DNA of 59,012 bases, from NCBI RefSeq assembly GCF_017377655.1, contig NZ_JAFREL010000034.1, positions 1 to 59,012 of the forward strand, in the 5' to 3' direction. Below the pieces are notes generated by a model that saw only the letters and a program-made list of their open reading frames with translations, had not been told where the DNA came from and did not search any database. This stretch comes from Candidatus Enterococcus ferrettii (GTDB lineage Bacteria > Bacillota > Bacilli > Lactobacillales > Enterococcaceae). Position numbers and translations under genes: made by a program. This document shows positions 1 through 59,012 of this stretch, piece by piece; the stretch's first letter is position 1, and every line of letters begins with the position of its first letter.

Positions 1-39
1 TACGAATACATTGCGCATGTATAGAATATAGGTGACTTT

Positions 40-777
40 ATGCGAGGCGAAACACTAAAAATCAAAGTTTTCCATATGGCGGAGGTAACCCTTGGTGACC
101 AATTTCATATGACACATGATCGTCTACAGATCAAAAAACACTTTGATAGTGCGTGCCCCGATATTCAGAAACTAACCATTCACGTTCTCCAACCTAATCA
201 ATTAGATATTGAAACCAATACCATCATGGATATTATACCAATATCCACGAAGGTATTGGGAACGTTGGGGACAGGAATCACGTACACTTTAACAGGCGTC
301 ACTGTTGTTATGACTGGGACAATTGAAGAAGGCGAACAGATGCATGAATTTGGTTCATCTGAAGGTTTGTTACGTGAAAACTTGATGCTGAATCGAGCAG
401 GAACACCAAAAGAAACTGATTTCATTATTTGGATTGACTTAATTGCGAAAAAAGGAACGCCTTTTAACCGTGAGCTAAGTTTAAAAATGTTTGAAATTGT
501 AGATCACTATATTCAAGAAATCAGAGAACGGATGAAAATGTTGGAAGGTAAGCTGGCCGTTGAAACCCATACTTATGAAGAAAAAAGTAATCCTGGAAAA
601 CCCAAAGTAGCTTTAGTTAAGCAAGTAGCAGGTCAAGGTGCAATGTATGACATGTTGCTGTTTCCAGAAGAGCCAAGTGGTTTTAGAGGCGGCGTTTCAA
701 TTATCGATACGAATAATATGCCAGTATACCTTACTGCAAATGAATATCGTGATGGTGTCATACGCTCAATGGTATAG
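40..777 (+). CDS. prdD: PrdD-like proline reductase cluster protein
   Basis: The 245-residue product resembles PrdD, the family related to the large processed part of the PrdA proprotein of D-proline reductase. The conserved block TNTIMDIIPISTKVLGTLG (residues about 60-78), followed by an ITYTLTG stretch, and the C-terminal VAGQGAMYD and NEYRDG motifs fit the family and recur in the second copy at 40.4-41.1 kb. The protein has a single cysteine (near residue 39) that is not conserved in that copy, so a cysteine-derived pyruvoyl group is unlikely (inference). A short GGTGA precedes the ATG. prdE follows after 28 nt and prdF after that, so prdA and prdB are probably just outside the window. The precise role of PrdD in the complex is not established. 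Confidence 0.85.
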   Translation: MRGETLKIKVFHMAEVTLGDQFHMTHDRLQIKKHFDSACPDIQKLTIHVLQPNQLDIETNTIMDIIPISTKVLGTLGTGITYTLTGVTVVMTGTIEEGEQMHEFGSSEGLLRENLMLNRAGTPKETDFIIWIDLIAKKGTPFNRELSLKMFEIVDHYIQEIRERMKMLEGKLAVETHTYEEKSNPGKPKVALVKQVAGQGAMYDMLLFPEEPSGFRGGVSIIDTNNMPVYLTANEYRDGVIRSMV

Positions 778-805
778 TTTGAATTCGGATAGGAGGGAAT
801 GTTTT

Positions 806-1285
806 ATGGGGATCGGCCCATCAACAAAAGAAACCTCGCTGCATCATTTTCAAGATCCGTTAGTAGATCTTTTGTCGAATGACCCTGACATAGATTTTCA
901 AGGCATTGTGGTAGTGGGAACACCGCAAAGCAACAAAATGAAACATTTAGTTGGCCGTAGAGCAGCTGCTTGGCTTGAAGGGATGCGCACCAATGGTGTA
1001 ATTGCTTCAACCGATGGATGGGGCAACTCGGATGTTGATTTTGCGAACATGTTGGAAGAGATTGGACAAAGAGATATCAGCGTGATTGGTCTTAAGTTCA
1101 TTGGATCACAAGCTAAGTTTGTGGTCGAAAACAAGTATACTGACTTTGTTTTAGATTTTAATAAATCTGAAAAGGGTATTGAAACAGAGATAGTTGGGGA
1201 AAATACGATCAATCATCGAGATGCAGTTAAGGCATTAGCTTCAATCAAATTGAAAATGCGTAAAGACGATCAAAAAATTAGATAG
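806..1285 (+). CDS. prdE: PrdE-like proline reductase cluster protein
   Basis: The product has 159 residues when started at the ATG at 806, which has AGGAGGG at 791-797. A longer reading from 638 would overlap prdD and has no ribosome site. The N-terminus MGIGPSTKETSLHHFQDP and the central STDGWGNSDVDFAN segment are typical of PrdE, the partner of PrdD that resembles the small processed part of PrdA. It contains no cysteine. It lies between prdD and the proline racemase and is probably cotranscribed with both. The function is known only by association with D-proline reductase. Confidence 0.83.
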   Translation: MGIGPSTKETSLHHFQDPLVDLLSNDPDIDFQGIVVVGTPQSNKMKHLVGRRAAAWLEGMRTNGVIASTDGWGNSDVDFANMLEEIGQRDISVIGLKFIGSQAKFVVENKYTDFVLDFNKSEKGIETEIVGENTINHRDAVKALASIKLKMRKDDQKIR

Positions 1286-1363
1286 CATACTTTGACTTAA
1301 TATTGATTCAAGGCTGATTTAAGTATGAAAGTAGCTATATCTATAAACCTGGAGGGAAAAAAC

Positions 1364-2380
1364 ATGAAAGTATCAAAAATGATCTCAGCAATCGATACAC
1401 ACACAGCGGGAGAAGCAGCACGTTTAATCATTGGTGGAATTCCAAAATTTCCTGGTAAAACAATGGCTGAAAAAAGAGAATATTTAGAAACACAACAAGA
1501 CGTATTACGTCAAATGCTTATGCTAGAACCACGTGGGCACCGTGATATGTTTGGTGCTTTTATTACGGAACCTGTCCACGAAGAAGCTGATTACGGAATT
1601 ATCTTCATGGATTCGGGTGGCTATCTGAATATGTGCGGACATAACACAATTGCTGCTATGACTACCGCAGTTGAACAGGGTTGGGTAGAAGTTAAAGAAG
1701 GCGATCGTGAAGTCAAAGTTGTTCAAGATACACCTGCCGGAATTGTTCGCGGAACAGTACACTTAGATGAAGATTTCTCAGCGGAATCTGTATCATTTGA
1801 GAACGTGGAATCATTCTTATACAAAGAAGCAGTCAAAGTCAATGTTCCAGAAATTGGCGAAGTCACTATGGATATTTCTTTTGGAGGAAGCTTCTTTGCA
1901 ATTTTACCTGCAGCTTCTGTCGGATTAGAGATTAAACCAGAAAATGCTTCTAAATTTAACGATTTAGGTATGATTATTCGAGATGCGGTAAATGATCAAA
2001 TTGAAATTCAGCATCCTACTTTAGAACACATTAAAACAGTTGACTTAGTTGAGTTTTATGGACCTGCTACTAGCCCAGATGCGACTTATCAAAATGTGGT
2101 TGTGTTTGGAGATGGACAAGTTGATCGCTCTCCTTGTGGAACAGGCACTAGTGCGAAGCTTGCCACTCTGTATGGTAAAGGTGAAATGAAGGTTGGAGAT
2201 ACTTTTGTTTATGAAAGTATTTTATGCACGAAATTCAAAGGTGAAATTGTTAAGGAAGCTGAAGTGGGTGGATATAAAGGTATCATTCCTCGTGTCTCTG
2301 GGTCAGCATATGTTACTGGATACAATACATTTTTAGTTGATCCAAAAGATTCTTTAAAAGATGGGTTCCTTTTAGGATAG
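1364..2380 (+). CDS. prdF: proline racemase
   Basis: The 338-residue enzyme of the proline racemase family interconverts L- and D-proline by a two-base cysteine mechanism. Both catalytic cysteines are present: NMCGHNTIAA (around residue 90) and DRSPCGTGTSAK (around residue 255). RGHRDMFGAF near the N-terminus is also typical. The ATG at 1364 is preferred over one at 1325 because GGAGGG lies 7 nt upstream of it. In clostridia prdF belongs to the proline reductase operon and supplies D-proline. Its position next to prdD/prdE supports that role over hydroxyproline 2-epimerase. Confidence 0.93.
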   Translation: MKVSKMISAIDTHTAGEAARLIIGGIPKFPGKTMAEKREYLETQQDVLRQMLMLEPRGHRDMFGAFITEPVHEEADYGIIFMDSGGYLNMCGHNTIAAMTTAVEQGWVEVKEGDREVKVVQDTPAGIVRGTVHLDEDFSAESVSFENVESFLYKEAVKVNVPEIGEVTMDISFGGSFFAILPAASVGLEIKPENASKFNDLGMIIRDAVNDQIEIQHPTLEHIKTVDLVEFYGPATSPDATYQNVVVFGDGQVDRSPCGTGTSAKLATLYGKGEMKVGDTFVYESILCTKFKGEIVKEAEVGGYKGIIPRVSGSAYVTGYNTFLVDPKDSLKDGFLLG

Positions 2381-2402
2381 AGATGAAGGAGGGGTAAGTG
2401 AT

Positions 2403-3278
2403 ATGGTAACAGTTATTTTAGCGATTTATGTTGGGTTGATTTTGTTACATGCCGTAAATATGGGACGCGATTGCGTTAAGCATAAAGATGATTTAGGACA
2501 TGGGAATTGGATTGTTTCAGGAATCATCGGTTTTATTACAGACTTTTTAGACACATTAGGAATCGGAAGTTTTGCTCCAACTACAATGCTTTTAGATTTT
2601 ACTAAGCAATTAAGTCATGACCGCTTACTACCAGGAACTTTGAATGTAGGGCATGGGATTCCCGTATTGGTAGAAGCATTTATCTTTACGACTGTAGTAG
2701 ATGTATCTCCGGTTACATTATTTGCCTTAGTTGGTTCTGCAACTATAGGTGCGTTTATCGGTTCAAGATTCGTAACAGGTTTGCCAGAAAAGAAAGTCCA
2801 ACTTTGGATGGGTTGGGCGTTGATCGTTACAGCTGTTTTGATGTTTGCACGTCAACAAGGCTGGATTGATATTTTGGGTGCGGATAATACAGCTACTGCA
2901 TTGACTGGGATCAAATTGATTATTGGTGTTGTAATCAACTTTTTCTTAGGAGCATTGATGACGATTGGTGTCGGTTTGTATGCACCATGTATGGCGATGG
3001 TTTATATGTTAGGCCTAAGTCCACTAGTTGCTTTCCCAGTAATGATGGGTTCATGTGCAGGCTTGATGCCGATAGCAAGTTTAAACTTTGTAAAAACCGG
3101 CGATTATGCTCGTAAAGTAAGTTTAGCAATTACAGCTGGTGGGATCATCGGAGTAATTATTGCAGCAAAATTTGTTACTGGTTTAGACTTGAATGTTTTA
3201 ACGTATATCATTATTGTAGTTATCATCTATACTGGTATTACTTACATTCGTAAGAGTATGAAACCAGCTGCAGCATAA
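2403..3278 (+). CDS. TSUP (TauE/SafE) family permease, first copy
   Basis: The 291-residue, very hydrophobic product is a TSUP-family (sulfite exporter TauE/SafE) integral membrane protein. It has an N-terminal half with ITDFLDTLGIGSFAPT and a repeated half with MTIGVGLYAPCMAMVYML, the usual internal duplication of about seven to eight helices. GGAGGGG precedes the ATG. It starts 22 nt after prdF, so it is probably in the prd operon, and a close paralogue follows at 3365. The substrate is unknown. Because the pair sits between proline reductase and selenium genes, a selenium or sulfur oxyanion or a proline-fermentation metabolite are possible cargoes (inference). Confidence 0.85.
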   Translation: MVTVILAIYVGLILLHAVNMGRDCVKHKDDLGHGNWIVSGIIGFITDFLDTLGIGSFAPTTMLLDFTKQLSHDRLLPGTLNVGHGIPVLVEAFIFTTVVDVSPVTLFALVGSATIGAFIGSRFVTGLPEKKVQLWMGWALIVTAVLMFARQQGWIDILGADNTATALTGIKLIIGVVINFFLGALMTIGVGLYAPCMAMVYMLGLSPLVAFPVMMGSCAGLMPIASLNFVKTGDYARKVSLAITAGGIIGVIIAAKFVTGLDLNVLTYIIIVVIIYTGITYIRKSMKPAAA

Positions 3279-3290
3279 TAAGTTATTACT

Positions 3291-3335
3291 AAAACTACTT
3301 TGTCCTTCCTTAGAGAAGGACGAGTAGTTTTTGAT
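3291..3335 (+). terminator. intrinsic terminator/attenuator between the two TSUP genes
   Basis: AAAACTACT pairs with AGTAGTTTT, with an inner GTCCTT/AAGGAC stem, followed by a T-run. It lies 13 nt after the first TSUP gene and before the second, so it would reduce read-through into the second copy unless that copy has its own promoter. Confidence 0.8.
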
Positions 3336-3364
3336 GTTTTAATACAAATAACAGGAGGAAAAAA

Positions 3365-4240
3365 ATGGTACAGATTGTTTTGGTCACTTTAGGATTATTT
3401 GCACTGCTGCACATTGTCGTTTTCGGGAGAGATTTAATTAAACACAAAACCAATCTTGGAGGCGGTAGTTGGCCTATCTCAATCGGGATTGGTTTTGTAA
3501 CAGATTTTTTAGATACGCTGGGTATCGGAAGTTTTGCACCTACGGCTATGTTGTTAGATGTAACTAAGCAATTAGACAGCGATAAGCAGTTGCCAGGAAC
3601 GTTGAATGTTGGACATGCACTTTCTTGTTTATTGGAAGGCCTTATTTTTATAACAGTAGTGGACGTGGATCCTTTGACGTTGTTTTCTTTGATCGCGGCT
3701 TCGATTGTTGGATCATGGCTGGGCTCAAAGACAGTAACAAAATTACCAGAAAAAACTGTCCAGTTTTGGATGGGGTGGGCTTTAATTGTTACAGCTGTTC
3801 TGATGGCATTACGTCAAGCTGGGATGATCAATTTGTTAGGGGAAGGGAATACAGCTACCGGCCTGTCAGGTGGACTTTTAATTATTGGAATTATCGGCAA
3901 TGCCATATTTGGAGCATTGATGACCATTGGTGTCGGACTTTATGCGCCATGTATGGCAATGGTCTATATGTTAGGCTTAAGTCCGTTGGTTGCTTTCCCA
4001 ATTATGTCAGGTTCTTGTGGCGCCTTGATGCCAGTTGCCAGTGTGAACTTTATTAGAGAGGGAGAATACTCCCGACGAGTAAGCTTGGGTATTGCAATGG
4101 GAGGAATCGTTGGAGTAATTATCGCTGCGAAATTTGTTACAGGGCTAGATTTAACAATTTTGGTTTGGATCATCATCTTCGTAGTAATCTATACTGGAAT
4201 TACCTATATTCGTAAAAGTCGTAAGTCAGCACCAGTCTAA
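3365..4240 (+). CDS. TSUP (TauE/SafE) family permease, second copy
   Basis: The 291-residue product is a close paralogue of the preceding permease, with the same length and the shared segments TDFLDTLGIGSFAPT and MTIGVGLYAPCMAMVYMLG. The start is the ATG at 3365 behind AGGAGG. It is a tandem duplication that remained in frame and keeps the family's internal repeat, so both copies look functional. A terminator separates it from the first copy and a bidirectional terminator follows it. Cargo unknown. Confidence 0.85.
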   Translation: MVQIVLVTLGLFALLHIVVFGRDLIKHKTNLGGGSWPISIGIGFVTDFLDTLGIGSFAPTAMLLDVTKQLDSDKQLPGTLNVGHALSCLLEGLIFITVVDVDPLTLFSLIAASIVGSWLGSKTVTKLPEKTVQFWMGWALIVTAVLMALRQAGMINLLGEGNTATGLSGGLLIIGIIGNAIFGALMTIGVGLYAPCMAMVYMLGLSPLVAFPIMSGSCGALMPVASVNFIREGEYSRRVSLGIAMGGIVGVIIAAKFVTGLDLTILVWIIIFVVIYTGITYIRKSRKSAPV

Positions 4241-4252
4241 TTTTTGAATATT

Positions 4253-4300
4253 AAAAACTCCAATCTACTTGCGGTTGTGCCCGTAAGGATTGGAGTTTTT
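4253..4300. terminator. bidirectional intrinsic terminator
   Basis: A 13-bp perfect stem, AAAAACTCCAATC with GATTGGAGTTTTT, has A/T runs on both flanks. It serves the convergent second TSUP gene (plus) and the DUF554 gene (minus). Confidence 0.9.
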
Positions 4301-4305
4301 ATGGG

Positions 4306-5004
4306 TTAAAAAAAATAGTATTTAATGCTCATAATCAAAATCAAGACAATCATGCTAGGTAAAAAGTTAGAGGTTCGAATGGTTGTCAGCTTTAGCATAT
4401 TTAGTCCAATACCTAGAATAATAATACCACCAACGGCACTAATTTCATTCATCAGAGGATCTAATAGCTGATTTGGCAAACCTTCGGCAATCAAATAAGC
4501 CAATAAAGTTAGTGCTCCTTGATAAATAAGAACAGCAAATGCAGAGAAAAAGACTCCAATACCTAACGAGGCGGTCAAGACAATCGAGATAAAACCATCC
4601 ATAATGGCTTTCATAAAAAGGGTGTGATTACTTCCAGTAATACCACTTTCGATTGCGCCAATGATACCCATTGAGCCAACGACGTAAACTAGGCTGGCGG
4701 TCACAAAACCTTCAGCGAAATTACCGTTACCATTAGCAAAACGTTTTTGAAGTAAGAGTCCAAATTGATTCATGCGGTCTTCAATTTTAAAAAATTCTCC
4801 AAGCATACCGCCTAGGCAAATACAAATGATAACTAGAATAAACGAAGCAGTCTGAATAGCCATTTGGATTGAAATGGCTATGACAGCAAGACTTAGACCA
4901 TGTGTCATGGTTTCTTTCGTTTGTTCAGTAATATTTCTTAAAAAGGCTCCTAAAATACTGCCTAACATAACGGATAATGCGTTAACGATAGATCCTATAA
5001 ACAT
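4306..5004 (-). CDS. DUF554 family membrane protein
   Basis: The 232-residue polytopic membrane protein matches the DUF554 (YdfK-like) family: it begins MFIGSIVNALSVMLGSILGA, has several hydrophobic helices, and carries GSMGIIGAIESGITG in the middle and GGIIILGIGLNMLKL near the C-terminus. The family is usually 220-235 residues, so the gene is full length. It is transcribed against the flanking prd and sel genes and divergently from selD. Its function is unknown, and nothing visible ties it to selenium other than position. Confidence 0.8.
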   Translation of the reverse strand: MFIGSIVNALSVMLGSILGAFLRNITEQTKETMTHGLSLAVIAISIQMAIQTASFILVIICICLGGMLGEFFKIEDRMNQFGLLLQKRFANGNGNFAEGFVTASLVYVVGSMGIIGAIESGITGSNHTLFMKAIMDGFISIVLTASLGIGVFFSAFAVLIYQGALTLLAYLIAEGLPNQLLDPLMNEISAVGGIIILGIGLNMLKLTTIRTSNFLPSMIVLILIMSIKYYFF

Positions 5005-5151
5005 AAGCAGTGCTCCTTAAATTATCTGATACTTCACTGTCATGGTAGCATGATTTACAGCCTTTTGAAACAAGTTTTTGGATATAAATTAAAGATTAAT
5101 TATTCCTGATAAACTGCAAAGGAAACTTACATAGAGAATAACAAAATTACC

Positions 5152-5160
5152 TGTTATAAT
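5152..5160 (+). promoter_or_regulatory. extended -10 promoter of the sel operon
   Basis: TGTTATAAT is a perfect extended -10 element (TGnTATAAT) with no good -35. Transcription would start near 5167, which places the in-frame GTG at 5168 at the very 5' end and supports the ATG at 5186 as the selD start. Confidence 0.7.
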
Positions 5161-5185
5161 AGGAAACGTGGAGGATGATGCACAG

Positions 5186-6208
5186 ATGGATACAATCGAA
5201 AAATTAATTGTTTGCGGCGGATGTAACGCTAAGATCGGTCCTGGGAATTTAGGAGAACTATTAGCTGATTTACCAAAATCTAGTGATGAAAACTTACTAG
5301 TAGGATTTGATTCAACAGATGATGCTGCAGTCATTAAGCTAAGAGACGATTTAGCGATTATTCAAACATTGGATTTTTTCCCAACTATGGTTACTGATCC
5401 TTATTTATTCGGAAAGATTGCTGCGGCTAATGCTTTGAGTGATGTTTACGCAATGGGGGGCGAAGTATTATCAGCACTAAATATCGTAGCTTTTCCTGAG
5501 GAGAAGGATTTAACGATTTTAAAAGAGATTTTACGAGGTGGAGCGGAGAAAGTACAAGAGGCTGGTGCCATTTTAGCCGGAGGTCACTCGATCCATGATC
5601 ATTCAGTAAAATATGGGTTATCTGTAACTGGAACAATTGATCCTAATCATATTTATCAAAACAATACTTGTCAGATAGGTGACCATTTAGTACTGACAAA
5701 GCCACTTGGGGTAAGTATCATTACAGTAGGCTATAGTGCTAATGAAATTAGTCAAGAAGGTTTCAACAAGGCAACTGAAAGTATGCAGACTCTAAATAAA
5801 TACGCGATGTCCATTATTCGTAATTATGAGATTACTAGTTGTACGGATGTCACAGGCTTTGGTTTGGCGGGACATTTACATGAAATGTTGAATAGTCATT
5901 TTTCTGCTGAAATTCAATCAGATCAGCTGCCCTATTTCCAAGAAGCCTATGAAGGTGCCAAAGAATTTATTTTGACTGCTGGCGGGCAGCGAAATCGCAA
6001 CTATATGACGGGAAAAATAAAATTTGTAGTAGATGATTTTGCAATTGAAGAATTGTTATTTGACCCTCAAACTTCTGGCGGTTTATTAGTTAGTGTACCG
6101 GAATCACAGGTGAAAGAGTTAGTTTCTGAACTGAACTCAGCGGGAATTCCAGCGCAAGATTTTGGGAGGGTAACAGAGCCAGCAGAAAAAGAAATTATTG
6201 TATATTAA
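5186..6208 (+). CDS. selD: selenide, water dikinase (selenophosphate synthetase)
   Basis: SelD makes selenophosphate from selenide and ATP, the selenium donor for SelA. The product has 340 residues. The N-terminal CGGCNAKIGPGNLGELL carries the catalytic Cys and Lys (C-x-x-K spacing), with Cys rather than Sec. The metal/ATP aspartates are in GFDSTDDAAV, and the AIR-synthase-like C-terminal motifs TDVTGFGLAGHL and LLFDPQTSGGLL are intact. GGAGG at 5170-5174 serves the ATG at 5186. It is the first gene of the selenium operon, with yedF 12 nt downstream. Confidence 0.95.
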   Translation: MDTIEKLIVCGGCNAKIGPGNLGELLADLPKSSDENLLVGFDSTDDAAVIKLRDDLAIIQTLDFFPTMVTDPYLFGKIAAANALSDVYAMGGEVLSALNIVAFPEEKDLTILKEILRGGAEKVQEAGAILAGGHSIHDHSVKYGLSVTGTIDPNHIYQNNTCQIGDHLVLTKPLGVSIITVGYSANEISQEGFNKATESMQTLNKYAMSIIRNYEITSCTDVTGFGLAGHLHEMLNSHFSAEIQSDQLPYFQEAYEGAKEFILTAGGQRNRNYMTGKIKFVVDDFAIEELLFDPQTSGGLLVSVPESQVKELVSELNSAGIPAQDFGRVTEPAEKEIIVY

Positions 6209-6220
6209 GGAGACGATAAC

Positions 6221-6817
6221 ATGTATAAAATTGATGCAATTGGCAAAGCGTGTCCATTACCAGTGATTGAAACAAAGAAAGCATTAAAGGAACATGAAGC
6301 GGTGGAGACGTTGGTTGATAATGAGATTGCCACACAAAATCTGAAAAAGATGGCGGATCAATTAGGGTATATTTACCAAATGGAACCCGACAACGATAAT
6401 TATCGAGTAAAAATTTCTAAGGGTAATGGCGAAGCGGTGGATACAGAAGAGATAAAAGAATCACCAGAAATAGTGGCAAACGAGGATTATATTGTAGTGG
6501 TAGATACTAATATTATGGGCCGTGGTTCAGATGAGCTTGGGAAAAATCTTTTAAAGATGTTCATTTATTCTATAACGGAACAAGATGTATTGCCAAAGCA
6601 GATTATTTTCTATAATGGTGGTGTAAGTCTTGTGACAGAGGGCTCAGACTCATTAGAAGATTTGCAAGCCTTGGCGGATCAGGATGTAGAAATTTATGCC
6701 TGTGGTGCATGTTTGAATTTCTTTGAGCTGACAGAAAAAGTAGCCATTGGTGAAATCACTAACATGTACCGTATTGTGGAAATGATGCGACAAGCGCCAA
6801 AAGTGATGAAACCGTAA
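6221..6817 (+). CDS. yedF: selenium metabolism protein YedF (TusA-like + DsrE-like domains)
   Basis: The 198-residue product has an N-terminal TusA/SirA-like domain with the CPLPVIETKKAL motif (first about 75 residues) and a C-terminal DsrE-like domain ending in YACGACLNFFELTEKV. This two-domain form is the YedF family, found with selD across selenium-using bacteria and thought to bind or relay selenium through its cysteines. AAGGAG precedes the ATG. It is second in the sel operon, 12 nt from selD and 11 nt from the DUF3343 gene. Confidence 0.88.
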   Translation: MYKIDAIGKACPLPVIETKKALKEHEAVETLVDNEIATQNLKKMADQLGYIYQMEPDNDNYRVKISKGNGEAVDTEEIKESPEIVANEDYIVVVDTNIMGRGSDELGKNLLKMFIYSITEQDVLPKQIIFYNGGVSLVTEGSDSLEDLQALADQDVEIYACGACLNFFELTEKVAIGEITNMYRIVEMMRQAPKVMKP

Positions 6818-6828
6818 AGGAGCAGGCG

Positions 6829-7089
6829 ATGCAAGAATATGGAGTGGTCCTTTTCTATTCCACCCATGAAGCTATGAAAGCTGAAAAACTAGCCAAAGAA
6901 GCCCAACTAAAGGTACGAATTATTCCTACTCCAGAGAAAATTCATGCCAGTTGCGGCTTTTCTTTGAAGTATGAGTTAGCAGAAGAGGAAATATTAAGTA
7001 CACTTTTGCAGCAGGTTAAGTCTGAAAGCTTTTATCATGTGAAACGAGAAGGATTAAAAACAGACTATGAATTAAGAAAGGATCTTTAG
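6829..7089 (+). CDS. DUF3343 family small protein, selenium-associated
   Basis: The 86-residue protein contains HASCGFSLKY (around residue 42), the cysteine motif of the DUF3343 family, which often accompanies selD and yedF and may be a small selenium or sulfur carrier. AAAGGAG lies just upstream of the ATG, and the stop codon abuts the selB start with no gap, which suggests translational coupling. No direct biochemical role is known. Confidence 0.78.
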   Translation: MQEYGVVLFYSTHEAMKAEKLAKEAQLKVRIIPTPEKIHASCGFSLKYELAEEEILSTLLQQVKSESFYHVKREGLKTDYELRKDL

Positions 7090-8991
7090 ATGGCGAATAT
7101 TGTAATTGGAACTGCCGGTCATATTGATCATGGGAAAACAACTTTAATTAAGGCCTTGACGGGAATTGAGACGGATACAACCAAAGAAGAAAAAAAACGA
7201 GGAATGTCTATTAACCTAGGCTTCGCCTATTTAGATTTGTCTAACCATCAACGAGTAGGAATCGTAGATGTTCCTGGACATGAAAAGTTTATTAAAAATA
7301 TGGTAGCTGGGTTACCAGGTATCAATTTAGTCCTGCTAGTTATTGATGCTGCAGAAGGAATTATGCCTCAGACGAAGGAACACATCGATATTTTGACGTT
7401 ACTAGGTATTCAAGACTTCTTAGTGGTTTTAACCAAGGTTGATACGGTTGATCCAGAATTAAAGGAACTGGTAGTAGAGGATATTCGAGATCAATTGGCT
7501 GATACACCGTTAGCAGAGGTAGAGATTATTGAGACGGATGCTGTTAGTGGTACAGGAATTGAAAAACTATTGACGGCCATTCAAGTTCGCTCTGAGGAAC
7601 TGTCTGAAAAAAGCAGTACCGGGATCGCTCGTTTGAATATTGACCGAGTATTCAGTGTTAAGGGATTTGGTACGGTTATTACGGGTACGCTGTTGGATGG
7701 TACAGTCCAGTTGGGAGAAGAACTTTTTGTATACCCAAGTGGGAAAAAGGTTCGAGTTAGAAATATTCAGGTTCATGAACAAGATGTTCAGCAGGCTCAG
7801 GCGGGTCAACGAACAGCTTTGAATCTGGCTAATATAAGTAAAGACGAATTGGAGCGAGGCGATGTATTGTCAGCCTCTGAAAGTCTGCAACCGACCTGGA
7901 TGTTAGATGTAAAAGTCAAGTGTTTGCCTGAAGTTGAAATGGGAATTGGCCTATGGGATCGCGTTCGTTTATTGATTGGAACTAGGGAAGTCATGGCACG
8001 TACGGTACCTTTAGGAACGGAATGGATTAAACCTGGTACAGAAGGTTTTTTACAATTACGTTTAGAGGATCAAGTGGCAGTTAGAGAACGAGACCATTTT
8101 ATATTGCGTTCCTATTCACCAATGCATACAATTGCTGGTGGAGAAGTTCTAGATGCAGCACCAACTAAACACCGTCGGTTCAAGGTAGAAATCTTAGAAA
8201 GCTTAAAAGCTAAAGAGGCAGGAAGTATTGAAGAGATCATTTTGGATTTCATGAATAATAAAAAACAGCCTTTTACTACATCAAAGGAACTGCACGAATA
8301 TCTGGGGCAGTCTATTGAAGAATTACAGCCATTACTAAAAGAAATGGTAATTGATCAGCAAATCATTGATACGAAATCAGGTTATCTGGCTCAAAGTAGT
8401 TACCAAGCATTGCAAGAAAAAGCAATCGGCATCTTAAATGACTATCATAAGAAACATCGGTTACGTTTAGGAATGCCGGTAGAGGAATTTCGTTCACGCA
8501 TGCGGAATCACTTAACTGAAAAGGAATTGTCAGCTTTGATTCGTCTATTGATAGAATCAGAAGTAGTCAAGGAACAGCAGGACAAATTGGCTGTTGCTGA
8601 GTTTACAGTTACTTTTAACAAATACCAACAGCTTGCGAAAGAAAAAATTGAAACGGAGTTGGCTAAAAATGGTCATACTCCGGTAAAAAAAGATGCTTTG
8701 TATGGACTCGATAAAAATGCAGAGGAAGTATTAGAGGCACTAAACGGAGATTCCTTTATATTTTTGACTCACGAATACGTATTATCGGCTAATATTTATT
8801 GGCAAGCGGTTCAAAAGGTTCGTAAAACAATTCAGGAACAAGAACAAATGACACTGGCAGATTTTCGTGACATGACCAACTCTAGTCGTAAATCATCAAT
8901 GCTGATTTTAGAATATATGGATAAGCAAGAAATTACTAAAAGAGTGGAGAATTATCGGATTTTAGGTGCATCGAAAGAAACGGGTGAATAG
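7090..8991 (+). CDS. selB: selenocysteine-specific elongation factor SelB
   Basis: SelB is the EF-Tu-like GTPase that brings Sec-tRNA to UGA codons by binding a SECIS hairpin in the mRNA. The product has 633 residues, a normal length. G1 is GHIDHGKTT, G3 is DVPGHEKF and G4 is TKVD. EF-Tu-like domains follow to about residue 350, then C-terminal winged-helix repeats that bind RNA. The ATG follows the DUF3343 stop directly. It sits in a full sel operon, and the matching tRNA-Sec is at 17.1 kb. Confidence 0.96.
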   Translation: MANIVIGTAGHIDHGKTTLIKALTGIETDTTKEEKKRGMSINLGFAYLDLSNHQRVGIVDVPGHEKFIKNMVAGLPGINLVLLVIDAAEGIMPQTKEHIDILTLLGIQDFLVVLTKVDTVDPELKELVVEDIRDQLADTPLAEVEIIETDAVSGTGIEKLLTAIQVRSEELSEKSSTGIARLNIDRVFSVKGFGTVITGTLLDGTVQLGEELFVYPSGKKVRVRNIQVHEQDVQQAQAGQRTALNLANISKDELERGDVLSASESLQPTWMLDVKVKCLPEVEMGIGLWDRVRLLIGTREVMARTVPLGTEWIKPGTEGFLQLRLEDQVAVRERDHFILRSYSPMHTIAGGEVLDAAPTKHRRFKVEILESLKAKEAGSIEEIILDFMNNKKQPFTTSKELHEYLGQSIEELQPLLKEMVIDQQIIDTKSGYLAQSSYQALQEKAIGILNDYHKKHRLRLGMPVEEFRSRMRNHLTEKELSALIRLLIESEVVKEQQDKLAVAEFTVTFNKYQQLAKEKIETELAKNGHTPVKKDALYGLDKNAEEVLEALNGDSFIFLTHEYVLSANIYWQAVQKVRKTIQEQEQMTLADFRDMTNSSRKSSMLILEYMDKQEITKRVENYRILGASKETGE

Positions 8992-8992
8992 G

Positions 8993-10129
8993 ATGAGTCT
9001 ATATTTTGACAATGCCGCTACTACAGTTCATAAACCTTCTGTTGTAGCTAAACGAGTAGCAGAGGTGTTGAGTGCTGACAGTTTCGGTAATCCATCACGG
9101 GGAGCTCACCTTTATTCTTTGCGGGCTTATCAGGTAGTTGAAGAAACTCGTGAAGCAATCAAGAAACTTTTCCATGCCACAGAAGGGTATGAGGTCGCTT
9201 TTACCAATAATGCGACAGTTGCATTAAATGAAGTGCTAAAAGGAATAATTCGACCAGGAGACCACGTAATAACAACCAGCTGGGAACACAATTCAGTACT
9301 TCGTCCTTTATATCAGTTAGAACAAGCGGGTGCTCAGTTAGATTTTGTTACTAGTGAAACATCAACTGGTTGTTTAAATTATCAAGAATTTGAGGAGAAA
9401 GTACGACCAGAGACCAAGGTAGTGGTATGCAATCATGCGAGTAATGTGACGGGAAATGTATTGGATTTGGAGCGAGTAAAGGCTTTTTGTAAAAAGTATG
9501 ATTTGTTGCTAGTTCTTGATATTTCTCAAACAGCTGGAGTTTTATCGATTGATTTAGGCGATGAAGAAATTGCAGCTGTTTGTTTTACCGGACATAAATC
9601 GTTGTATGGACCACAAGGGACAGGGGGGGTCTGTGTACGTAAAGACATAGTAGTTGAACCTGTGTTAACTGGTGGTGACGGTATGCGTTCATTTTCTAAG
9701 ACACAACCAAAGGAATTCCCTACGTTATTAGAAGCGGGAACAGCAAATGTTCCAGGAATTGCAGGTTTAGGGGCTGCTGTCCAATGGGGATTAGAAAACC
9801 CAGCACCCGCGCAAGAAATAGTTGGTCGCTATTTCATTAAAAGGCTTCAGGAACTTCCTAATATTTCTGTATATGGAGATATGAATCAGCAGCGAGTAAA
9901 TGTTTTTTCTTTAAATATTGCTGACGCTGATTCGGCTTTAGTGAGTGATTTATTATGGGAAGACTATGAAATTGCCACACGTTCGGGTTATCATTGTGCC
10001 CCCTTGATGCACGAAGCATTGGGAACTGCAGCAAGAGGAACCGTTCGATTTTCTTTTTCCCGTTTCACTACTCAGGAAGAAATTGATCAGGTAGTACAGG
10101 CATTGAGTGAAGTTGCTGGAAGGAAGTAG
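8993..10129 (+). CDS. selenium-associated cysteine desulfurase family protein
   Basis: The 378-residue PLP enzyme of the class V aminotransferase/NifS family has YFDNAATTVHKP at the N-terminus, the PLP lysine in FTGHKSLYGPQGTGG and the catalytic Cys in RSGYHCAPLMHEALGT. It matches the small group of desulfurases encoded beside selD (the type named after E. faecalis EF2568). It probably mobilises selenium from selenocysteine or sulfur from cysteine for SelD (inference). The ATG at 8993 is 1 nt after the selB stop. The longer reading from 8966 would overlap selB without a ribosome site. Confidence 0.88.
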   Translation: MSLYFDNAATTVHKPSVVAKRVAEVLSADSFGNPSRGAHLYSLRAYQVVEETREAIKKLFHATEGYEVAFTNNATVALNEVLKGIIRPGDHVITTSWEHNSVLRPLYQLEQAGAQLDFVTSETSTGCLNYQEFEEKVRPETKVVVCNHASNVTGNVLDLERVKAFCKKYDLLLVLDISQTAGVLSIDLGDEEIAAVCFTGHKSLYGPQGTGGVCVRKDIVVEPVLTGGDGMRSFSKTQPKEFPTLLEAGTANVPGIAGLGAAVQWGLENPAPAQEIVGRYFIKRLQELPNISVYGDMNQQRVNVFSLNIADADSALVSDLLWEDYEIATRSGYHCAPLMHEALGTAARGTVRFSFSRFTTQEEIDQVVQALSEVAGRK

Positions 10130-10136
10130 GAAGATT

Positions 10137-11528
10137 ATGGTGAAAAGTATTCAAGAGCTTTTAGCACAATTGCCGGCAGTGGATATTCTTTTGAAACGTC
10201 CCGCGATTGAACAGTTAGCCACGGAGTATCCTAGAGGAGCGGTAAAAGCAGCGATTCAAGAAGTTCTTGGTAATATTCGTCGAGAAGTGCTGCAGCAAAT
10301 ACGTCAAGACTTACCGGAATTGCCAACTATTGAACAAATGATTACTGAAGAACTAATACAGCATCAATTTTCTTTACGTCGTGTGATTAACGGAACAGGT
10401 ACTGTAATTCATACCAATCTAGGAAGATCCTCTTTAAGTAAACGAGTCCAACAGCAAGTAGAAGATATTAGTTTTCACTATTCTAATTTAGAGTTTGACT
10501 TAGAATCTGGGGAAAGGGGTTCTCGCTACAGCCACTTAACGGAAATTATTAAGGAGTTAACTGGTGCTGAAGATGTATTAGTAGTTAATAATAATGCGGC
10601 GGCGGTTTTACTAGTTCTGAGTACGCTAATCAAGGGCCAGGAAGTTTTGGTTTCTCGAGGAGAGTTGGTGGAAATAGGCGGTGCTTTTCGTATTCCTGAT
10701 GTGGTAACTTCCAGTGGAGGGAAAATTGTAGAAGTTGGAACAACCAACAAAACCCATTTGAATGATTACCAACAGGCAGTGAATGAAGAAACTGGCGGAA
10801 TTTTGAAAGTGCATACGAGCAATTATCGAATTGTCGGTTTTACAGAAAGTGTCCCTATACCAGAATTGGCGAAATTAGCCGATCATACCGCTATTCCATT
10901 GATTAATGATTTAGGTAGCGGCTTATTTATTGATATGCGACAATTTGGGTTACCATATGAACCAACAGTTAAGGAAGCACTGGATCAAGGCTGTGATATA
11001 GTAACTTTTAGTGGTGATAAATTATTAGGTGGGCCACAGGCAGGTATTATTGTTGGTAAAAAGAAATATATACAACAGATGAAAAAAAATCAACTATTGC
11101 GAGCATTACGGATCGATAAAATGACCTTAAGTGCTTTGGAGGCAACCTTTGAATTATACCTCGATCCAACGCAAGCAATTCAAGAAATTCCTGTTTTACG
11201 TATGTTGTCATTAACAGAAGAGGACTGTCTGAGAAAAGCAACAATTTTAGCAGAGAAACTAGAAAAAAATACTAATGATTTAACTATAACCGTTGAAAAG
11301 GATGCCAGTGCAGTTGGAGGCGGTTCTTACCCTGAACATTCGCTGCCAACTTATGTCGTGTCGATTTATTCGGATGTTATTTCGGCAGAAACTTTGCAAC
11401 AAAAGCTGCGGGAAAGTCGTATGCCAATAATTAGTCGCATAAAAAACCAAAAAAATTATTTAGATGTACGAACAATTGAGGATGAGGAATTCGCGTTCAT
11501 AACTTCAGCGATCAGAACATTAGCATAA
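10137..11528 (+). CDS. selA: L-seryl-tRNA(Sec) selenium transferase
   Basis: SelA converts Ser-tRNA(Sec) to Sec-tRNA(Sec) using selenophosphate. The product has 463 residues, the usual length. An N-terminal helical domain recognises tRNA-Sec. VINGTGTVIHTNLGRSSLS opens the PLP fold, and the PLP lysine is in TFSGDKLLGGPQAGII. The ATG at 10137 follows the desulfurase stop by 7 nt, and the adjacent GTG at 10140 is an alternative. It is the last gene of the operon, followed by a strong terminator. Confidence 0.95.
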   Translation: MVKSIQELLAQLPAVDILLKRPAIEQLATEYPRGAVKAAIQEVLGNIRREVLQQIRQDLPELPTIEQMITEELIQHQFSLRRVINGTGTVIHTNLGRSSLSKRVQQQVEDISFHYSNLEFDLESGERGSRYSHLTEIIKELTGAEDVLVVNNNAAAVLLVLSTLIKGQEVLVSRGELVEIGGAFRIPDVVTSSGGKIVEVGTTNKTHLNDYQQAVNEETGGILKVHTSNYRIVGFTESVPIPELAKLADHTAIPLINDLGSGLFIDMRQFGLPYEPTVKEALDQGCDIVTFSGDKLLGGPQAGIIVGKKKYIQQMKKNQLLRALRIDKMTLSALEATFELYLDPTQAIQEIPVLRMLSLTEEDCLRKATILAEKLEKNTNDLTITVEKDASAVGGGSYPEHSLPTYVVSIYSDVISAETLQQKLRESRMPIISRIKNQKNYLDVRTIEDEEFAFITSAIRTLA

Positions 11529-11535
11529 TGGGAGT

Positions 11536-11582
11536 AAAAGACTCAAACGATGGAGCAAAAATCCATGTTTGAGTCTTTTTTT
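11536..11582 (+). terminator. terminator of the sel operon
   Basis: AAAAGACTCAAAC pairs with GTTTGAGTCTTTT, with an inner ATGGA/TCCAT, and is followed by a T-run. It begins 8 nt after selA and closes the operon. Confidence 0.92.
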
Positions 11583-11678
11583 CATATGACAAAATTGTTA
11601 GTTCTTTTTGTCTTTGTTCGATGGAGCGTTTTATTAATTCAGCCTATACTACAAGAAAAAACAAAGGAGCGATATAAA

Positions 11679-12044
11679 TTGAAAAAACTTTTAATTGGCT
11701 TAATCACATTGATTGTTATTGGAGTAGCTGGCCTAAAAATAGCTGATATTGTCGTTATGGGAGGAGATAGCTATTATGTTCAAGTAACAACGGATGGAAC
11801 AAAGCAGAATGAAACCGATAGTCAAGGCCAAACTTATACAAAATATCAATACCAACTCCCAGGGTATGATCAAAATGGTGAGGAAAAGAGTATGGATTTC
11901 TCTACAGTAAAAGAACGTCCACTACGTAAAGAAGCTTTTTTGAAATTGACGTGGAACAAGAATAAAGGGGTCACTTCGTTTGAAGAAGTACAAGAAAAAG
12001 AAGTCCCTAAAAAAGCGCAAGAAAAATTATTGGAGGCAAATTAA
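11679..12044 (+). CDS. YxeA family (DUF1093) secreted/anchored protein
   Basis: The 121-residue protein starts at TTG 11679, which has AAAGGAG 9 nt upstream. A longer reading from 11550 would begin inside the sel terminator and is rejected. One N-terminal hydrophobic segment (about residues 4-24) is followed by a beta-rich YxeA-type domain (YYVQVTTDG, YTKYQYQLPGYDQNG). In B. subtilis yxeA follows the yxdJKLM peptide-sensing ABC operon. Here it is translationally coupled to the ATPase (stop and start share an A), so it probably works with that transporter. Mechanism unknown. Confidence 0.8.
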   Translation: MKKLLIGLITLIVIGVAGLKIADIVVMGGDSYYVQVTTDGTKQNETDSQGQTYTKYQYQLPGYDQNGEEKSMDFSTVKERPLRKEAFLKLTWNKNKGVTSFEEVQEKEVPKKAQEKLLEAN

Positions 12045-12796
12045 TGGAAACAATAGTAAAAATACAAGACGTGAAAAAAGTATATGGTAAGAAAAATGAA
12101 AAAAAGACAGAGGCTCTAAAAGGAATTTCCTTTGAAGTGAACAAAGGAGAATTTATTGGCATCATGGGAGCATCAGGTTCAGGAAAATCAACTTTATTAA
12201 ATTTATTGTCAACGTTGGATAATCCCACGGAGGGTAATATTTTGATAAACCAAAAAGATGTTTCTACTCTAAAAGGAAATCGTCTGGCTGATTTTCGTGG
12301 TAAGGAAATTGGGTTCATTTTTCAAGACTTTAATTTGTTAGAAAATTTAACCGCTGCCGAAAATATAGCGGTTCCTTTGTCATTACAAGGGGTAAAGCCA
12401 AAAATAATTAAGAGAGAGGTTCAAAAGATAGCGCAACGTTTGTCGATTGACCATATTTTAGATAGTTATCCAACGGCTATATCTGGTGGTCAAAAGCAAC
12501 GGGTGGCAGCCGCTCGGGCTTTAGTGACCCAACCGACAATACTATTAGGAGATGAGCCGACGGGCGCTTTGGATTCAAAAAGTGCCAAAGATTTATTGGA
12601 CACAATGGAAGAATTAAATCGTGAGGATCAAGTTTCTATTTTACTAGTAACCCATGATCCGCTATCTGCCAGTTATTGCCAGCGAATCTTATTTATTAAA
12701 GACGGCGTAATTTATCAGCAAATTCAGCGGGGTGAAAAAAATCGCGAAATATTTTATCGAGATATTTTATCAGCTTTAGGAAACCTCGAACAGTAG
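12044..12796 (+). CDS. ABC transporter ATPase, BceA/YxdL type
   Basis: The 250-residue ABC ATPase has Walker A GASGSGKST, Q-loop FIFQDFNLL, signature ISGGQKQR and Walker B TILLGDEPTGALDS. It pairs with the FtsX-like permease that starts 13 nt downstream. BceAB/YxdLM-type pairs detoxify cell-wall-active peptides. No two-component system adjoins it, unlike the B. subtilis yxd locus, so regulation may come from elsewhere. Confidence 0.92.
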   Translation: METIVKIQDVKKVYGKKNEKKTEALKGISFEVNKGEFIGIMGASGSGKSTLLNLLSTLDNPTEGNILINQKDVSTLKGNRLADFRGKEIGFIFQDFNLLENLTAAENIAVPLSLQGVKPKIIKREVQKIAQRLSIDHILDSYPTAISGGQKQRVAAARALVTQPTILLGDEPTGALDSKSAKDLLDTMEELNREDQVSILLVTHDPLSASYCQRILFIKDGVIYQQIQRGEKNREIFYRDILSALGNLEQ

Positions 12797-12809
12797 AAGG
12801 AGTATGTGT

Positions 12810-14615
12810 ATGTTAGTCAAGTTATCATTAACAGGAGTAAAAAGCCGTTTGCGGGACTATTTAGTCTTGTTTTCTGGCTTAGTAATGGCAGCAGCCATCT
12901 TTTATATGTTTCAATCTATGGCTAGTAATGAAGCCTTTCTAAAAAGCAATTCGTTGGTTTCATCAATAGTCTTTATTTTCTATTTTGGCACTGTTCTACT
13001 GTCGATTATTACGTTAGTCTACATTTTTTATGCCAATTCCTTTTTAATGGCAATGCGTCAAAAGGATTATGGCATGTTTATGATGTTGGGAGCTAAATCA
13101 AAAAAAATTGCTCAAATGATTTTTATTGAAACATTTTTGATTGGGATTCTCGCAACTATTTGTGGTTCAATTGTGGGACTTGGATTGACCTCGGTAGTGA
13201 ATCATCTATTAACAACTAAACTCAATATTCAAATTCAACACTTTTCACCGCTTAATGGGAAAGCATTCTTAGTGACCGTTGTTTTCTTTACAATTTTATT
13301 TTTGATTGCAGCTGTTTCAAATGCGACAGTAATTGCTAAGAAACCAATCTTGACCTTATTGCGGGAAAACCAAACGCCGCTGCAAGTAAAACGTCGTAAA
13401 TCTGGCTTGTTTTTTGAAGCAGTGCTGGGCGTGATTTTACTGATAGCTGGTTATGTCATGATGGATCAACTAATGGTTCTTCAGCTTTTGGGAATTGCGG
13501 GAGCACTGGTTACGATTGTATTGGGAACCTATTTTATATTCCATTCAGTCATTGTCTTTATTTTGTCTATGCTGAAAAAAGTAGACAATATTGCCTTTAA
13601 GAAACTAAATAATTTTACTCTATCACAATTAAGTTTTCGCATGCAGGAATATACACGAATTTTGTCAATGGTAGCCATGCTAGTTGCTTTAGCTTTGGGT
13701 GCTTTAACAGTAGGATTAGGTTTCCGCAATGAGATTCCTAAAATGGCCAATGCAGTGACACCGTATGACCTTGTACTAAATAATGCTCAAAAAGTGGATC
13801 AGCAAAAAGTGTCAGCGTTAAATCCAACGACAGATGTGAACTATCAATTTAAAGAAGACGCCGAGAATATTTACTATTTAACGGAAGAGTTCAATCAAAC
13901 CCCAATTTCCACTCATGAGTTCAAACAAGATCGCTCAGTAAAGGTTAAAAAATATACAGGCTCAGAAATGCAGAATAATATTACGGCTCAGGATGCGATA
14001 CGTTCGGTAGAATTACCAGATCAACAAAGCAAGGAAATGCATCTAGTTTCTCAGGCTGAATTTGATGCTATTGATCAATCGATTGATGAGTTGCAATTGG
14101 TTCAAGTAAATGACTTTTTGAAACAGTTAAAACCTATCCAAGCTTTGGCTCACGAGAATGAGAAAAATAACCCATCAATTGATGAAGACGGTATTGGTAG
14201 TTTTTCGCAAAAGGTTTCTGCTTATAATTCCTACAATATCATGTTTTCTGGATTTGAATTTATGGGTTTCTTCTTAGGATTAGCCTTTCTAACAATGTTA
14301 GCAAGCTGTCTAATGTTTAAAATTTTGTCAGGAGCTTATAGCGATGTTCAACGTTATCGTATGCTTAATAAGATTGGTGCACGTCAATCATTATTGAAAC
14401 AGTCTATTCGCAGAGAAATCGGAGTTCTATTTTTAGGACCTGGCTTCTTAGGAATGGTTCACGTACTTTTTGGACTGAAAATGTTCACAGCATTTTTGAG
14501 TGATCCTTATCAAGCGTTATGGATACCATTTGGGATATTTTTCCTTTTATATTTGATTTATTATGTGATTACTGTTTGGATGTATACACACTTAGTAATT
14601 GAACAACAAGAGTAA
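12810..14615 (+). CDS. FtsX-like permease, BceB/YxdM type
   Basis: The 601-residue permease starts at ATG 12810, 7 nt after AGAAGGAG. The nearer ATG at 12804 is too close to that site. The layout is BceB-like: helices at the N-terminus, an FtsX core, a large extracytoplasmic segment at about residues 310-470, then three C-terminal helices (FMGFFLGLAFLTMLASCLMF). It is the membrane partner of the preceding ATPase. Substrate unknown; antimicrobial peptides are the family norm. Confidence 0.88.
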   Translation: MLVKLSLTGVKSRLRDYLVLFSGLVMAAAIFYMFQSMASNEAFLKSNSLVSSIVFIFYFGTVLLSIITLVYIFYANSFLMAMRQKDYGMFMMLGAKSKKIAQMIFIETFLIGILATICGSIVGLGLTSVVNHLLTTKLNIQIQHFSPLNGKAFLVTVVFFTILFLIAAVSNATVIAKKPILTLLRENQTPLQVKRRKSGLFFEAVLGVILLIAGYVMMDQLMVLQLLGIAGALVTIVLGTYFIFHSVIVFILSMLKKVDNIAFKKLNNFTLSQLSFRMQEYTRILSMVAMLVALALGALTVGLGFRNEIPKMANAVTPYDLVLNNAQKVDQQKVSALNPTTDVNYQFKEDAENIYYLTEEFNQTPISTHEFKQDRSVKVKKYTGSEMQNNITAQDAIRSVELPDQQSKEMHLVSQAEFDAIDQSIDELQLVQVNDFLKQLKPIQALAHENEKNNPSIDEDGIGSFSQKVSAYNSYNIMFSGFEFMGFFLGLAFLTMLASCLMFKILSGAYSDVQRYRMLNKIGARQSLLKQSIRREIGVLFLGPGFLGMVHVLFGLKMFTAFLSDPYQALWIPFGIFFLLYLIYYVITVWMYTHLVIEQQE

Positions 14616-14871
14616 ATTTCAGATGATTCGTTATTTTATGTAACGCAGATAGAATTATGAAAAAAAAACGATAAAAGGTTAAAATTTTTTAAGTGTTTAG
14701 ACTGAAAGTTTTCTTGACTCAACAAGTATGGTTACACTAATCGGACATTTATAGCTGATCTTCTAGAATAAACTGTAAAAATCCTAAATAATTTATCAGA
14801 AGGACCCGTTCTTTTATCAAAAGGTCTATAGTGTATGGAGGAGAATTTAATAGTAGAAAGAAGTGGTTTTG
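14616..14871 (+). other. intergenic region upstream of the LtaS-type gene
   Basis: This AT-rich stretch has no ORF. I see no clear terminator for the permease. A possible -10 (CTATAGT near 14825) and a GGAGGAG at 14837-14843 are present, but the latter is too far from the chosen start to be its ribosome site. Confidence 0.4.
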
Positions 14872-16932
14872 ATGAACCGAATTAGACGGGTAATTACCAA
14901 TCGCTGGGTAATTTTACTGGTTGTCGGTCTCTTATTTTGGGCTAAAACAATGCTAGCTTATTACTTAGATTTTTCGTTAGGAGTCAAGGGAACCATTCAA
15001 ACGATGATTTTGTGGATTAATCCGGTTGCAACAACCACTCTAATTTTTGGGATTTTTCTTTACGTTAAAAAAATTAAACCAGCATTAATCACTTTGTTTG
15101 TCTTGGATGTATTGAATACTTTGATTTTATATTTGAACATTATTTTTTATCGAGAGTTTACGGATTTCGTTACAGTTAAGTCAGTTTTAGGTTTTTCGAA
15201 GGTTTCGGATGGTATTTCAGGAAGCTCATTTGCTTTAATGAACGGACATGATATTTTTTATTGGTTGGATATTTTAGCGTTTCTAGGAATTTTATTATGG
15301 CTGTTCATTAAGAAAATACCGTTGGTTAGTCCGTCAGTTAAAAAGCCGGCTGCTATTGCTATGACAGCATTGTCCGTTTTGTTTTTCACAGTAAATTTAT
15401 CCTTAAGCGAAGCAAATCGTCCTCAATTATTGCAGCGAACCTTTGATCGTTCCTACATTGTAAAATATTTAGGATTAGATGCTTTTACGGTATATGATGG
15501 AATCACTACTGAAATGGCCAATAGTGTAAGAGCGCATGCTTCTAGTAATGGTCTAGATGAAGTAAAAAAATACACGGACAGTCACTATGCTGCAGCTGAT
15601 CCAAATTTATTTGGGGTGGCTAAGGGTAAGAATGTGATTGTTATTCACTTGGAAAGTTTCCAACAATTTTTAATTGGAATGAAGGTTGATGGTCAGGAGG
15701 TAACACCTTTTTTAAATAGTCTTTATAGTGACAAGCAAACCTTAGGCTTTGATAATTTTTTCCATGAAGTAGGTCAAGGCAAGACGAGTGATGCAGAAAA
15801 TATGCTGGAAACGGGTACGTTTGGTTTGCCGCAAGGGTCGCTATTTACCCAGTTGGGTTCAGACAATGTCTTTCAAGGTGCTCCAGCCATTTTAAATCAA
15901 TCAGCAGGATACACCAGTGCTGTTTTCCATGGAAACGTTGGTAGTTTTTGGAATCGAGACCATGTGTATAAGAATTTAGGTTATGAAAACTTTTTTGACC
16001 GTTCTTACTTCAATCAATCAGATGAAAGTTTGGGTTATGGAATTTTAGATAAGGATATGCTGAGAGAATCAGCAGGGCATTTAGAACATTTACAACAGCC
16101 TTTTTATGCTAAATTCTTAACGGTAACGAATCATACACCTTATTATACTGATGACAAAAATTTCAATTTCCCTTCATTGAATACTGGTGATAGTGTTGTA
16201 GATGATTATGTGCGAACGGCTCATTACTTGGATGAATCACTGCAACAGTTCTTCACGTATTTAAAAAATGCAGGGATTTACCAGAATTCTATTTTTATGA
16301 TTTATGGTGATCATTTTGGTATTTCTGATACGAATAATAAAGATTTGGCACAAGCGTTAGGAAAAGATCCAAGCACATGGAGTAACTTTGATAATGCTCA
16401 AATGCAACGAGTACCTTTGATGTTTCATATACCAGGTTTCGAAAATGGTGGGGTGCAACATCAATATGGTGGCGAAATTGATGTATTGCCAACGTTGTTG
16501 CATTTAGTAGGTATTGATGATAAAAGCTATATTCATTTTGGAACGGATCTTTTTTCACCACAGCATAATCAAGTAGTTGCCTTTAGAAATGGCGATTTTG
16601 TTACTCCGCAATACACGGAACTAGGCGGACAAACTTATGACAATCAAACAGGTCAAGTAGTTGATCCCACAGCGGTAGGAATTGCTGATCAAGTGGATAA
16701 GGATCAAAAGCAGGTGAAGACTGCCTTATCTTTATCTGATAAGCTAAATCAAGAAAATTTACTGCGTTTTTATACACCACAGGGATTTACTCCTGTGGAG
16801 GCTAAGAAATATGATTATCATAATTTAGATGATAAAAATGCAGCAGTTGAAAAAGAAAAAGGTCAAAAATCAACAAGTGTCTATTCCCAAAACGGGAATC
16901 AGACCACTGCTAATTTATATCCAGCTGAATAA
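14872..16932 (+). CDS. LTA synthase family protein (glycerol phosphate transferase)
   Basis: The 686-residue LtaS-type enzyme polymerises glycerol phosphate from phosphatidylglycerol onto lipoteichoic acid. Five N-terminal membrane helices (to about residue 200) are followed by an extracellular alkaline-phosphatase-like domain: the metal-binding Glu in VIVIHLESFQ, the nucleophilic Thr in GQGKTSDAEN, and IYGDHFGISD. A GTG at 14863 is in frame, but neither start has a strong ribosome site, so the exact start is uncertain. It is slightly longer than typical LtaS because of a polar C-terminal tail. It may be one of two paralogues, as in other enterococci. Confidence 0.9.
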   Translation: MNRIRRVITNRWVILLVVGLLFWAKTMLAYYLDFSLGVKGTIQTMILWINPVATTTLIFGIFLYVKKIKPALITLFVLDVLNTLILYLNIIFYREFTDFVTVKSVLGFSKVSDGISGSSFALMNGHDIFYWLDILAFLGILLWLFIKKIPLVSPSVKKPAAIAMTALSVLFFTVNLSLSEANRPQLLQRTFDRSYIVKYLGLDAFTVYDGITTEMANSVRAHASSNGLDEVKKYTDSHYAAADPNLFGVAKGKNVIVIHLESFQQFLIGMKVDGQEVTPFLNSLYSDKQTLGFDNFFHEVGQGKTSDAENMLETGTFGLPQGSLFTQLGSDNVFQGAPAILNQSAGYTSAVFHGNVGSFWNRDHVYKNLGYENFFDRSYFNQSDESLGYGILDKDMLRESAGHLEHLQQPFYAKFLTVTNHTPYYTDDKNFNFPSLNTGDSVVDDYVRTAHYLDESLQQFFTYLKNAGIYQNSIFMIYGDHFGISDTNNKDLAQALGKDPSTWSNFDNAQMQRVPLMFHIPGFENGGVQHQYGGEIDVLPTLLHLVGIDDKSYIHFGTDLFSPQHNQVVAFRNGDFVTPQYTELGGQTYDNQTGQVVDPTAVGIADQVDKDQKQVKTALSLSDKLNQENLLRFYTPQGFTPVEAKKYDYHNLDDKNAAVEKEKGQKSTSVYSQNGNQTTANLYPAE

Positions 16933-16940
16933 TGAGTATG

Positions 16941-16993
16941 AGAACAGGCAAAAGTTTATAGTGAACGATACACTTTAAACTTTTGCCTGTTCT
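16941..16993 (+). terminator. terminator after the LtaS gene
   Basis: An 18-bp stem has arms AGAACAGGCAAAAGTTTA (16941-16958) and its complement (16976-16993). The T-tract after it is weak (CTCATTTT). Confidence 0.75.
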
Positions 16994-17008
16994 CTCATTT
17001 TGATAAAA

Positions 17009-17041
17009 TAAAAAAGCCAATCACTAGTGATCAGCTTGGCT
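17009..17041 (-). terminator. selC: terminator of the tRNA-Sec transcript
   Basis: On the minus strand the stem AGCCAAGCTGATCACT/AGTGATTGGCT is followed by a T-run, 10 nt beyond the tRNA 3' end. It shows that the tRNA is the last element of a minus-strand transcript. Confidence 0.82.
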
Positions 17042-17050
17042 AAGCATTAT

Positions 17051-17147
17051 TGGCGGGAATGTGTGGGAATCGAACCCACCCAAGAAGCTACTAACTCCTC
17101 ATACTGGTTTTGAAGACCAGAGGGCACACCAGAACCCATCCACTCCC
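17051..17147 (-). tRNA. selC: tRNA-Sec (anticodon UCA)
   Basis: Read on the minus strand, the 97-nt sequence has an acceptor stem starting GGGAGTG, an anticodon arm CTGGT-CTTCAAA-ACCAG whose loop gives anticodon UCA, a long variable arm (GAGGAG/CTTCTT stem) and a T-arm GTGGG-TTCGATT-CCCAC. The discriminator G and the CCA end are encoded. The long variable arm, UCA anticodon and roughly 95-nt body are the marks of tRNA-Sec. It is about 5.5 kb from selA, on the opposite strand. The last base pair of an 8-bp acceptor stem is not canonical. Confidence 0.93.
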
Positions 17148-17839
17148 GAAACAAGATAATTTTATCATTCTTTGGCAGCTCAATCAACCGTTTTTATAAC
17201 AAAAGGCAGATTACTTACTAAATTAATGGGAAGATACTTTTAAAAGCGATAGTGCTCAATATATCAGCAAAATGAACGATAGCCTTCTCAGTACTGAGAA
17301 GGCCATCTAACTAATCAATATTCATATTTTAAAGTTGAGGGTGTAGACTATTACTAAAAATTAACTATTTCTCGTTTAAACGATGTATTCCCAAATCCTT
17401 CTAATACATCCTTGTAACCCTATAGTTACGCCAGATTGATTAAATTTCATCAAAATGAGTTAAAGTGTCGCATAAAAATATTTTTCGTATTAATCTATTA
17501 TAGCATGTTTTTATGGAAGCTGCGAAGCACGATAGTCAGAATTTAACACTTATTAAGAATTGAAGAAATATAGATCCTGCATACGTTCTTTTTTCTCTCC
17601 AAACTCGTTCTTTGAAAGGATATATAGGTTAATTTATTCATATCTTTTGCAAAAGGAGAAATAGAAAAACCGATTAGGATTCACAATCAACAAGTAAATT
17701 GTAGCGTTAGCAGAGCAGTATTCAAAGTAAAAAAACATGGCAAATATTGATAAAAAGACAAAACAAAAGGCATCTACTATTGACTTCTAGTAGATGCCTT
17801 TACAGAGAACTGGAACCGTTCATTTGAGAATTGCACTCC
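17148..17839. other. gene-poor region upstream of tRNA-Sec
   Basis: No convincing gene lies in these 690 nt. Visible items are a perfect 22-nt palindrome at 17282-17303 (half-site GCCTTCTCAGT), a minus-strand extended -10 TGCTATAAT at 17497-17505 that could start the tRNA-Sec transcript about 350 nt upstream, and a 24-codon minus-strand ORF at 17376-17450 without a ribosome site. Confidence 0.45.
17766..17801. terminator. terminator of the 49-residue gene
   Basis: AAAGGCATCTACTA pairs with TAGTAGATGCCTTT around an 8-nt loop. It lies 39 nt past the stop of the small minus-strand gene, with a U-rich tail on that strand. Confidence 0.8.
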
Positions 17840-17989
17840 TTATGCGATTTTTTTCAATTCTTGTACTGCTTGTTCGATAGTAACACCGGTAGCAAATTGA
17901 TTTGCATCCTCTTCATTAAAAACGATGAAAAGATTCAATTCAGTATCCAAAGTTACTCGATAAGTTAATTCTTTGTTATAGAATGTCAT
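17840..17989 (-). CDS. small protein of unknown function (49 residues)
   Basis: The ORF begins MTFYNKELTYRVTLDTELN and ends EQAVQELKKIA. AAAGGAG lies 7 nt before the ATG at 17989; a second in-frame ATG at 17995 is too near that site. The ribosome site, the stop and the dedicated terminator (17766-17801) make it a credible monocistronic gene. It is acidic, with no membrane segment. I do not recognise the family. Confidence 0.7.
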   Translation of the reverse strand: MTFYNKELTYRVTLDTELNLFIVFNEEDANQFATGVTIEQAVQELKKIA

Positions 17990-18263
17990 ATTCATTCTCC
18001 TTTCTTTGTACTAACGAAAGGCAACTATTACGCTGATAACGAAATTCCATCTATGATTATAGCATAAATGGAAATAGTTGACTACTACGTTGTTTTGAAG
18101 AGGATTCCCTTCACCTTTTATTGTATAGAGTATCTGTTTTGAATAAATGAAGTTTGAGTAAATAATTTGTAAAACTAAAAAATCATGGTTGTTTTTATGT
18201 ATTAGCATGTTAAGCTTTTATTGAAAGCGTTATTATTAATTTGTGAATGGAAGAGGAAAAATA

Positions 18264-20714
18264 ATGAAAAAGCCAATAGATAAAATTTCCATCGTTTTTG
18301 GATATATCCTAATTATTTTAGGGATCGCATTCCCTTTTGTCCAAGGAATTGAAAAGAAATATACAGTTTTTGGAGCTTGGTTTACGAGCTTATTTAATCA
18401 TGATTTTTTTGCATTTTGGCAACACAACTTTGCTTCTGGGACACAAGCAATGGTTGGAAGTGGCTTACTGCTGTTGCTAATTATTTTTAGTTTTGCAGAA
18501 GCTGTTGGATTAACATTTGACTACAGAAATATGCTATTACCAAAAATGAAAAATGTTAGTTTATTTTTCCTGATGATAGGGGTCGCTTATTTGCAGTTCT
18601 TTCAAGTAAATATTGCGCTGCTATTCGTTCCAGGATTGGCATTTATTGAGTTTATGCTGTCACGTTATCTTGACGGAAAACCAGAGCGAGATCGAGAATA
18701 TGCTGAGACTAAGGCTGCTAAGCTTACTATGAAAGAAGACAAAAAGGAGAGATTAGACTTTAAAGGTACATACCCTAAACTGCTAAAAAAAATCATTCGA
18801 AAAAATTGGCTTTTTTATCGTCAAGATTCCGTCATATTGGTTGTAGGCAATCTAGTGTCATATACTTCTGTTGTTTTACTATTGGTTTTTTATCGTTCAT
18901 TCTCGGTGCTTCATAGTCAAGAGAGTATCTTTAATAAAACTGGCTTATTACGGATATTCATAGAGTCCGGTGGGATATTGGGTCTATTATTATTGATTTT
19001 TTTAACTTATATTACTGGAGTTTATTTGTCTTTTAGAACAACTAATAATGGACTTTGGATTCTTTTGGGTATTCGACGAAAGACCTATTTGTGGATGCTT
19101 ATTAGAGAATATCTTTTAAATATTAGCTTAGCTGTAGTTTTTGGTACTTTTTTGTTGCTGCCAATAGTTAGAGTAGATTGGTTAGTTTTTGTGATAGCGA
19201 TACTGATTCAATTGATGTTTTCGGTTTTAACATTGGCTTTTCATCAAGAACAAATTTTGCGTCTTTTACAGTTTAAGCATAAAGAATCGGTCGATGTACG
19301 TAAAGGAAATGTTAAATATCCAATTATTTGGTTAAGTGTAGGGATAGTTTCTCTAGTCATTACCTTTTTATGGTTTAGTCGCCGAAAATCTTCAGAAACA
19401 TACTTTATCTTTGCTCCATTAGCGATTGGGTTACTTGGTATAGTATATGGTGGAGCAGCTCTTGGACATCAGCTATTGAAACACAGCCACAGCTATTATA
19501 AACAATTTTTGAATTTTACTGATTTTTTCTATCAATTTCGTAAGAGTGTTAGTTTAGTTGTGCTTTTGATTCTATTGCAAGTGTTTTGTATGGGCATTTT
19601 GATTCCTAGAATCATTACTTATCAAATGACAGAAGAAGCAACTATTTTTCCCTACACTATTATGGCAAAAGTCAAAGCTGAAGATGTTCTTCAACTGAAG
19701 AAAATTAGTGAAGAACAAAATGCTGAAATGAACATATTTCCGATGTTACCAATTACTTCGGTCGATGGGGATCCTGAACCGGAAATGTATGGTACACAAC
19801 GTCCGGTGATGATTATCCAAGGGCAGCATGTAGGGATATCAGAGGAGACCTATCAACTATTACGGAAGAAAATTGGAATGAATGAACAACCACTGCACTT
19901 AGCAAAGGGATTCTGGCATGTAGTTTACCAACAGACTATCAGTATTCAAGCGCAACCGATTGACTGGGATCCAGGAAGCTCGTTGCCACGTTTGCGAATT
20001 GGCCAACCTTTGGAAGAGTATGACACAGCAAATGTCGATAATCTATTTCCTATTCGTCAGATTCAAAGCGAGGAACGGTCTATTTTAACCGGAATGTTTC
20101 AACGAGGATTGCAAGAAAATCTAATTGTTTTATCAAATAAAGATTTTCAGCAAGCCGTAAAAGAACAGCCCAATTTCGCTCGACAGTTGGTTTTGATTCG
20201 TACGGCTGACGAAGAGACTATGGTCAAAGAATTAGCATTTTTGTCTGAAAAATATGCTGATGAACGTCGCTGGGACGAGTCAATTCAGCCATTTTATGCG
20301 AGAGGACAACGAAAGCAAAATGTTGCTACTGAAAATAAACTGGAAATGATGGTTTTAATCTTTTTAGTTATTATCAGTCAGCTGCTGTGCTTTAGTTTAC
20401 TTTTAAATAAATATGTTAGTGAAAAGAATGTCTGGACGGACCGGCAAAATCTACTTGGCTTATTAGGCATTCGTGAAAGAGATCGGCGAAAATTGGTGAA
20501 TCGTCAACTACGATTATTTCTTCTATTACCAATTGTATTAGCTGTAGGTATAAGTATGGGGTTTATTTTTACAATGTTTGGCTTACGATTTTTTAATCAA
20601 GTAGAACGTCAGGAATTCTGGAGTCACTTTTTATCAGCAATTATCGGGTACATTTTTATTTGGTATTGCGGTTATCGCTGGTGCGGAAATCAAAGTATAA
20701 AGTGGGTGATCTGA
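18264..20714 (+). CDS. FtsX-like ABC permease (large)
   Basis: The 816-residue polytopic protein starts at ATG 18264 behind AGAGGA. Four N-terminal helices precede an FtsX-like core. A large extracytoplasmic domain spans about residues 455-685 between hydrophobic blocks, and the last helices contain QLLCFSLLLNKYVSE. The stop overlaps the start of the following ATPase (ATGA), so the two form one transporter. It is longer than BceB and shares no obvious similarity with the permease at 12.8 kb beyond fold. Substrate unknown. Confidence 0.82.
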   Translation: MKKPIDKISIVFGYILIILGIAFPFVQGIEKKYTVFGAWFTSLFNHDFFAFWQHNFASGTQAMVGSGLLLLLIIFSFAEAVGLTFDYRNMLLPKMKNVSLFFLMIGVAYLQFFQVNIALLFVPGLAFIEFMLSRYLDGKPERDREYAETKAAKLTMKEDKKERLDFKGTYPKLLKKIIRKNWLFYRQDSVILVVGNLVSYTSVVLLLVFYRSFSVLHSQESIFNKTGLLRIFIESGGILGLLLLIFLTYITGVYLSFRTTNNGLWILLGIRRKTYLWMLIREYLLNISLAVVFGTFLLLPIVRVDWLVFVIAILIQLMFSVLTLAFHQEQILRLLQFKHKESVDVRKGNVKYPIIWLSVGIVSLVITFLWFSRRKSSETYFIFAPLAIGLLGIVYGGAALGHQLLKHSHSYYKQFLNFTDFFYQFRKSVSLVVLLILLQVFCMGILIPRIITYQMTEEATIFPYTIMAKVKAEDVLQLKKISEEQNAEMNIFPMLPITSVDGDPEPEMYGTQRPVMIIQGQHVGISEETYQLLRKKIGMNEQPLHLAKGFWHVVYQQTISIQAQPIDWDPGSSLPRLRIGQPLEEYDTANVDNLFPIRQIQSEERSILTGMFQRGLQENLIVLSNKDFQQAVKEQPNFARQLVLIRTADEETMVKELAFLSEKYADERRWDESIQPFYARGQRKQNVATENKLEMMVLIFLVIISQLLCFSLLLNKYVSEKNVWTDRQNLLGLLGIRERDRRKLVNRQLRLFLLLPIVLAVGISMGFIFTMFGLRFFNQVERQEFWSHFLSAIIGYIFIWYCGYRWCGNQSIKWVI

Positions 20715-21436
20715 TGACAGCAATTATTACAGCTAAGAATGTTTTCAAAAGTTACGGGGAACAACATGTGCTAAAGGGAATCGATTTACAGCTTGATCAA
20801 GGCGATTATGTGAGTATTATGGGCCGTTCAGGTTGCGGTAAAACTACGTTACTAAAAATATTGGGCATGGTTAATTCACCCACCTCTGGAAAAGTTTTCT
20901 TTGAGGGTAAAGATACACAGGAGTTGTATCCAGATGAATTATCGGATATTCGGCGCCGTAAATTAGGATTTGTTTTCCAAGATTTCCAATTGATGGAGAG
21001 TATTACGGTACGGGAGAATATTCTGCTGCCGGCTATTTTAGATAAACGGAATCTCAACGAAATAGAGCAGCAATTAAAACCCTTGATTGATACCTTGAGA
21101 ATCGACTCTTTGTTGGATAAACTCCCTCAAACCTTATCAGTAGGAGAAAAGCAGCGAACAGCTATCTGTCGAGCCCTAGTTAATCAACCAAGAATTATTT
21201 TAGCTGATGAACCGACGGGTAATCTCGACAGCAATGCAGGTGCGGAAGTTTTAGCTATTTTTAAGCGCATCAATGAAGCAATGGGTGTAACTATTCTAAT
21301 GATTACTCATGATAATAAGGTTGCCAATGGCGCAAAGAGTGTGATCTTTTTGAAGGATGGTAAAATTTATGACCGAATGAAAACAGCTGGAAAAACAACT
21401 GAGTGGGAAATTGCTGAAAAAATGGTTGAAGTGTAA
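20714..21436 (+). CDS. ABC transporter ATPase partner of the FtsX-like permease
   Basis: The 240-residue ATPase has Walker A GRSGCGKTT, Q-loop FVFQDFQLM and Walker B IILADEPTGNLDS (MacB/LolD type). The signature is LSVGEKQR, with Val in place of the usual Gly, which is tolerated in some members. It is coupled by a 1-nt stop/start overlap to the permease. Earlier in-frame starts would lie inside the permease gene. It probably powers export or a mechanotransmission function. Confidence 0.9.
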   Translation: MTAIITAKNVFKSYGEQHVLKGIDLQLDQGDYVSIMGRSGCGKTTLLKILGMVNSPTSGKVFFEGKDTQELYPDELSDIRRRKLGFVFQDFQLMESITVRENILLPAILDKRNLNEIEQQLKPLIDTLRIDSLLDKLPQTLSVGEKQRTAICRALVNQPRIILADEPTGNLDSNAGAEVLAIFKRINEAMGVTILMITHDNKVANGAKSVIFLKDGKIYDRMKTAGKTTEWEIAEKMVEV

Positions 21437-21702
21437 TCTCTCAAAGGAATGATGATAGAAGTAAAATGCCGATAAAAATATCCGAACTCTACGAGATGAA
21501 CATTCTTAAATGACGAGATCATTTTTTATAGTTCGGATCATCTTATTATTTATTCATGCGCCAGTAGTCCTTATAGATATAAGGCAACCTGATCATTTAT
21601 CGCTAAAGATCGAAAAGACAACTAGTTGCTTTTATATTTAGATTCGGCGAATGGTCGTGAAGCATGGGCTTACGATTGGGATGTAATTAAGTAACTAGAA
21701 GT
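21437..21702. other. intergenic region with a hairpin and a possible gene remnant
   Basis: ATCCGAACT (21480-21488) pairs with AGTTCGGAT (21530-21538) and could act as a weak terminator or small RNA. Bases 21642-21692 translate as DSANGREAWAYDWDVIK before a stop, but the frame is blocked upstream by TAG, so this may be the tail of a decayed gene. No intact gene is seen. Confidence 0.4.
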
Positions 21703-21744
21703 ACCAAAGAAGCGAAAAGTGAACGAACTTTTCGCTTCTTTGGT
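21703..21744. terminator. bidirectional terminator
   Basis: A perfect 17-bp stem has arms ACCAAAGAAGCGAAAAG and complement around an 8-nt loop. It overlaps the stop of the PH-domain gene and serves the minus-strand genes. Confidence 0.85.
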
Positions 21745-22124
21745 TATTTCATTACCGCTGCAGCTAACGCTTGTTGGACCTTTATAATATTTTTGTCTTT
21801 TCTAAACTGTAGTACTTCTGCTGGTTCCAGGGCACTAGAAACCCAAATTTTTAGTTCAGCATCTAAATCAAAGTGTCCAGAAGTTTCAACACTGAAGCGT
21901 GAGATACTTTTGTAAGGATAACTTTTGTATTCAACTTTTTTTCCAGTCATTCCCTGTTTATCGATAATAACTAATCGATAATCTGTAAAAACGATTAAAT
22001 CTCTGACTAACACAAAAGCTAAATCAACTGTTTCACCGGGTATTAATACATTTTCTAATTCTTTGTCTGCTTTTGTTTGTTTAACTTCAGAAGCATTGCC
22101 CATCAGGCCATCAAATAATCCCAT
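21744..22124 (-). CDS. bacterial PH domain protein
   Basis: The 126-residue protein matches the bacterial pleckstrin-homology family (PF08000-like): it begins MGLFDGLMGNASEV and has GETVDLAFVLVRDLIVFTDYRLVIIDKQG followed by YKSYPYKSISRFSVETSG, here described as two segments of one beta-rich domain. AGAGGAA precedes the ATG. It lies downstream of the ImmA/XRE genes on the same strand with a 41-nt gap, and so may be cotranscribed. The family is common in chromosomes and phage-related loci; function unknown. Confidence 0.8.
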   Translation of the reverse strand: MGLFDGLMGNASEVKQTKADKELENVLIPGETVDLAFVLVRDLIVFTDYRLVIIDKQGMTGKKVEYKSYPYKSISRFSVETSGHFDLDAELKIWVSSALEPAEVLQFRKDKNIIKVQQALAAAVMK

Positions 22125-22165
22125 AATTGTTCCTCTTTTCTATTCGTTCGTTAATAAAATATTAT

Positions 22166-22849
22166 CTAGATACACAAAGCCTCATAAAAAGGATTTGTAT
22201 CGATAATTTTTCTTTCGAGATTGGTTCCCAGATCCTTCATCAAAGTTTGTCCAGTATGGCCGAATTGATTTAGTATTTTAAAGCTAGTTTTGCTGGCAGC
22301 TTCATAGGAGGCGCTAAATTCAGCTTGCATTGTCTGAATTAAACGCAGCTTTAAAGCTGTTTCGGAAATACCAAATTCTTTTGAAATGTCGGCTGGTTTC
22401 TTCCCTTGTTTTAATACATTGATAAATACTGGGTCAGGTAAAAGAATTGCCGCAGCTCCGATATTGGCTTGAAATTCAATGAGCGATTTATAATCATACG
22501 TATTCAAAGTTTGCTTTGTATCATAATGGTAAGGAGTTTCTCTATTTAAATGATAAAGGTAGTGAATTAATTCGTGTGAAATTGTAAAGTTAATTCGGTT
22601 TTGGTTCATATGCTTATTGTAAGTAATGGTAGTTTCATGCGCATCTTTAACGATCATTCCGGAGAGCGTTTGACGTGCTTTGCCTTCGAAATAAAAACCG
22701 CGGATTTTTATACTTTCACCCATTATACACTGCCAAACTGCTTCGTGATTATAGTTTTCAACATTCATTTCTAACCCTAACATTGTGGCTGAAAGGTACT
22801 CGTTAATTTTTGTAGAAAATTGAACATATTCCTCTAATTCGCCTGACAT
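22166..22849 (-). CDS. ImmA/IrrE family metallo-endopeptidase
   Basis: The 227-residue product contains ISHELIHYLYH (HExxH zinc site, around residue 90) with hydrophobic context typical of ImmA/IrrE. Members cleave the repressor encoded beside them, as ImmA does ImmR in ICEBs1. It starts 4 nt after the XRE gene, with AAAGGA before the ATG, so the two form one operon. Here it is expected to relieve repression of the adjacent tail locus on a cellular signal such as DNA damage (inference). Confidence 0.85.
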   Translation of the reverse strand: MSGELEEYVQFSTKINEYLSATMLGLEMNVENYNHEAVWQCIMGESIKIRGFYFEGKARQTLSGMIVKDAHETTITYNKHMNQNRINFTISHELIHYLYHLNRETPYHYDTKQTLNTYDYKSLIEFQANIGAAAILLPDPVFINVLKQGKKPADISKEFGISETALKLRLIQTMQAEFSASYEAASKTSFKILNQFGHTGQTLMKDLGTNLERKIIDTNPFYEALCI

Positions 22850-22853
22850 ACAA

Positions 22854-23219
22854 TCAATCCTTTTCTGTACGTTCTCGTTTGATTTCCTGCAGACGCCAAT
22901 TCAAGAAACGCTCAACTTCTTTTTCAATATCTTCTGCATCTTCTTCAGAGAGATCGGATGTATCCGAACGAAGCATAATTTGCCTGGCAATTGAATGATT
23001 GTCTGGAGCATCAGTATCATTGACACTTGCGGCTCGGTCTAACAAATAATCGAGAGAGACATCAAAATAATCAGCAACTTTTTCAATTTTATCAATCCCA
23101 GGTTTGTTTTTTCGCCATCGATTGATTACGCCATTGCCAAAATTCAATCGTTCTTCCAATTGACGAATGGAAATATCTTGTTCATTTGCTAATATTTTTA
23201 TTTTTTCGTATAGATTCAT
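22854..23219 (-). CDS. XRE family transcriptional repressor
   Basis: The 121-residue protein has an N-terminal helix-turn-helix (MNLYEKIKILANEQ, then ISIRQLEERLNFGNGVINRW) and an acidic C-terminal half. The start at 23219 is chosen because AGAAAGG lies 8 nt upstream; a longer reading to 23294 adds a non-conserved stretch without a site. It is divergent from the tail locus regulators, cotranscribed with the ImmA protease, and faces two 17-bp direct repeats that are likely operators. Confidence 0.85.
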   Translation of the reverse strand: MNLYEKIKILANEQDISIRQLEERLNFGNGVINRWRKNKPGIDKIEKVADYFDVSLDYLLDRAASVNDTDAPDNHSIARQIMLRSDTSDLSEEDAEDIEKEVERFLNWRLQEIKRERTEKD

Positions 23220-23274
23220 GAGAAAAACCTTTCTTTCTAAAAAACATAGACAAAAAATCGACATGGTTGCATTA

Positions 23275-23291
23275 TGTAGAATATATGTATA
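23275..23291. promoter_or_regulatory. probable XRE operator, copy 1
   Basis: TGTAGAATATATGTATA matches the copy at 23349-23365 at 15 of 17 positions. The two copies are 74 bp apart, about seven helical turns, in the divergent promoter region. Confidence 0.6.
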
Positions 23292-23348
23292 CAATAGTTG
23301 TATAGGAGACGGAAAAAAGGGCCAATCTGATCTATTCTTCTTCTCTAT

Positions 23349-23365
23349 TGTAGAATATTTGTCTA
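23349..23365. promoter_or_regulatory. probable XRE operator, copy 2
   Basis: TGTAGAATATTTGTCTA lies about 45 nt upstream of the first ArpU-like gene. It also carries TTTGTCTA, an inverted match to TAGACAAA near 23247, giving a further possible contact site close to the XRE start. Confidence 0.6.
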
Positions 23366-23411
23366 TTTAAGTAAAGAAGTGATGAGAAAATTGGCGAAAG
23401 GAGTTACGCAC

Positions 23412-23774
23412 ATGGAAAAATGGAAAAAAGATTATTTGAAAGGAATTCTTTCAGATTATCCTAACTTGAAAGAGTATATTAAGGAAAAGGAGGGTGAAAT
23501 TTCTCTTCAGTGGCCGAACACTGACGATCGATTACTCATAACTATTTCTTCAGATAGGAGACTGAGAAATTTAGAAAGAAACCATAGAATAATTCAGGAG
23601 ACCTTAGCAACTGCTTCTCCTGAAGTTCGCATAATCATTAAAGAGCTGTATATGAATCCATACAAAAATTACAATTTATCTAATGTAGCAGATCAAGTCT
23701 ATTTAAGTGCACGACAGGTAACACGTTTACGGGATCAGTTTTTTGCTAACTTACTGGAGAAATTGGGAATTTAA
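23412..23774 (+). CDS. ArpU/sigma-like phage late regulator, first copy
   Basis: The 120-residue product starts at ATG 23412 with AAAGGAG 8 nt upstream. It begins MEKWKKDYLKGILSDYPN and ends with a sigma-70 region 4-like helix-turn-helix (NLSNVADQVYLSARQVTRLRD split over two helices). This size and C-terminal HTH are typical of ArpU/RinA-type activators of phage late genes. It is the first plus-strand gene of the tail locus, directly across from the XRE repressor. Confidence 0.7.
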   Translation: MEKWKKDYLKGILSDYPNLKEYIKEKEGEISLQWPNTDDRLLITISSDRRLRNLERNHRIIQETLATASPEVRIIIKELYMNPYKNYNLSNVADQVYLSARQVTRLRDQFFANLLEKLGI

Positions 23775-23791
23775 ATTTTTTTAACCAAAAA

Positions 23792-23805
23792 AGAACATAT
23801 GTTCG
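23792..23805 (+). promoter_or_regulatory. SOS (LexA) box
   Basis: AGAACATATGTTCG matches the Firmicutes consensus CGAACnTATGTTCG (read on the reverse, CGAACATATGTTCT) at 13 of 14 positions. It overlaps a possible -10 (TATGTT) between the first and second ArpU-like genes, 27 nt before the second start. Confidence 0.85.
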
Positions 23806-23831
23806 AAAAGAGATTAAAAGGAGGAGTTAAT

Positions 23832-24257
23832 ATGGCAGAATTAAGTAAAGCAAAATTAGCAAATTTAGAAGAGGATTTTCGTTCTTATAAAAGGTTACCT
23901 AGTAAAATGGCAGAGGCACTAATAGCTGATGAATGGCAGCCTAATGATGTAAATATATGGATGAAAAATTCTATGCCCCACCCAGAGGAAGAATTAGGAG
24001 CTCTATTTCTAAAGGAGAGAAATAGAAGCTACAGGTATTATGCAGCTTTGTATGAAGATATTACGAAGGTATATAACCAATTAAGTGAAGATCTAAAAGA
24101 GCTGGTGGATATCTATTTATGGGGAGAATTTAACTATTTGAGTTGGCCTGAAATAGCTAAAGCAACTTACTTTTCTACTGCTGGAATTTATAAGAAACGT
24201 TATCGTATTTTAGAAAAATTAGCGATTGAGCGAGGAATTTTGGTAAGAGTAGAATAA
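23832..24257 (+). CDS. ArpU/sigma-like phage late regulator, second copy
   Basis: The 141-residue product starts at ATG 23832 behind AAGGAGGAG. Its C-terminal third (DIYLWGEFNYLSWPEIAKA, then an STAGIYKKRYRILEKL recognition helix) is an ArpU-like HTH. An SOS box lies directly upstream, so this gene is a good candidate for the DNA-damage-induced activator of the tail genes that follow (inference). Related in layout, not closely in sequence, to the regulators at 23.4 and 33.5 kb. Confidence 0.7.
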   Translation: MAELSKAKLANLEEDFRSYKRLPSKMAEALIADEWQPNDVNIWMKNSMPHPEEELGALFLKERNRSYRYYAALYEDITKVYNQLSEDLKELVDIYLWGEFNYLSWPEIAKATYFSTAGIYKKRYRILEKLAIERGILVRVE

Positions 24258-24459
24258 CGTTTATATCTTTCTACCAATTACATAAGTTAAATTGGTAATG
24301 TCAAAGTGATCAGTAAATACAATTTAAGAATCGTCCGTTTCCGGAGGTAGTGGACGTTAAATAAAACACGTGAGGGTCTTCCAGTGACCAAAAATGTGCG
24401 TATCTGAAAATAATTAGTTACAAGTAAACCGCTGCAGAGGGAGTAGGAGGACTAATCAT
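24258..24459 (+). other. structured leader before the tail genes
   Basis: These 202 nt have no ORF but two hairpins: TACCAATT/AATTGGTA (24272-24297) and CGTCC/GGACG (24332-24356). They lie between the activator and the first structural gene, where a late promoter or leader RNA is expected. The T-tract of a terminator is absent. Confidence 0.5.
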
Positions 24460-24846
24460 TTGGAATCAGAAAGAATCATTGAAAAACTACAAAAACGAAT
24501 TGGCAAAGAGCAAGCAAAAAAGAATACATTTCGCCAACGTTTAGAAGAAACACACATCTACATTCAACAACTTGAGAATCAGAAAAAAGAGCTGGTTCAA
24601 GAAAATCAAAAACAGGAAGAACAGCTTTCAAGGTTGGAGCTGCACTATCGGCAACAACTTTTTATGAAGCAAGCTGAACGAATTTGGCAAGAATTTCAAC
24701 AAAGCTTTACAGAGCAGCTATTATTAACTGATCAATCTTTTGAACTTGCATTATCAGAGTTAAACACAATGTTAGTTGTCTTAGAAGATCAAATCGGTCA
24801 GTTAATCGGCAGCACCTTAACTTTAGAAAAGAAAATGGAGGAATAG
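24460..24846 (+). CDS. coiled-coil protein preceding the major tail protein
   Basis: The 128-residue protein starts at TTG 24460 behind AGGAGG. Residues 1-75 are strongly charged and heptad-like (EKLQKRIGKEQAKKN, RQRLEETHIYIQQLENQKKEL), so a coiled coil is expected. The second half is also helical. It takes the position normally held by head-tail joining or tail terminator genes, 3 nt before the major tail protein. I do not recognise it; it may cap or terminate the tail in the absence of a head (inference). Confidence 0.65.
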   Translation: MESERIIEKLQKRIGKEQAKKNTFRQRLEETHIYIQQLENQKKELVQENQKQEEQLSRLELHYRQQLFMKQAERIWQEFQQSFTEQLLLTDQSFELALSELNTMLVVLEDQIGQLIGSTLTLEKKMEE

Positions 24847-24849
24847 AAT

Positions 24850-25362
24850 ATGGCAGCATTAGACGGAATCGATGTATTGTGGCGCTATCGCTTTACAGAG
24901 GAAGAAGGAAACGAGGCAGCTTGGAGATTGGCTTACACAACAGAAAGCGGCTATTCAAAATCAAAAAGCAGTGAAACGACGATCACGAAAGACGGTACAG
25001 TTGTTACACCAGGGGCAGTCGAAACAACTGCTTCAGCAACTACTTTATACAAAGTAGGAGATATCCGCATCGATGAATTGGAAGAAAAAGGAATTGATGC
25101 CGGCAAACGGATGCAATTATGGCGGATCAGCACTAAAGAGGCGGGCACCGGGGAGAATGCATCTAAGTATAAAGCAAAGTATTTTGAAGGGTATCTTACA
25201 ACCTTTGAACCAACAGACAACGCTGAAGACAAAGTAGAGTATTCACTGGAATGGTCAATCGAATCAACTGGGAAAAATGGCTATGCAACATTAGTAATTG
25301 ACGATAGTGATGGTGGCGATTATGCGTTCAAGGATACAGTAAAAGTTGAGGCAGCACCATAA
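24850..25362 (+). CDS. phage major tail protein, TP901-1 type
   Basis: The 170-residue protein begins MAALDGIDVLWRYRF and contains IDAGKRMQLWRIS and KYFEGYLTTFEPT, followed by VEYSLEWSIES. This is the pattern of the TP901-1-like major tail (tube) protein family, which is 160-200 residues. It should polymerise into the non-contractile tail tube. The next genes are the tail chaperones and the tape measure, the standard siphophage order. Confidence 0.85.
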   Translation: MAALDGIDVLWRYRFTEEEGNEAAWRLAYTTESGYSKSKSSETTITKDGTVVTPGAVETTASATTLYKVGDIRIDELEEKGIDAGKRMQLWRISTKEAGTGENASKYKAKYFEGYLTTFEPTDNAEDKVEYSLEWSIESTGKNGYATLVIDDSDGGDYAFKDTVKVEAAP

Positions 25363-25386
25363 TCAAACACTTAGGAGGATCTTTTT

Positions 25387-25734
25387 GTGGATATTACTGT
25401 AAATGAAAAAAACTATCATTTTAAATTTGGGTACGGTTTTTTAGCAAGAATTAACGAGAAATACTCGTTAGATAAAAACGGCATTGAACTGAGACTAGGG
25501 ATTGGTACCATCATTACTAATCTTATGTTGGGTGATATGCAAACTGCATTTGAAGCACTTCTTATGGCAAATGAGACAGAAAAGCCTAAAATCACGCTGG
25601 ATTTATTGGATCAGTATTTAAGTGAGGTTGGTGCTGAAAAACTAATCAATGATGTGATCGAAGAATTAAAAAAGTCGGAGTATACAAAACGCCTAGTCAA
25701 TCAAACGTTGCAGGAAGCTCAAGGAGCTCTGTAA
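25387..25734 (+). CDS. tail assembly chaperone (short form, gpG-like)
   Basis: The 115-residue product begins with GTG at 25387 behind AGGAGG: VDITVNEKNYHFKFGYGFL. It is at the gpG position between the major tail and tape measure genes. Near its end codons for Leu-Lys-Lys form the heptamer A_AAA_AAG, where a -1 shift would yield the long chaperone. Chaperones of this kind coat the tape measure during tail assembly and are not part of the finished tail. Confidence 0.82.
   Translation: MDITVNEKNYHFKFGYGFLARINEKYSLDKNGIELRLGIGTIITNLMLGDMQTAFEALLMANETEKPKITLDLLDQYLSEVGAEKLINDVIEELKKSEYTKRLVNQTLQEAQGAL
25668..25674 (+). promoter_or_regulatory. -1 programmed frameshift site A_AAA_AAG
   Basis: TTA AAA AAG in the zero frame gives the canonical slippery heptamer. 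The -1 frame is open from 25674 to 26087, and the short-form stop is 58 nt downstream. The heptamer and the overlapping frames are read directly; use of the site is inferred from tail chaperone genes in general. Confidence 0.85.
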
Positions 25735-26087
25735 AACCACGATCATTTCGCGATTACTATGAGGAAGTTCAAATCAACGCCTTGCGTTGTCTGAACTTCT
25801 TCCATTTTAAAGATATTGAGCGAATGACGATTGTGGAATATGAACTAAGGATGAAGGCATTTCGTCTGCAGCAGGTGGATGAACAATATATGATTCATTC
25901 ACAGGCTTGGGCTAATGCCATGGCCCAAGCAACGAAAAAAGGGAAACCCATTTATAAGCGTTTTGATAAGTTTTTTGATTATAAAAAGGCAATTAAACGA
26001 GCAACTGAAGAGGTGTCGGTGAAGGAAGCTGATAAGGATCAGTTGCAGGACTTTATTGCGAACTATAATGCGAAAGGAGGGAAATAG
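25674..26087 (+). CDS. tail assembly chaperone extension (T part of the gpGT-like fusion)
   Basis: This -1 frame continues the short chaperone after residue 96 and adds 137 residues, for a fusion of 233. The core of the T domain is RSFRDYYEEVQINALR, then IERMTIVEYELRMKAFRLQ. The only in-frame initiator (TTG at 25782) would remove the conserved SFRDYYEE segment and has no ribosome site, so frameshifting fits better than independent initiation. The stop adjoins the tape measure start. Confidence 0.82.
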   Translation, partial: VGVYKTPSQSNVAGSSRSSVKPRSFRDYYEEVQINALRCLNFFHFKDIERMTIVEYELRMKAFRLQQVDEQYMIHSQAWANAMAQATKKGKPIYKRFDKFFDYKKAIKRATEEVSVKEADKDQLQDFIANYNAKGGK

Positions 26088-28052
26088 ATGGATGACATGT
26101 ATAATTTTGAAATTACACTTTCTAACATGAATAGTTTATTTCAACGAACAGAAGCAGCGAAAGAAGAAAGCGAGCCAGTGCGAGGGATTTTACGAATGGC
26201 TTCTAAGTTGGCTGATGCAGCAACTGGAAAAATCTCAGGGCGCTCTAGTGCATCGGCAAACGAATTGGAAAATTCTGGTAAAGCTATAAACAGCCTAGGG
26301 AAATCGGTGAATTCAAGTGTTGATGAGTTATCAAAGGCTTGGCAAAAGATTTTAAACGGTGTAGATCAAGTCAATCGAGCGTTTGAAACCCTAGGTGAAA
26401 ATAGCGGTATTTCTAAATTTCTAGAATTAATGAGTAATGTAAAAGCCATTGTTACACCAGTAGAAAAAGCCTTAAGTAAATTTAACGGCGTAGTTGATTC
26501 GTCAGTAGGAAAAATAACTGGCTTACTAGGAAGTAAAAAAGAAGATAATGCTAAGTCGGATGGCAAGGATAATTCAGGCTGTAAATGTTCTTCCTCAAGC
26601 AGCGGAGAGAAAAAAAGCGGTGGAGCAAATCCAGCAGTGCAGTTGAAGGATGAGGTTGAAAAATCGAAAGGTGCATTTGAAACAATTCAAGGTATTGTAA
26701 ACGGCATGCTTGGCGGCTTAACCAATGTGTTTGGTCTAGCGCTAAAAGTATTAGGCCCAGGAGCAATTTTAGGAGTCGTTTTAGCTGGTTTAGGTTTAGC
26801 CAATCAGCAATTTGGAGAGCAAATCTCTAGTATGATTACGATGATTGCTACGAAGGGACCAGAGATCATTAATAGCTTAGTGACTAACATAACGACAGCT
26901 TTACCAGCCTTGATCGCTTCGGGGGCGCAAATTTTAACGTCGCTAATGGAAGCTATTACTGCCAACATCGAACCCATATTTAATGGAGCGGTGGCAATTA
27001 TTAGTTCTCTAATCGAAGGAGTGATTGCGGCTTTACCGCAATTAATTCCAGCTGCCTTGCAGATGATTGAAACTTTGGCAATCAGCTTGATTAGCGCAGC
27101 ACCTCAATTAATGATTCAGGGCTTGAATCTGCTGCTAGCGATTGTACAAGGGATTAGTGAAAACACTGGGAGAATTGTCGAGACCATTGCTAATGTGCTA
27201 ACTGCTTTTCTTGGCGCTATTACGGAATATTTACCGACAATTTTTTCTAAAGGGATTGAAATTTTAGTTACGCTAGTTACCGCGATTGCTAAAACAGTTG
27301 GCGAACTGATCCCCGTAGCAGCAAGCATTATTTATCAATTTTTAAGTACCATTGGAGAGAAGCTGCCGGATGTTGTCAGCAAAGGGATCGAAATAGTTGG
27401 TTCCTTGATTCGAGGATTAATCGAAAAACTGCCTCAGGTTATCGAATCAGGTGTTCAATTGATCCAAGCCCTTATCCAATCGATTGCCGAAAAAATTCCA
27501 GCAGTAAAGGAAAAGGCGATGGAAATTACCGCTAATTTACTTTCTAAAATTTTGGAAGCTGGCTCAGATATGGTCGGGGCCGGCAAAGATTTAGTGCGTG
27601 GATTTATTGAGGGTATTGGTTCAATGATCAATAGTGTTGTTCAAAAAGCAGGTGAATTGGCTTCTTCGGCTGTGGATAAAGTCAAAGAATTTCTACGAAT
27701 AAAATCACCGTCTCGAGTATTTAAAAGGATTGGTGAATATACTGGTCAGGGGTTTGTATTAGGAATGGACAGCATGATTTCTAATGTTGAGAAAACTTCT
27801 GAACAGTTAGCTCAGGCGGCTATTCCCGATATGCAATCGATGGACTATGCGATGAATCAAAGTATGGGAAGTATTGGGGCTAATTTTTCAGCGGAATCAA
27901 TGAATCAACCAATTATTATCGGCAATGATCAACCAATTTATGTCACGTTGCCAGATGGAAGGATTATTGCTGAAACAACAGCACCCTTTATGCCTAAACT
28001 GCTTCAAAAACATCAGGATCGCAGGAACAGTCAATTAGGAAGGAGAGGATAA
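26088..28052 (+). CDS. tail tape measure protein
   Basis: The 654-residue protein is the largest hydrophobic-helical product after the chaperones. It has a helical N-terminus, a Ser/Lys-rich linker with GCKCSSSSSGEKKSGG (around residues 164-180), a membrane-active middle (residues about 210-480) rich in repeated LIxxAxQ and GIEIxxxL units, and the common tape-measure ending LRIKSPSRVFKRIGEYTGQG. It sets tail length; at roughly 0.15 nm per residue it implies a tail of about 100 nm (inference). GGAGGG precedes the ATG. Confidence 0.9.
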   Translation: MDDMYNFEITLSNMNSLFQRTEAAKEESEPVRGILRMASKLADAATGKISGRSSASANELENSGKAINSLGKSVNSSVDELSKAWQKILNGVDQVNRAFETLGENSGISKFLELMSNVKAIVTPVEKALSKFNGVVDSSVGKITGLLGSKKEDNAKSDGKDNSGCKCSSSSSGEKKSGGANPAVQLKDEVEKSKGAFETIQGIVNGMLGGLTNVFGLALKVLGPGAILGVVLAGLGLANQQFGEQISSMITMIATKGPEIINSLVTNITTALPALIASGAQILTSLMEAITANIEPIFNGAVAIISSLIEGVIAALPQLIPAALQMIETLAISLISAAPQLMIQGLNLLLAIVQGISENTGRIVETIANVLTAFLGAITEYLPTIFSKGIEILVTLVTAIAKTVGELIPVAASIIYQFLSTIGEKLPDVVSKGIEIVGSLIRGLIEKLPQVIESGVQLIQALIQSIAEKIPAVKEKAMEITANLLSKILEAGSDMVGAGKDLVRGFIEGIGSMINSVVQKAGELASSAVDKVKEFLRIKSPSRVFKRIGEYTGQGFVLGMDSMISNVEKTSEQLAQAAIPDMQSMDYAMNQSMGSIGANFSAESMNQPIIIGNDQPIYVTLPDGRIIAETTAPFMPKLLQKHQDRRNSQLGRRG

Positions 28053-28055
28053 ACC

Positions 28056-28988
28056 TTGAGTTTATATGAATTTATTGATACAACAGCACCGCAAAAGCAA
28101 CCTTCTCTTCCTTCCGAAGCGTTGAATTTTAATGGGAACTTTCTGGAGGAAATAATTTCTGGTTATCGGACATTAAATGTAACCGGCCGTGAATTGGCAG
28201 CGACAGAAGTTGAAAGCTATCAATTAGGGATTCGTGACGGGAAACGACATGTGTATGCCAGAATTCCAGATCGTGTGCTGACAATCAAGTATCAGCTGAC
28301 GGCGTCAAATAATGAATCTTTTCGAGATAAATTCAATCGGTTGAATGTTGCCTTGTTTTCTGAAAAAGATGTAGAGCTCTGGTTCAAAGATGAACCAGAG
28401 ATGCGATGGACAGGTAGTAAATTAGAGGCGGGTGAAGTGCCAGAAGGCGTTAATCAAGTAATCGGAACCTTCACTATTTTATTAAGTGATCCCTATAAAT
28501 ACACCAGTTCAGATGCTACAAGTGTAATGTGGGGTTCCCAGACCATTACTTTCCAAGCAAATTATTTAATGGGAAATACAGGATCTGGAGCTGTAAACAT
28601 GCCGATTAGGATTGAAGGTGGAGCTTACTGGGGATCCACTATGATCACTTTTCAAAATCGGGCCTACACAATGGGAGATGAAGGCAAAGAAATTAAACCA
28701 ATTGAAATTTATCCAACCGTTGAGGGATTGAAGGTAAAACCTACCATTACTTTATCAGGAACTGGGCGAGGCGTTTGGATTAAGACTAGGAATGACACCG
28801 TTGATTTAGGTGACTTTGACCGTTCAGAAGTTGTCATTGATACCAAATTTTTTAATATTACTAGAAATGGACAGCCAATGATTCGACCAATGAATGATTT
28901 TTATATTTACCCTAACGAACCATTGTACGTCCAAGCAAAGGATAGTGATTTCCGCCTAACTATACGCTATCCAAATCGATTCTTATAG
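28056..28988 (+). CDS. distal tail protein (Dit-like)
   Basis: The 310-residue product starts at TTG 28056 with GGAGAGG upstream. It begins MSLYEFIDTTAPQ, and the N-terminal ring domain has SGYRTLNVTGRELA and ARIPDRVLTIKYQL, with FTILLSDPYKY before the C-terminal part, all typical of SPP1 gp19.1/Dit proteins. It should form the hub ring joining the tube to the Tal spike. It lies 3 nt after the tape measure gene. Confidence 0.85.
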   Translation: MSLYEFIDTTAPQKQPSLPSEALNFNGNFLEEIISGYRTLNVTGRELAATEVESYQLGIRDGKRHVYARIPDRVLTIKYQLTASNNESFRDKFNRLNVALFSEKDVELWFKDEPEMRWTGSKLEAGEVPEGVNQVIGTFTILLSDPYKYTSSDATSVMWGSQTITFQANYLMGNTGSGAVNMPIRIEGGAYWGSTMITFQNRAYTMGDEGKEIKPIEIYPTVEGLKVKPTITLSGTGRGVWIKTRNDTVDLGDFDRSEVVIDTKFFNITRNGQPMIRPMNDFYIYPNEPLYVQAKDSDFRLTIRYPNRFL

Positions 28989-29000
28989 GAGGCTGAGCAT

Positions 29001-31034
29001 ATGCTTATGGCAATGAATCTCAAGCGAGAGTATACAGCGATCCTTGAGAATGCATTTAATGTTAGTTATGAAAAAATTGAAAATCAGATTGGAAGCATCG
29101 AGTTTTCCATGCCGCTGGATGAATCTAAAAATAAGTTTTTACAAGAAATGTTGTGGGTAGAGTTAGTGGATAATGAGAATGAATATATTGGTTTATATCG
29201 GATCATGCCTTCAACGATTCGAAAAGATGCCTCGCAAAATACGATTACCTATACGGCTACCCATGCATTGTGCACCTTACTAGATACGGTCCTCTTTGGT
29301 TATCACGAGTGTATCAACAGAAAAACAGAGGATGCGATCAAGTTCATTTTATCTAAACAAAAGACAAAACATTGGGTATTGAAAAAGTGCGACTTTACGA
29401 AGTACTTTTCCTACTCTTGGGAAAATGAGAATGGGTTAGCAGATGCGCTGTTTTCAATTCCAGAGGTCTTTGATGAAGAGTATTTGTGGGAGTGGAATAC
29501 ACAAACATATCCGTTCGAACTCTCTTTGGTTAAGCCTAGGACATCCGCTGTGGCACGGATTCAAGAAGGCTATAACATGCAAGGCTTTGAAATTGAAAGA
29601 GATCCCAATAATTTAGTCAACCGCATTTATCCTCTGGGTTCTGGTGAAGGCGTCAACCAGTTAAATATTTCTTCTGTCAACAATGGAATTTATTACATTG
29701 AAAACAAAGAAAGTATCGAGAAGCATGGATTAATTGAATATGTTTGGACAGATACTCGTTTTACCCAGGCTCAGTCGTTAAAAGACAGTGCCGAAAGCCT
29801 ATTAAAAAAATGGTTGGAACCTAAAATTTCATGGACTATTCGAGCGACTGACCTGATGAAGCTAACCGATCAGCCGTTAGCAATTGATCAATTAAGACTG
29901 GGCAATATTGTAATGATTAATACTAATGATTTTGGCAGTATTGATTTGCGAATCAAAATGGAAAGGAAAAATGATGTATTTGGCGCTCCACAGGATATTG
30001 AGTTAGAGCTTGGTAATCTAAGCGGAGACATCACAACCACCGTTTCAGATTTGAGTCGGAAGCAGCAGATCAATGAAACCTACTCCCAAGGGGCAACAAA
30101 TATATTGAGCTACTCTTATCAAGATAATTGTGAATATAACTTTCCAGCGAAAATTGATTTTTATTTAGATGAGGATGTATTTCATATCAATACGGTGGAA
30201 TTAACCTATAAAACAAAAAAATATCGTGGGTATACGAAAGCTGTTCGTGATGGAGGGGCGAAATCTATCAACAGTGAAGATGGTGGTGCAAAAACGATTA
30301 GCAGTAAAAATAATCGAGCAATAACGGTAGCTACTTCTAATGGTGGTGGAGGAAATTCGACAACCAGTTCTGATGGGGATATCCATATAAACGAAATGAC
30401 TGGTCAAAGTGGTGGAGGAACGACAAATACTAGTCCTGCCGGTGATCATAATCATTTGGTACTTCGAGGTGGGGATTATGTTAATCATAAGTGGAAGGAT
30501 GATGAGACAGCGAATGTTTATAATGCTTCCAACGGCAATAGTCTTTTTGTTGGTGGAAGCGGCTCAGTTAAAGACATTTATACTGCGACTTCTTCTGGAA
30601 ATCATTCCCACAGTGTGGATTTACCAAGTCACTCCCATAATTTCAGGTTTGACAAAGCTGGGCATACCCACAGCGTTACGATTCCCGCCCACGCTCATAA
30701 TGTGACGATTCCGGCACATAATCATCAAATGGATTTACCGGCACATAAACATAAGATAAATCTGCCAAATCACACACATCCATTACAGCTAGGAATTTAT
30801 GAAGCCAATGAGAACGCCAGCAAGGTAGATATTTATGTGGATGGAGAACTACTAAAAGATAGCCATAAATTAGATGAAAATCGATTGGATATTGTAGGAA
30901 GTTTGAAAAAAAGCAATGGGAAAATTCTACGGGGCAATCATACAATCGAGATTAGACCCAATAAATTAGCGAGAATAGAAGCACAAATTACTTGTCGGGT
31001 ATTTATTCAAAGCCAAATCGGCGGACAGTTTTAG
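29001..31034 (+). CDS. tail-associated protein Tal with HxH-repeat C-terminus
   Basis: The 677-residue product has an N-terminal prophage endopeptidase tail domain (Prophage_tail type, residues about 1-350: MLMAMNLKREYTAILENAF, FEIERDPNNLVNRIYPLGSG). A Gly/Ser/Thr-rich linker follows. Residues about 480-595 carry eight HxH motifs (HNH, HSH, HSH, HTH, HAH, HNH, HKH, HTH). In T4 gp37 such motifs bind iron along a needle-like tip, so a metal-bound spike is plausible. No lytic catalytic motif is obvious. ATG 29001 follows GGAGG. Confidence 0.85.
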   Translation: MLMAMNLKREYTAILENAFNVSYEKIENQIGSIEFSMPLDESKNKFLQEMLWVELVDNENEYIGLYRIMPSTIRKDASQNTITYTATHALCTLLDTVLFGYHECINRKTEDAIKFILSKQKTKHWVLKKCDFTKYFSYSWENENGLADALFSIPEVFDEEYLWEWNTQTYPFELSLVKPRTSAVARIQEGYNMQGFEIERDPNNLVNRIYPLGSGEGVNQLNISSVNNGIYYIENKESIEKHGLIEYVWTDTRFTQAQSLKDSAESLLKKWLEPKISWTIRATDLMKLTDQPLAIDQLRLGNIVMINTNDFGSIDLRIKMERKNDVFGAPQDIELELGNLSGDITTTVSDLSRKQQINETYSQGATNILSYSYQDNCEYNFPAKIDFYLDEDVFHINTVELTYKTKKYRGYTKAVRDGGAKSINSEDGGAKTISSKNNRAITVATSNGGGGNSTTSSDGDIHINEMTGQSGGGTTNTSPAGDHNHLVLRGGDYVNHKWKDDETANVYNASNGNSLFVGGSGSVKDIYTATSSGNHSHSVDLPSHSHNFRFDKAGHTHSVTIPAHAHNVTIPAHNHQMDLPAHKHKINLPNHTHPLQLGIYEANENASKVDIYVDGELLKDSHKLDENRLDIVGSLKKSNGKILRGNHTIEIRPNKLARIEAQITCRVFIQSQIGGQF

Positions 31035-31092
31035 TGAAGTTACAAATTGAATTGAGCTGCTAAAGTGAAGCAGCTTAAAGGAGGAAAAACAT

Positions 31093-32895
31093 ATGGCAAT
31101 TGAACATATTAAAGAGACCGATACCCTTAATCAAGGGCGGCAAAAGATTAACGAAATCATGGACCAATCCAATCAGTCAGCTCAAAAGGTTGACGACTAT
31201 TCAAGAACCTTAGAACAAGGAATCAGAGATGCCAAACAAATTGCGGCCGATGCCGGTGATGATGCCAAACAAATCGCTCAAAATGCCGGAGAAGAGGCAA
31301 ATATAAAGGCAGATCAAGCAGTCGCTGATTCAAAAACAGCGGTAGAAACAGCCAATCGCGCTGTAGGAACAGCCAATCAAAATAAGCAAGAATTTGATAC
31401 GCTAAGAAATGAGTTTGATGAACTTGTTGCCGAATCTGGCGACAGCAATCCTGAAATTGTCCAAGCTCGTACCGATACAGAAGGAATTAAACAGCCAACC
31501 TTACAGGCAAGATTAACCAGAGATTTCGGCAACCGTTTGACTACTGCGGATGCGATCAAAATGTTTTCAGGTTCAGTAAATACCCCTAAGATGATGGACT
31601 TTTCAAGTAAAACAACTGGTAATTTAGCAACGAATCCTCATCAAGGTTATTCAGATTATACGGCTGCCACGTTGAAAAAGCCTGCAGCAGCTTGGAACGA
31701 AGTAAATCAGGATGCTTACAATAAGCTGGTAGCTCGAGATGACTCTGGCGTTTCAACAGGCTCAACGCAAAATGGCGTAATTCCGCAGCAACTATTTAAA
31801 TTTGATGTAATAAAAGCCATTGAACAGATTGCACCAACAGTATTTAGTGGAAAAAGTTTAGAGGAAAGTATTCAGTTGATAAAAAACAACTTTGTTTCAT
31901 TTACGCTAGCACTGCGGGGAAAAGCAACTTCACCTAACAATAAAAATCTGAAGGTCGCAACTTATTTGGAATCAACGGACAGCTACTCTACTCAGATGCA
32001 AAGTGCAGCGCAAGAGTACACTGACTTCACGACAGAAATTAATGATCGCAATTTTATTGATTCTAAAGGAAAAATCAATGTACTTGTTTATTCGGATAGT
32101 TCCAATGGTGTAACTTCTTCAAACGTTGATATTGATTATGTTGGGGTTCAAATTGTCGTCTCCTTGAATCCATTAGATGTTTTAGAATCAAGCGGTTTTG
32201 CCAAATCAGAGAATGTCACTAATCAATTGAAACAGCATACCGATGATAAAAACAACCCTCACAGTGTCACAAAAAGCCAGGTCGGACTAGGCAGTGTACC
32301 CAATTATGGGGCTGCAACGGATGCCGAAGCTTTGTTGGGAACAGTTAATAATAAAGTGATGACTCCGAAGAATGTGAAGGACACCATTGAGGCTCAATCT
32401 GTACTGCTAGAAGGGAGTCAAGATGTTAATGGAAAGAAAAATTATACAAAGATGCCCTCTTTTAAAAATGTTGATATGGCGATTCCTTATACTGAAAATA
32501 ACAGTCCAGATGCTCAAAACGCCTTCCAAACAAATGGGAAAATCTATTTAGGTGGAGAAATTTGGCTGGGATGGTCAAGTGCATCATTGGAAAATGCTGG
32601 CGTTTGGAAAACGGGTAATGCTGTACAACTAGGATCCGGGAAATACCCTGCATTACAAGTACCTAGTAATATGAAAAGCGTAATTACTATTTTGGGTTAT
32701 AATGTTCGGCCTAACTATTATGGCGGGGCAGGCTTTGAATCATTCCAGTTAGTGGCTGATTGTACATTTAATGGCTTTGAGAAGCCTCATGTTTTCTTTA
32801 TTAAAACATCAAATGATGGAATTAAAAAAATTTTAGTAACAGGAGCTCTCTTGTATAGAGGGGCGCCTCCAGAAAATCCAAAATCTGCGTATTAA
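31093..32895 (+). CDS. baseplate/tail fibre receptor-binding protein
   Basis: The 600-residue protein begins AIEHIKETDTLNQGRQKINE, the usual N-terminus of Gram-positive phage fibres. A coiled coil (residues about 20-115) follows, then a fibre repeat with DKNNPHSVTKSQVGLGSVPN (around 390) and a beta-rich C-terminus likely to bind the cell surface. GGAGG precedes the ATG. It is the host-range determinant of the particle if the locus is a tail-like bacteriocin. Confidence 0.82.
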   Translation: MAIEHIKETDTLNQGRQKINEIMDQSNQSAQKVDDYSRTLEQGIRDAKQIAADAGDDAKQIAQNAGEEANIKADQAVADSKTAVETANRAVGTANQNKQEFDTLRNEFDELVAESGDSNPEIVQARTDTEGIKQPTLQARLTRDFGNRLTTADAIKMFSGSVNTPKMMDFSSKTTGNLATNPHQGYSDYTAATLKKPAAAWNEVNQDAYNKLVARDDSGVSTGSTQNGVIPQQLFKFDVIKAIEQIAPTVFSGKSLEESIQLIKNNFVSFTLALRGKATSPNNKNLKVATYLESTDSYSTQMQSAAQEYTDFTTEINDRNFIDSKGKINVLVYSDSSNGVTSSNVDIDYVGVQIVVSLNPLDVLESSGFAKSENVTNQLKQHTDDKNNPHSVTKSQVGLGSVPNYGAATDAEALLGTVNNKVMTPKNVKDTIEAQSVLLEGSQDVNGKKNYTKMPSFKNVDMAIPYTENNSPDAQNAFQTNGKIYLGGEIWLGWSSASLENAGVWKTGNAVQLGSGKYPALQVPSNMKSVITILGYNVRPNYYGGAGFESFQLVADCTFNGFEKPHVFFIKTSNDGIKKILVTGALLYRGAPPENPKSAY

Positions 32896-32947
32896 TAATT
32901 TAAACAGTCAACTGAGAAATACTTTAGTTTTGAATCGAGGTGAACAC

Positions 32948-33352
32948 ATGGAAAAATATTTAAACGAACTATCTATCATTATCGGTTTGATTGGTGGATT
33001 CTTCGTAAATTATCTTGGAGGGATGGATGCTATTTTACATGCACTAATCTTTTTAGTGGTACTTGATTATGTCACTGGACTGATTAAAGCTTGGAAATTG
33101 AAAACAATCAACAGTGAAATTGGCTTTGTAGGTTTAATTAAAAAAGTATTACTATTTGCAGTAGTAGCTGTTTCTGTTGAGGTTGAAAAAATTTTAGGAA
33201 ATACGATTCCTTTACGGGAAATCGTTATTATGTTCTATTTAGCAAATGAAGGAATTTCATTTCTTGAAAATATTTCCGAGTTTATTCCTCTACCGGAAAA
33301 GCTGCGAGAAGTTTTTCAACAAATTAGAGATAAAGAAGAAAAAAGGGGCTAA
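32948..33352 (+). CDS. phage holin (TcdE-type)
   Basis: The 134-residue protein starts at ATG 32948 behind CGAGGTGA. It has three hydrophobic helices: the first within LSIIIGLIGGFFVNYLGG, the second within ILHALIFLVVLDYVTGLIKA and the third near IVIMFYLANEGISFLENI, matching the Phage_holin_4/TcdE family. The C-terminus is charged. It should permeabilise the membrane for release. No endolysin gene follows it, which is unusual. Confidence 0.85.
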   Translation: MEKYLNELSIIIGLIGGFFVNYLGGMDAILHALIFLVVLDYVTGLIKAWKLKTINSEIGFVGLIKKVLLFAVVAVSVEVEKILGNTIPLREIVIMFYLANEGISFLENISEFIPLPEKLREVFQQIRDKEEKRG

Positions 33353-33382
33353 GAGAAGTCCAATTGAATGAAAGGAATAAAC

Positions 33383-33459
33383 TATCCTGAATGATGAGAC
33401 GGGTCAAAATTAGGATGAAAAATCTAATTTTTAGACTGCTTCATTATCAGGATATTTTT
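33383..33459 (+). terminator. terminator after the holin gene
   Basis: TATCCTGA (33383) pairs with TCAGGATA (33447) and an inner AAAATTAG/CTAATTTT stem closes the long imperfect hairpin, followed by TTTTT. It separates the tail operon from the third regulator. Confidence 0.75.
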
Positions 33460-33475
33460 CGCTAAGGAGAATGCT

Positions 33476-33850
33476 ATGAACAAAGCAACTAGAACGCATA
33501 TACGTAATATTCTATGGGATATCAAAACAATCAAAAAAGTATTGAGGAATATTTCAGATGTTACATTGGATCAAAAAAATGTATTTTTGGACTATCCTGT
33601 TTCGCGTGATTTAAATACTCAGTGGAATATTAATCAATTGGTTTTTCATAAAATGTTTTTGACAATAGTCGAAGAAACTTTATCAAATTCACCAGATCAA
33701 ATAACTACTATTTTCGAATCGAAGTATCTAAACGGTTATCCAAGTAAAGATAATGCTGTAGTAGCTAGTGATGTCTATTTAAGTGAGTCCACAATTAAAA
33801 GGTACGACAATGAATTTCTTCAAGAAATAGCTGTTCGATTGGGTTGGTGA
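33476..33850 (+). CDS. ArpU-like regulator, third copy
   Basis: The 124-residue protein has an ArpU-type layout: helical N-terminus (MNKATRTHIRNILWDIKT) and a C-terminal HTH (SDVYLSESTIKRYDNEFLQE). AAGGAG precedes the ATG. It lies after the tail operon and its terminator, whereas phage ArpU genes usually precede the late genes. It may be a relic or a second control gene. Confidence 0.65.
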   Translation: MNKATRTHIRNILWDIKTIKKVLRNISDVTLDQKNVFLDYPVSRDLNTQWNINQLVFHKMFLTIVEETLSNSPDQITTIFESKYLNGYPSKDNAVVASDVYLSESTIKRYDNEFLQEIAVRLGW

Positions 33851-33930
33851 TTGGTTTGAGTTTTTGAGTTCAAAGATCAATGGCATTATCGTTTAAAATG
33901 TACGATACAATGCTCCAAAAAATTTAAAAA

Positions 33931-33969
33931 AAGGAATTCAATAATGAGCACATCATCATTGAATTCCTT
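33931..33969. terminator. terminator at the right edge of the tail locus
   Basis: AAGGAATTCAAT pairs with ATTGAATTCCTT. The U-tract is strong on the minus strand, so it mainly serves the monooxygenase-like gene. Confidence 0.82.
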
Positions 33970-33989
33970 CTTAAGTGTATCAGTCTTTT

Positions 33990-34277
33990 TTATCCTTGAT
34001 ACTCAACCTTTTTAAGTTCTTTATCTGCTGATAAATATGGATCGATTTCTGCTAAGAATTTTTTTAAATGATCTGTAGCATTATGTTTATCAATGGCCGC
34101 CTGATCACGCCAATTTTCAATAATCATGAATTGATTTCTGTTATCCAGACTTTCTAGGCAATCATAGAACAGTGCACCTTCATCTTGCCGAGATTTGTTG
34201 ACTAAATCTTCTACAAACACCAAAAATTCTTCTCTTTTTTCTTCTTTTACCTTTAGTAATACATTAATAATAATCAT
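33990..34277 (-). CDS. putative quinol monooxygenase (ABM domain)
   Basis: The 95-residue protein matches the antibiotic biosynthesis monooxygenase/YgiN fold: FLVFVEDLVNKSRQDEGALF, then FMIIENWRDQAAIDKHNATDH and an end near DKELKKVEYQG. It lies 11 nt after the VOC gene on the same strand and is probably cotranscribed. Substrate unknown; many members act on quinones or are of unknown function. Confidence 0.82.
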   Translation of the reverse strand: MIIINVLLKVKEEKREEFLVFVEDLVNKSRQDEGALFYDCLESLDNRNQFMIIENWRDQAAIDKHNATDHLKKFLAEIDPYLSADKELKKVEYQG

Positions 34278-34288
34278 TATTTTCTCCT

Positions 34289-34648
34289 TTAACCTTTTTT
34301 ATGGCAAACAGCTTCAATATTGTAACCATCTGGATCAATCACAAAAGCACCATAGTAATTTTCATGATAGTGGGGACGAAGACCTGGAGCTCCGTTTGTT
34401 TCACCACCAGCATTCAAAGCTGCTTGGTAAAAAGCGTCAACATATTCACGAGTATTTGCACTAAAAGCAACATGGGTTTTGCTAGGTTCACTTTTAACAA
34501 TCCAAAGATCGCCACCGTCTTTAGCACCAAAGCAAACACCGTTTTCCATTTCTACTTTTACTTCGTAACCTAATGGTTTTAAAGTTTTCTGGTAAAAAGT
34601 TTTGCTTTTGCTCAAATCTGAAACGCCTAAACTCAAATGATCGATCAT
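34289..34648 (-). CDS. VOC family (glyoxalase-like) protein
   Basis: The 119-residue single-domain VOC protein begins MIDHLSLGVSDLSKSKTFY and has GAFVIDPDGYNIEAVCH at the end, with the paired beta-alpha-beta modules and the metal-type His and Glu. The family includes glyoxalases, dioxygenases and drug-binding proteins. AAGGAAGG precedes the ATG. Confidence 0.85.
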   Translation of the reverse strand: MIDHLSLGVSDLSKSKTFYQKTLKPLGYEVKVEMENGVCFGAKDGGDLWIVKSEPSKTHVAFSANTREYVDAFYQAALNAGGETNGAPGLRPHYHENYYGAFVIDPDGYNIEAVCHKKG

Positions 34649-34758
34649 ACAAGGACCTTCCTTCTTTATTGATTAAAAATAGTATAGCAAATATTAAGCA
34701 TTTATGGAGAGCAAATCAGGATGTTTACTAGTTTTTGACAGAAAAAATACATACGTTA

Positions 34759-35208
34759 TTATTTGTTCGTGTTACTCGTCTTTTCTAATGGAATCAGAGT
34801 GATGGTCTCCGTTTCCTGGGGCTCTTCTGAAGTGAAGACCACATTTTCTCCATCTAATTTCACCCGGTAATCATTATCTAATTCTAATTCTTCATTTTTT
34901 AGATGGATTGTTTCTTCTTCTAATTGATAGGCTACGTGAAACGCCATATTTTCAATCAGTTCCTTACCTAATTCTTCCCCAGCTTGTTCCCACTCGTTAG
35001 ATGCATCAGTGGGTGTTTCTGGAGTGTCGATAGTAAGAACCATTTCCTTGTCATTAAAGGATGCAATAAATTTTATATCTTCCTCTTGCTCGTGTGTTTC
35101 CATTACCCAATCATGGGCTTTCAGGTCGTTCACCGTGACCGACTTTCCACAAGCGGATAGCGTGAGACACATTAGGATACCCCACATTCCCACAAACAAC
35201 TTTTTCAT
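34759..35208 (-). CDS. lipoprotein of unknown function
   Basis: The 149-residue product starts at ATG 35208 behind AGGAGG; the longer reading to 35256 has no site. It begins MKKLFVGMWGILMCLTLSAC, a signal peptide with lipobox LSAC. The mature part is acidic and beta-rich (DWVMETHEQEEDIKFIASF, then YRVKLDGENVVFTSEEP). It should be anchored on the outer face of the membrane. No known family is recognised. Confidence 0.8.
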   Translation of the reverse strand: MKKLFVGMWGILMCLTLSACGKSVTVNDLKAHDWVMETHEQEEDIKFIASFNDKEMVLTIDTPETPTDASNEWEQAGEELGKELIENMAFHVAYQLEEETIHLKNEELELDNDYRVKLDGENVVFTSEEPQETETITLIPLEKTSNTNK

Positions 35209-35680
35209 AAGAAACCTCCTTTCAATAATTTTAGCAAAAAAAGAGAACGTTTTCAAAAATTACTGAAAGTGACAATTTTAACACTAAGATGACAAAAATG
35301 TTCATACTATTTCTTAGATTTCTATGGTTGTCTTACAGAAAAGAATAACTACTAATTCTTCCTATCTTTAAATAAATGGATCAGAAAATTTCTTTTTAGA
35401 ATCATACCGCTGACATTTTTCAAAAGATTTGCAGGGACGAAAAATCCAACTTTCAAAAACATGATAAAATAAACTAGATCTATAATTCAGAAAAACATAC
35501 TCTGCCATTCAGACGAAAAAGATCATCAAACCGATTTTTTTCCTATTAGAGTAAGTCGGTCTGAGATACGTTCCTTTAATGAAAAAAGGAACTGTAAAAA
35601 AGTTGACACAATAGGTAATGGCATACAGTAACTTCTTTATTTTTAGCTTTACTAAACCAAAGCATAAAATGTAAATTGAC
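35209..35680. other. intergenic region between the lipoprotein and MerR genes
   Basis: An AT-rich region of about 470 nt without an ORF. It has an imperfect hairpin ACCGA/TCGGT around 35540-35570 and GTTCCTTT/AAAGGAAC at 35571-35593. Neither has a clear T-tract. The only supported element is the MerR promoter at its right end. Confidence 0.4.
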
Positions 35681-35711
35681 TTGACTTTTCCGTTACGTAA
35701 AGGTGTAAATT
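35681..35711 (+). promoter_or_regulatory. MerR-type promoter with 19-bp spacer and operator dyad
   Basis: TTGACT (35681-35686) and TAAATT (35706-35711) are 19 bp apart. A 21-bp imperfect dyad at 35684-35704 (half-site ACTTTTCCGT) lies in the spacer. The long spacer with a central dyad is the signature of promoters activated by DNA distortion by MerR proteins, so the gene is probably autoregulated. Confidence 0.8.
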
Positions 35712-35732
35712 AACTACATGGAGGTGAATACA

Positions 35733-36488
35733 GTGATTTACACAGTTAAGCAATTGGCTGATTTGTCTGGAGTTAGTCCTCGAACGCTACGCTATTATGA
35801 TGAAATTAATTTGTTGAAGCCTGCGGAAGTTAATCTAGCAGGGTATCGTTTATACAAACAAACAGAAGTTGATCGTCTGCAGCAGATCCTAGTCTACCGT
35901 TCAATGGGGCTGCCACTAAAAGAGATTCGACAAATTTTGGATCAACCAGAATTTAAAATTGAAACCGCACTTCATAAGCAGCAAACGCAATTGCTGAAAA
36001 GACGCCAAGAAATTGATGAGTTGCTCTTATTAGTTGATCAAACCTTGGCTCATTATAAAGGAGAGCAGAAAATGACAAACGAAGAAAAATTTGAGTTGTT
36101 TAAACAGCAATCGTGGCAGGAAAACGAAGAGCAGTATGGAGAAGAGCTGCTTAAAAAATATGGAGAGGATGTAGTGAAAAAAGCAGCCAATAAATGGTCA
36201 GCGATGTCCCAAACAGATTTTCAAACGAAAGAAGAATCGGAACAAGAATTGTTAAGAAAGTTGAAGAAATATGGTCAACAACCGGAACTCCCTAGTGATT
36301 TAGCCAAACAAGTCTTCTTACTACACAAAAAGTGGTTGCAGTATAGTTGGCAAGAATATTCTTCCCAAGCCCATCGTGGAGTCGCTGAAATGTATATACT
36401 GGATGAACGATTTTCGGAATACTATGAAATACGTGTTGGCAAGAACGCAGCCAACTGGTTAAGAGACATTATCAAATTTTATGCGTAA
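35733..36488 (+). CDS. TipA-type MerR regulator with drug-binding TipAS domain
   Basis: The 251-residue product starts at GTG 35733 with GGAGGT 7 nt upstream; an ATG at 35718 overlaps that site. The MerR DNA-binding domain (YTVKQLADLSGVSPRTLRYY) and dimer helix occupy residues 1-110. The C-terminal TipAS domain (residues 114-251; WSAMSQTDFQTKEESEQ, then YILDERFSEYYEIRVGKNA) binds thiopeptide-like drugs in relatives. An in-frame ATG at 36072 with its own AAAGGAG would produce the domain alone. The promoter has the 19-bp MerR spacer. Confidence 0.9.
   Translation: MIYTVKQLADLSGVSPRTLRYYDEINLLKPAEVNLAGYRLYKQTEVDRLQQILVYRSMGLPLKEIRQILDQPEFKIETALHKQQTQLLKRRQEIDELLLLVDQTLAHYKGEQKMTNEEKFELFKQQSWQENEEQYGEELLKKYGEDVVKKAANKWSAMSQTDFQTKEESEQELLRKLKKYGQQPELPSDLAKQVFLLHKKWLQYSWQEYSSQAHRGVAEMYILDERFSEYYEIRVGKNAANWLRDIIKFYA
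36057..36074 (+). promoter_or_regulatory. internal ribosome site and ATG for a TipAS-like short product
   Basis: AAAGGAG (36057-36063) is 8 nt before the in-frame ATG at 36072. Translation from here gives 138 residues (MTNEEKFELFKQQ...) equal to the drug-binding domain, the arrangement known for TipAL/TipAS of Streptomyces. Confidence 0.7.
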
Positions 36489-36540
36489 CATTCGGTGAAT
36501 ACAGGCATTTCTGTTATAGTGTTAGCGAAAGGAAGCGAGC

Positions 36541-36885
36541 ATGATGCCTAAAAAAATACCAGCAACTGATACTCAGGCTTACATTGAACAGTCACCAGCT
36601 GAGGCTCAAGATATTCTATCTCAATTAGTGAGTCTTTTACGGAAAACTCAACCAGTTGAAGAAACAATTAAATGGGGACTGCCTTTTTTCTTATACAATG
36701 AAATGCGGGCCAATATAGCTGCTTACAAAGCGCACGTGAGTGTCAGCTTCTCTGAGGATTTGACACCTGAACAAGTAAAGGAAGCGAAAGATTTGGGTTA
36801 CGCCACTGGGCAAAAGAGATTAAACATTCGATTTGACCAGTCAGTTCCTGAGCCTCTAATTAAAAAAATTATTGCCAAAAAGTAG
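36541..36885 (+). CDS. DUF1801 family protein
   Basis: The 114-residue protein contains PVEETIKWGLPFFLYNEMRANIAAYK and KRLNIRFDQSVPEPLIKKI, here as motif regions, both characteristic of DUF1801 (YdhG-like) proteins with the double-wing CyaY-like fold. AAAGGAAG precedes two adjacent ATGs at 36541 and 36544; either may be used. Convergent with the YjbR-like gene of related fold. Function unknown. Confidence 0.8.
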   Translation: MMPKKIPATDTQAYIEQSPAEAQDILSQLVSLLRKTQPVEETIKWGLPFFLYNEMRANIAAYKAHVSVSFSEDLTPEQVKEAKDLGYATGQKRLNIRFDQSVPEPLIKKIIAKK

Positions 36886-36918
36886 AAGTGCTATGAAAGA
36901 TACACTTCTACTTTTTTT
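36877..36918. terminator. bidirectional terminator
   Basis: AGTAGAAGTG (36881-36890) pairs with CACTTCTACT (36903-36912), with A and T runs on the flanks. It is shared by the convergent DUF1801 and YjbR-like genes and overlaps both stops. Confidence 0.88.
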
Positions 36919-37283
36919 CGATCTTTTACGGGTAAATTTTTTACTACTAACTGATAAGAAAGACGAATCATATTTTCAATTTCTACATCACTTAATTGGG
37001 TGGTAGCTAAGTTAATGGTATTCCAGTGTTTTTTATTAGTATGATAGCCAGGAGTAATATTGGAATAAAGTTCTCGCAGTTCCTCATTCTTTTCGGGTAA
37101 GCCTTTAAGGGTGATAGTAGCAGATTCACTAACTTCTTGAGTCATTAGACCAAACATTTTGCCATAAAGATCGAAATATAAAATTTCCCAATCCAGACGA
37201 TAATAAACCTTCGCCTTAGGGAGTTCGTTACCAAAATCTTGAAAATGGGCAATGCGTTTTTCGATACGTTTAAGATTCTTCAT
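36891..37283 (-). CDS. MmcQ/YjbR family protein
   Basis: The 130-residue protein has the family C-terminal pattern PGYHTNKKHWNTINL followed by DVEIENMIRLSYQLVVKNL. The N-terminal half has YRLDWEILYFDLYGKMFGLM. MmcQ/YjbR proteins have a CyaY-like fold and were proposed to bind DNA. AAGGAGG lies in the end of the upstream gene, whose stop adjoins this ATG, so the two are coupled. Confidence 0.85.
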   Translation of the reverse strand: MKNLKRIEKRIAHFQDFGNELPKAKVYYRLDWEILYFDLYGKMFGLMTQEVSESATITLKGLPEKNEELRELYSNITPGYHTNKKHWNTINLATTQLSDVEIENMIRLSYQLVVKNLPVKDRKKVEVYLS

Positions 37284-37976
37284 TTACATAGGCCTCCTTA
37301 AGATTAATGAACGCTGGGCTTCACTTGCTAAATCAGCGTTCGTTCGAATAATTTCTTTAAGCAGCATTTCGCTTTGTGGAAAGGAAGAAAAGCAAATAAC
37401 TAGTTTCCATTGAAGCAAGGGCTCATAAATACTTTCCTCCCAAAGTGTTTGAAGTTTGTTAAAGTAATTATCAGATGCTTCATTAGGGTGATAAAAAATA
37501 AGCAGACCAATCGCATCGATCAATTCACTTAATGCGGGCATGTCTAACTGGTCCAACTGTTCAAACAACGTAGGTAAAATACTTGGCGACATGTTACCTA
37601 ATGAACGAGCAATCAAATCGCGGGGCAGTGGAAAAGATTTTTTAGCTGACGGTGTATTCAACGGTTGCTGATGTTGGTTACTTCCAATCTTTCCTAGATA
37701 AGGCAGCATTTGTTTAGCTGTTTCTACTGTTCCAGTTTCCAGCTTGCGCATCATTTCTAAACGGCAGTACAGTTTTCTTTCTTTAGAGACTACTTCTAAT
37801 AATTTAGCAGATGAATCAACGGTAAGTGGGATCAAACGAGCAGCAGCACTGCGTTCTAGCGACTGATCTGAATCCAAAAGTACCATTAACATTTCAAAAG
37901 AACATTTTTTAAAAATTATCAGATCGTCCTCTTCTAACCAGCCTCTTGTTTGAAGCTGTTTTTTGCTACTTTTCAT
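37284..37976 (-). CDS. HEAT-like helical repeat protein of unknown function
   Basis: The 230-residue product starts at ATG 37976 with AAGGAGA upstream; a longer reading to 38243 lacks a site. It begins MKSSKKQLQTRGWLEEDDL and is built of helical pairs (LLDSDQSLERSAAARLIPL, ARSLGNMSPSILPTLFEQL) that resemble HEAT-type repeats. No catalytic motif or membrane segment is seen. It is coupled to the YjbR-like gene. Confidence 0.65.
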   Translation of the reverse strand: MKSSKKQLQTRGWLEEDDLIIFKKCSFEMLMVLLDSDQSLERSAAARLIPLTVDSSAKLLEVVSKERKLYCRLEMMRKLETGTVETAKQMLPYLGKIGSNQHQQPLNTPSAKKSFPLPRDLIARSLGNMSPSILPTLFEQLDQLDMPALSELIDAIGLLIFYHPNEASDNYFNKLQTLWEESIYEPLLQWKLVICFSSFPQSEMLLKEIIRTNADLASEAQRSLILRRPM

Positions 37977-38123
37977 AAAAAAATCTCCTTTTTTTGAGTA
38001 TAGCATTAAATATAGACATAGTGAACGAACTCTTAAACAAGCAAAACATTTGTGCTTTTTTTCACAAATTCGTTGCTTTCTTTTTTTTATTATGCTAAAG
38101 TATGGAAAAGGAGATGTGATAAC

Positions 38124-38414
38124 ATGAGAAAAACTGTTGCCAATCCAATCGAACTGAGAGACGCCATTCGTTGTGAAAAGAAAAAGATTGCACTGACTAG
38201 TGGGTTTGCCAATATGATGCGTCCTTTTGCTGAATTCCAACAAAGAAATAAAAAGGAAGTCAATATCAGCGAGGTAACTGAAGCGGTTGATTTACCAGCG
38301 AGCGTAGTACTTGCATTCGATTCAAAAACAATGGCCAAATTATTCAAAACCTATCAAGTAGTGGTGAATGAAGATACCGCTAGAGGAGTGGAATTGGAAT
38401 ACGTCCATGTTTAA
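38124..38414 (+). CDS. conserved-looking small protein, function unknown
   Basis: The 96-residue product starts at ATG 38124 behind AAAAGGAG. It begins MRKTVANPIELRDAIRCEKK and has VSEAVDLPASVVLAFDSK-like hydrophobic and acidic segments in the second half. A terminator follows. No family recognised. Confidence 0.65.
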   Translation: MRKTVANPIELRDAIRCEKKKIALTSGFANMMRPFAEFQQRNKKEVNISEVTEAVDLPASVVLAFDSKTMAKLFKTYQVVVNEDTARGVELEYVHV

Positions 38415-38445
38415 TTTTTTTCTATCATTTTGTGAAAAAGTTATC

Positions 38446-38496
38446 AAAGACGGTTTGTAAGGCATACGTGTATGCTTTTACGGACGGTCTTTTTTT
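38446..38496 (+). terminator. terminator after the 96-residue gene
   Basis: AAAGAC...GTCTTT with an inner GCATAC/GTATGC stem, followed by a run of T. Confidence 0.85.
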
Positions 38497-38602
38497 ATTT
38501 TGAACTTATTGCTTAGTGATCATTTTGTTTATAGGCAACGCAAATTTAGGGTAATTATTTCAAATTTAAATGGTAAAAGGATGAGAAAATCTGCTAAGAT
38601 AA

Positions 38603-38697
38603 ATCTAGAAGAAAGAAACTCTCATTCTTTCTTTGTCTGCTTATGAGAGTAAGCAATGTTTTCCCCTAAGGCACTCTATCGCAGGAGTGTCTTTTTT
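38603..38697 (+). ncRNA. candidate small RNA
   Basis: About 95 nt lie between a possible -10 (TAAGAT, 38596) and a strong intrinsic terminator (GGCACTC/GAGTGTC with TTTTTT). An internal CTCTCAT/ATGAGAG pair (around 38619-38648) supports a folded RNA. No ORF with a ribosome site fits. Unrecognised. Confidence 0.4.
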
Positions 38698-38793
38698 GAT
38701 TGAGCTAATTTTTTTCTTTTTTAGAGATCAGTCGATACAATAGAAGAGAGTTGTAAGAAGTCTAATTTGTGCAGCATAAAAGGGGGAAATCCA

Positions 38794-39249
38794 ATGCCTT
38801 GGAATATGAAAGACTATCCAGCGTCTATGAAAAATTTGGAAAAGGTAACACGCAAAAAAGCAATTGATATTGGTAATGCACTTTTAGCTGACGGATATCC
38901 AGAAGAACGTGCAATTCCAATTGCGATTAGTCAAGCGGAAAAATGGTACACAGATGCTTCTGAGAAGGAACTACGTCAAGTAGAAAATTCTAAGAATCCA
39001 CAGAAAAATGATACGCATGAAACCAATCCTAATACAAAAAAACTAATTAATGCAGCTGTATCAGTCAAATATCAGGAAGATCAATGGGAAGTCATTTCGG
39101 ATGGTGCAAAACGTGCCAGCGAACGGTTTGCTAAAAAATCAGAAGCTATTCAGCGTGGGAAAGATATAGCTGAAAATAAAGAATCTGAACTGAGAATTTT
39201 TAAACGCGACGGGACACTACAAGAAACGCGAAACTTTAAGAATGAGTAG
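38794..39249 (+). CDS. ChaB/DUF2188-like protein
   Basis: The 151-residue protein starts at ATG 38794 behind AGGGGG. Residues 1-60 (MPWNMKDYPASMKNLEKVTR, then IPIAISQAEKWY) resemble ChaB-like small proteins. Residues 90-151 (VSVKYQEDQWEVISDGAKRA, then ELRIFKRDGTLQETRNF) are a DUF2188 domain. Such two-part proteins are common in enterococci and lactobacilli and may be stress related. Own terminator downstream. Confidence 0.75.
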   Translation: MPWNMKDYPASMKNLEKVTRKKAIDIGNALLADGYPEERAIPIAISQAEKWYTDASEKELRQVENSKNPQKNDTHETNPNTKKLINAAVSVKYQEDQWEVISDGAKRASERFAKKSEAIQRGKDIAENKESELRIFKRDGTLQETRNFKNE

Positions 39250-39252
39250 AGA

Positions 39253-39295
39253 AACCGTGAGAAGGAATGCAATTGATTTCTTCTCACGGTTTTTT
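39253..39295 (+). terminator. terminator after the DUF2188 gene
   Basis: AACCGTGAGAAG pairs with CTTCTCACGGTT and is followed by TTTT. Confidence 0.88.
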
Positions 39296-39563
39296 ATGAA
39301 ATGAAATGTGTTTGCTGATATTTTTCTATATCAATCATAATTCGCGTTTTTCCTAAAACAGCGTATTTAGCTGCGACGAATTGTTTCCGAACATTGAACT
39401 GACCAACAACGGTGATTTGCATACCGTCTTCTACGTCAGCAAGGAAATTTAAACTATGTTTAGCGATTAAACAATGATGATCATCTAGCTTGAAATATAC
39501 GAGAGGGTAATCAGATAACTTTATTACTTTCAAATGGCTGACCGTTCCTTTTAGTGTATTCAT
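39294..39563 (-). CDS. small protein in an SOS-controlled operon
   Basis: The 89-residue product starts at ATG 39563 with AAGGAG 8 nt upstream. It begins MNTLKGTVSHLKVIKLSDYP and looks beta-rich (GMQITVVGQFNVRKQFVAAK), perhaps an OB-like fold. It is the second gene behind a LexA box. No known family is recognised. Confidence 0.65.
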   Translation of the reverse strand: MNTLKGTVSHLKVIKLSDYPLVYFKLDDHHCLIAKHSLNFLADVEDGMQITVVGQFNVRKQFVAAKYAVLGKTRIMIDIEKYQQTHFIS

Positions 39564-39568
39564 CCTAA

Positions 39569-39847
39569 TCACTCCTTATTTCTGCCACTGGGAAAAGCAA
39601 GGCAAGTTTCTTTCGTGCGAACCCCTTTAAAGACAAGTTCATCATTTGAACGTTCGAACAAAAAGTAACTATCCTGATTTCGCTTTGTACGTTTGGCCGC
39701 TACTTTAAAATAATCTCGTTGCTCTTCGTCCATTTTTTCAACAATGTTGCTAAGAAATAGGGCTAAAGGAACGGACTCTTGGACAATAGAATAATAAGCT
39801 TGATAAAAAGTTGAAACAGAATTTGCACTGATCATAGACATTGTCAT
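39569..39847 (-). CDS. small protein directly behind an SOS box
   Basis: The 92-residue product (start ATG 39847; ATG 39850 is also possible) begins MTMSMISANSVSTFYQAYYS. It has a helical first half with VPLALFLSNIVEKMDEEQRD and a beta-rich second half. It is transcribed from a promoter in which the LexA box lies between -35 and -10. Function unknown; in related bacteria such pairs can accompany error-prone polymerases, but no umuC-like gene is present here. Confidence 0.65.
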   Translation of the reverse strand: MTMSMISANSVSTFYQAYYSIVQESVPLALFLSNIVEKMDEEQRDYFKVAAKRTKRNQDSYFLFERSNDELVFKGVRTKETCLAFPSGRNKE

Positions 39848-39859
39848 CACCTCACTGCT

Positions 39860-39888
39860 ATTATACGAACATACGTTCTAAAAGTAAA
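39860..39888 (-). promoter_or_regulatory. SOS-controlled promoter (LexA box within the spacer)
   Basis: On the minus strand TTTACT (39888-39883) and TATAAT (39865-39860) are 17 bp apart. CGAACATACGTTCT at 39866-39879 (plus-strand reading) fills the spacer and matches the Firmicutes SOS consensus at 13 of 14 positions. Confidence 0.88.
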
Positions 39889-39898
39889 GTAGATTTCC

Positions 39899-39926
39899 TC
39901 AAAAAAAAGAAGCTTTTCAGCTTCTT
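39899..39926 (-). terminator. terminator of the orphan prdD/prdE operon
   Basis: On the minus strand AAGAAGCT pairs with AGCTTCTT around a 4-nt loop, followed by a U-run. It overlaps the stop of the prdE-like gene. Confidence 0.9.
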
Positions 39927-40386
39927 AAGAATGACGCATTTTTAACCGTAAACGTGCGATTGCTTTTTGAGCATCCTCTTTAGTTACGGTGTTTTGAGCT
40001 AAAATACCAGTCTCTTTTCCTTGATTGCTTTTATAAAAAGGCAATACCTCAGTCAGGTAATTATTTGTAACCACAAAATTCTCGGCATCACAAACGCTCA
40101 TGGCAACAAAGGGAAGCTTATTTTTTCCTACTTCATTAATTAAATTAGCGTAATCAACATGATTATTGCCAAATCCATTGCAAGACAAAATAGCTCCATC
40201 AGCTTTTAAGGAACAAAGAAGCTGAGCAGTTCGGTTGCTAGCTAATATTTTTGTTGGCGTATCATCAGCACTTCCCATGATAATCACTCCCAGTAAATCG
40301 ATCTCAGCATCTTCAGCTAAAAGTTCGACAAAGGGATCACGATAATGGTGTAAAGTTGTTTCTTTCATACTTGCACCTAAACCCAT
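39925..40386 (-). CDS. PrdE-like protein, orphan second copy
   Basis: The 153-residue protein begins MGLGASMKETTLHHYRDPF and has GAILSCNGFGNNHVDYANLI, aligned with the STDGWGNSDVDFAN region of the first PrdE. It carries three cysteines (in LLCSL, LSCNGF and SVCDAE) where the first copy has none, so the two have diverged. GGAG precedes the ATG. It is cotranscribed with a PrdD-like gene and lies about 39 kb from the main prd genes. Confidence 0.8.
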   Translation of the reverse strand: MGLGASMKETTLHHYRDPFVELLAEDAEIDLLGVIIMGSADDTPTKILASNRTAQLLCSLKADGAILSCNGFGNNHVDYANLINEVGKNKLPFVAMSVCDAENFVVTNNYLTEVLPFYKSNQGKETGILAQNTVTKEDAQKAIARLRLKMRHS

Positions 40387-40398
40387 GTCGCCGTCTCC

Positions 40399-41136
40399 TT
40401 AATCCATTGCTCGAATAATACCATCACGGTATTCGTTTGGTGTTACTAATTGGGGCATACACCCCATATCAATGATTGATTTACTTCCTTGAAAACCGGC
40501 TGGTTCGGTAGGAAATAATCGTGTATCGTAAATAGCACCCTGCCCCGAAACCTCTTTAACTAAAACAACTTGCTTAGCATTAGGACGAGGGTGATCGTCA
40601 AACACATGTTTTTCAGTATAGACCTGTGGGTCAAAAGCACGCAACTGTTGTCGAAAAACGGCACAAAACTGATCGCATGCTAAATGTGCAGCATCAGGTC
40701 CAGCTCGTGACACCCAGGCATCTGCTTTCAAGACCACATTAAAGGAAATCAGGAAATCCTCATCCGCCGGAGTTCCGGCTCTTCCCCAAGCAACTTGCTC
40801 CGCCAAAATACCTTCTGACCCGCCACCATTGCAAATTTGGCGGCCGTTTGTATCCACTCCAGTCAATAAAACATATACTCCAGTTAATGTATGAGTAATC
40901 CCCTCACCTAGACTTCCTAATGCTTTAGCCGAAAGAGGGATAACATCCATGATGGTATTAGTGAATTGGTTACGACTATCTGGAGGAATTATTTTGATAG
41001 TAATTGCTTCGATTAAAGGATGATCGAAAAATAGTAATTTTGGTGAGAGAGTTAGACTCCCGGTTTCAAGGACTAAATTCTTTTCACCTAACTGGACGTT
41101 ATTTATGTGATAACTCTTGATCGTCAATGTAGTCAT
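40399..41136 (-). CDS. PrdD-like protein, orphan second copy
   Basis: The product has 245 residues, the same length as the first PrdD. Shared blocks are FTNTIMDVIPLSAKALGSLG, GITHTLTGVYVLLTG, KEVSGQGAIYDTRLFPTEP and VTPNEYRDGIIRAMD. Overall identity is clearly partial, and the cysteines do not match those of the first copy. It is second in a three-gene minus-strand operon with an 80-residue protein upstream and the PrdE-like gene 12 nt downstream. No reductase selenoprotein is nearby, so its partner is unclear. Confidence 0.8.
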   Translation of the reverse strand: MTTLTIKSYHINNVQLGEKNLVLETGSLTLSPKLLFFDHPLIEAITIKIIPPDSRNQFTNTIMDVIPLSAKALGSLGEGITHTLTGVYVLLTGVDTNGRQICNGGGSEGILAEQVAWGRAGTPADEDFLISFNVVLKADAWVSRAGPDAAHLACDQFCAVFRQQLRAFDPQVYTEKHVFDDHPRPNAKQVVLVKEVSGQGAIYDTRLFPTEPAGFQGSKSIIDMGCMPQLVTPNEYRDGIIRAMD

Positions 41137-41173
41137 CTCATTGTCGCCTTTCCATATGTAAAGTTTCTCAAAA

Positions 41174-41416
41174 TTAACAATTCTGGGTTTTGTCCAATAA
41201 AGAATTCACCCAGTATTCTTTATTGATCTGTTCAACATAAATATCAAAATCATGAGAAGCTTCCATTTGATCAGTAATATTTTTAGTAATGCCATGAATT
41301 AAATAGAAACGTTGACTATTATCAATCTGAATCGTTTCAGAAACTGCCGGAATAGAAGAAAATTCCGCCAAAAAAGTTTTTCGGGTAATCAAATCGTGTA
41401 AACAAACTTTATGCAT
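41174..41416 (-). CDS. small protein heading the orphan prdD/prdE operon
   Basis: The 80-residue protein begins MHKVCLHDLITRKTFLAEFS and ends NSLLDKTQNC, with cysteines at both ends (residues 5 and 80). AAAGGAG precedes the ATG. The stop is 37 nt before the PrdD-like start. Not recognised; the terminal cysteines could suit redox or metal binding, but this is only a guess. Confidence 0.6.
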   Translation of the reverse strand: MHKVCLHDLITRKTFLAEFSSIPAVSETIQIDNSQRFYLIHGITKNITDQMEASHDFDIYVEQINKEYWVNSLLDKTQNC

Positions 41417-41719
41417 AACAAACTCCTTTATTCAAACGGTGAACTTATGTTGATTATAGCACAGGAAATAAAGGAGTTCTGTAAGAATAATGAGATTTGT
41501 TCATTGCAAAATGACAAAATAGAGGAGAGAAGATGGTATAAACAGCTAGAAATTTAATTTGGAATTAGAAGCTTCTAAAAAGAGCAGTAAAGAAGTGTGT
41601 GACGGAGGCGGACAGCTCCTAAACTAGCTTTTCGTTATTCAGCTTATTTTTCAAGAAGCTGTTCCAGCCACACTGTTTACCCGTTTTTCAGTACCTGTGA
41701 TATAAAAATATTACAAGAC
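41417..41719. other. intergenic region with a structured element
   Basis: No ORF. Bases 41594-41674 can fold: AGTGTG pairs with CACACT and ACAGCT (41612) with AGCTGT (41657). The element resembles a dispersed intergenic repeat or small structured RNA. Nothing else seen. Confidence 0.5.
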
Positions 41720-42001
41720 TCAATTTGAGATCTTTTCGTACATATCATTTGAATGTTTAAAATAGATTTCGGCATTTTTTCTCTTGAGACTCCTTTTTGC
41801 GAATTCTAAGTCTTGCTGGGTCCAAATCGTTGCTGGAGCACCTTCTATAAGTTCAGCAACATAGAAAAATGAGCCACAAGATACTAAATAAGGTGTCATT
41901 ATATGGACGCTGAGACTTTTGGTAACACAAGTGAATCGCAATTCTTCAGGAGAATCAAACGGGGGAATGTCGTTTAGTAGGGGAATCTTAATAAAGAGCA
42001 T
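41720..42001 (-). CDS. small protein of unknown function
   Basis: The 93-residue protein begins MLFIKIPLLNDIPPFDSPEE and has TPYLVSCGSFFYVAELIEGA in the middle. GAAAGAAG precedes the ATG. It lies alone between structured intergenic segments. No family recognised. Confidence 0.55.
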   Translation of the reverse strand: MLFIKIPLLNDIPPFDSPEELRFTCVTKSLSVHIMTPYLVSCGSFFYVAELIEGAPATIWTQQDLEFAKRSLKRKNAEIYFKHSNDMYEKISN

Positions 42002-42043
42002 TTTTTCACTTCTTTCTCAATCACTAAACCTATTTAATTCACC

Positions 42044-42073
42044 TAAAAAAGGATAGTCAAGCCTGACTACCCC
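42044..42073 (-). terminator. minus-strand terminator
   Basis: GGTAGTCAGGCTTGACTATCC with a U-run on the minus strand. It lies upstream of the 93-residue gene and would insulate it. Confidence 0.7.
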
Positions 42074-42179
42074 AGTACATTGACTCGTCTAATTGAGCTA
42101 GACAGTGTCATAATATCAGATTGTAATTTAGTTCACAAGAAAAGCACTCAAAGACCGCAAAAATAGTTTTTTTAAAAGG

Positions 42180-42289
42180 GATTGACCATGAAGCATGCGT
42201 AAACAAATTAAAGGACCTGAGAAAGATAGTAATAGTTGTAAACAAATTAATTATCTGTAATCTGCAGGTTCTAAAAGTCATGGTCAATC
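42180..42289. repeat. 110-nt element with 12-bp terminal inverted repeats
   Basis: GATTGACCATGA (42180-42191) and TCATGGTCAATC (42278-42289) are perfect inverted repeats. An inner pair AGGACCTG/CAGGTTCT (42212, 42265) also matches, and GTAAACAAATTA occurs twice inside. It may be a structured RNA or a small non-autonomous element; no target duplication is obvious. Confidence 0.6.
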
Positions 42290-42419
42290 TAACAAGAATT
42301 ATAGCATACTAAAATTGCCAGGAAAAGATAACATTTAACGAGTGACTAAAATTATTACAAAAAGCTAGGTAACCTTTAGATAGAAGAAACACATCTTGAT
42401 TAGAGTGATTTTAATTCAA

Positions 42420-42452
42420 TAAAAAAACCGATCACTAAACGTGACCGGAAAA
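42420..42452 (-). terminator. minus-strand terminator
   Basis: CCGGTCAC/GTGATCGG stem with a U-run on the minus strand. Confidence 0.7.
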
Positions 42453-42635
42453 AATGGGGTAGTTGGGATATGTGCTACACCTTTAATTTACCATCATCTG
42501 TCTAAAACGACAAAAAATATGCCCACGAAAGCATCAAAAATTTAGAGCTTAAAAATTATCTGATTAGGTTATTTAGTAAATAGCTTTAAGAATAATCTCG
42601 AATTTTAAAGGAAGTATTTCATTCTTCACACACAA

Positions 42636-42667
42636 AAAGCTTCAGCGGAATATACCCAACTAAAGCT
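42636..42667 (-). terminator. terminator of the tRNA-like unit
   Basis: AAGCTTTAG/CTGAAGCTT with a U-run on the minus strand, 18 nt past the 3' end of the tRNA-like sequence. Confidence 0.72.
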
Positions 42668-42684
42668 TCACTTGCGAATTATAA

Positions 42685-42767
42685 TGTGGATGCCAGGAGT
42701 TGAACCTGGACCTCTTTCTTAAATGCAGACTACTTCATTGAACGAGTGAAACACCGTGTTCATCCAC
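42685..42767 (-). ncRNA. tRNA-like RNA (pseudo-tRNA)
   Basis: On the minus strand a 7-bp acceptor stem GTGGATG/CATCCAC and a perfect T-arm CCAGG-TTCAACT-CCTGG are clear, with an A at the discriminator position. No CCA is encoded. No standard 5-bp anticodon stem with a T33-containing loop can be drawn, and the middle is about 10 nt too long for a class I tRNA. A -10 (TATACT) lies 7 nt upstream and a terminator follows. It may be a decayed tRNA or a tRNA-mimic RNA. Confidence 0.6.
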
Positions 42768-42817
42768 AAACATAGTATAACAAAAAGAATGGCAGCTTTT
42801 ATTTCAAGCCGATCCTT

Positions 42818-43189
42818 TTAAGCTTTTTTTAAAGCTTGAACTTCCTCAGCGAACTCTTTAGCAATCATCCAGCCGTAAGTTTCGGTAATAGCTGCTGCAG
42901 TAGTGGCATTAACAATCGTACCAGCAACTGGAATTTTACCAGCGACGAAACGGGCAGTCATCTTTCCAGCTTGCTGAGCAATGAATTGCGTTGCCAAGGC
43001 TTTTGCAGCACCGTCTTCAATTTTTTTATTAAAAATCTTGCCTAAAGCAATAATCATAGCTGTTTGAACAGGAATTAAGGCGGCCGCATCGGAGATAGGC
43101 AATTGAGCCATCCCTCCACCAATGGCGGCTGCGGTAGAAGAAGCCGTGTGAATAACTAAATGAGTTCTTTTTCGTTGTTTTCTATCCAT
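42818..43189 (-). CDS. small Ala/Gly-rich DUF697-like protein
   Basis: The 123-residue protein has a basic start (MDRKQRKRTHLVIHTASSTA) and amphipathic/hydrophobic Ala/Gly-rich helices (GGGMAQLPISDAAALIPVQ, AGKIPVAGTIVNATTAAAIT) resembling DUF697 domains that follow GTPases. Here it stands alone. GGAAG precedes the ATG. Probably membrane associated; function unknown. Confidence 0.6.
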   Translation of the reverse strand: MDRKQRKRTHLVIHTASSTAAAIGGGMAQLPISDAAALIPVQTAMIIALGKIFNKKIEDGAAKALATQFIAQQAGKMTARFVAGKIPVAGTIVNATTAAAITETYGWMIAKEFAEEVQALKKA

Positions 43190-43319
43190 TGCAAAGCTTC
43201 CTTTCAGAAAATCTGGTCATATCTTAGCATTCATAGAGAGAAAGAGCAATAAAATGAGCCTCTCCCAAAGAGTACTTTAGCAAAATTATGCTATAATTAA
43301 GAAAAGGGAGGCGGTTACA

Positions 43320-43754
43320 ATATTTGGAAATTATGAGACAATTTTAGTAGCTGTAGACGGATCAAAACAAGCCGAAAAAGCCTTTAAAGAAGCCATTACA
43401 ATCGCTTTAGCTAACCAAGCATCATTGATTATCGCTTGGATTATCAATGAAGAAGATCTTAGTAACAGTGCCTTTTCGTATTCGAAAATTCTTTATGAAG
43501 AAAAAGAAATGGTCGAAAAGGAGATAGCGAAAAAAATTAATGAAGCACAACAAGCACAAGTAAAAGAAGTAACGAGTGTGATCGAAATTGGGAACCCCAA
43601 AGAGTACCTTGCTACAATTATTCCTGAAAGTCAGTCGATTGATTTAATTGTTATGGGGCCAACAGGTAAAGGAACGATTCGACGAGCTTTAGTGGGATCA
43701 ACAACTTCCTTCGTTGTAAATAACGCTTCTTGTAGTGTCTTAGTTGTGAAATAA
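43320..43754 (+). CDS. universal stress protein, probable AUA start
   Basis: The 144-residue UspA-type protein has YETILVAVDGSKQAEKAF at the N-terminus and the nucleotide-binding end GPTGKGTIRRALVGSTTSF. The frame is open upstream to ATA at 43320, which has GGGAGG 8 nt before it and an extended -10 (TGCTATAAT, 43289-43297). No ATG, GTG or TTG in frame keeps the conserved first strand; the first available one removes about 35 residues. Translation from AUA, a mutated ATG, or a sequencing error are the options. The next gene is a paralogue. Confidence 0.75.
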   Translation: MFGNYETILVAVDGSKQAEKAFKEAITIALANQASLIIAWIINEEDLSNSAFSYSKILYEEKEMVEKEIAKKINEAQQAQVKEVTSVIEIGNPKEYLATIIPESQSIDLIVMGPTGKGTIRRALVGSTTSFVVNNASCSVLVVK

Positions 43755-43763
43755 GGTGATAAT

Positions 43764-44183
43764 GTGAAGGAGTATCGCAAAATTTTAGTTCCAGTAGATG
43801 GGTCGGATTTGGCTGAAAAAGCTTTTTTGGAAGCTTCTCAAATTGCTAAACGCAATCAGGCACAACTGCTGTTGTTAACAGTAATTGATGTGACTAGTTT
43901 TCGAGGGACTGCCAGTGTTAATTCGATTGAAATTACAAAAGAACTGCAAAAAAATGCGCAGCAAATGATTACTAAACTGAAAGAAAAAGTAGATTTTCCG
44001 TTGGAGACACAGATTGCTGCTGGAAATCCAAAGCTGGAAATTATTAAGGCAGCAGAAGATTTTGAAAGTGAACTGATCGTGATGGGAGCAACGGGACTAA
44101 GTAGATTAGGTCAGTGGATGTTGGGATCTACGACGGGATATGTAGTCAACCACTCTTCTTGCAATGTTATGGTAATTAAATAG
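43764..44183 (+). CDS. universal stress protein
   Basis: The 139-residue UspA-type protein starts at GTG: KEYRKILVPVDGSDLAEKAF at the start and MGATGLSRLGQWMLGSTTGY, the G-2x-G-9x-G-S/T nucleotide loop, at the end. It follows the first usp gene by 9 nt and forms an operon with it. It probably binds ATP. Confidence 0.92.
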   Translation: MKEYRKILVPVDGSDLAEKAFLEASQIAKRNQAQLLLLTVIDVTSFRGTASVNSIEITKELQKNAQQMITKLKEKVDFPLETQIAAGNPKLEIIKAAEDFESELIVMGATGLSRLGQWMLGSTTGYVVNHSSCNVMVIK

Positions 44184-44189
44184 AGAGCA

Positions 44190-44234
44190 ACCCTCAAACG
44201 TTAGATTTTTAGTCTGCATTTGAGGGTCCTTTTT
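44190..44234 (+). terminator. terminator of the usp operon
   Basis: ACCCTCAAA pairs with TTTGAGGGT, then a T-run. Confidence 0.85.
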
Positions 44235-44242
44235 ACAGAAAC

Positions 44243-44566
44243 TCAGTTTTTTTCTTCTAAAGTCATTACTAATTCTTCTCCGGTATCATACACGTATAGG
44301 CGGCTAGGGAAGGAGACGTGCTCATAAGCCTGTATGTAAGGTGCAGTCACGCTATCGGAAAAGTAAGGTTCACTTTGTGAATGGACCACACTTAAAGTTT
44401 TATTGGGATTTTTAAAAAAGTTAAAGCGTTGTGGTGAGCTTAAGGGCAATCCTTTATGAGGACGCATGAAAATCATATGCCACAATTCATTTTGCATTTG
44501 TTCAGGTAATTGCTCAGCGGATACCTCGCTGCGTCGTTTTTTATTCGGTTCAAACATAACAGTCAT
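44243..44566 (-). CDS. small protein of unknown function (weak DUF960 resemblance)
   Basis: The 107-residue protein contains LPEQMQNELWHMIFMRPHKG and a tail LYVYDTGEELVMTLEEKN. The PxxxQxxLW pattern recalls DUF960 proteins, but the match is weak. AAAGGAA precedes the ATG. Convergent with the usp operon. Confidence 0.55.
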   Translation of the reverse strand: MTVMFEPNKKRRSEVSAEQLPEQMQNELWHMIFMRPHKGLPLSSPQRFNFFKNPNKTLSVVHSQSEPYFSDSVTAPYIQAYEHVSFPSRLYVYDTGEELVMTLEEKN

Positions 44567-44691
44567 TCCTTTCTAGTTTTTATAATAGCAGTTTTTCTGA
44601 GAAAGGAAACTATTTGAGTAAGAAATAATCATTTTAACGGCTTTTTTTTCAAGGTCATGGTATGGTTAGATTGATGAAAGAAGGGATTCAC

Positions 44692-45585
44692 ATGACATAC
44701 GCAATTTTTTTTAATCCGAATGCTGGAGATGGGGAGGCAGAAAAAACAGCGCACAAACTTAAGGAAAAATTGAAGGCTGCCAATAAGCAAGCAGAATTTT
44801 TAACGGCACCTGATCCAGAGGCAGCTATCAAAAAAATCAAGGAGCACTTATCCGATTATGAGGCGATAGTAGCAATTGGTGGAGATGGGACCTTGAATAT
44901 CGTTGCTACCGCATTTGTACAGGCGGATCAAACGGTGCCTTTTGGAATTATTCCTGGAGGGACAGTTAATAATTTTGCTAAACGATGGCACATTCCGATG
45001 GATTTAGAACAAGCGATGGATGTGATTGTTAAAGGACACACACGAAAAGTGGGAATTGGAGCATGTGATGAGCACAAAAAAGCGATTGTCAGCTCATTTG
45101 CTTTTGGTACCTTTGCGGATATCTCCAATGAAGTACGGCAGCAGGAAAAACAAAAATTTGGTTTAATTGTCTATCCATTGAAGGCGTTGAAACAATTTGG
45201 TAAGAAAAGATCCTACAAGGTAAGTATTGAGGCCGATTCTTACAAGAAAGATTTAAAAGTTTGGTTTGCTTTAATTACCACTACCCACTCAATTGGCGGT
45301 ATGAACTACGTTCAGGATGGATCAGAGTCATTTCACGTCAGTATGCTGCATAATATGACATTCTTAAAGCTGTTTCAGTTAGCTCGTTTTGTTTTTACCG
45401 GCAAATTGAAAAATACAGAAAGCTTGCTTTATCTGGAACCAAAAAAGTTGAAACTTACACCTTTAGGAAAACAGGATATTGTTGCACGGATTGATGGGGA
45501 CAAGGGTCCAACTTTGCCAGTTGAGTTGGATTGGCTGGATAAGTTTCTCACTCTTTACGTGCCCGAACCAAAGGAAAACAGTTAA
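44692..45585 (+). CDS. diacylglycerol/lipid kinase (YegS/BmrU family)
   Basis: The 297-residue product starts at ATG 44692, preferred over 44662 for its AAGAAGGG site. TYAIFFNPNAGDG opens the catalytic domain, AIGGDGTLNIV is the GGDGT nucleotide motif, and FGIIPGGTVNNFAKRW is the following conserved loop. The C-terminal beta domain is complete. It phosphorylates a membrane lipid such as diacylglycerol. It is followed after 18 nt by the PPOX gene. Confidence 0.92.
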   Translation: MTYAIFFNPNAGDGEAEKTAHKLKEKLKAANKQAEFLTAPDPEAAIKKIKEHLSDYEAIVAIGGDGTLNIVATAFVQADQTVPFGIIPGGTVNNFAKRWHIPMDLEQAMDVIVKGHTRKVGIGACDEHKKAIVSSFAFGTFADISNEVRQQEKQKFGLIVYPLKALKQFGKKRSYKVSIEADSYKKDLKVWFALITTTHSIGGMNYVQDGSESFHVSMLHNMTFLKLFQLARFVFTGKLKNTESLLYLEPKKLKLTPLGKQDIVARIDGDKGPTLPVELDWLDKFLTLYVPEPKENS

Positions 45586-45603
45586 ATTTAAAGGAGGATT
45601 CTA

Positions 45604-46002
45604 GTGGATAAAGAAATTGAAGCATTAATAAAAAGGGCAGACATGTTTACCTTAACGACAATTGATAGTCGCGGTTTTCCTCATGTAATTGCAGTTTCGA
45701 AGCCGTTAGAACGCAACGGTTTCCACTATTTCAAATTCTATATTAATATGGATGGAAGAACCGCTGAAAATATACAGAATAACCGCTCTGGCAGTTTATT
45801 TTGTGTGGATTCGATTAATCATGAAAGCTTGGCTTTAAAAGGCTACTTCTTTTTAGAAGAAATAGAAGGTTATGAAGCTCTGACGGCTAAGCTTAACGAT
45901 TTCCAGCAGCAGTTAGATTATCATCACCCGGTAATGGCTGTTTTTGAAACTTTGAGTGTGAAGCATTACAAGGATAATCAGACCGAAATTATCGATGGCT
46001 AG
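45604..46002 (+). CDS. pyridoxamine 5'-phosphate oxidase family protein
   Basis: The 132-residue protein starts at GTG behind AAAGGAGG. FTLTTIDSRGFPHVIAVSKP and RTAENIQNNRSGSLFCVDS match the flavin-binding split-barrel of general stress protein 26-type proteins. Probably FMN or F420-like cofactor binding; substrate unknown. Probably cotranscribed with the lipid kinase. Confidence 0.85.
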   Translation: MDKEIEALIKRADMFTLTTIDSRGFPHVIAVSKPLERNGFHYFKFYINMDGRTAENIQNNRSGSLFCVDSINHESLALKGYFFLEEIEGYEALTAKLNDFQQQLDYHHPVMAVFETLSVKHYKDNQTEIIDG

Positions 46003-46024
46003 CCTTAAAAAATACAAAACGAAT

Positions 46025-46130
46025 AAATCTGAACTATATTCAGTAGCAACTCTGTTAAAACGCAAAATTTGCGAAACGGTCTGATTGGATCGCAGGGGGA
46101 GTGCGGATATTGTTCAGATTTTTTGTTTTT
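46025..46130 (+). terminator. long structured terminator or small RNA
   Basis: AAATCTGAAC (46025-46034) and GTTCAGATTT (46112-46121) close an element of about 100 nt that contains CGCAAA/TTTGCG and CGCA/TGCG hairpins and ends in TTTTTTGTTTTTT. It ends the lipid kinase/PPOX unit and may also be a stable RNA. Confidence 0.6.
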
Positions 46131-46158
46131 TCATTTTGAGAGAAATTTTTATTTTTTG

Positions 46159-46188
46159 TTGACAAAGGAAATTAGTCTATGCTAAATT
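46159..46188 (+). promoter_or_regulatory. adcA promoter
   Basis: TTGACA (46159-46164) and TGCTAAATT, an extended -10 with hexamer at 46183-46188, spacer 18 bp. Start expected near 46194. Confidence 0.75.
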
Positions 46189-46202
46189 TAAACCCATGCG
46201 GC

Positions 46203-46223
46203 AAAACGTAAATATTACGATTT
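46203..46223 (+). promoter_or_regulatory. Zur box
   Basis: The 21-nt site (left half AAAACGTAAA, right half ATTACGATTT) agrees with the Firmicutes Zur consensus at about 19 of 21 positions. It lies just downstream of the expected transcription start, a position where bound Zur-Zn would block transcription of adcA. Confidence 0.78.
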
Positions 46224-46256
46224 GTAAATATAAACCGTAAAGGAGCATGTGAAAGA

Positions 46257-47780
46257 ATGAAAAAAGCATGGAAGTGGTTGGCATTACTAGGATTAGCAGG
46301 TGTACTAGGTGCCTGTGGAAATAACGAAGAAAAGAAAGAGAATTCAGGAAAAGACGAGTTAACTATCGTAGCCAGTTTTTATCCAATGTATGATTTCACC
46401 AAAAATATTGTAGGGGATGCAGGAAAGGTTGAGCTGCTAGTTCCGGCTGGGACGGATTCCCATGATTTTGAGCCTTCAGCGAAAGAGATTGCTAAGATTC
46501 AGGATGCCGATGCTTTAGTATACAACAATGAAAATATGGAGATGTGGGTACCGGAAGTGGAGGATTCTTTAGAAAAAAAAGATGTAAAAATTATTAAAGC
46601 AACTAAAGATATGCTGTTAATGCCGGGCGGTGAGGAAGATGAACATAATCATGATCACAGTGAAGAAGGTCACCATCATGAATTGGATCCACATGTTTGG
46701 CTGGCTCCAAGTTTAGCAATCAAAGAAGTAGAAGCAATTTGTGATCAATTAAGTGAAAGCTATCCAGAACACGCAAAGACGTTTGAAAAAAATACAGCTG
46801 ATTACGTGGAAAAATTACAAAAGCTTGATTCTGATTACTCTAGCGCTTTTTCTAACGCTAAACAAAAAAGTTTTGTGACTCAGCATGCAGCATTCAGTTA
46901 TTTAGCTTTGGAATACGGCTTAAATCAAGTACCGATTTCAGGAGTGTCAGCTGAGGAAGAGCCTTCTCCTGCTCGATTGGCTGAACTAAAAGAATTTGTT
47001 GAAAAGAATGGGATTCAATATATTTACTTTGAAGAGAATGCGAAAAGCAGCGTCGCAGAAACCTTAGCAGCTGAAACGAAAATTAAAACAGAAGTATTAA
47101 ATCCGTTAGAAGGATTAACTCAGCAACAAATGGACGATGGAGAAGACTATGTTTCCGTTATGGAGCAAAACTTGAAGGCCCTGCGGAAAACAACCGATAC
47201 CGAAAATCCTAAAGAAGAGAATTTGGCACCAACTAAAGAAAAGACAGTCTATAATGGTTATTTCGAAGACAGTGATGTAAAGGATCGTTCTTTGACTGAC
47301 TGGGCAGGAAATTGGCAATCGGTGTATCCTTATTTAGAAAATGGAACTTTGGATCAAGTAATGGAATACAAAACCAAAAAGGATTCTTCCAAAACGGCAG
47401 AGGAATATAAGGCTTATTATGAAACGGGTTATCAAACCGATGTCAAAGAAATCAAAATTAAAGGAGACAAAATGACCTTCATTTTTGATGATGGAACTGA
47501 GAAATCTGCAGAGTATAAATCTGCAGGATATAAAATATTAAATTATAAAGCGGGGAATCGAGGAGTTCGTTTCTTATTTGAAGCAAAAGGTGACACAGAT
47601 GCGTTCAAGTATATTCAATTTAGCGATCATGGAGTTCAGCCAGAAAAATCAGGACATTTTCATATTTATTATGGCAATGAGAGCCAAGATGCGCTATTGG
47701 AGGAAATGGATCATTGGCCAACCTATTATCCAAGCAATTTGTCAGGAATGGAAATCGCACAAGAAATGCTGGCACACTAA
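46257..47780 (+). CDS. adcA: zinc ABC transporter binding lipoprotein AdcA with ZinT domain
   Basis: The 507-residue product has a signal peptide with lipobox VLGAC. The N-terminal ZnuA-type domain (residues about 35-310) has the zinc ligands in TDSHDFEPSAKE, the His-rich loop EEDEHNHDHSEEGHHHELD and DPHVWLAP. The C-terminal ZinT/YodA domain (about 330-507) ends in SGHFHIYYG and HWPTYYPSNL. It binds zinc at the cell surface. The adcBC permease and ATPase are not adjacent. AGGAG precedes the ATG, and a Zur box controls the promoter. Confidence 0.95.
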   Translation: MKKAWKWLALLGLAGVLGACGNNEEKKENSGKDELTIVASFYPMYDFTKNIVGDAGKVELLVPAGTDSHDFEPSAKEIAKIQDADALVYNNENMEMWVPEVEDSLEKKDVKIIKATKDMLLMPGGEEDEHNHDHSEEGHHHELDPHVWLAPSLAIKEVEAICDQLSESYPEHAKTFEKNTADYVEKLQKLDSDYSSAFSNAKQKSFVTQHAAFSYLALEYGLNQVPISGVSAEEEPSPARLAELKEFVEKNGIQYIYFEENAKSSVAETLAAETKIKTEVLNPLEGLTQQQMDDGEDYVSVMEQNLKALRKTTDTENPKEENLAPTKEKTVYNGYFEDSDVKDRSLTDWAGNWQSVYPYLENGTLDQVMEYKTKKDSSKTAEEYKAYYETGYQTDVKEIKIKGDKMTFIFDDGTEKSAEYKSAGYKILNYKAGNRGVRFLFEAKGDTDAFKYIQFSDHGVQPEKSGHFHIYYGNESQDALLEEMDHWPTYYPSNLSGMEIAQEMLAH

Positions 47781-47844
47781 ACCTTCACAAAGTAGGCGGC
47801 TTCCGCTAAAATAGAAGAAACACCAAAGTGAAGAAGGTAAACAC

Positions 47845-48834
47845 ATGAAGAAGAAAGTGACGATTAATCAAGTTGCTGAACAAGCCGGTGTGTCTAAAAC
47901 TACTATTTCCCGGTATTTAAATGGTCATTACGGTAACATGTCGCACGAAACAAAAGAAAGAGTAGCGGCGGTTATTAAAGCATTAAATTATCGACCAAAT
48001 CGTCAGGCCCAAGCACTAAAGTCAAAGCGAAGCTATTTAATTGGAGTCGTTGTTGCCGATATCTCCAATATGTACTCTTCCTTACTATTAAAAGGTATTG
48101 GTGAAGTGCTAGGGGAGCAAGGCTATCAAATGATTATTATGGACGCAGCCAACTCTGTTGAGCAAGAGCATGATTTACTGGAAAAGCTGATGGATCAAAG
48201 TGTTGAAGCCATCATTTTGCAGCCCTCTTCTCGTGATTCGCGGCACTACGAATTTTTGAAAGAACGTAACATTCCTTTACTGCTGGTGGATAGGCAAACT
48301 TCTCCAGTGTTGTGGCCGGCCGTGATAACTGATAATGTTTCCGCAATTAATAAAATCATGAAAGTAATTATTAAAGAAAACTATCAAAAAATTGTTGTTG
48401 TCAGTGAGCCTTTGCACGAAGCAACGACTCGTGAAATTCGTTATGAGACCGTTAAAACACTTGCAGACGAGGCTGGTATGGAAACGGAATTGCTGGAAAC
48501 TACTCTAGAAGATAAGCTTGATCAACGGATTCGACGACAAATTATGCAGCCTAAAAAAACGATGTTGTTTGCTTCTAATGGACGAGTATTAATGGCTTTG
48601 TTGACTTTTTTAGTAGAGGAAAAAATTGATATCCCTAAGGCTGTAGGGGTTACCGGGTTTGATGATTGGAATCTAACAGCGCTAGTAGGACCAGGTATTA
48701 CCAGTATTGAACAGCAATCTCAGACGATCGGGCAAACTGCTGCTGAGCAGATTCTTCAATTGCTGCAGGATGAAGAATCTGTGGCCGATGAAATTATAGT
48801 ACCAACAAAATTATGTTGGCGAAAATCGATTTAA
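47845..48834 (+). CDS. LacI family regulator of the sugar-acid operon
   Basis: The 329-residue repressor has the LacI headpiece VTINQVAEQAGVSKTTISRY and LNYRPNRQAQALKS hinge region, and a periplasmic-binding-type effector domain (GVTGFDDWNLTALVGPGITS). It resembles KdgR-type regulators. It has its own terminator and precedes the operon whose promoter carries two AAACCGGTT palindromes, the likely operators. Confidence 0.9.
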   Translation: MKKKVTINQVAEQAGVSKTTISRYLNGHYGNMSHETKERVAAVIKALNYRPNRQAQALKSKRSYLIGVVVADISNMYSSLLLKGIGEVLGEQGYQMIIMDAANSVEQEHDLLEKLMDQSVEAIILQPSSRDSRHYEFLKERNIPLLLVDRQTSPVLWPAVITDNVSAINKIMKVIIKENYQKIVVVSEPLHEATTREIRYETVKTLADEAGMETELLETTLEDKLDQRIRRQIMQPKKTMLFASNGRVLMALLTFLVEEKIDIPKAVGVTGFDDWNLTALVGPGITSIEQQSQTIGQTAAEQILQLLQDEESVADEIIVPTKLCWRKSI

Positions 48835-48863
48835 CCGTTATTGTTTAAGAAAGTATTAAGGCG

Positions 48864-48908
48864 AAGAAGCTGAGTATGGGAACCGTTTTCCATACTCAGC
48901 TTCTTTTT
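48864..48908 (+). terminator. terminator after the LacI gene
   Basis: AAGAAGCTGAGTATGG pairs with its complement around a 10-nt loop, followed by TTTTT. Confidence 0.92.
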
Positions 48909-48935
48909 ATATGCAGTTAACTTTTGTTTTTAGAT

Positions 48936-48995
48936 TGAAAGCGGTTGACACTTTTTGGAAACCGGTTTACTATATTAGTATAGAAACCGGTTAAC
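48936..48995 (+). promoter_or_regulatory. promoter and operators of the sugar-acid operon
   Basis: TTGACA (48945-48950) and TACTAT (48968-48973) are 17 bp apart. AAACCGGTTT (48959-48968) lies between them and AAACCGGTTA (48984-48993) is 25 bp downstream. A cre-like TGAAAGCGGTTGACA overlaps the -35 (48936-48950), so both the LacI protein and CcpA could act here. Confidence 0.8.
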
Positions 48996-49016
48996 ATGTT
49001 GGAAGGAAGCTGTTTT

Positions 49017-49751
49017 ATGAAGAGAGAACAAATTGTATTAAACTTACTTGTTTTTGCAAAAGAGGCAGAAGCAGGAGCACTTCAAGCAGAGTTGTTAATG
49101 AAGGCGAAAGAGTTAGGCTTTAACAAAGTCGAATTAAGAAGAGAGTATTTTCAGAATATAAAAGAAGAAATACCTGTTATCAAAAAGTTGGCTGAAAAAA
49201 ATGACATTGAGCTGTTTTATAGTGTGCCGGATGAGGTATTTGTAAATCGGGAGATCAATCCTAACTTAACTAAGTATTTAATGGAAGCTAAGGAATTAGG
49301 CGTCAAACACATTAAGTGGAATATTGGTGATTTCCATAAGGACATTGGATTGGCTAATCTTCAAGCGCTTACTGAAGAAGGCGTGGAGGTTAATGTTGAG
49401 AATGATCAAACACAGACATCTGGAACTGTTCAGGCAATTTTAACATTTATGGAAGCGGTTAATAGTGTGGGGCTAGCGATTGGTTATGTTTATGATTTAG
49501 GAAACTGGCGATTTGTTGGGGAGTCTGAAGAGGTCGCGGCGGAAAAACTGTCCGCATATGTTCGTTACATTCATGTAAAAAATGTTGCTTATGAGAACAA
49601 TCAACCTCAAGCTGCCGAATTGGACAAAGGGGTCATTAAATGGCGCAAAATTTTAGAAATTTTGCCACAGGATATACCAGTAGCAATCGAGTACCCAACG
49701 ACATCAGATAAACAAATCTTGACTGCCAAACAATTACTTGAGGAGGCTTAA
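49017..49751 (+). CDS. sugar phosphate isomerase/epimerase-like TIM-barrel protein
   Basis: The 244-residue product starts at ATG 49017 behind GGAAGGAAG. It has the xylose isomerase-like TIM-barrel pattern: FNKVELRREYF, VNVENDQTQTSG (metal-site Glu), IGYVYDLGNW and VRYIHVKNV, ending with IPVAIEYPTTS. First gene of the LacI-controlled operon. The substrate is unknown; an epimerase or isomerase acting on a keto sugar or sugar acid is likely. Confidence 0.8.
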   Translation: MKREQIVLNLLVFAKEAEAGALQAELLMKAKELGFNKVELRREYFQNIKEEIPVIKKLAEKNDIELFYSVPDEVFVNREINPNLTKYLMEAKELGVKHIKWNIGDFHKDIGLANLQALTEEGVEVNVENDQTQTSGTVQAILTFMEAVNSVGLAIGYVYDLGNWRFVGESEEVAAEKLSAYVRYIHVKNVAYENNQPQAAELDKGVIKWRKILEILPQDIPVAIEYPTTSDKQILTAKQLLEEA

Positions 49752-49755
49752 AAAC

Positions 49756-50001
49756 ATGCGTGACCAACAAACAAAAATCGATCCTGAAACCTTCGCTTAT
49801 CGTTTCATGGATACGATTAATCGACCGATCATTGAAAAGCAAAAAATGGAGGATGCTGCTAAGGAAGCATTGGCGGCTTACTTGAGTGCTTATTATTTAG
49901 CCCAGCGATTTAATAGTATGGAAAATGAATTTTTTATTGATGATCACACCAAACCAATTTCAACGTATCAAAAGATTTTAAGTGAATTGAACCAATATTA
50001 A
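49756..50001 (+). CDS. small protein preceding the permease
   Basis: The 81-residue protein starts at ATG 49756 behind AGGAGG. It begins MRDQQTKIDPETFAYRFMDT and is mostly helical (AAKEALAAYLSAYYLAQRF). No signal or membrane helix. It lies between the isomerase and the transporter, 13 nt from the latter, and may be an accessory of either. Unrecognised. Confidence 0.7.
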   Translation: MRDQQTKIDPETFAYRFMDTINRPIIEKQKMEDAAKEALAAYLSAYYLAQRFNSMENEFFIDDHTKPISTYQKILSELNQY

Positions 50002-50014
50002 GGAGGTGACTAAC

Positions 50015-51286
50015 ATGAGTAGTGCAATTGTCGGAATATTGTTAGCGGTTACCTTTATCGTCTTTGTTTTATACGCGATGAAGGGCGGTAATTTAACGGT
50101 CGGATTCTTTGTTATGGCTGTTTTATGGACCATCATTGGCCGCGTGCCGTTTAACCAAGCAATTCAAGAAATTTTCACTGAACCAGTCTTAAATTACGGG
50201 AAAACAGCTGCCTATATTATTTTCGGTTCCTGGTTTGGCCGAGTGCTAGTGGATACGGGAATTGCTGGTAGTATTAGTCGACGAACAGAAACCGTGGGTA
50301 AAAAAAGTCCAGTTTTGGCAACGGTATTAATCGCATTAGTTATTGCATTGATTTTTACCAGTTCTTATGGTGTTGGATCAGCAATTGCAGTTGGAGTCAT
50401 TTTGTTCCCGATTATGTTTTCGATCGGGGTACCACGAAATATTGCTGTTTTAGTCTTTACCATGTCAATCGGGGCTGCAATGTATGTGAACAATGTGCTC
50501 TTTGTTCAGTTTCAAGTTTTCTTTCCGCAAGTTGAGTGGGGCCCTCATTACCAACGTTTTGGCTTCGTGGCAATGGGTGTACAAATGGTGATTGTTTTAT
50601 TATTTATTTTATTTAATGCGAAAAAAATTCGTAATGGTACGCCGGAAATTATAACTAGCGACTCCAGCGAAGAAATTGCTGAAGTCCCTATTTGGACCTA
50701 TATTTTACCAGTGTTACCAGTAGCTTTGAGCATTTTTGCTAAATGGGATGCAGTACCAGCATTGCTGCTGTCTACTATTATTGCTTTTGCTGCCACCGGA
50801 AATATGAAAAGCTATACCCGCTTTGTTACGATGATGAACGAAACAGCGAAGCATGCGATTAGTGACATTGCTGGATTACTTATTATGTTGTTTGTTTTAA
50901 CGATGTTTCAGTCAGCAGCTGTTCATGCAATGTCAGGATTCACAGGTGTTTTCCAACAAATCATTCCAGACAGCAAACTGATTCTCGTAATTATTATTGC
51001 CATAATCGCGCCACTATCCTACTTCCGAGGACCTTTGATGCTGTATGGAGCAGGGGCTGCGACTGCTGCCATTTTAGTCGGAACCGGCATGTTTGATCAA
51101 TACTTCTTGTACGGATTGCTGGTAGTACCTTCTATGATGGGTGTCTCAGCGTGTATAACTCAATCCTGGAATTTATGGTCAGTACAATATGCAAAATTGG
51201 ATACGAAGACTTTCTTGTTAACCGGCCTGCCATGGGCATGGCTGGCTACCATTTTGAATCTAGCAACTGCTTATATCTTACTTTAA
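50015..51286 (+). CDS. sugar-acid permease, GntP/CitMHS-like
   Basis: The 423-residue protein starts at ATG 50015 behind AAGGAGG and has about 11-12 membrane helices. Conserved-looking segments are IFGSWFGRVLVDTGIAGSIS, TSSYGVGSAIAVGVI and YFRGPLMLYGAGAATAAI, consistent with a gluconate or carboxylate:H+ symporter fold. Given the kinase and aldolase downstream, a hexonate or 2-keto-3-deoxygluconate is the likely cargo (inference). Confidence 0.8.
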   Translation: MSSAIVGILLAVTFIVFVLYAMKGGNLTVGFFVMAVLWTIIGRVPFNQAIQEIFTEPVLNYGKTAAYIIFGSWFGRVLVDTGIAGSISRRTETVGKKSPVLATVLIALVIALIFTSSYGVGSAIAVGVILFPIMFSIGVPRNIAVLVFTMSIGAAMYVNNVLFVQFQVFFPQVEWGPHYQRFGFVAMGVQMVIVLLFILFNAKKIRNGTPEIITSDSSEEIAEVPIWTYILPVLPVALSIFAKWDAVPALLLSTIIAFAATGNMKSYTRFVTMMNETAKHAISDIAGLLIMLFVLTMFQSAAVHAMSGFTGVFQQIIPDSKLILVIIIAIIAPLSYFRGPLMLYGAGAATAAILVGTGMFDQYFLYGLLVVPSMMGVSACITQSWNLWSVQYAKLDTKTFLLTGLPWAWLATILNLATAYILL

Positions 51287-51305
51287 TAGAAAAGAGGAAT
51301 AAATG

Positions 51306-52271
51306 ATGAGTGAATTTTTAACGATTGGTGAACCGATTGCTTTATTTGGATCAACAGAGGTAGACAAAAGTTTAAAAGATGCACAGAATTTCCAAAAATT
51401 TTTAGCCGGTGCTGAGGTGAATGTAGCAGTAGGAGTTTCACGTTTAGGTCATACTTCAGAATATATTACTCGTTTAGGAAAAGACCCATTTGGTGAATTT
51501 ATTATTGATCAATTGCGCAAAAATCAGGTAGGGACCGACTATATTGATCAAACTGAAGATTATTGGACTGCTTTTCAACTGAAGGATCGTGTCAGTCAAG
51601 GAGACCCGAGTATCTTCTATTTCCGTAAGGGTTCAGCAGCCGCTCACCTCAATCAAGAAATTTTAGATAACATTGATTTTTCAGAAGTAAAGATGGTGCA
51701 CTTATCTGGAATTTTTCCGGCAATTTCTAGTGAAGCGCTGGCTGCATTCCGACATTTTGTTCAATTGTTAGAGAAGAAACAAATACGGACAACTTTTGAT
51801 CCAAACCTGCGACCTCAATTGTGGGAATCACAGGAGAAAATGGTCGCAACCATTAATGAATTGGCTTCTCATGCTGAAATTATTTTACCTGGCATTAATG
51901 AAGGAGAAATTCTGATGGGAAGTCGAGATCCGGAAAAAATTGCTGACTTTTATCTGGCTAATGGTGCTGCGACACAAACAGTAGTAGTAAAACTAGGAAC
52001 AGAGGGAGCATATGTGAAGCAAAAGGATGGAACCAGCTTTACAATACCTGGCTTTACAGTTAATGAAGTCGTGGATACCGTGGGTGCGGGGGATGGATTT
52101 GCTGCAGGACTAATTACTGCTTTAATAGAAGGAAAAAGCCTGAAAGAAGCAGTTACTCGAGCAAATGCGGTAGGTGCATTGGCTGTTCAATCACCAGGAG
52201 ATAATGATGGTTATCCTACGCCTAAAGAGTTAGCAGATTTTTTAGTAAAAAATGAGGTGAAACCAGCATGA
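51306..52271 (+). CDS. kdgK: 2-keto-3-deoxygluconate kinase (PfkB family)
   Basis: The 321-residue PfkB kinase has FLAGAEVNVAVGVSRLG near the N-terminus, TFDPNLRPQLW in the middle and the DTVGAGDGFAAGLI signature with the catalytic Asp. AGAGGA precedes two ATGs at 51303 and 51306; the second has better spacing. KDG kinase is assigned because KDPG aldolase is in the same operon. It overlaps the next gene by 4 nt. Confidence 0.88.
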   Translation: MSEFLTIGEPIALFGSTEVDKSLKDAQNFQKFLAGAEVNVAVGVSRLGHTSEYITRLGKDPFGEFIIDQLRKNQVGTDYIDQTEDYWTAFQLKDRVSQGDPSIFYFRKGSAAAHLNQEILDNIDFSEVKMVHLSGIFPAISSEALAAFRHFVQLLEKKQIRTTFDPNLRPQLWESQEKMVATINELASHAEIILPGINEGEILMGSRDPEKIADFYLANGAATQTVVVKLGTEGAYVKQKDGTSFTIPGFTVNEVVDTVGAGDGFAAGLITALIEGKSLKEAVTRANAVGALAVQSPGDNDGYPTPKELADFLVKNEVKPA

Positions 52272-52891
52272 AATTACAAATAGCCATCGATCGAGTTACC
52301 CTTGAAGAAGCTGTCGAACTAGCCAAATCTTTAAATGGGAAAACAGATATTTTAGAAATGGGAACGTCGTTAGTGAAAGATTACGGCAATCAAGCAATTG
52401 AGCAAATTCGAACTGTTTTGTCAGACACCGAACTATTAGTGGATTTAAAGACAATTGATGAAGGAGCCTACGAGTTTCGTCAAGGGTACCGTTATGGTGG
52501 AGATATATTAACAGTGATGGGTGCTGCTTCTTACGATACATTAAAAGCTTGCTATGAAGTTGCTCAGGAGCAGCAAAAAACCATGATGATTGATCTGCTG
52601 GAGGTAGCTGATGAAAAGATTACTCAGCTAACAAATTTTGATCAGGCAATTTTCGCGCTGCATCACTCCATTGATCGCAAAGATAAATTAGACGCTGTAG
52701 CTAGTGTGAAAACTTTTCACGAAAAGTATCCAACGATTAAGCATCTCGCGATTGCTGGCGGAATTGATTTGGAACAGGCGAAAGGATTAGCTAAGCAAGG
52801 ACTGACAGAAATTGTCATTGTAGGTTCAAAAATCACCAAAGCATCTGAACCGCTGCAAGCAGCAGAGCAATTTATGGAGGGAATAAAATGA
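52268..52891 (+). CDS. 3-hexulose-6-phosphate synthase-like (OMPDC superfamily)
   Basis: The 207-residue protein starts MKLQIAIDRVTLEEAVELAK and has VDLKTIDEGAYE (the DxKxxD metal/catalytic motif) and LAIAGGIDLE. It belongs to the hexulose-phosphate synthase/3-keto-L-gulonate-6-phosphate decarboxylase group. Its partner is the hexuloisomerase gene that overlaps by 4 nt. Which reaction it performs here is uncertain: formaldehyde fixation/release or decarboxylation of a keto-hexonate phosphate. Confidence 0.82.
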   Translation: MKLQIAIDRVTLEEAVELAKSLNGKTDILEMGTSLVKDYGNQAIEQIRTVLSDTELLVDLKTIDEGAYEFRQGYRYGGDILTVMGAASYDTLKACYEVAQEQQKTMMIDLLEVADEKITQLTNFDQAIFALHHSIDRKDKLDAVASVKTFHEKYPTIKHLAIAGGIDLEQAKGLAKQGLTEIVIVGSKITKASEPLQAAEQFMEGIK

Positions 52892-53430
52892 GTACGATAA
52901 CAACCATCATGACAGAAATTAACGAAGTAATGAAGCGGGTAGATGAAACCCAGTTAGAGGCTGCTTTATCCTATTTTCAAAAAGATAAACGAATTTTTGT
53001 GATTGGAGCTGGCCGCAGCGGTTTTCAAGGCAAAGGCTTTGCCATGCGCTTGATGCATATTGGGTACACCGATTACGTAATGGGAGAAACAATCACACCG
53101 TCCATTCAAAAAGGCGATACATGGGTTGCTATTTCTGGATCAGGTACAACCAAGAGTATTGTAGCTGATACTCAGACTGCCAAAAAAATAGGCCTGGATA
53201 TTGTGGTGTTGACCAGTGACCCTAACTCTCCATTGGCAGAATTAGCGGATCAGGTCATTGTAGTGCCAGGAGCAACGAAAACCGGAGCAGGTATAAGATC
53301 TGTTCAACTATTGTCTTCATTGTTTGATCAAACTGTTCATATTACGTTGGATGCGTTAACTTTAATGCTGGCAAAACGTGATGACACCTCTAATCAGGAC
53401 GCGTTGCATGAACATGTGAACGTAGAATAG
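52888..53430 (+). CDS. 6-phospho-3-hexuloisomerase-like SIS protein
   Basis: The 180-residue SIS-domain protein has FVIGAGRSGFQGKGFAMRLM and VAISGSGTTKSIVADTQTAK, with HVNVE at the end, the PHI pattern. In the known ribulose monophosphate pathway it converts hexulose-6-phosphate to fructose-6-phosphate. It overlaps the synthase-like gene by 4 nt. Confidence 0.88.
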   Translation: MSTITTIMTEINEVMKRVDETQLEAALSYFQKDKRIFVIGAGRSGFQGKGFAMRLMHIGYTDYVMGETITPSIQKGDTWVAISGSGTTKSIVADTQTAKKIGLDIVVLTSDPNSPLAELADQVIVVPGATKTGAGIRSVQLLSSLFDQTVHITLDALTLMLAKRDDTSNQDALHEHVNVE

Positions 53431-53442
53431 GAAGTGAAGAGA

Positions 53443-54081
53443 GTGCAACGAATCAACCTTTTACAGCAATTAAGGCAATCAGGAGTAATTGCTGTAGTTA
53501 GAGGAAATAATAAAGATGAAGCTCTTAGTGTGTGCCGTGCACTGATTAAGGGGGGAATTATCGGAATTGAAGTGACTTTAACTGTTCCTGAAGCTGAATC
53601 AGTTATTCAAGAATTAAAGAAGGAGCAGGTTAAAAACAAAAAAATCGTTATTGGTGCAGGTACAGTGCTACATGTATCGAGTGCTGAACGTATGATTATG
53701 GCAGGAGCAGACTTCATCGTTAGCCCTTCTTTTGATCAGGCCACAGCAGAGATTTGTAATTTGTATCAAATTCCATATCTTCCCGGCTGTGCTACCATTA
53801 CGGAAATGCAGCAAGCTTTAAAAAGCGGAGTAGAAGTAATCAAGCTATTTCCTGGCAGCAGTGCTGGACCAAAAATGATAAAAGCAATTAAGGGTCCGCT
53901 GCCTCAAGTAAATTTGATGCCTACAGGCGGTGTGAACTTGGATAACTTAGCAGAGTGGCATGCAGCAGGTGCAGTAATGGTAGGGGTTGGCGGAAATCTT
54001 TTAGCAGGTGATCTTCACCAAATTACCAAAGCAGCTTCACAGTACAAACGACATTGGGATGACTTGGAGAAAAACGAATAG
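53443..54081 (+). CDS. eda: KDPG aldolase (2-keto-3-deoxy-6-phosphogluconate aldolase)
   Basis: The 212-residue class I aldolase has VIAVVRGNNKDEAL, GIEVTLTVPEAESV (catalytic Glu) and EVIKLFPGSSAGP (Schiff-base Lys). It splits KDPG into pyruvate and glyceraldehyde-3-phosphate. GTG 53443 has AGGAAG 8 nt upstream and is preferred over GTG 53434. Last gene of the operon. Confidence 0.9.
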   Translation: MQRINLLQQLRQSGVIAVVRGNNKDEALSVCRALIKGGIIGIEVTLTVPEAESVIQELKKEQVKNKKIVIGAGTVLHVSSAERMIMAGADFIVSPSFDQATAEICNLYQIPYLPGCATITEMQQALKSGVEVIKLFPGSSAGPKMIKAIKGPLPQVNLMPTGGVNLDNLAEWHAAGAVMVGVGGNLLAGDLHQITKAASQYKRHWDDLEKNE

Positions 54082-54086
54082 AAATG

Positions 54087-54121
54087 AGGGCAGGGGGATG
54101 CAATGGAACCTGCCCTTTATT
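54087..54121. terminator. bidirectional terminator
   Basis: AGGGCAGG pairs with CCTGCCCT and is followed by TTTATT. It ends the sugar-acid operon and lies next to the treR stop. Confidence 0.82.
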
Positions 54122-54123
54122 CG

Positions 54124-54846
54124 TTACATAGTAGAAGGATTGCGGCGGGCAAAATCGAAAAAGCGGAACTTGTCTACCTGATGCCGACTTTCAGTGTATT
54201 GGAATTGTTGAGCTTCCGAAGTATAGACACGACTTTTAACAGAGACAATATTAATATCGTGATGATTCAGATCTAACAGCTTTCGATCCTCATCTGTCAA
54301 ACTGTCAATGGTAATCTCTTTTTCTGCAAAGCTGATAGAAATATGCAAATCCTGTTCAATGTAACGATAAATAGAATCTTTAGCAATTTCTGTATCCAAT
54401 TCTGGTATCAAGGAGGCCAGTAGTAAATCCTTATCTAAAATCACTTTCTTCTGGTCAATTTGTCGAGTACGAATCAAGGACCAGCAAATTTCTCCAACCT
54501 CAAAACCGGTTATTCTTGCCATATCCTCATCTATGGTTACTTTTGTTAGGCTTACAACAGCAGTGGTACTCTCATAACCATAAGAATTTTGCAGTTCCTT
54601 ATAGCTGGTTAAACCAGAAACTGGAAAACGCAGCTGTTCACGTTTCAGTACAAGGGAACCTTTACCCTGCATTTTTTGAATATATCCATTCGCCATCAGT
54701 AGAGACAGTGCTTTGCGAATTGTATCGCGAGAAACAGCATACGTTTTACGTAATTGGTTCTCACTAGGCAAATAGCTGCCAGGAGAATAAATTCCTTTCA
54801 AGATACCTCGTTCGATTGTCTGATAGACCATTTCATAAGTTTTCAT
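54124..54846 (-). CDS. treR: GntR family trehalose operon repressor
   Basis: The 240-residue GntR/HutC-type regulator has the winged helix SENQLRKTYAVSRDTIRKAL and GYIQKMQGKGSLVLKRE, then a UTRA effector domain (residues about 85-235; ICWSLIRTRQIDQKKVILDK). It is divergent from the trehalose PTS gene, and trehalose-6-phosphate is the effector in relatives. Confidence 0.9.
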   Translation of the reverse strand: MKTYEMVYQTIERGILKGIYSPGSYLPSENQLRKTYAVSRDTIRKALSLLMANGYIQKMQGKGSLVLKREQLRFPVSGLTSYKELQNSYGYESTTAVVSLTKVTIDEDMARITGFEVGEICWSLIRTRQIDQKKVILDKDLLLASLIPELDTEIAKDSIYRYIEQDLHISISFAEKEITIDSLTDEDRKLLDLNHHDINIVSVKSRVYTSEAQQFQYTESRHQVDKFRFFDFARRNPSTM

Positions 54847-55194
54847 CAGATACCTCCTTTAACCCATTCTTGATATTCACTTGTACGGATAAGCAACTAA
54901 AGTATAAATTAAAACAAATGAAAAGTAAACCGCTTTCTTTAGTGATTTTAGAACATTAGAAAAAACTTATTTTTTTTGATGTATAAGGATGACTTGTTTG
55001 CTTAAGGCGATACAGGTTGGTAAACAGCAGACAAGAAAGTGCAGGGAATCTTTTATTGCAGCTATATAAAATGAGATAATTCTAATTAAAAACAAAAGAC
55101 TAAAGTTGTAAGCGGTTTACAAATTGAGCATAATTTCATATAGTTAAGGCAGAAAGAACTTATCCATACAAGTTATTAAATTGGAGGGAAAAAG
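54847..55194. promoter_or_regulatory. treR-treP intergenic control region
   Basis: Two cre-like sites share AAGCGGTTTAC: 54926-54940 (minus orientation, within GTAAACCGCTTTC) and TTGTAAGCGGTTTACAA at 55106-55122. They have one base more than the usual palindromic cre, so the factor could be CcpA or a LacI-type protein. No clear TreR operator was identified by eye. Confidence 0.5.
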
Positions 55195-57150
55195 ATGGGT
55201 AAATACGAAAAGGATGCCAAAGAACTGTTAGCTTCCATTGGAGGAAAACAAAATATTTCTGCGGTCACCCACTGTGCTACGCGAATGAGATTTGTATTGA
55301 ATGATCCAAAGAAAGCGGATGAAGAGAAGATTAGTGATATTCCAAGTGTCAAGGGAATGTTTACTAATGCAGGACAATTTCAAGTAATCATCGGGAATGA
55401 CGTGCCAGTTTTTTACAATGAGTTTGTTGCTATTTCTGGAATTGAAGGCGTTTCAAAAGAGGCTGCCAAATCTGTTGCTAAGCAAAATCAAAATCCTGTT
55501 CAACGTGCCATTACTGTTTTAGCTGAAATTTTCACGCCATTATTACCTGCCATTATTGTTGGTGGTTTGATCTTAGGGTTCCGCAACATTTTAGAAGCGG
55601 TTCCGATGGGATTCCTTGGAGGACAAACAATCACTGAATCCTCGCAATTTTGGGATGCTGTGAACAACTTCTTATGGCTCCCTGGGGAAGCGATCTTCCA
55701 TTTTCTACCAGTAGGAATTACTTGGAGTATCGCCCGTAAAATGGGGGCAACAGAAATTCTAGGAATTGTATTAGGGATTACTCTAGTATCACCACAACTA
55801 TTGAATGCCTATGCGGTAAATGGTACTTCAGCTGCTGAAATAGCTGCAAATTATACTTGGAATTTTGGTTTTTTAACGGTCGAGAAAATCGGCTACCAAG
55901 CTCAGGTCATACCAGCGATGTTGGCAGGTTTCCTATTAGTTTATCTAGAGCGCTTCTTTAGAAAACATATTCCCGAAGCTGTTTCAATGATCTTTGTACC
56001 GTTCTTCTCATTACTGCCAACGATTTTGGCGGCTCACGTGATTTTAGGACCAATCGGATGGAAAATTGGAACGATGATTTCAGCAGTAGTCAATGCTGGA
56101 CTAACTTCAAGCTTTAGCTGGTTGTTCGGAGGAGTGTTCGGTGCAGTTTATGCACCATTGGTTATTACTGGATTGCATCATACTACCTTGGCGATTGATT
56201 CTCAACTGATTGCCGATTTTGGTTCAACCAATTTGTGGCCAATGATTTGTTTATCGAATATTGCTCAAGGAGCAGCGGTTGCGGCGGTTGTTTATGCTCA
56301 CCGCGGTAATAAAAAGGAAGAGCAAGTATCTGTTCCATCGGTGATTTCTGCTTGGCTAGGGGTTACTGAGCCAGCGATGTTTGGGATTAATCTAAAATAC
56401 ATGTATCCCTTCATTGCGGCGATGATTGGCAGCGGAATAGCTGGGATGTTCGTCACTTTATTCAAAGTTCGCGCACTGTCTATCGGTGTCGGTGGTTTGC
56501 CGGGAATTTTAGCGATCCGACCACAGGATTATGTGATTTTTGGGATTGCGATGCTGATTACGATTGTTGTGCCATTCCTATTGACGTTATTCTTCCGTCG
56601 TGCTGGTATCTTTAACAAAATCGATCGGATTGGTGAGGAGCTGTCTGTTGACCTAAACGAGCTGGATCAACCTGTCTCTAGTAAAAAGGGTCAGATTCTA
56701 GAATTGTTTGCACCATTAAACGGCGAAGTACAACCACTGAATCAAGCCAAAGATCCTGTGTTTGCTGAAGGTATGATGGGGCAAGGAGTAGTGATTGACC
56801 CTGTGGAAGGAAAGCTCTTTGCGCCATTTGATGGTCAGGTCAGCCTATTGTTCCCAACGAAGCACGCGATCGGTTTATTAAGTAATGACGGTACCGAAGT
56901 ATTAATCCATATAGGTATTGATACGGTCAAGCTGGACGGTAAATATTTTACTGCTAAAGTAGATCAAGGAGATACAGTAACTAAAGGACAATTATTAATG
57001 GAGTTCGATTTAGAAGCAATTCGTCAAGCCGGTTACGAAGTTCAAACCCCAGTTATTGTAACCAACTCGAATGAATTTCAAGTTGATCCGGTTTTAGAAG
57101 CAGCGCCTATTACCCCAGCTGAGACGATAATGACCGTTACACACTTATAA
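55195..57150 (+). CDS. treP: trehalose PTS enzyme IIBCA
   Basis: The 651-residue PTS permease takes up trehalose as trehalose-6-phosphate. The EIIB domain (VTHCATRMRFVLND, Cys near residue 28) is first, EIIC (about residues 100-460; SSFSWLFGGVFGAVYAPLVI) next, and a glucose-type EIIA domain (about 490-640) last, with LFPTKHAIGLL and LIHIGIDTVKLDG (phospho-His). The fused EIIA makes it independent of a separate EIIA-Glc. GGAGGG precedes the ATG. Confidence 0.92.
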   Translation: MGKYEKDAKELLASIGGKQNISAVTHCATRMRFVLNDPKKADEEKISDIPSVKGMFTNAGQFQVIIGNDVPVFYNEFVAISGIEGVSKEAAKSVAKQNQNPVQRAITVLAEIFTPLLPAIIVGGLILGFRNILEAVPMGFLGGQTITESSQFWDAVNNFLWLPGEAIFHFLPVGITWSIARKMGATEILGIVLGITLVSPQLLNAYAVNGTSAAEIAANYTWNFGFLTVEKIGYQAQVIPAMLAGFLLVYLERFFRKHIPEAVSMIFVPFFSLLPTILAAHVILGPIGWKIGTMISAVVNAGLTSSFSWLFGGVFGAVYAPLVITGLHHTTLAIDSQLIADFGSTNLWPMICLSNIAQGAAVAAVVYAHRGNKKEEQVSVPSVISAWLGVTEPAMFGINLKYMYPFIAAMIGSGIAGMFVTLFKVRALSIGVGGLPGILAIRPQDYVIFGIAMLITIVVPFLLTLFFRRAGIFNKIDRIGEELSVDLNELDQPVSSKKGQILELFAPLNGEVQPLNQAKDPVFAEGMMGQGVVIDPVEGKLFAPFDGQVSLLFPTKHAIGLLSNDGTEVLIHIGIDTVKLDGKYFTAKVDQGDTVTKGQLLMEFDLEAIRQAGYEVQTPVIVTNSNEFQVDPVLEAAPITPAETIMTVTHL

Positions 57151-57200
57151 TTAACAAAGGGCAGTTGATGAAACAACTGCCTCGTTTTAGGAGGAAGAAG

Positions 57201-58823
57201 ATGTCTTTTAAGGACAAAGTAATTTATCAAATTTATCCCAAATCTTATCTAGATACCGATGGTGATGGGATTGGTGATTTGGCAGGGATCTTAAAGAAAT
57301 TGCCCTATTTAAAATTATTAGGGGTAGATATGATTTGGTTAAATCCGGTTTATCCAAGTCCACAAAGAGATAACGGCTATGATATCTCCAATTATACTGC
57401 CATCAATCCTGTATTTGGAACAATGGAAGAATTTGAACGCCTAATTCAAACTGCTGAAGAGCATGGAATTGGGGTAATGCTGGATATGGTATTAAATCAT
57501 GTATCAATCGAGCATGAATGGTTTCAAAAGGCTTTGGCCGGTGATAAAAGATATCAGGAGTATTTTATTATTCAGGAAGACCCTACTGATTGGGTATCGA
57601 AGTTTGGCGGCAATGCCTGGGCACCCTTCGGCGATACTGGGAAATACTATTTACACCTGTTTGATGTTACGCAAGCAGATTTGAATTGGCGTAATCCTGA
57701 GGTTCGGGAAGAGTTATTTAAGGTTGTACGTTTTTGGATGGATAAAGGGATTAAAGGCTTCCGTTTTGATGTAATCAATTTGATTGGTAAAGACGAGGTT
57801 CTAAAAAATAATTCTGTTAATGATGGTAAGCCAGAATACACAGATCGTCCGATTGCCCACGAGTATATACGTATGATGAATGAAGCAACTTATGGAGCAG
57901 ATCCTGAGATTATTACTGTAGGAGAAATGAGTTTTACAACTGTGGAAAACTGCATTTTGTATACTCAACCAGAGCGTCATGAATTATCTATGACCTTCAA
58001 TTTTCATCATTTAAAAGTAGATTATGAAGAGGGTAAAAAGTGGACAAACGTTCCCTTTAATTTTTCAGAATTAAAAAGATTGTTTCACACTTGGGGAACA
58101 CAAATGAGCGAAAACAACGGCTGGAACGCTTGGTTTTGGAATAACCATGATCAACCGCGGGCCCTTAACAGATTTGTAGATGTGGAAAACTATCGAATCG
58201 AAGGGGCAAAGATGTTAGCCTCAGCAATTCATTTAAATCGTGGGACGCCATATATTTATATGGGTGAAGAAATTGGTATGCTTGATCCTGATTTTGAATC
58301 AATGGCTGATTACGTGGATGTTGAAAGTCTGAATGCTTATCAAGAACTGACTCAAAAAGGATACTCAGAAAAAGAAGCCTTTGCGATTGTACAAAGTAAA
58401 TCACGAGACAATGCCCGGACGCCAATGCAATGGACGCATGAAGTAAATGCTGGGTTTACTAAAGGAATACCATGGTTAGCGGTTGGAAATCATGCCCAAG
58501 AGATTAACGCAGCTACTGAATTGGAAGAAGGATCAATCTTTGCTTATTATCAAAAGCTGATCCGTTTGCGCAAAAAGTATCCAATTATCGCAGAAGGCAG
58601 TTATCGAGCTTTCGCTTCTGAACATGAATCCGTATACGGCTTTATTCGAGAACATGAAGAACAAAAGTTAGTCGTCTTAAATAATTTTTTTGCTGAGGAG
58701 ACGATCGTTCACTTACCTGATGAGTTCTTGACTGGCGAAATTTTAGTTGATAACTATCGAGCAACTCAACTGAATTCTGAGTTCAAGCTGCAACCTTATC
58801 AAACAATAGCTATTTTAATTTAG
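57201..58823 (+). CDS. treC: alpha,alpha-phosphotrehalase (trehalose-6-phosphate hydrolase)
   Basis: The 540-residue GH13 enzyme has YQIYPKSYLDTDGDGIGDL, MLDMVLNHVS, GFRFDVINLIGK (nucleophile Asp), GEMSFTT (acid Glu) and NNHDQPRALNRF. It hydrolyses trehalose-6-phosphate to glucose and glucose-6-phosphate. ATG 57201 follows AGGAGG; the longer reading from 57165 lacks a site. It forms an operon with treP. Confidence 0.94.
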   Translation: MSFKDKVIYQIYPKSYLDTDGDGIGDLAGILKKLPYLKLLGVDMIWLNPVYPSPQRDNGYDISNYTAINPVFGTMEEFERLIQTAEEHGIGVMLDMVLNHVSIEHEWFQKALAGDKRYQEYFIIQEDPTDWVSKFGGNAWAPFGDTGKYYLHLFDVTQADLNWRNPEVREELFKVVRFWMDKGIKGFRFDVINLIGKDEVLKNNSVNDGKPEYTDRPIAHEYIRMMNEATYGADPEIITVGEMSFTTVENCILYTQPERHELSMTFNFHHLKVDYEEGKKWTNVPFNFSELKRLFHTWGTQMSENNGWNAWFWNNHDQPRALNRFVDVENYRIEGAKMLASAIHLNRGTPYIYMGEEIGMLDPDFESMADYVDVESLNAYQELTQKGYSEKEAFAIVQSKSRDNARTPMQWTHEVNAGFTKGIPWLAVGNHAQEINAATELEEGSIFAYYQKLIRLRKKYPIIAEGSYRAFASEHESVYGFIREHEEQKLVVLNNFFAEETIVHLPDEFLTGEILVDNYRATQLNSEFKLQPYQTIAILI

Positions 58824-58830
58824 GAGAGAA

Positions 58831-58864
58831 CTGTGAAGTCCGTTAAGGCTTCACAGTTTTTTAC
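58831..58864 (+). terminator. terminator of the tre operon
   Basis: AACTGTGAAG pairs with CTTCACAGTT, followed by TTTT. Confidence 0.9.
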
Positions 58865-58940
58865 GTAAGTTCCAAGACAAACAACATTAGCTTTATAATG
58901 AGAAAAATCCCATAACATGACAAAAATTATCCAAAAGTAC

Positions 58941-59012
58941 TTGAAAAGTTATCAATACATTTTATAATTAAGATACTACACCACCTGGATCGTGGTAGGC
59001 CCCCCGTCAATA
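58941..59012 (+). promoter_or_regulatory. promoter and start of a leader at the window edge
   Basis: TTGAAA (58941-58946) and TATAAT (58963-58968) are 16 bp apart. The presumed transcript begins with CCACCTGGATCGTGG, a small hairpin. The gene served lies beyond the window. Confidence 0.6.

Follow-up and report, generated by a model that had tools for sequence, protein, structure and literature searches.

What is a phage tail locus without a head doing in a bacterial chromosome? The locus considered here lies in a 59,012-nucleotide stretch of Candidatus Enterococcus ferrettii (the window; contig NZ_JAFREL010000034.1, assembly GCF_017377655.1), and profile matches to its ORFs (Pfam, PHROGs, NCBIfam) confirm both the identities and the order of its genes: an M78 protease, a CI-like repressor, ArpU/RinA regulators, a tail set of the TP901-1/phiEf11 type and a holin. 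We favor, at a probability of roughly 0.7, the view that a flexible (F-type) phage tail, headless and domesticated, is encoded here and acts in the manner of the Listeria monocin as a bacteria-killing particle, a case assembled from the sequence: gene content, open frames, a LexA-type box, low dN/dS, module exchange and a swapped tip. A sequence-only reading had named the siphophage-order tail genes, the regulators and the holin correctly and had placed the locus at 22854-33850; the locus is real, but the protease (22166-22849) falls just outside those limits, and 22166-33972 delimits it better.

The edges are marked by terminator-like hairpins from a consensus scan, on the left a bidirectional one with an 18-bp stem on both strands (21703-21744) and on the right a second (33928-33972), although the total of promoter-like and terminator-like sites in that scan was not above shuffles. 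The left neighbor, a PH-domain gene (PF08000; 21744-22124, reverse strand), adjoins the cassette in four species and is probably a host gene. Ordinary chromosomal flanks had been proposed, and the scanned neighbors are indeed of chromosomal types (PH domain, ABM monooxygenase, glyoxalase, sulfatase, ABC transporter, MerR); Rfam gave no match up to E 1 across 21500-34500.

Within these limits, the tail genes on the forward strand run from the major tail (tube) protein of the TP901-1 family (24850-25362) through tail assembly chaperones 1 (25387-25734) and 2 (25782-26087), a 654-aa tape measure protein (26088-28052), the distal tail protein Dit (28056-28988) and a Tal or prophage tail spike-type protein (29001-31034) to the tail fiber (31093-32895), and every tail ORF is open, as had been claimed. 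The suggested chaperone frameshift also finds support: a conserved, in-frame -1 slippery heptamer, A AAA AAG, lies at 25668-25674, the -1 frame is open from 25674 into chaperone 2, and both features recur in E. pallens. Tal had no match among PDB sequences up to E 0.01 and the fiber a single weak one (E 0.073); structure prediction for the fiber was uninformative (mean pLDDT 37). Profile scans and comparison with phage proteins recognized no tail terminator in the locus.

How headless is the locus? Terminase, portal, capsid, integrase and replication families had no match among its scanned ORFs, which agrees with the earlier statement that integrase and replication genes are missing; with head, packaging, integration and replication families unmatched, we rejected an ordinary intact prophage. 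Head, terminase and integrase queries from phiEf11 likewise found nothing in the contig stretch 15000-34999, and TerL (PF03354), the sole terminase family sought genome-wide, gave no match, which says little. The claim that no head gene is present stands for terminase, portal and capsid, but not for the gene at 24460-24846 (forward strand), whose 128-aa coiled-coil product matches phage capsid scaffolds and is a truncated derivative of one. We considered this product as the tail terminator and rejected it, since its predicted model consists of two helices (pLDDT 86, pTM 0.51) and its sequence matches scaffolds. Because this truncated scaffold relative precedes the major tail gene, it points to an origin of the tail locus by head deletion.

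The regulatory end of the locus is divergent. On the reverse strand lie an M78/DUF955 (IrrE/DUF955-like) metalloprotease and putative anti-repressor (22166-22849; HExxH at residues 92-96) and a CI/ImmR-like HTH repressor (22854-23219, with a likely ATG start at 23219 within a longest ORF of 22854-23294). Repeats that may serve as operators occupy the gap between the repressor and ArpU1 (23246-23263, 23275-23291 and 23349-23366), and the copy at 23349 is conserved in four species. Three ArpU/RinA-type regulators lie on the forward strand: ArpU1 (23412-23774), ArpU2 (23832-24257) and, at the far end, ArpU3 (33476-33850), which is 46% identical to the regulator behind the phiEf11 endolysin. Downstream of ArpU2, a leader that may contain the late promoter (24258-24459, forward strand) is about 90% identical between species, more than the adjacent regulator genes; in folding it barely outdoes its shuffled versions (z -1.96, with 5 of 200 equally good).

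A motif scan placed a LexA-type (SOS) box, AGAACATATGTTCG, at 23792-23805, upstream of the tail operon and at an identical position in four species. The 5.4-Mb genome has 50 GAAC-N4-GTTC sites, and a single one of them shows the core of this box, GAACATATGTTC. Weighing the other way, such sites are rarer in the genome than the reversed control (50 versus 65), and within the window the motif with at most two mismatches is not commoner than in shuffles (11 versus 12.8). Upstream of lexA in the same genome, CGAACGCTTGTTTG starts at a distance of 58 bp and fits CGAAC-N4-GTTYG. Conservation of the box in four species makes SOS control of the tail locus plausible. The sequence-only reading, which had termed the locus SOS-inducible, did not name this box.

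The lysis module of both the window and E. pallens consists of a holin alone (PF05105; in the window at 32930-33352, forward strand), as profile scans and phage protein comparison found no endolysin in the locus of either, and in a sister species (G005) the endolysin is in pieces.

A comparison of the locus and its position among related genomes had been called for, and E. pallens has the same locus at the same chromosomal site with its tail ORFs open; neither of these two tail-bearing genomes showed an inactivating mutation. Selection on the tail genes had also been proposed as a check, and dN/dS is 0.02-0.09 in six of seven for this one species pair. Synonymous divergence of the seven tail genes is 0.12-0.34, below that of every other gene compared, and the fiber body is nearly invariant (420 of 430 residues identical) whereas its last ~170 residues, after about residue 430 (from ~32383), are unrelated (only 36 of 153 aligned residues identical). 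The low synonymous divergence together with the unrelated tip indicates transfer of the tail module from species to species with replacement of its receptor end, and change at the tip against a conserved body is what would be expected of a targeting part.

We infer repressor cleavage, induction, assembly, a lysis route and killing as the steps by which the locus would act. In the resting cell, the CI-like repressor would keep the divergent promoter shut while LexA occupied the second box, between ArpU1 and ArpU2. DNA damage would remove LexA, the M78 protease would inactivate the repressor, and the ArpU regulators would then activate the tail operon, whose product would be a short tail of the TP901-1 type, its receptor tip exchangeable; as a rule of thumb, at about 0.15 nm per tape-measure residue, its length would be near 100 nm. 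Once the holin had opened the membrane, host autolysins or the lysin of a resident prophage would complete lysis, and the released tails would bind, permeabilize and thereby kill related cells.

To our knowledge, Listeria is the main source of the F-type tailocins described in Gram-positive bacteria. The monocin (mon/ftb/lma), likened here by gene layout from published descriptions, has two early genes that run away from a CI-like repressor and a DUF955 (M78) protease, then flexible tail genes and a holin, no excision genes as described, and a link to SOS (PMC6872733, PMC7076858). Unlike the window locus, it is described as carrying an endolysin as well as a holin (PMC6872733, PMC7076858), and the window locus has a truncated scaffold gene; in the monocin protease MpaR the histidine mutated in the published work is H54, and the window enzyme, with HExxH at 92, belongs to another length class. 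The earlier interpretation is partly supported: the headless flexible tail, its open genes with low dN/dS and the conserved position in a second species uphold it, and SOS control is plausible, but the endolysin that helps to define monocins is missing. F-pyocins are headless non-contractile tails deployed against other bacteria. Rhizoviticin is described as another (PMC10811719); both are Gram-negative and are likened to the window locus by description.

Closer relatives lie among enterococcal phages and elements. The temperate siphophages phiEf11 and EFC-1 share the gene order (Dit 76-77%, fiber body 52-56% and major tail protein 43-44% identical; Tal 64% in phiEf11), but phiEf11 encodes modules for head, packaging, integration and lysis, and its tape measure is longer, 1135 aa versus 654. 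The E. faecalis V583 element pp2 (EF1276-EF1293) is described as tail-only, without integrase, portal, head or packaging genes and without excision (PMC3675006), and a pp2-type copy in one compared genome (G020) has a repressor/M78 pair, a Dit 77% identical and a holin 48% identical to those of the window. Yet pp2 occupies another site (rbfA-truB, judged by eye) and has replication-like and amidase-like genes (also by eye) and a tail-terminator-like gene, and the G020 major tail protein is only 28% identical to that of the window; with site and early genes differing, we rejected the window locus as a pp2 element. Among the titles and abstract openings listed from the open-licence literature, none describes an enterococcal F-type tailocin, similar Enterococcus clusters being mentioned in a single sentence (PMC6872733). 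A killing tail here would be a second, differently built Gram-positive F-type tailocin, in Enterococcus; it would show how a weapon can originate by head deletion adjoining a scaffold gene and spread through exchange of tail modules, with their receptor tips swapped, at a single fixed site; it would also show that a trigger and release cassette can stand alone.

Two of the four box-bearing species have the repressor, protease, ArpU and holin genes at the same site without a tail, so the tail block sits inside a regulated lysis cassette; such tail-less cassettes make up 13 of the 20 family loci compared, and a LexA-type box accompanies the cassette in five of the genomes compared. Tail-bearing and tail-less species sharing a site offer a natural experiment on phage tail domestication. 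Tentatively, the host-owned unit may be the cassette itself, mostly without a lysin across enterococcal species, a membrane-opening switch triggered by damage or stress that can take up tail modules, trade them between species and lose them again; the controlled-release platform would then be the older part and the particle an optional payload. Counting against the favored reading, just 2 genomes of the 105 in the family have the locus marker gene at full length. When the M78 alignment was searched against 395 genomes of the order (E up to 1e-25), hits came from 18 of them, each belonging to the family of the window, and this gave no comparison with Listeria.

Could the tails serve something other than the killing of competitors, such as self-lysis with release of DNA or vesicles, adhesion or a decoy? 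Since tail-less cassettes are so common in the family, lysis may be the older function, but exchange of the receptor tip is easier to reconcile with tails aimed at varying cells than with self-lysis, and we consider such a role improbable. About equally doubtful is a decaying remnant, that is, a TP901-1/phiEf11-like prophage from which deletion removed the head and replication genes and whose remainder is still unbroken. The scaffold truncation would mark that deletion, the endolysin is missing or fragmented, pp2 at its other site is described as a remnant (PMC3675006), and in G020, the single genome examined, a stop codon breaks the major tail gene of the pp2-type copy. Against decay stand the open tail genes of two species with their low dN/dS, the retained LexA-type box and slippery site, the exchange of the tail module between species, and the truncated scaffold gene itself, which recurs in the databases as 12 proteins of 123-141 aa, that of the window included. 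The locus is most unlikely to be a helper from which the siphophage resident on contig C124 obtains tails, protease or holin, for although the monocin protease is described as acting on other prophages and serving phi10403S (PMC6872733), that siphophage stretch, cut by the contig end, has head, tail and lysin genes of its own rather than missing parts of the same unit, its Dit is only 34-40% identical, and about 23 kb away C124 has a LexA-type box as well as an ORF bearing an HExxH-like motif, both recognized by eye.

The headless tail locus at 22166-33972 is real and intact and, with a probability of roughly 0.7, a DNA-damage-controlled F-type tailocin of monocin design, its killing, induction and release being putative. 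An M78 metalloprotease gene (22166-22849, minus strand; PF06114, 51.9 bits) and a CI-like HTH repressor gene (22854-23219, minus strand; longest ORF up to 23294) are divergent from a plus-strand series that runs from the ArpU-like regulators ArpU1 (23412-23774) and ArpU2 (23832-24257) through a 128-aa coiled-coil protein and a TP901-1-family major tail protein to two tail chaperones, a 654-aa tape measure, Dit, Tal, fibre, a PF05105 holin and a third ArpU-like gene (33476-33850). The sequence-only reading had called this a tail-only locus with frameshifted chaperones and ordinary chromosome on both sides, and all three points hold: scans of the locus returned no capsid, packaging, integrase or replication family, the scaffold-like coiled-coil gene excepted; the chaperone pair has an A AAA AAG heptamer in frame and an open -1 frame, as in Enterococcus pallens; and the scanned neighbours are chromosomal gene types (sulfatase, ABC transporter, PH domain, ABM monooxygenase, glyoxalase, MerR).

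Where was the head lost? The coiled-coil gene (24460-24846, plus strand) matches a PHROG head-scaffold family (2.5e-9; 1e-9 in the own-genome search), and its start, KLQKRIGKEQAKKN, is letter-for-letter that of an IMG/VR siphophage scaffold protein (L164; 33% overall) encoded between minor-head and adaptor matches. This gene marks the head-deletion junction. Its truncated form recurs in 12 database proteins of 123-141 aa, the window's own counted in, and a family model run on 105 family genomes matches at full length in two, the window's and E. pallens; G082 gives one weak match that contains stops. Because its dN/dS is 0.24, the gene is kept rather than free. The leader before it (24258-24459, from ArpU2) shows stronger conservation than the regulator genes next to it and may be a late promoter or a target of ArpU.

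In two further species of the genus, G010 and G005, the same site is bordered on the left by the PH-domain gene (in the window 21744-22124, minus strand) and on the right by ABM, glyoxalase and lipoprotein genes, and it holds no tail gene. Identities to the window are, respectively, 87% and 77% for the protease, 73-74% and 69% for the repressor, 64% and 54% for ArpU1, and 70% and 71% for the holin. An Amidase_5 endolysin sits between ArpU1 and holin in G010, and the lysin is in pieces in G005; no endolysin was found in the window or E. pallens locus. Protease matches occur in 42 of the 105 family genomes, and 13 of 20 such loci read carry protease, CI-like, ArpU-like and holin genes in that order and gave no match to a tail gene within 9 kb; all 13 belong to another enterococcal genus group (g13). 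An integrase match adjoins the protease in 4 of the 20, and no holin was seen in three (L121, L137, L138). The tail-less cassettes (L123-L135; for example L126 3004-5377 and L135 3047-5382) are conserved and chromosomal. For ten, the lysin queries used found nothing within 9 kb, though other lysin families could escape them; gene-by-gene reading of two of these (L126, L135) found no lysin.

Among 56 gene pairs compared between the window and E. pallens (two lacking a dS value through saturation), dS is 0.12-0.34 in the seven tail genes (24850-32895), the sole genes below 0.42; the scaffold-derived gene stands at 0.53, the holin at 0.55, and the locus regulators and protease at 0.89-2.5. Between 25.0 and 32.25 kb the nucleotide sequences are about 94-99% identical (87-91% in a stretch of Dit), and in alignable parts outside it roughly 70-92%. 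The fibres share 420 of their first 430 residues and 36 of 153 aligned residues beyond, and the window's tip recurs at 83% in a single metagenomic fibre, the one protein found. Low tail-gene dS, high tail-block identity and the divergent fibre end therefore show, from the sequences of one species pair, that the tail module moved between species at this site and that its tip was replaced. For the same pair dN/dS is 0.02-0.09 in six of the seven tail genes and 0.53 in the fibre, the latter because of its diverged end.

The nearest named genome is E. pallens ATCC BAA-351 (L001, the same place as G012 of the Tal and Dit searches), with Dit 94% identical. Tal matched in 3 of 20 same-genus genomes (the window's own, E. 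pallens and G002), and Dit in 33 of 105 family genomes, with 12 strong places in 10 genomes (65-100% identity). All 12 were read with window and phiEf11 (temperate siphophage) queries, as was, of the weaker places, only that on C124, another contig of the window's genome. Head or packaging genes lie near nine; the tail-only three are the window, E. pallens and a locus in G020 resembling pp2, a tail-only prophage locus of E. faecalis V583. The G020 locus, between rbfA- and truB-like genes, differs from the window in having its own replication-like, tail-terminator-like and amidase-like genes (names mostly by look). V583 pp2 is reported to be a remnant in the core genome that does not excise and that has genes for replication, tail and lysis and none for integrase, portal, head or packaging (PMC3675006). 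A stop interrupts the G020 major tail protein ORF (L043 7277-7830); the window counterpart is uninterrupted. A tape-measure search (7999 candidates scored, 165 hits) returned, among the 120 hits listed, relatives of near-equal length in Enterococcus sp. AZ163 (96%) and AZ109 (74%). A 13.4-kb IMG/VR contig entered there as a viral genome (L163, IMGVR_UViG_2545824667_000001) carries the headless locus, its tape measure 97% and Tal 98% identical to the window's and its scaffold-derived gene 74%, as in E. pallens.

Between ArpU1 and ArpU2, at 23792-23805, stands a LexA-type box, AGAACATATGTTCG. Such sites are not in excess, either in the window (11 matches with at most two mismatches against 12.8 expected) or, as GAAC-N4-GTTC, in the genome (50, with 65 for the pattern reversed as a control). 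The case for a candidate SOS box rests instead on exactness and conservation: the locus box is the one of those 50 sites with the perfect core GAACATATGTTC, and boxes occupy the same position 3' of ArpU1 in E. pallens, G010 and G005, with adjoining bases partly conserved. It could be an ArpU operator rather than a LexA site. For the LexA reading, the genome's own lexA is preceded by CGAACGCTTGTTTG, which begins 58 bp ahead of the gene's start, fits CGAAC-N4-GTTYG and differs from CGAACATATGTTCG at 4 of 14 positions; the LexA consensus CGAACRNRYGTTYG is that of Bacillus. Among the 13 tail-less cassettes, G082 has one box, 5' of the holin, and the other 12 have none inside, two of them with a GAAC-N4-GTTC site 2.9-3.0 kb away. 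A second LexA-type box, CGAACATACGTTCT (39866-39879), lies upstream of 39294-39850, a DUF5960 protein gene and a small gene without a Pfam match.

The order of a CI-like repressor and DUF955 protease, divergent early genes, then tail and holin is the order of the Listeria monocin, in which the protease is an anti-repressor on which mitomycin lytic induction depends (PMC6872733). Unlike that monocin, the window locus lacks an endolysin and keeps a scaffold relic, and the Enterococcus locus is further set apart by tail-less cassettes at the same site and by tail-module exchange. With no endolysin, release has to depend on host autolysins, which holins can trigger, or on another lysin, for example the one of the C124 siphophage (partial lysin match at a contig end, L052), and it is the weakest step of the explanation. 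On C124 (L052 and L056) that siphophage stretch, at the end of the contig, gives matches to head, tail and lysin genes; some 23 kb from it, by look, a GAACGTACGTTC box adjoins an integrase-like frame and an ORF that has an HExxH-like motif.

Elsewhere in the window, 5168-11528 is what we take, by look, to be a selenocysteine cassette (selD, YedF, selB, cysteine desulfurase, selA), near genes presumed to be proline-racemase-like and D-proline-reductase-like; a second, presumably prd-like, pair lies at 39925-41136.
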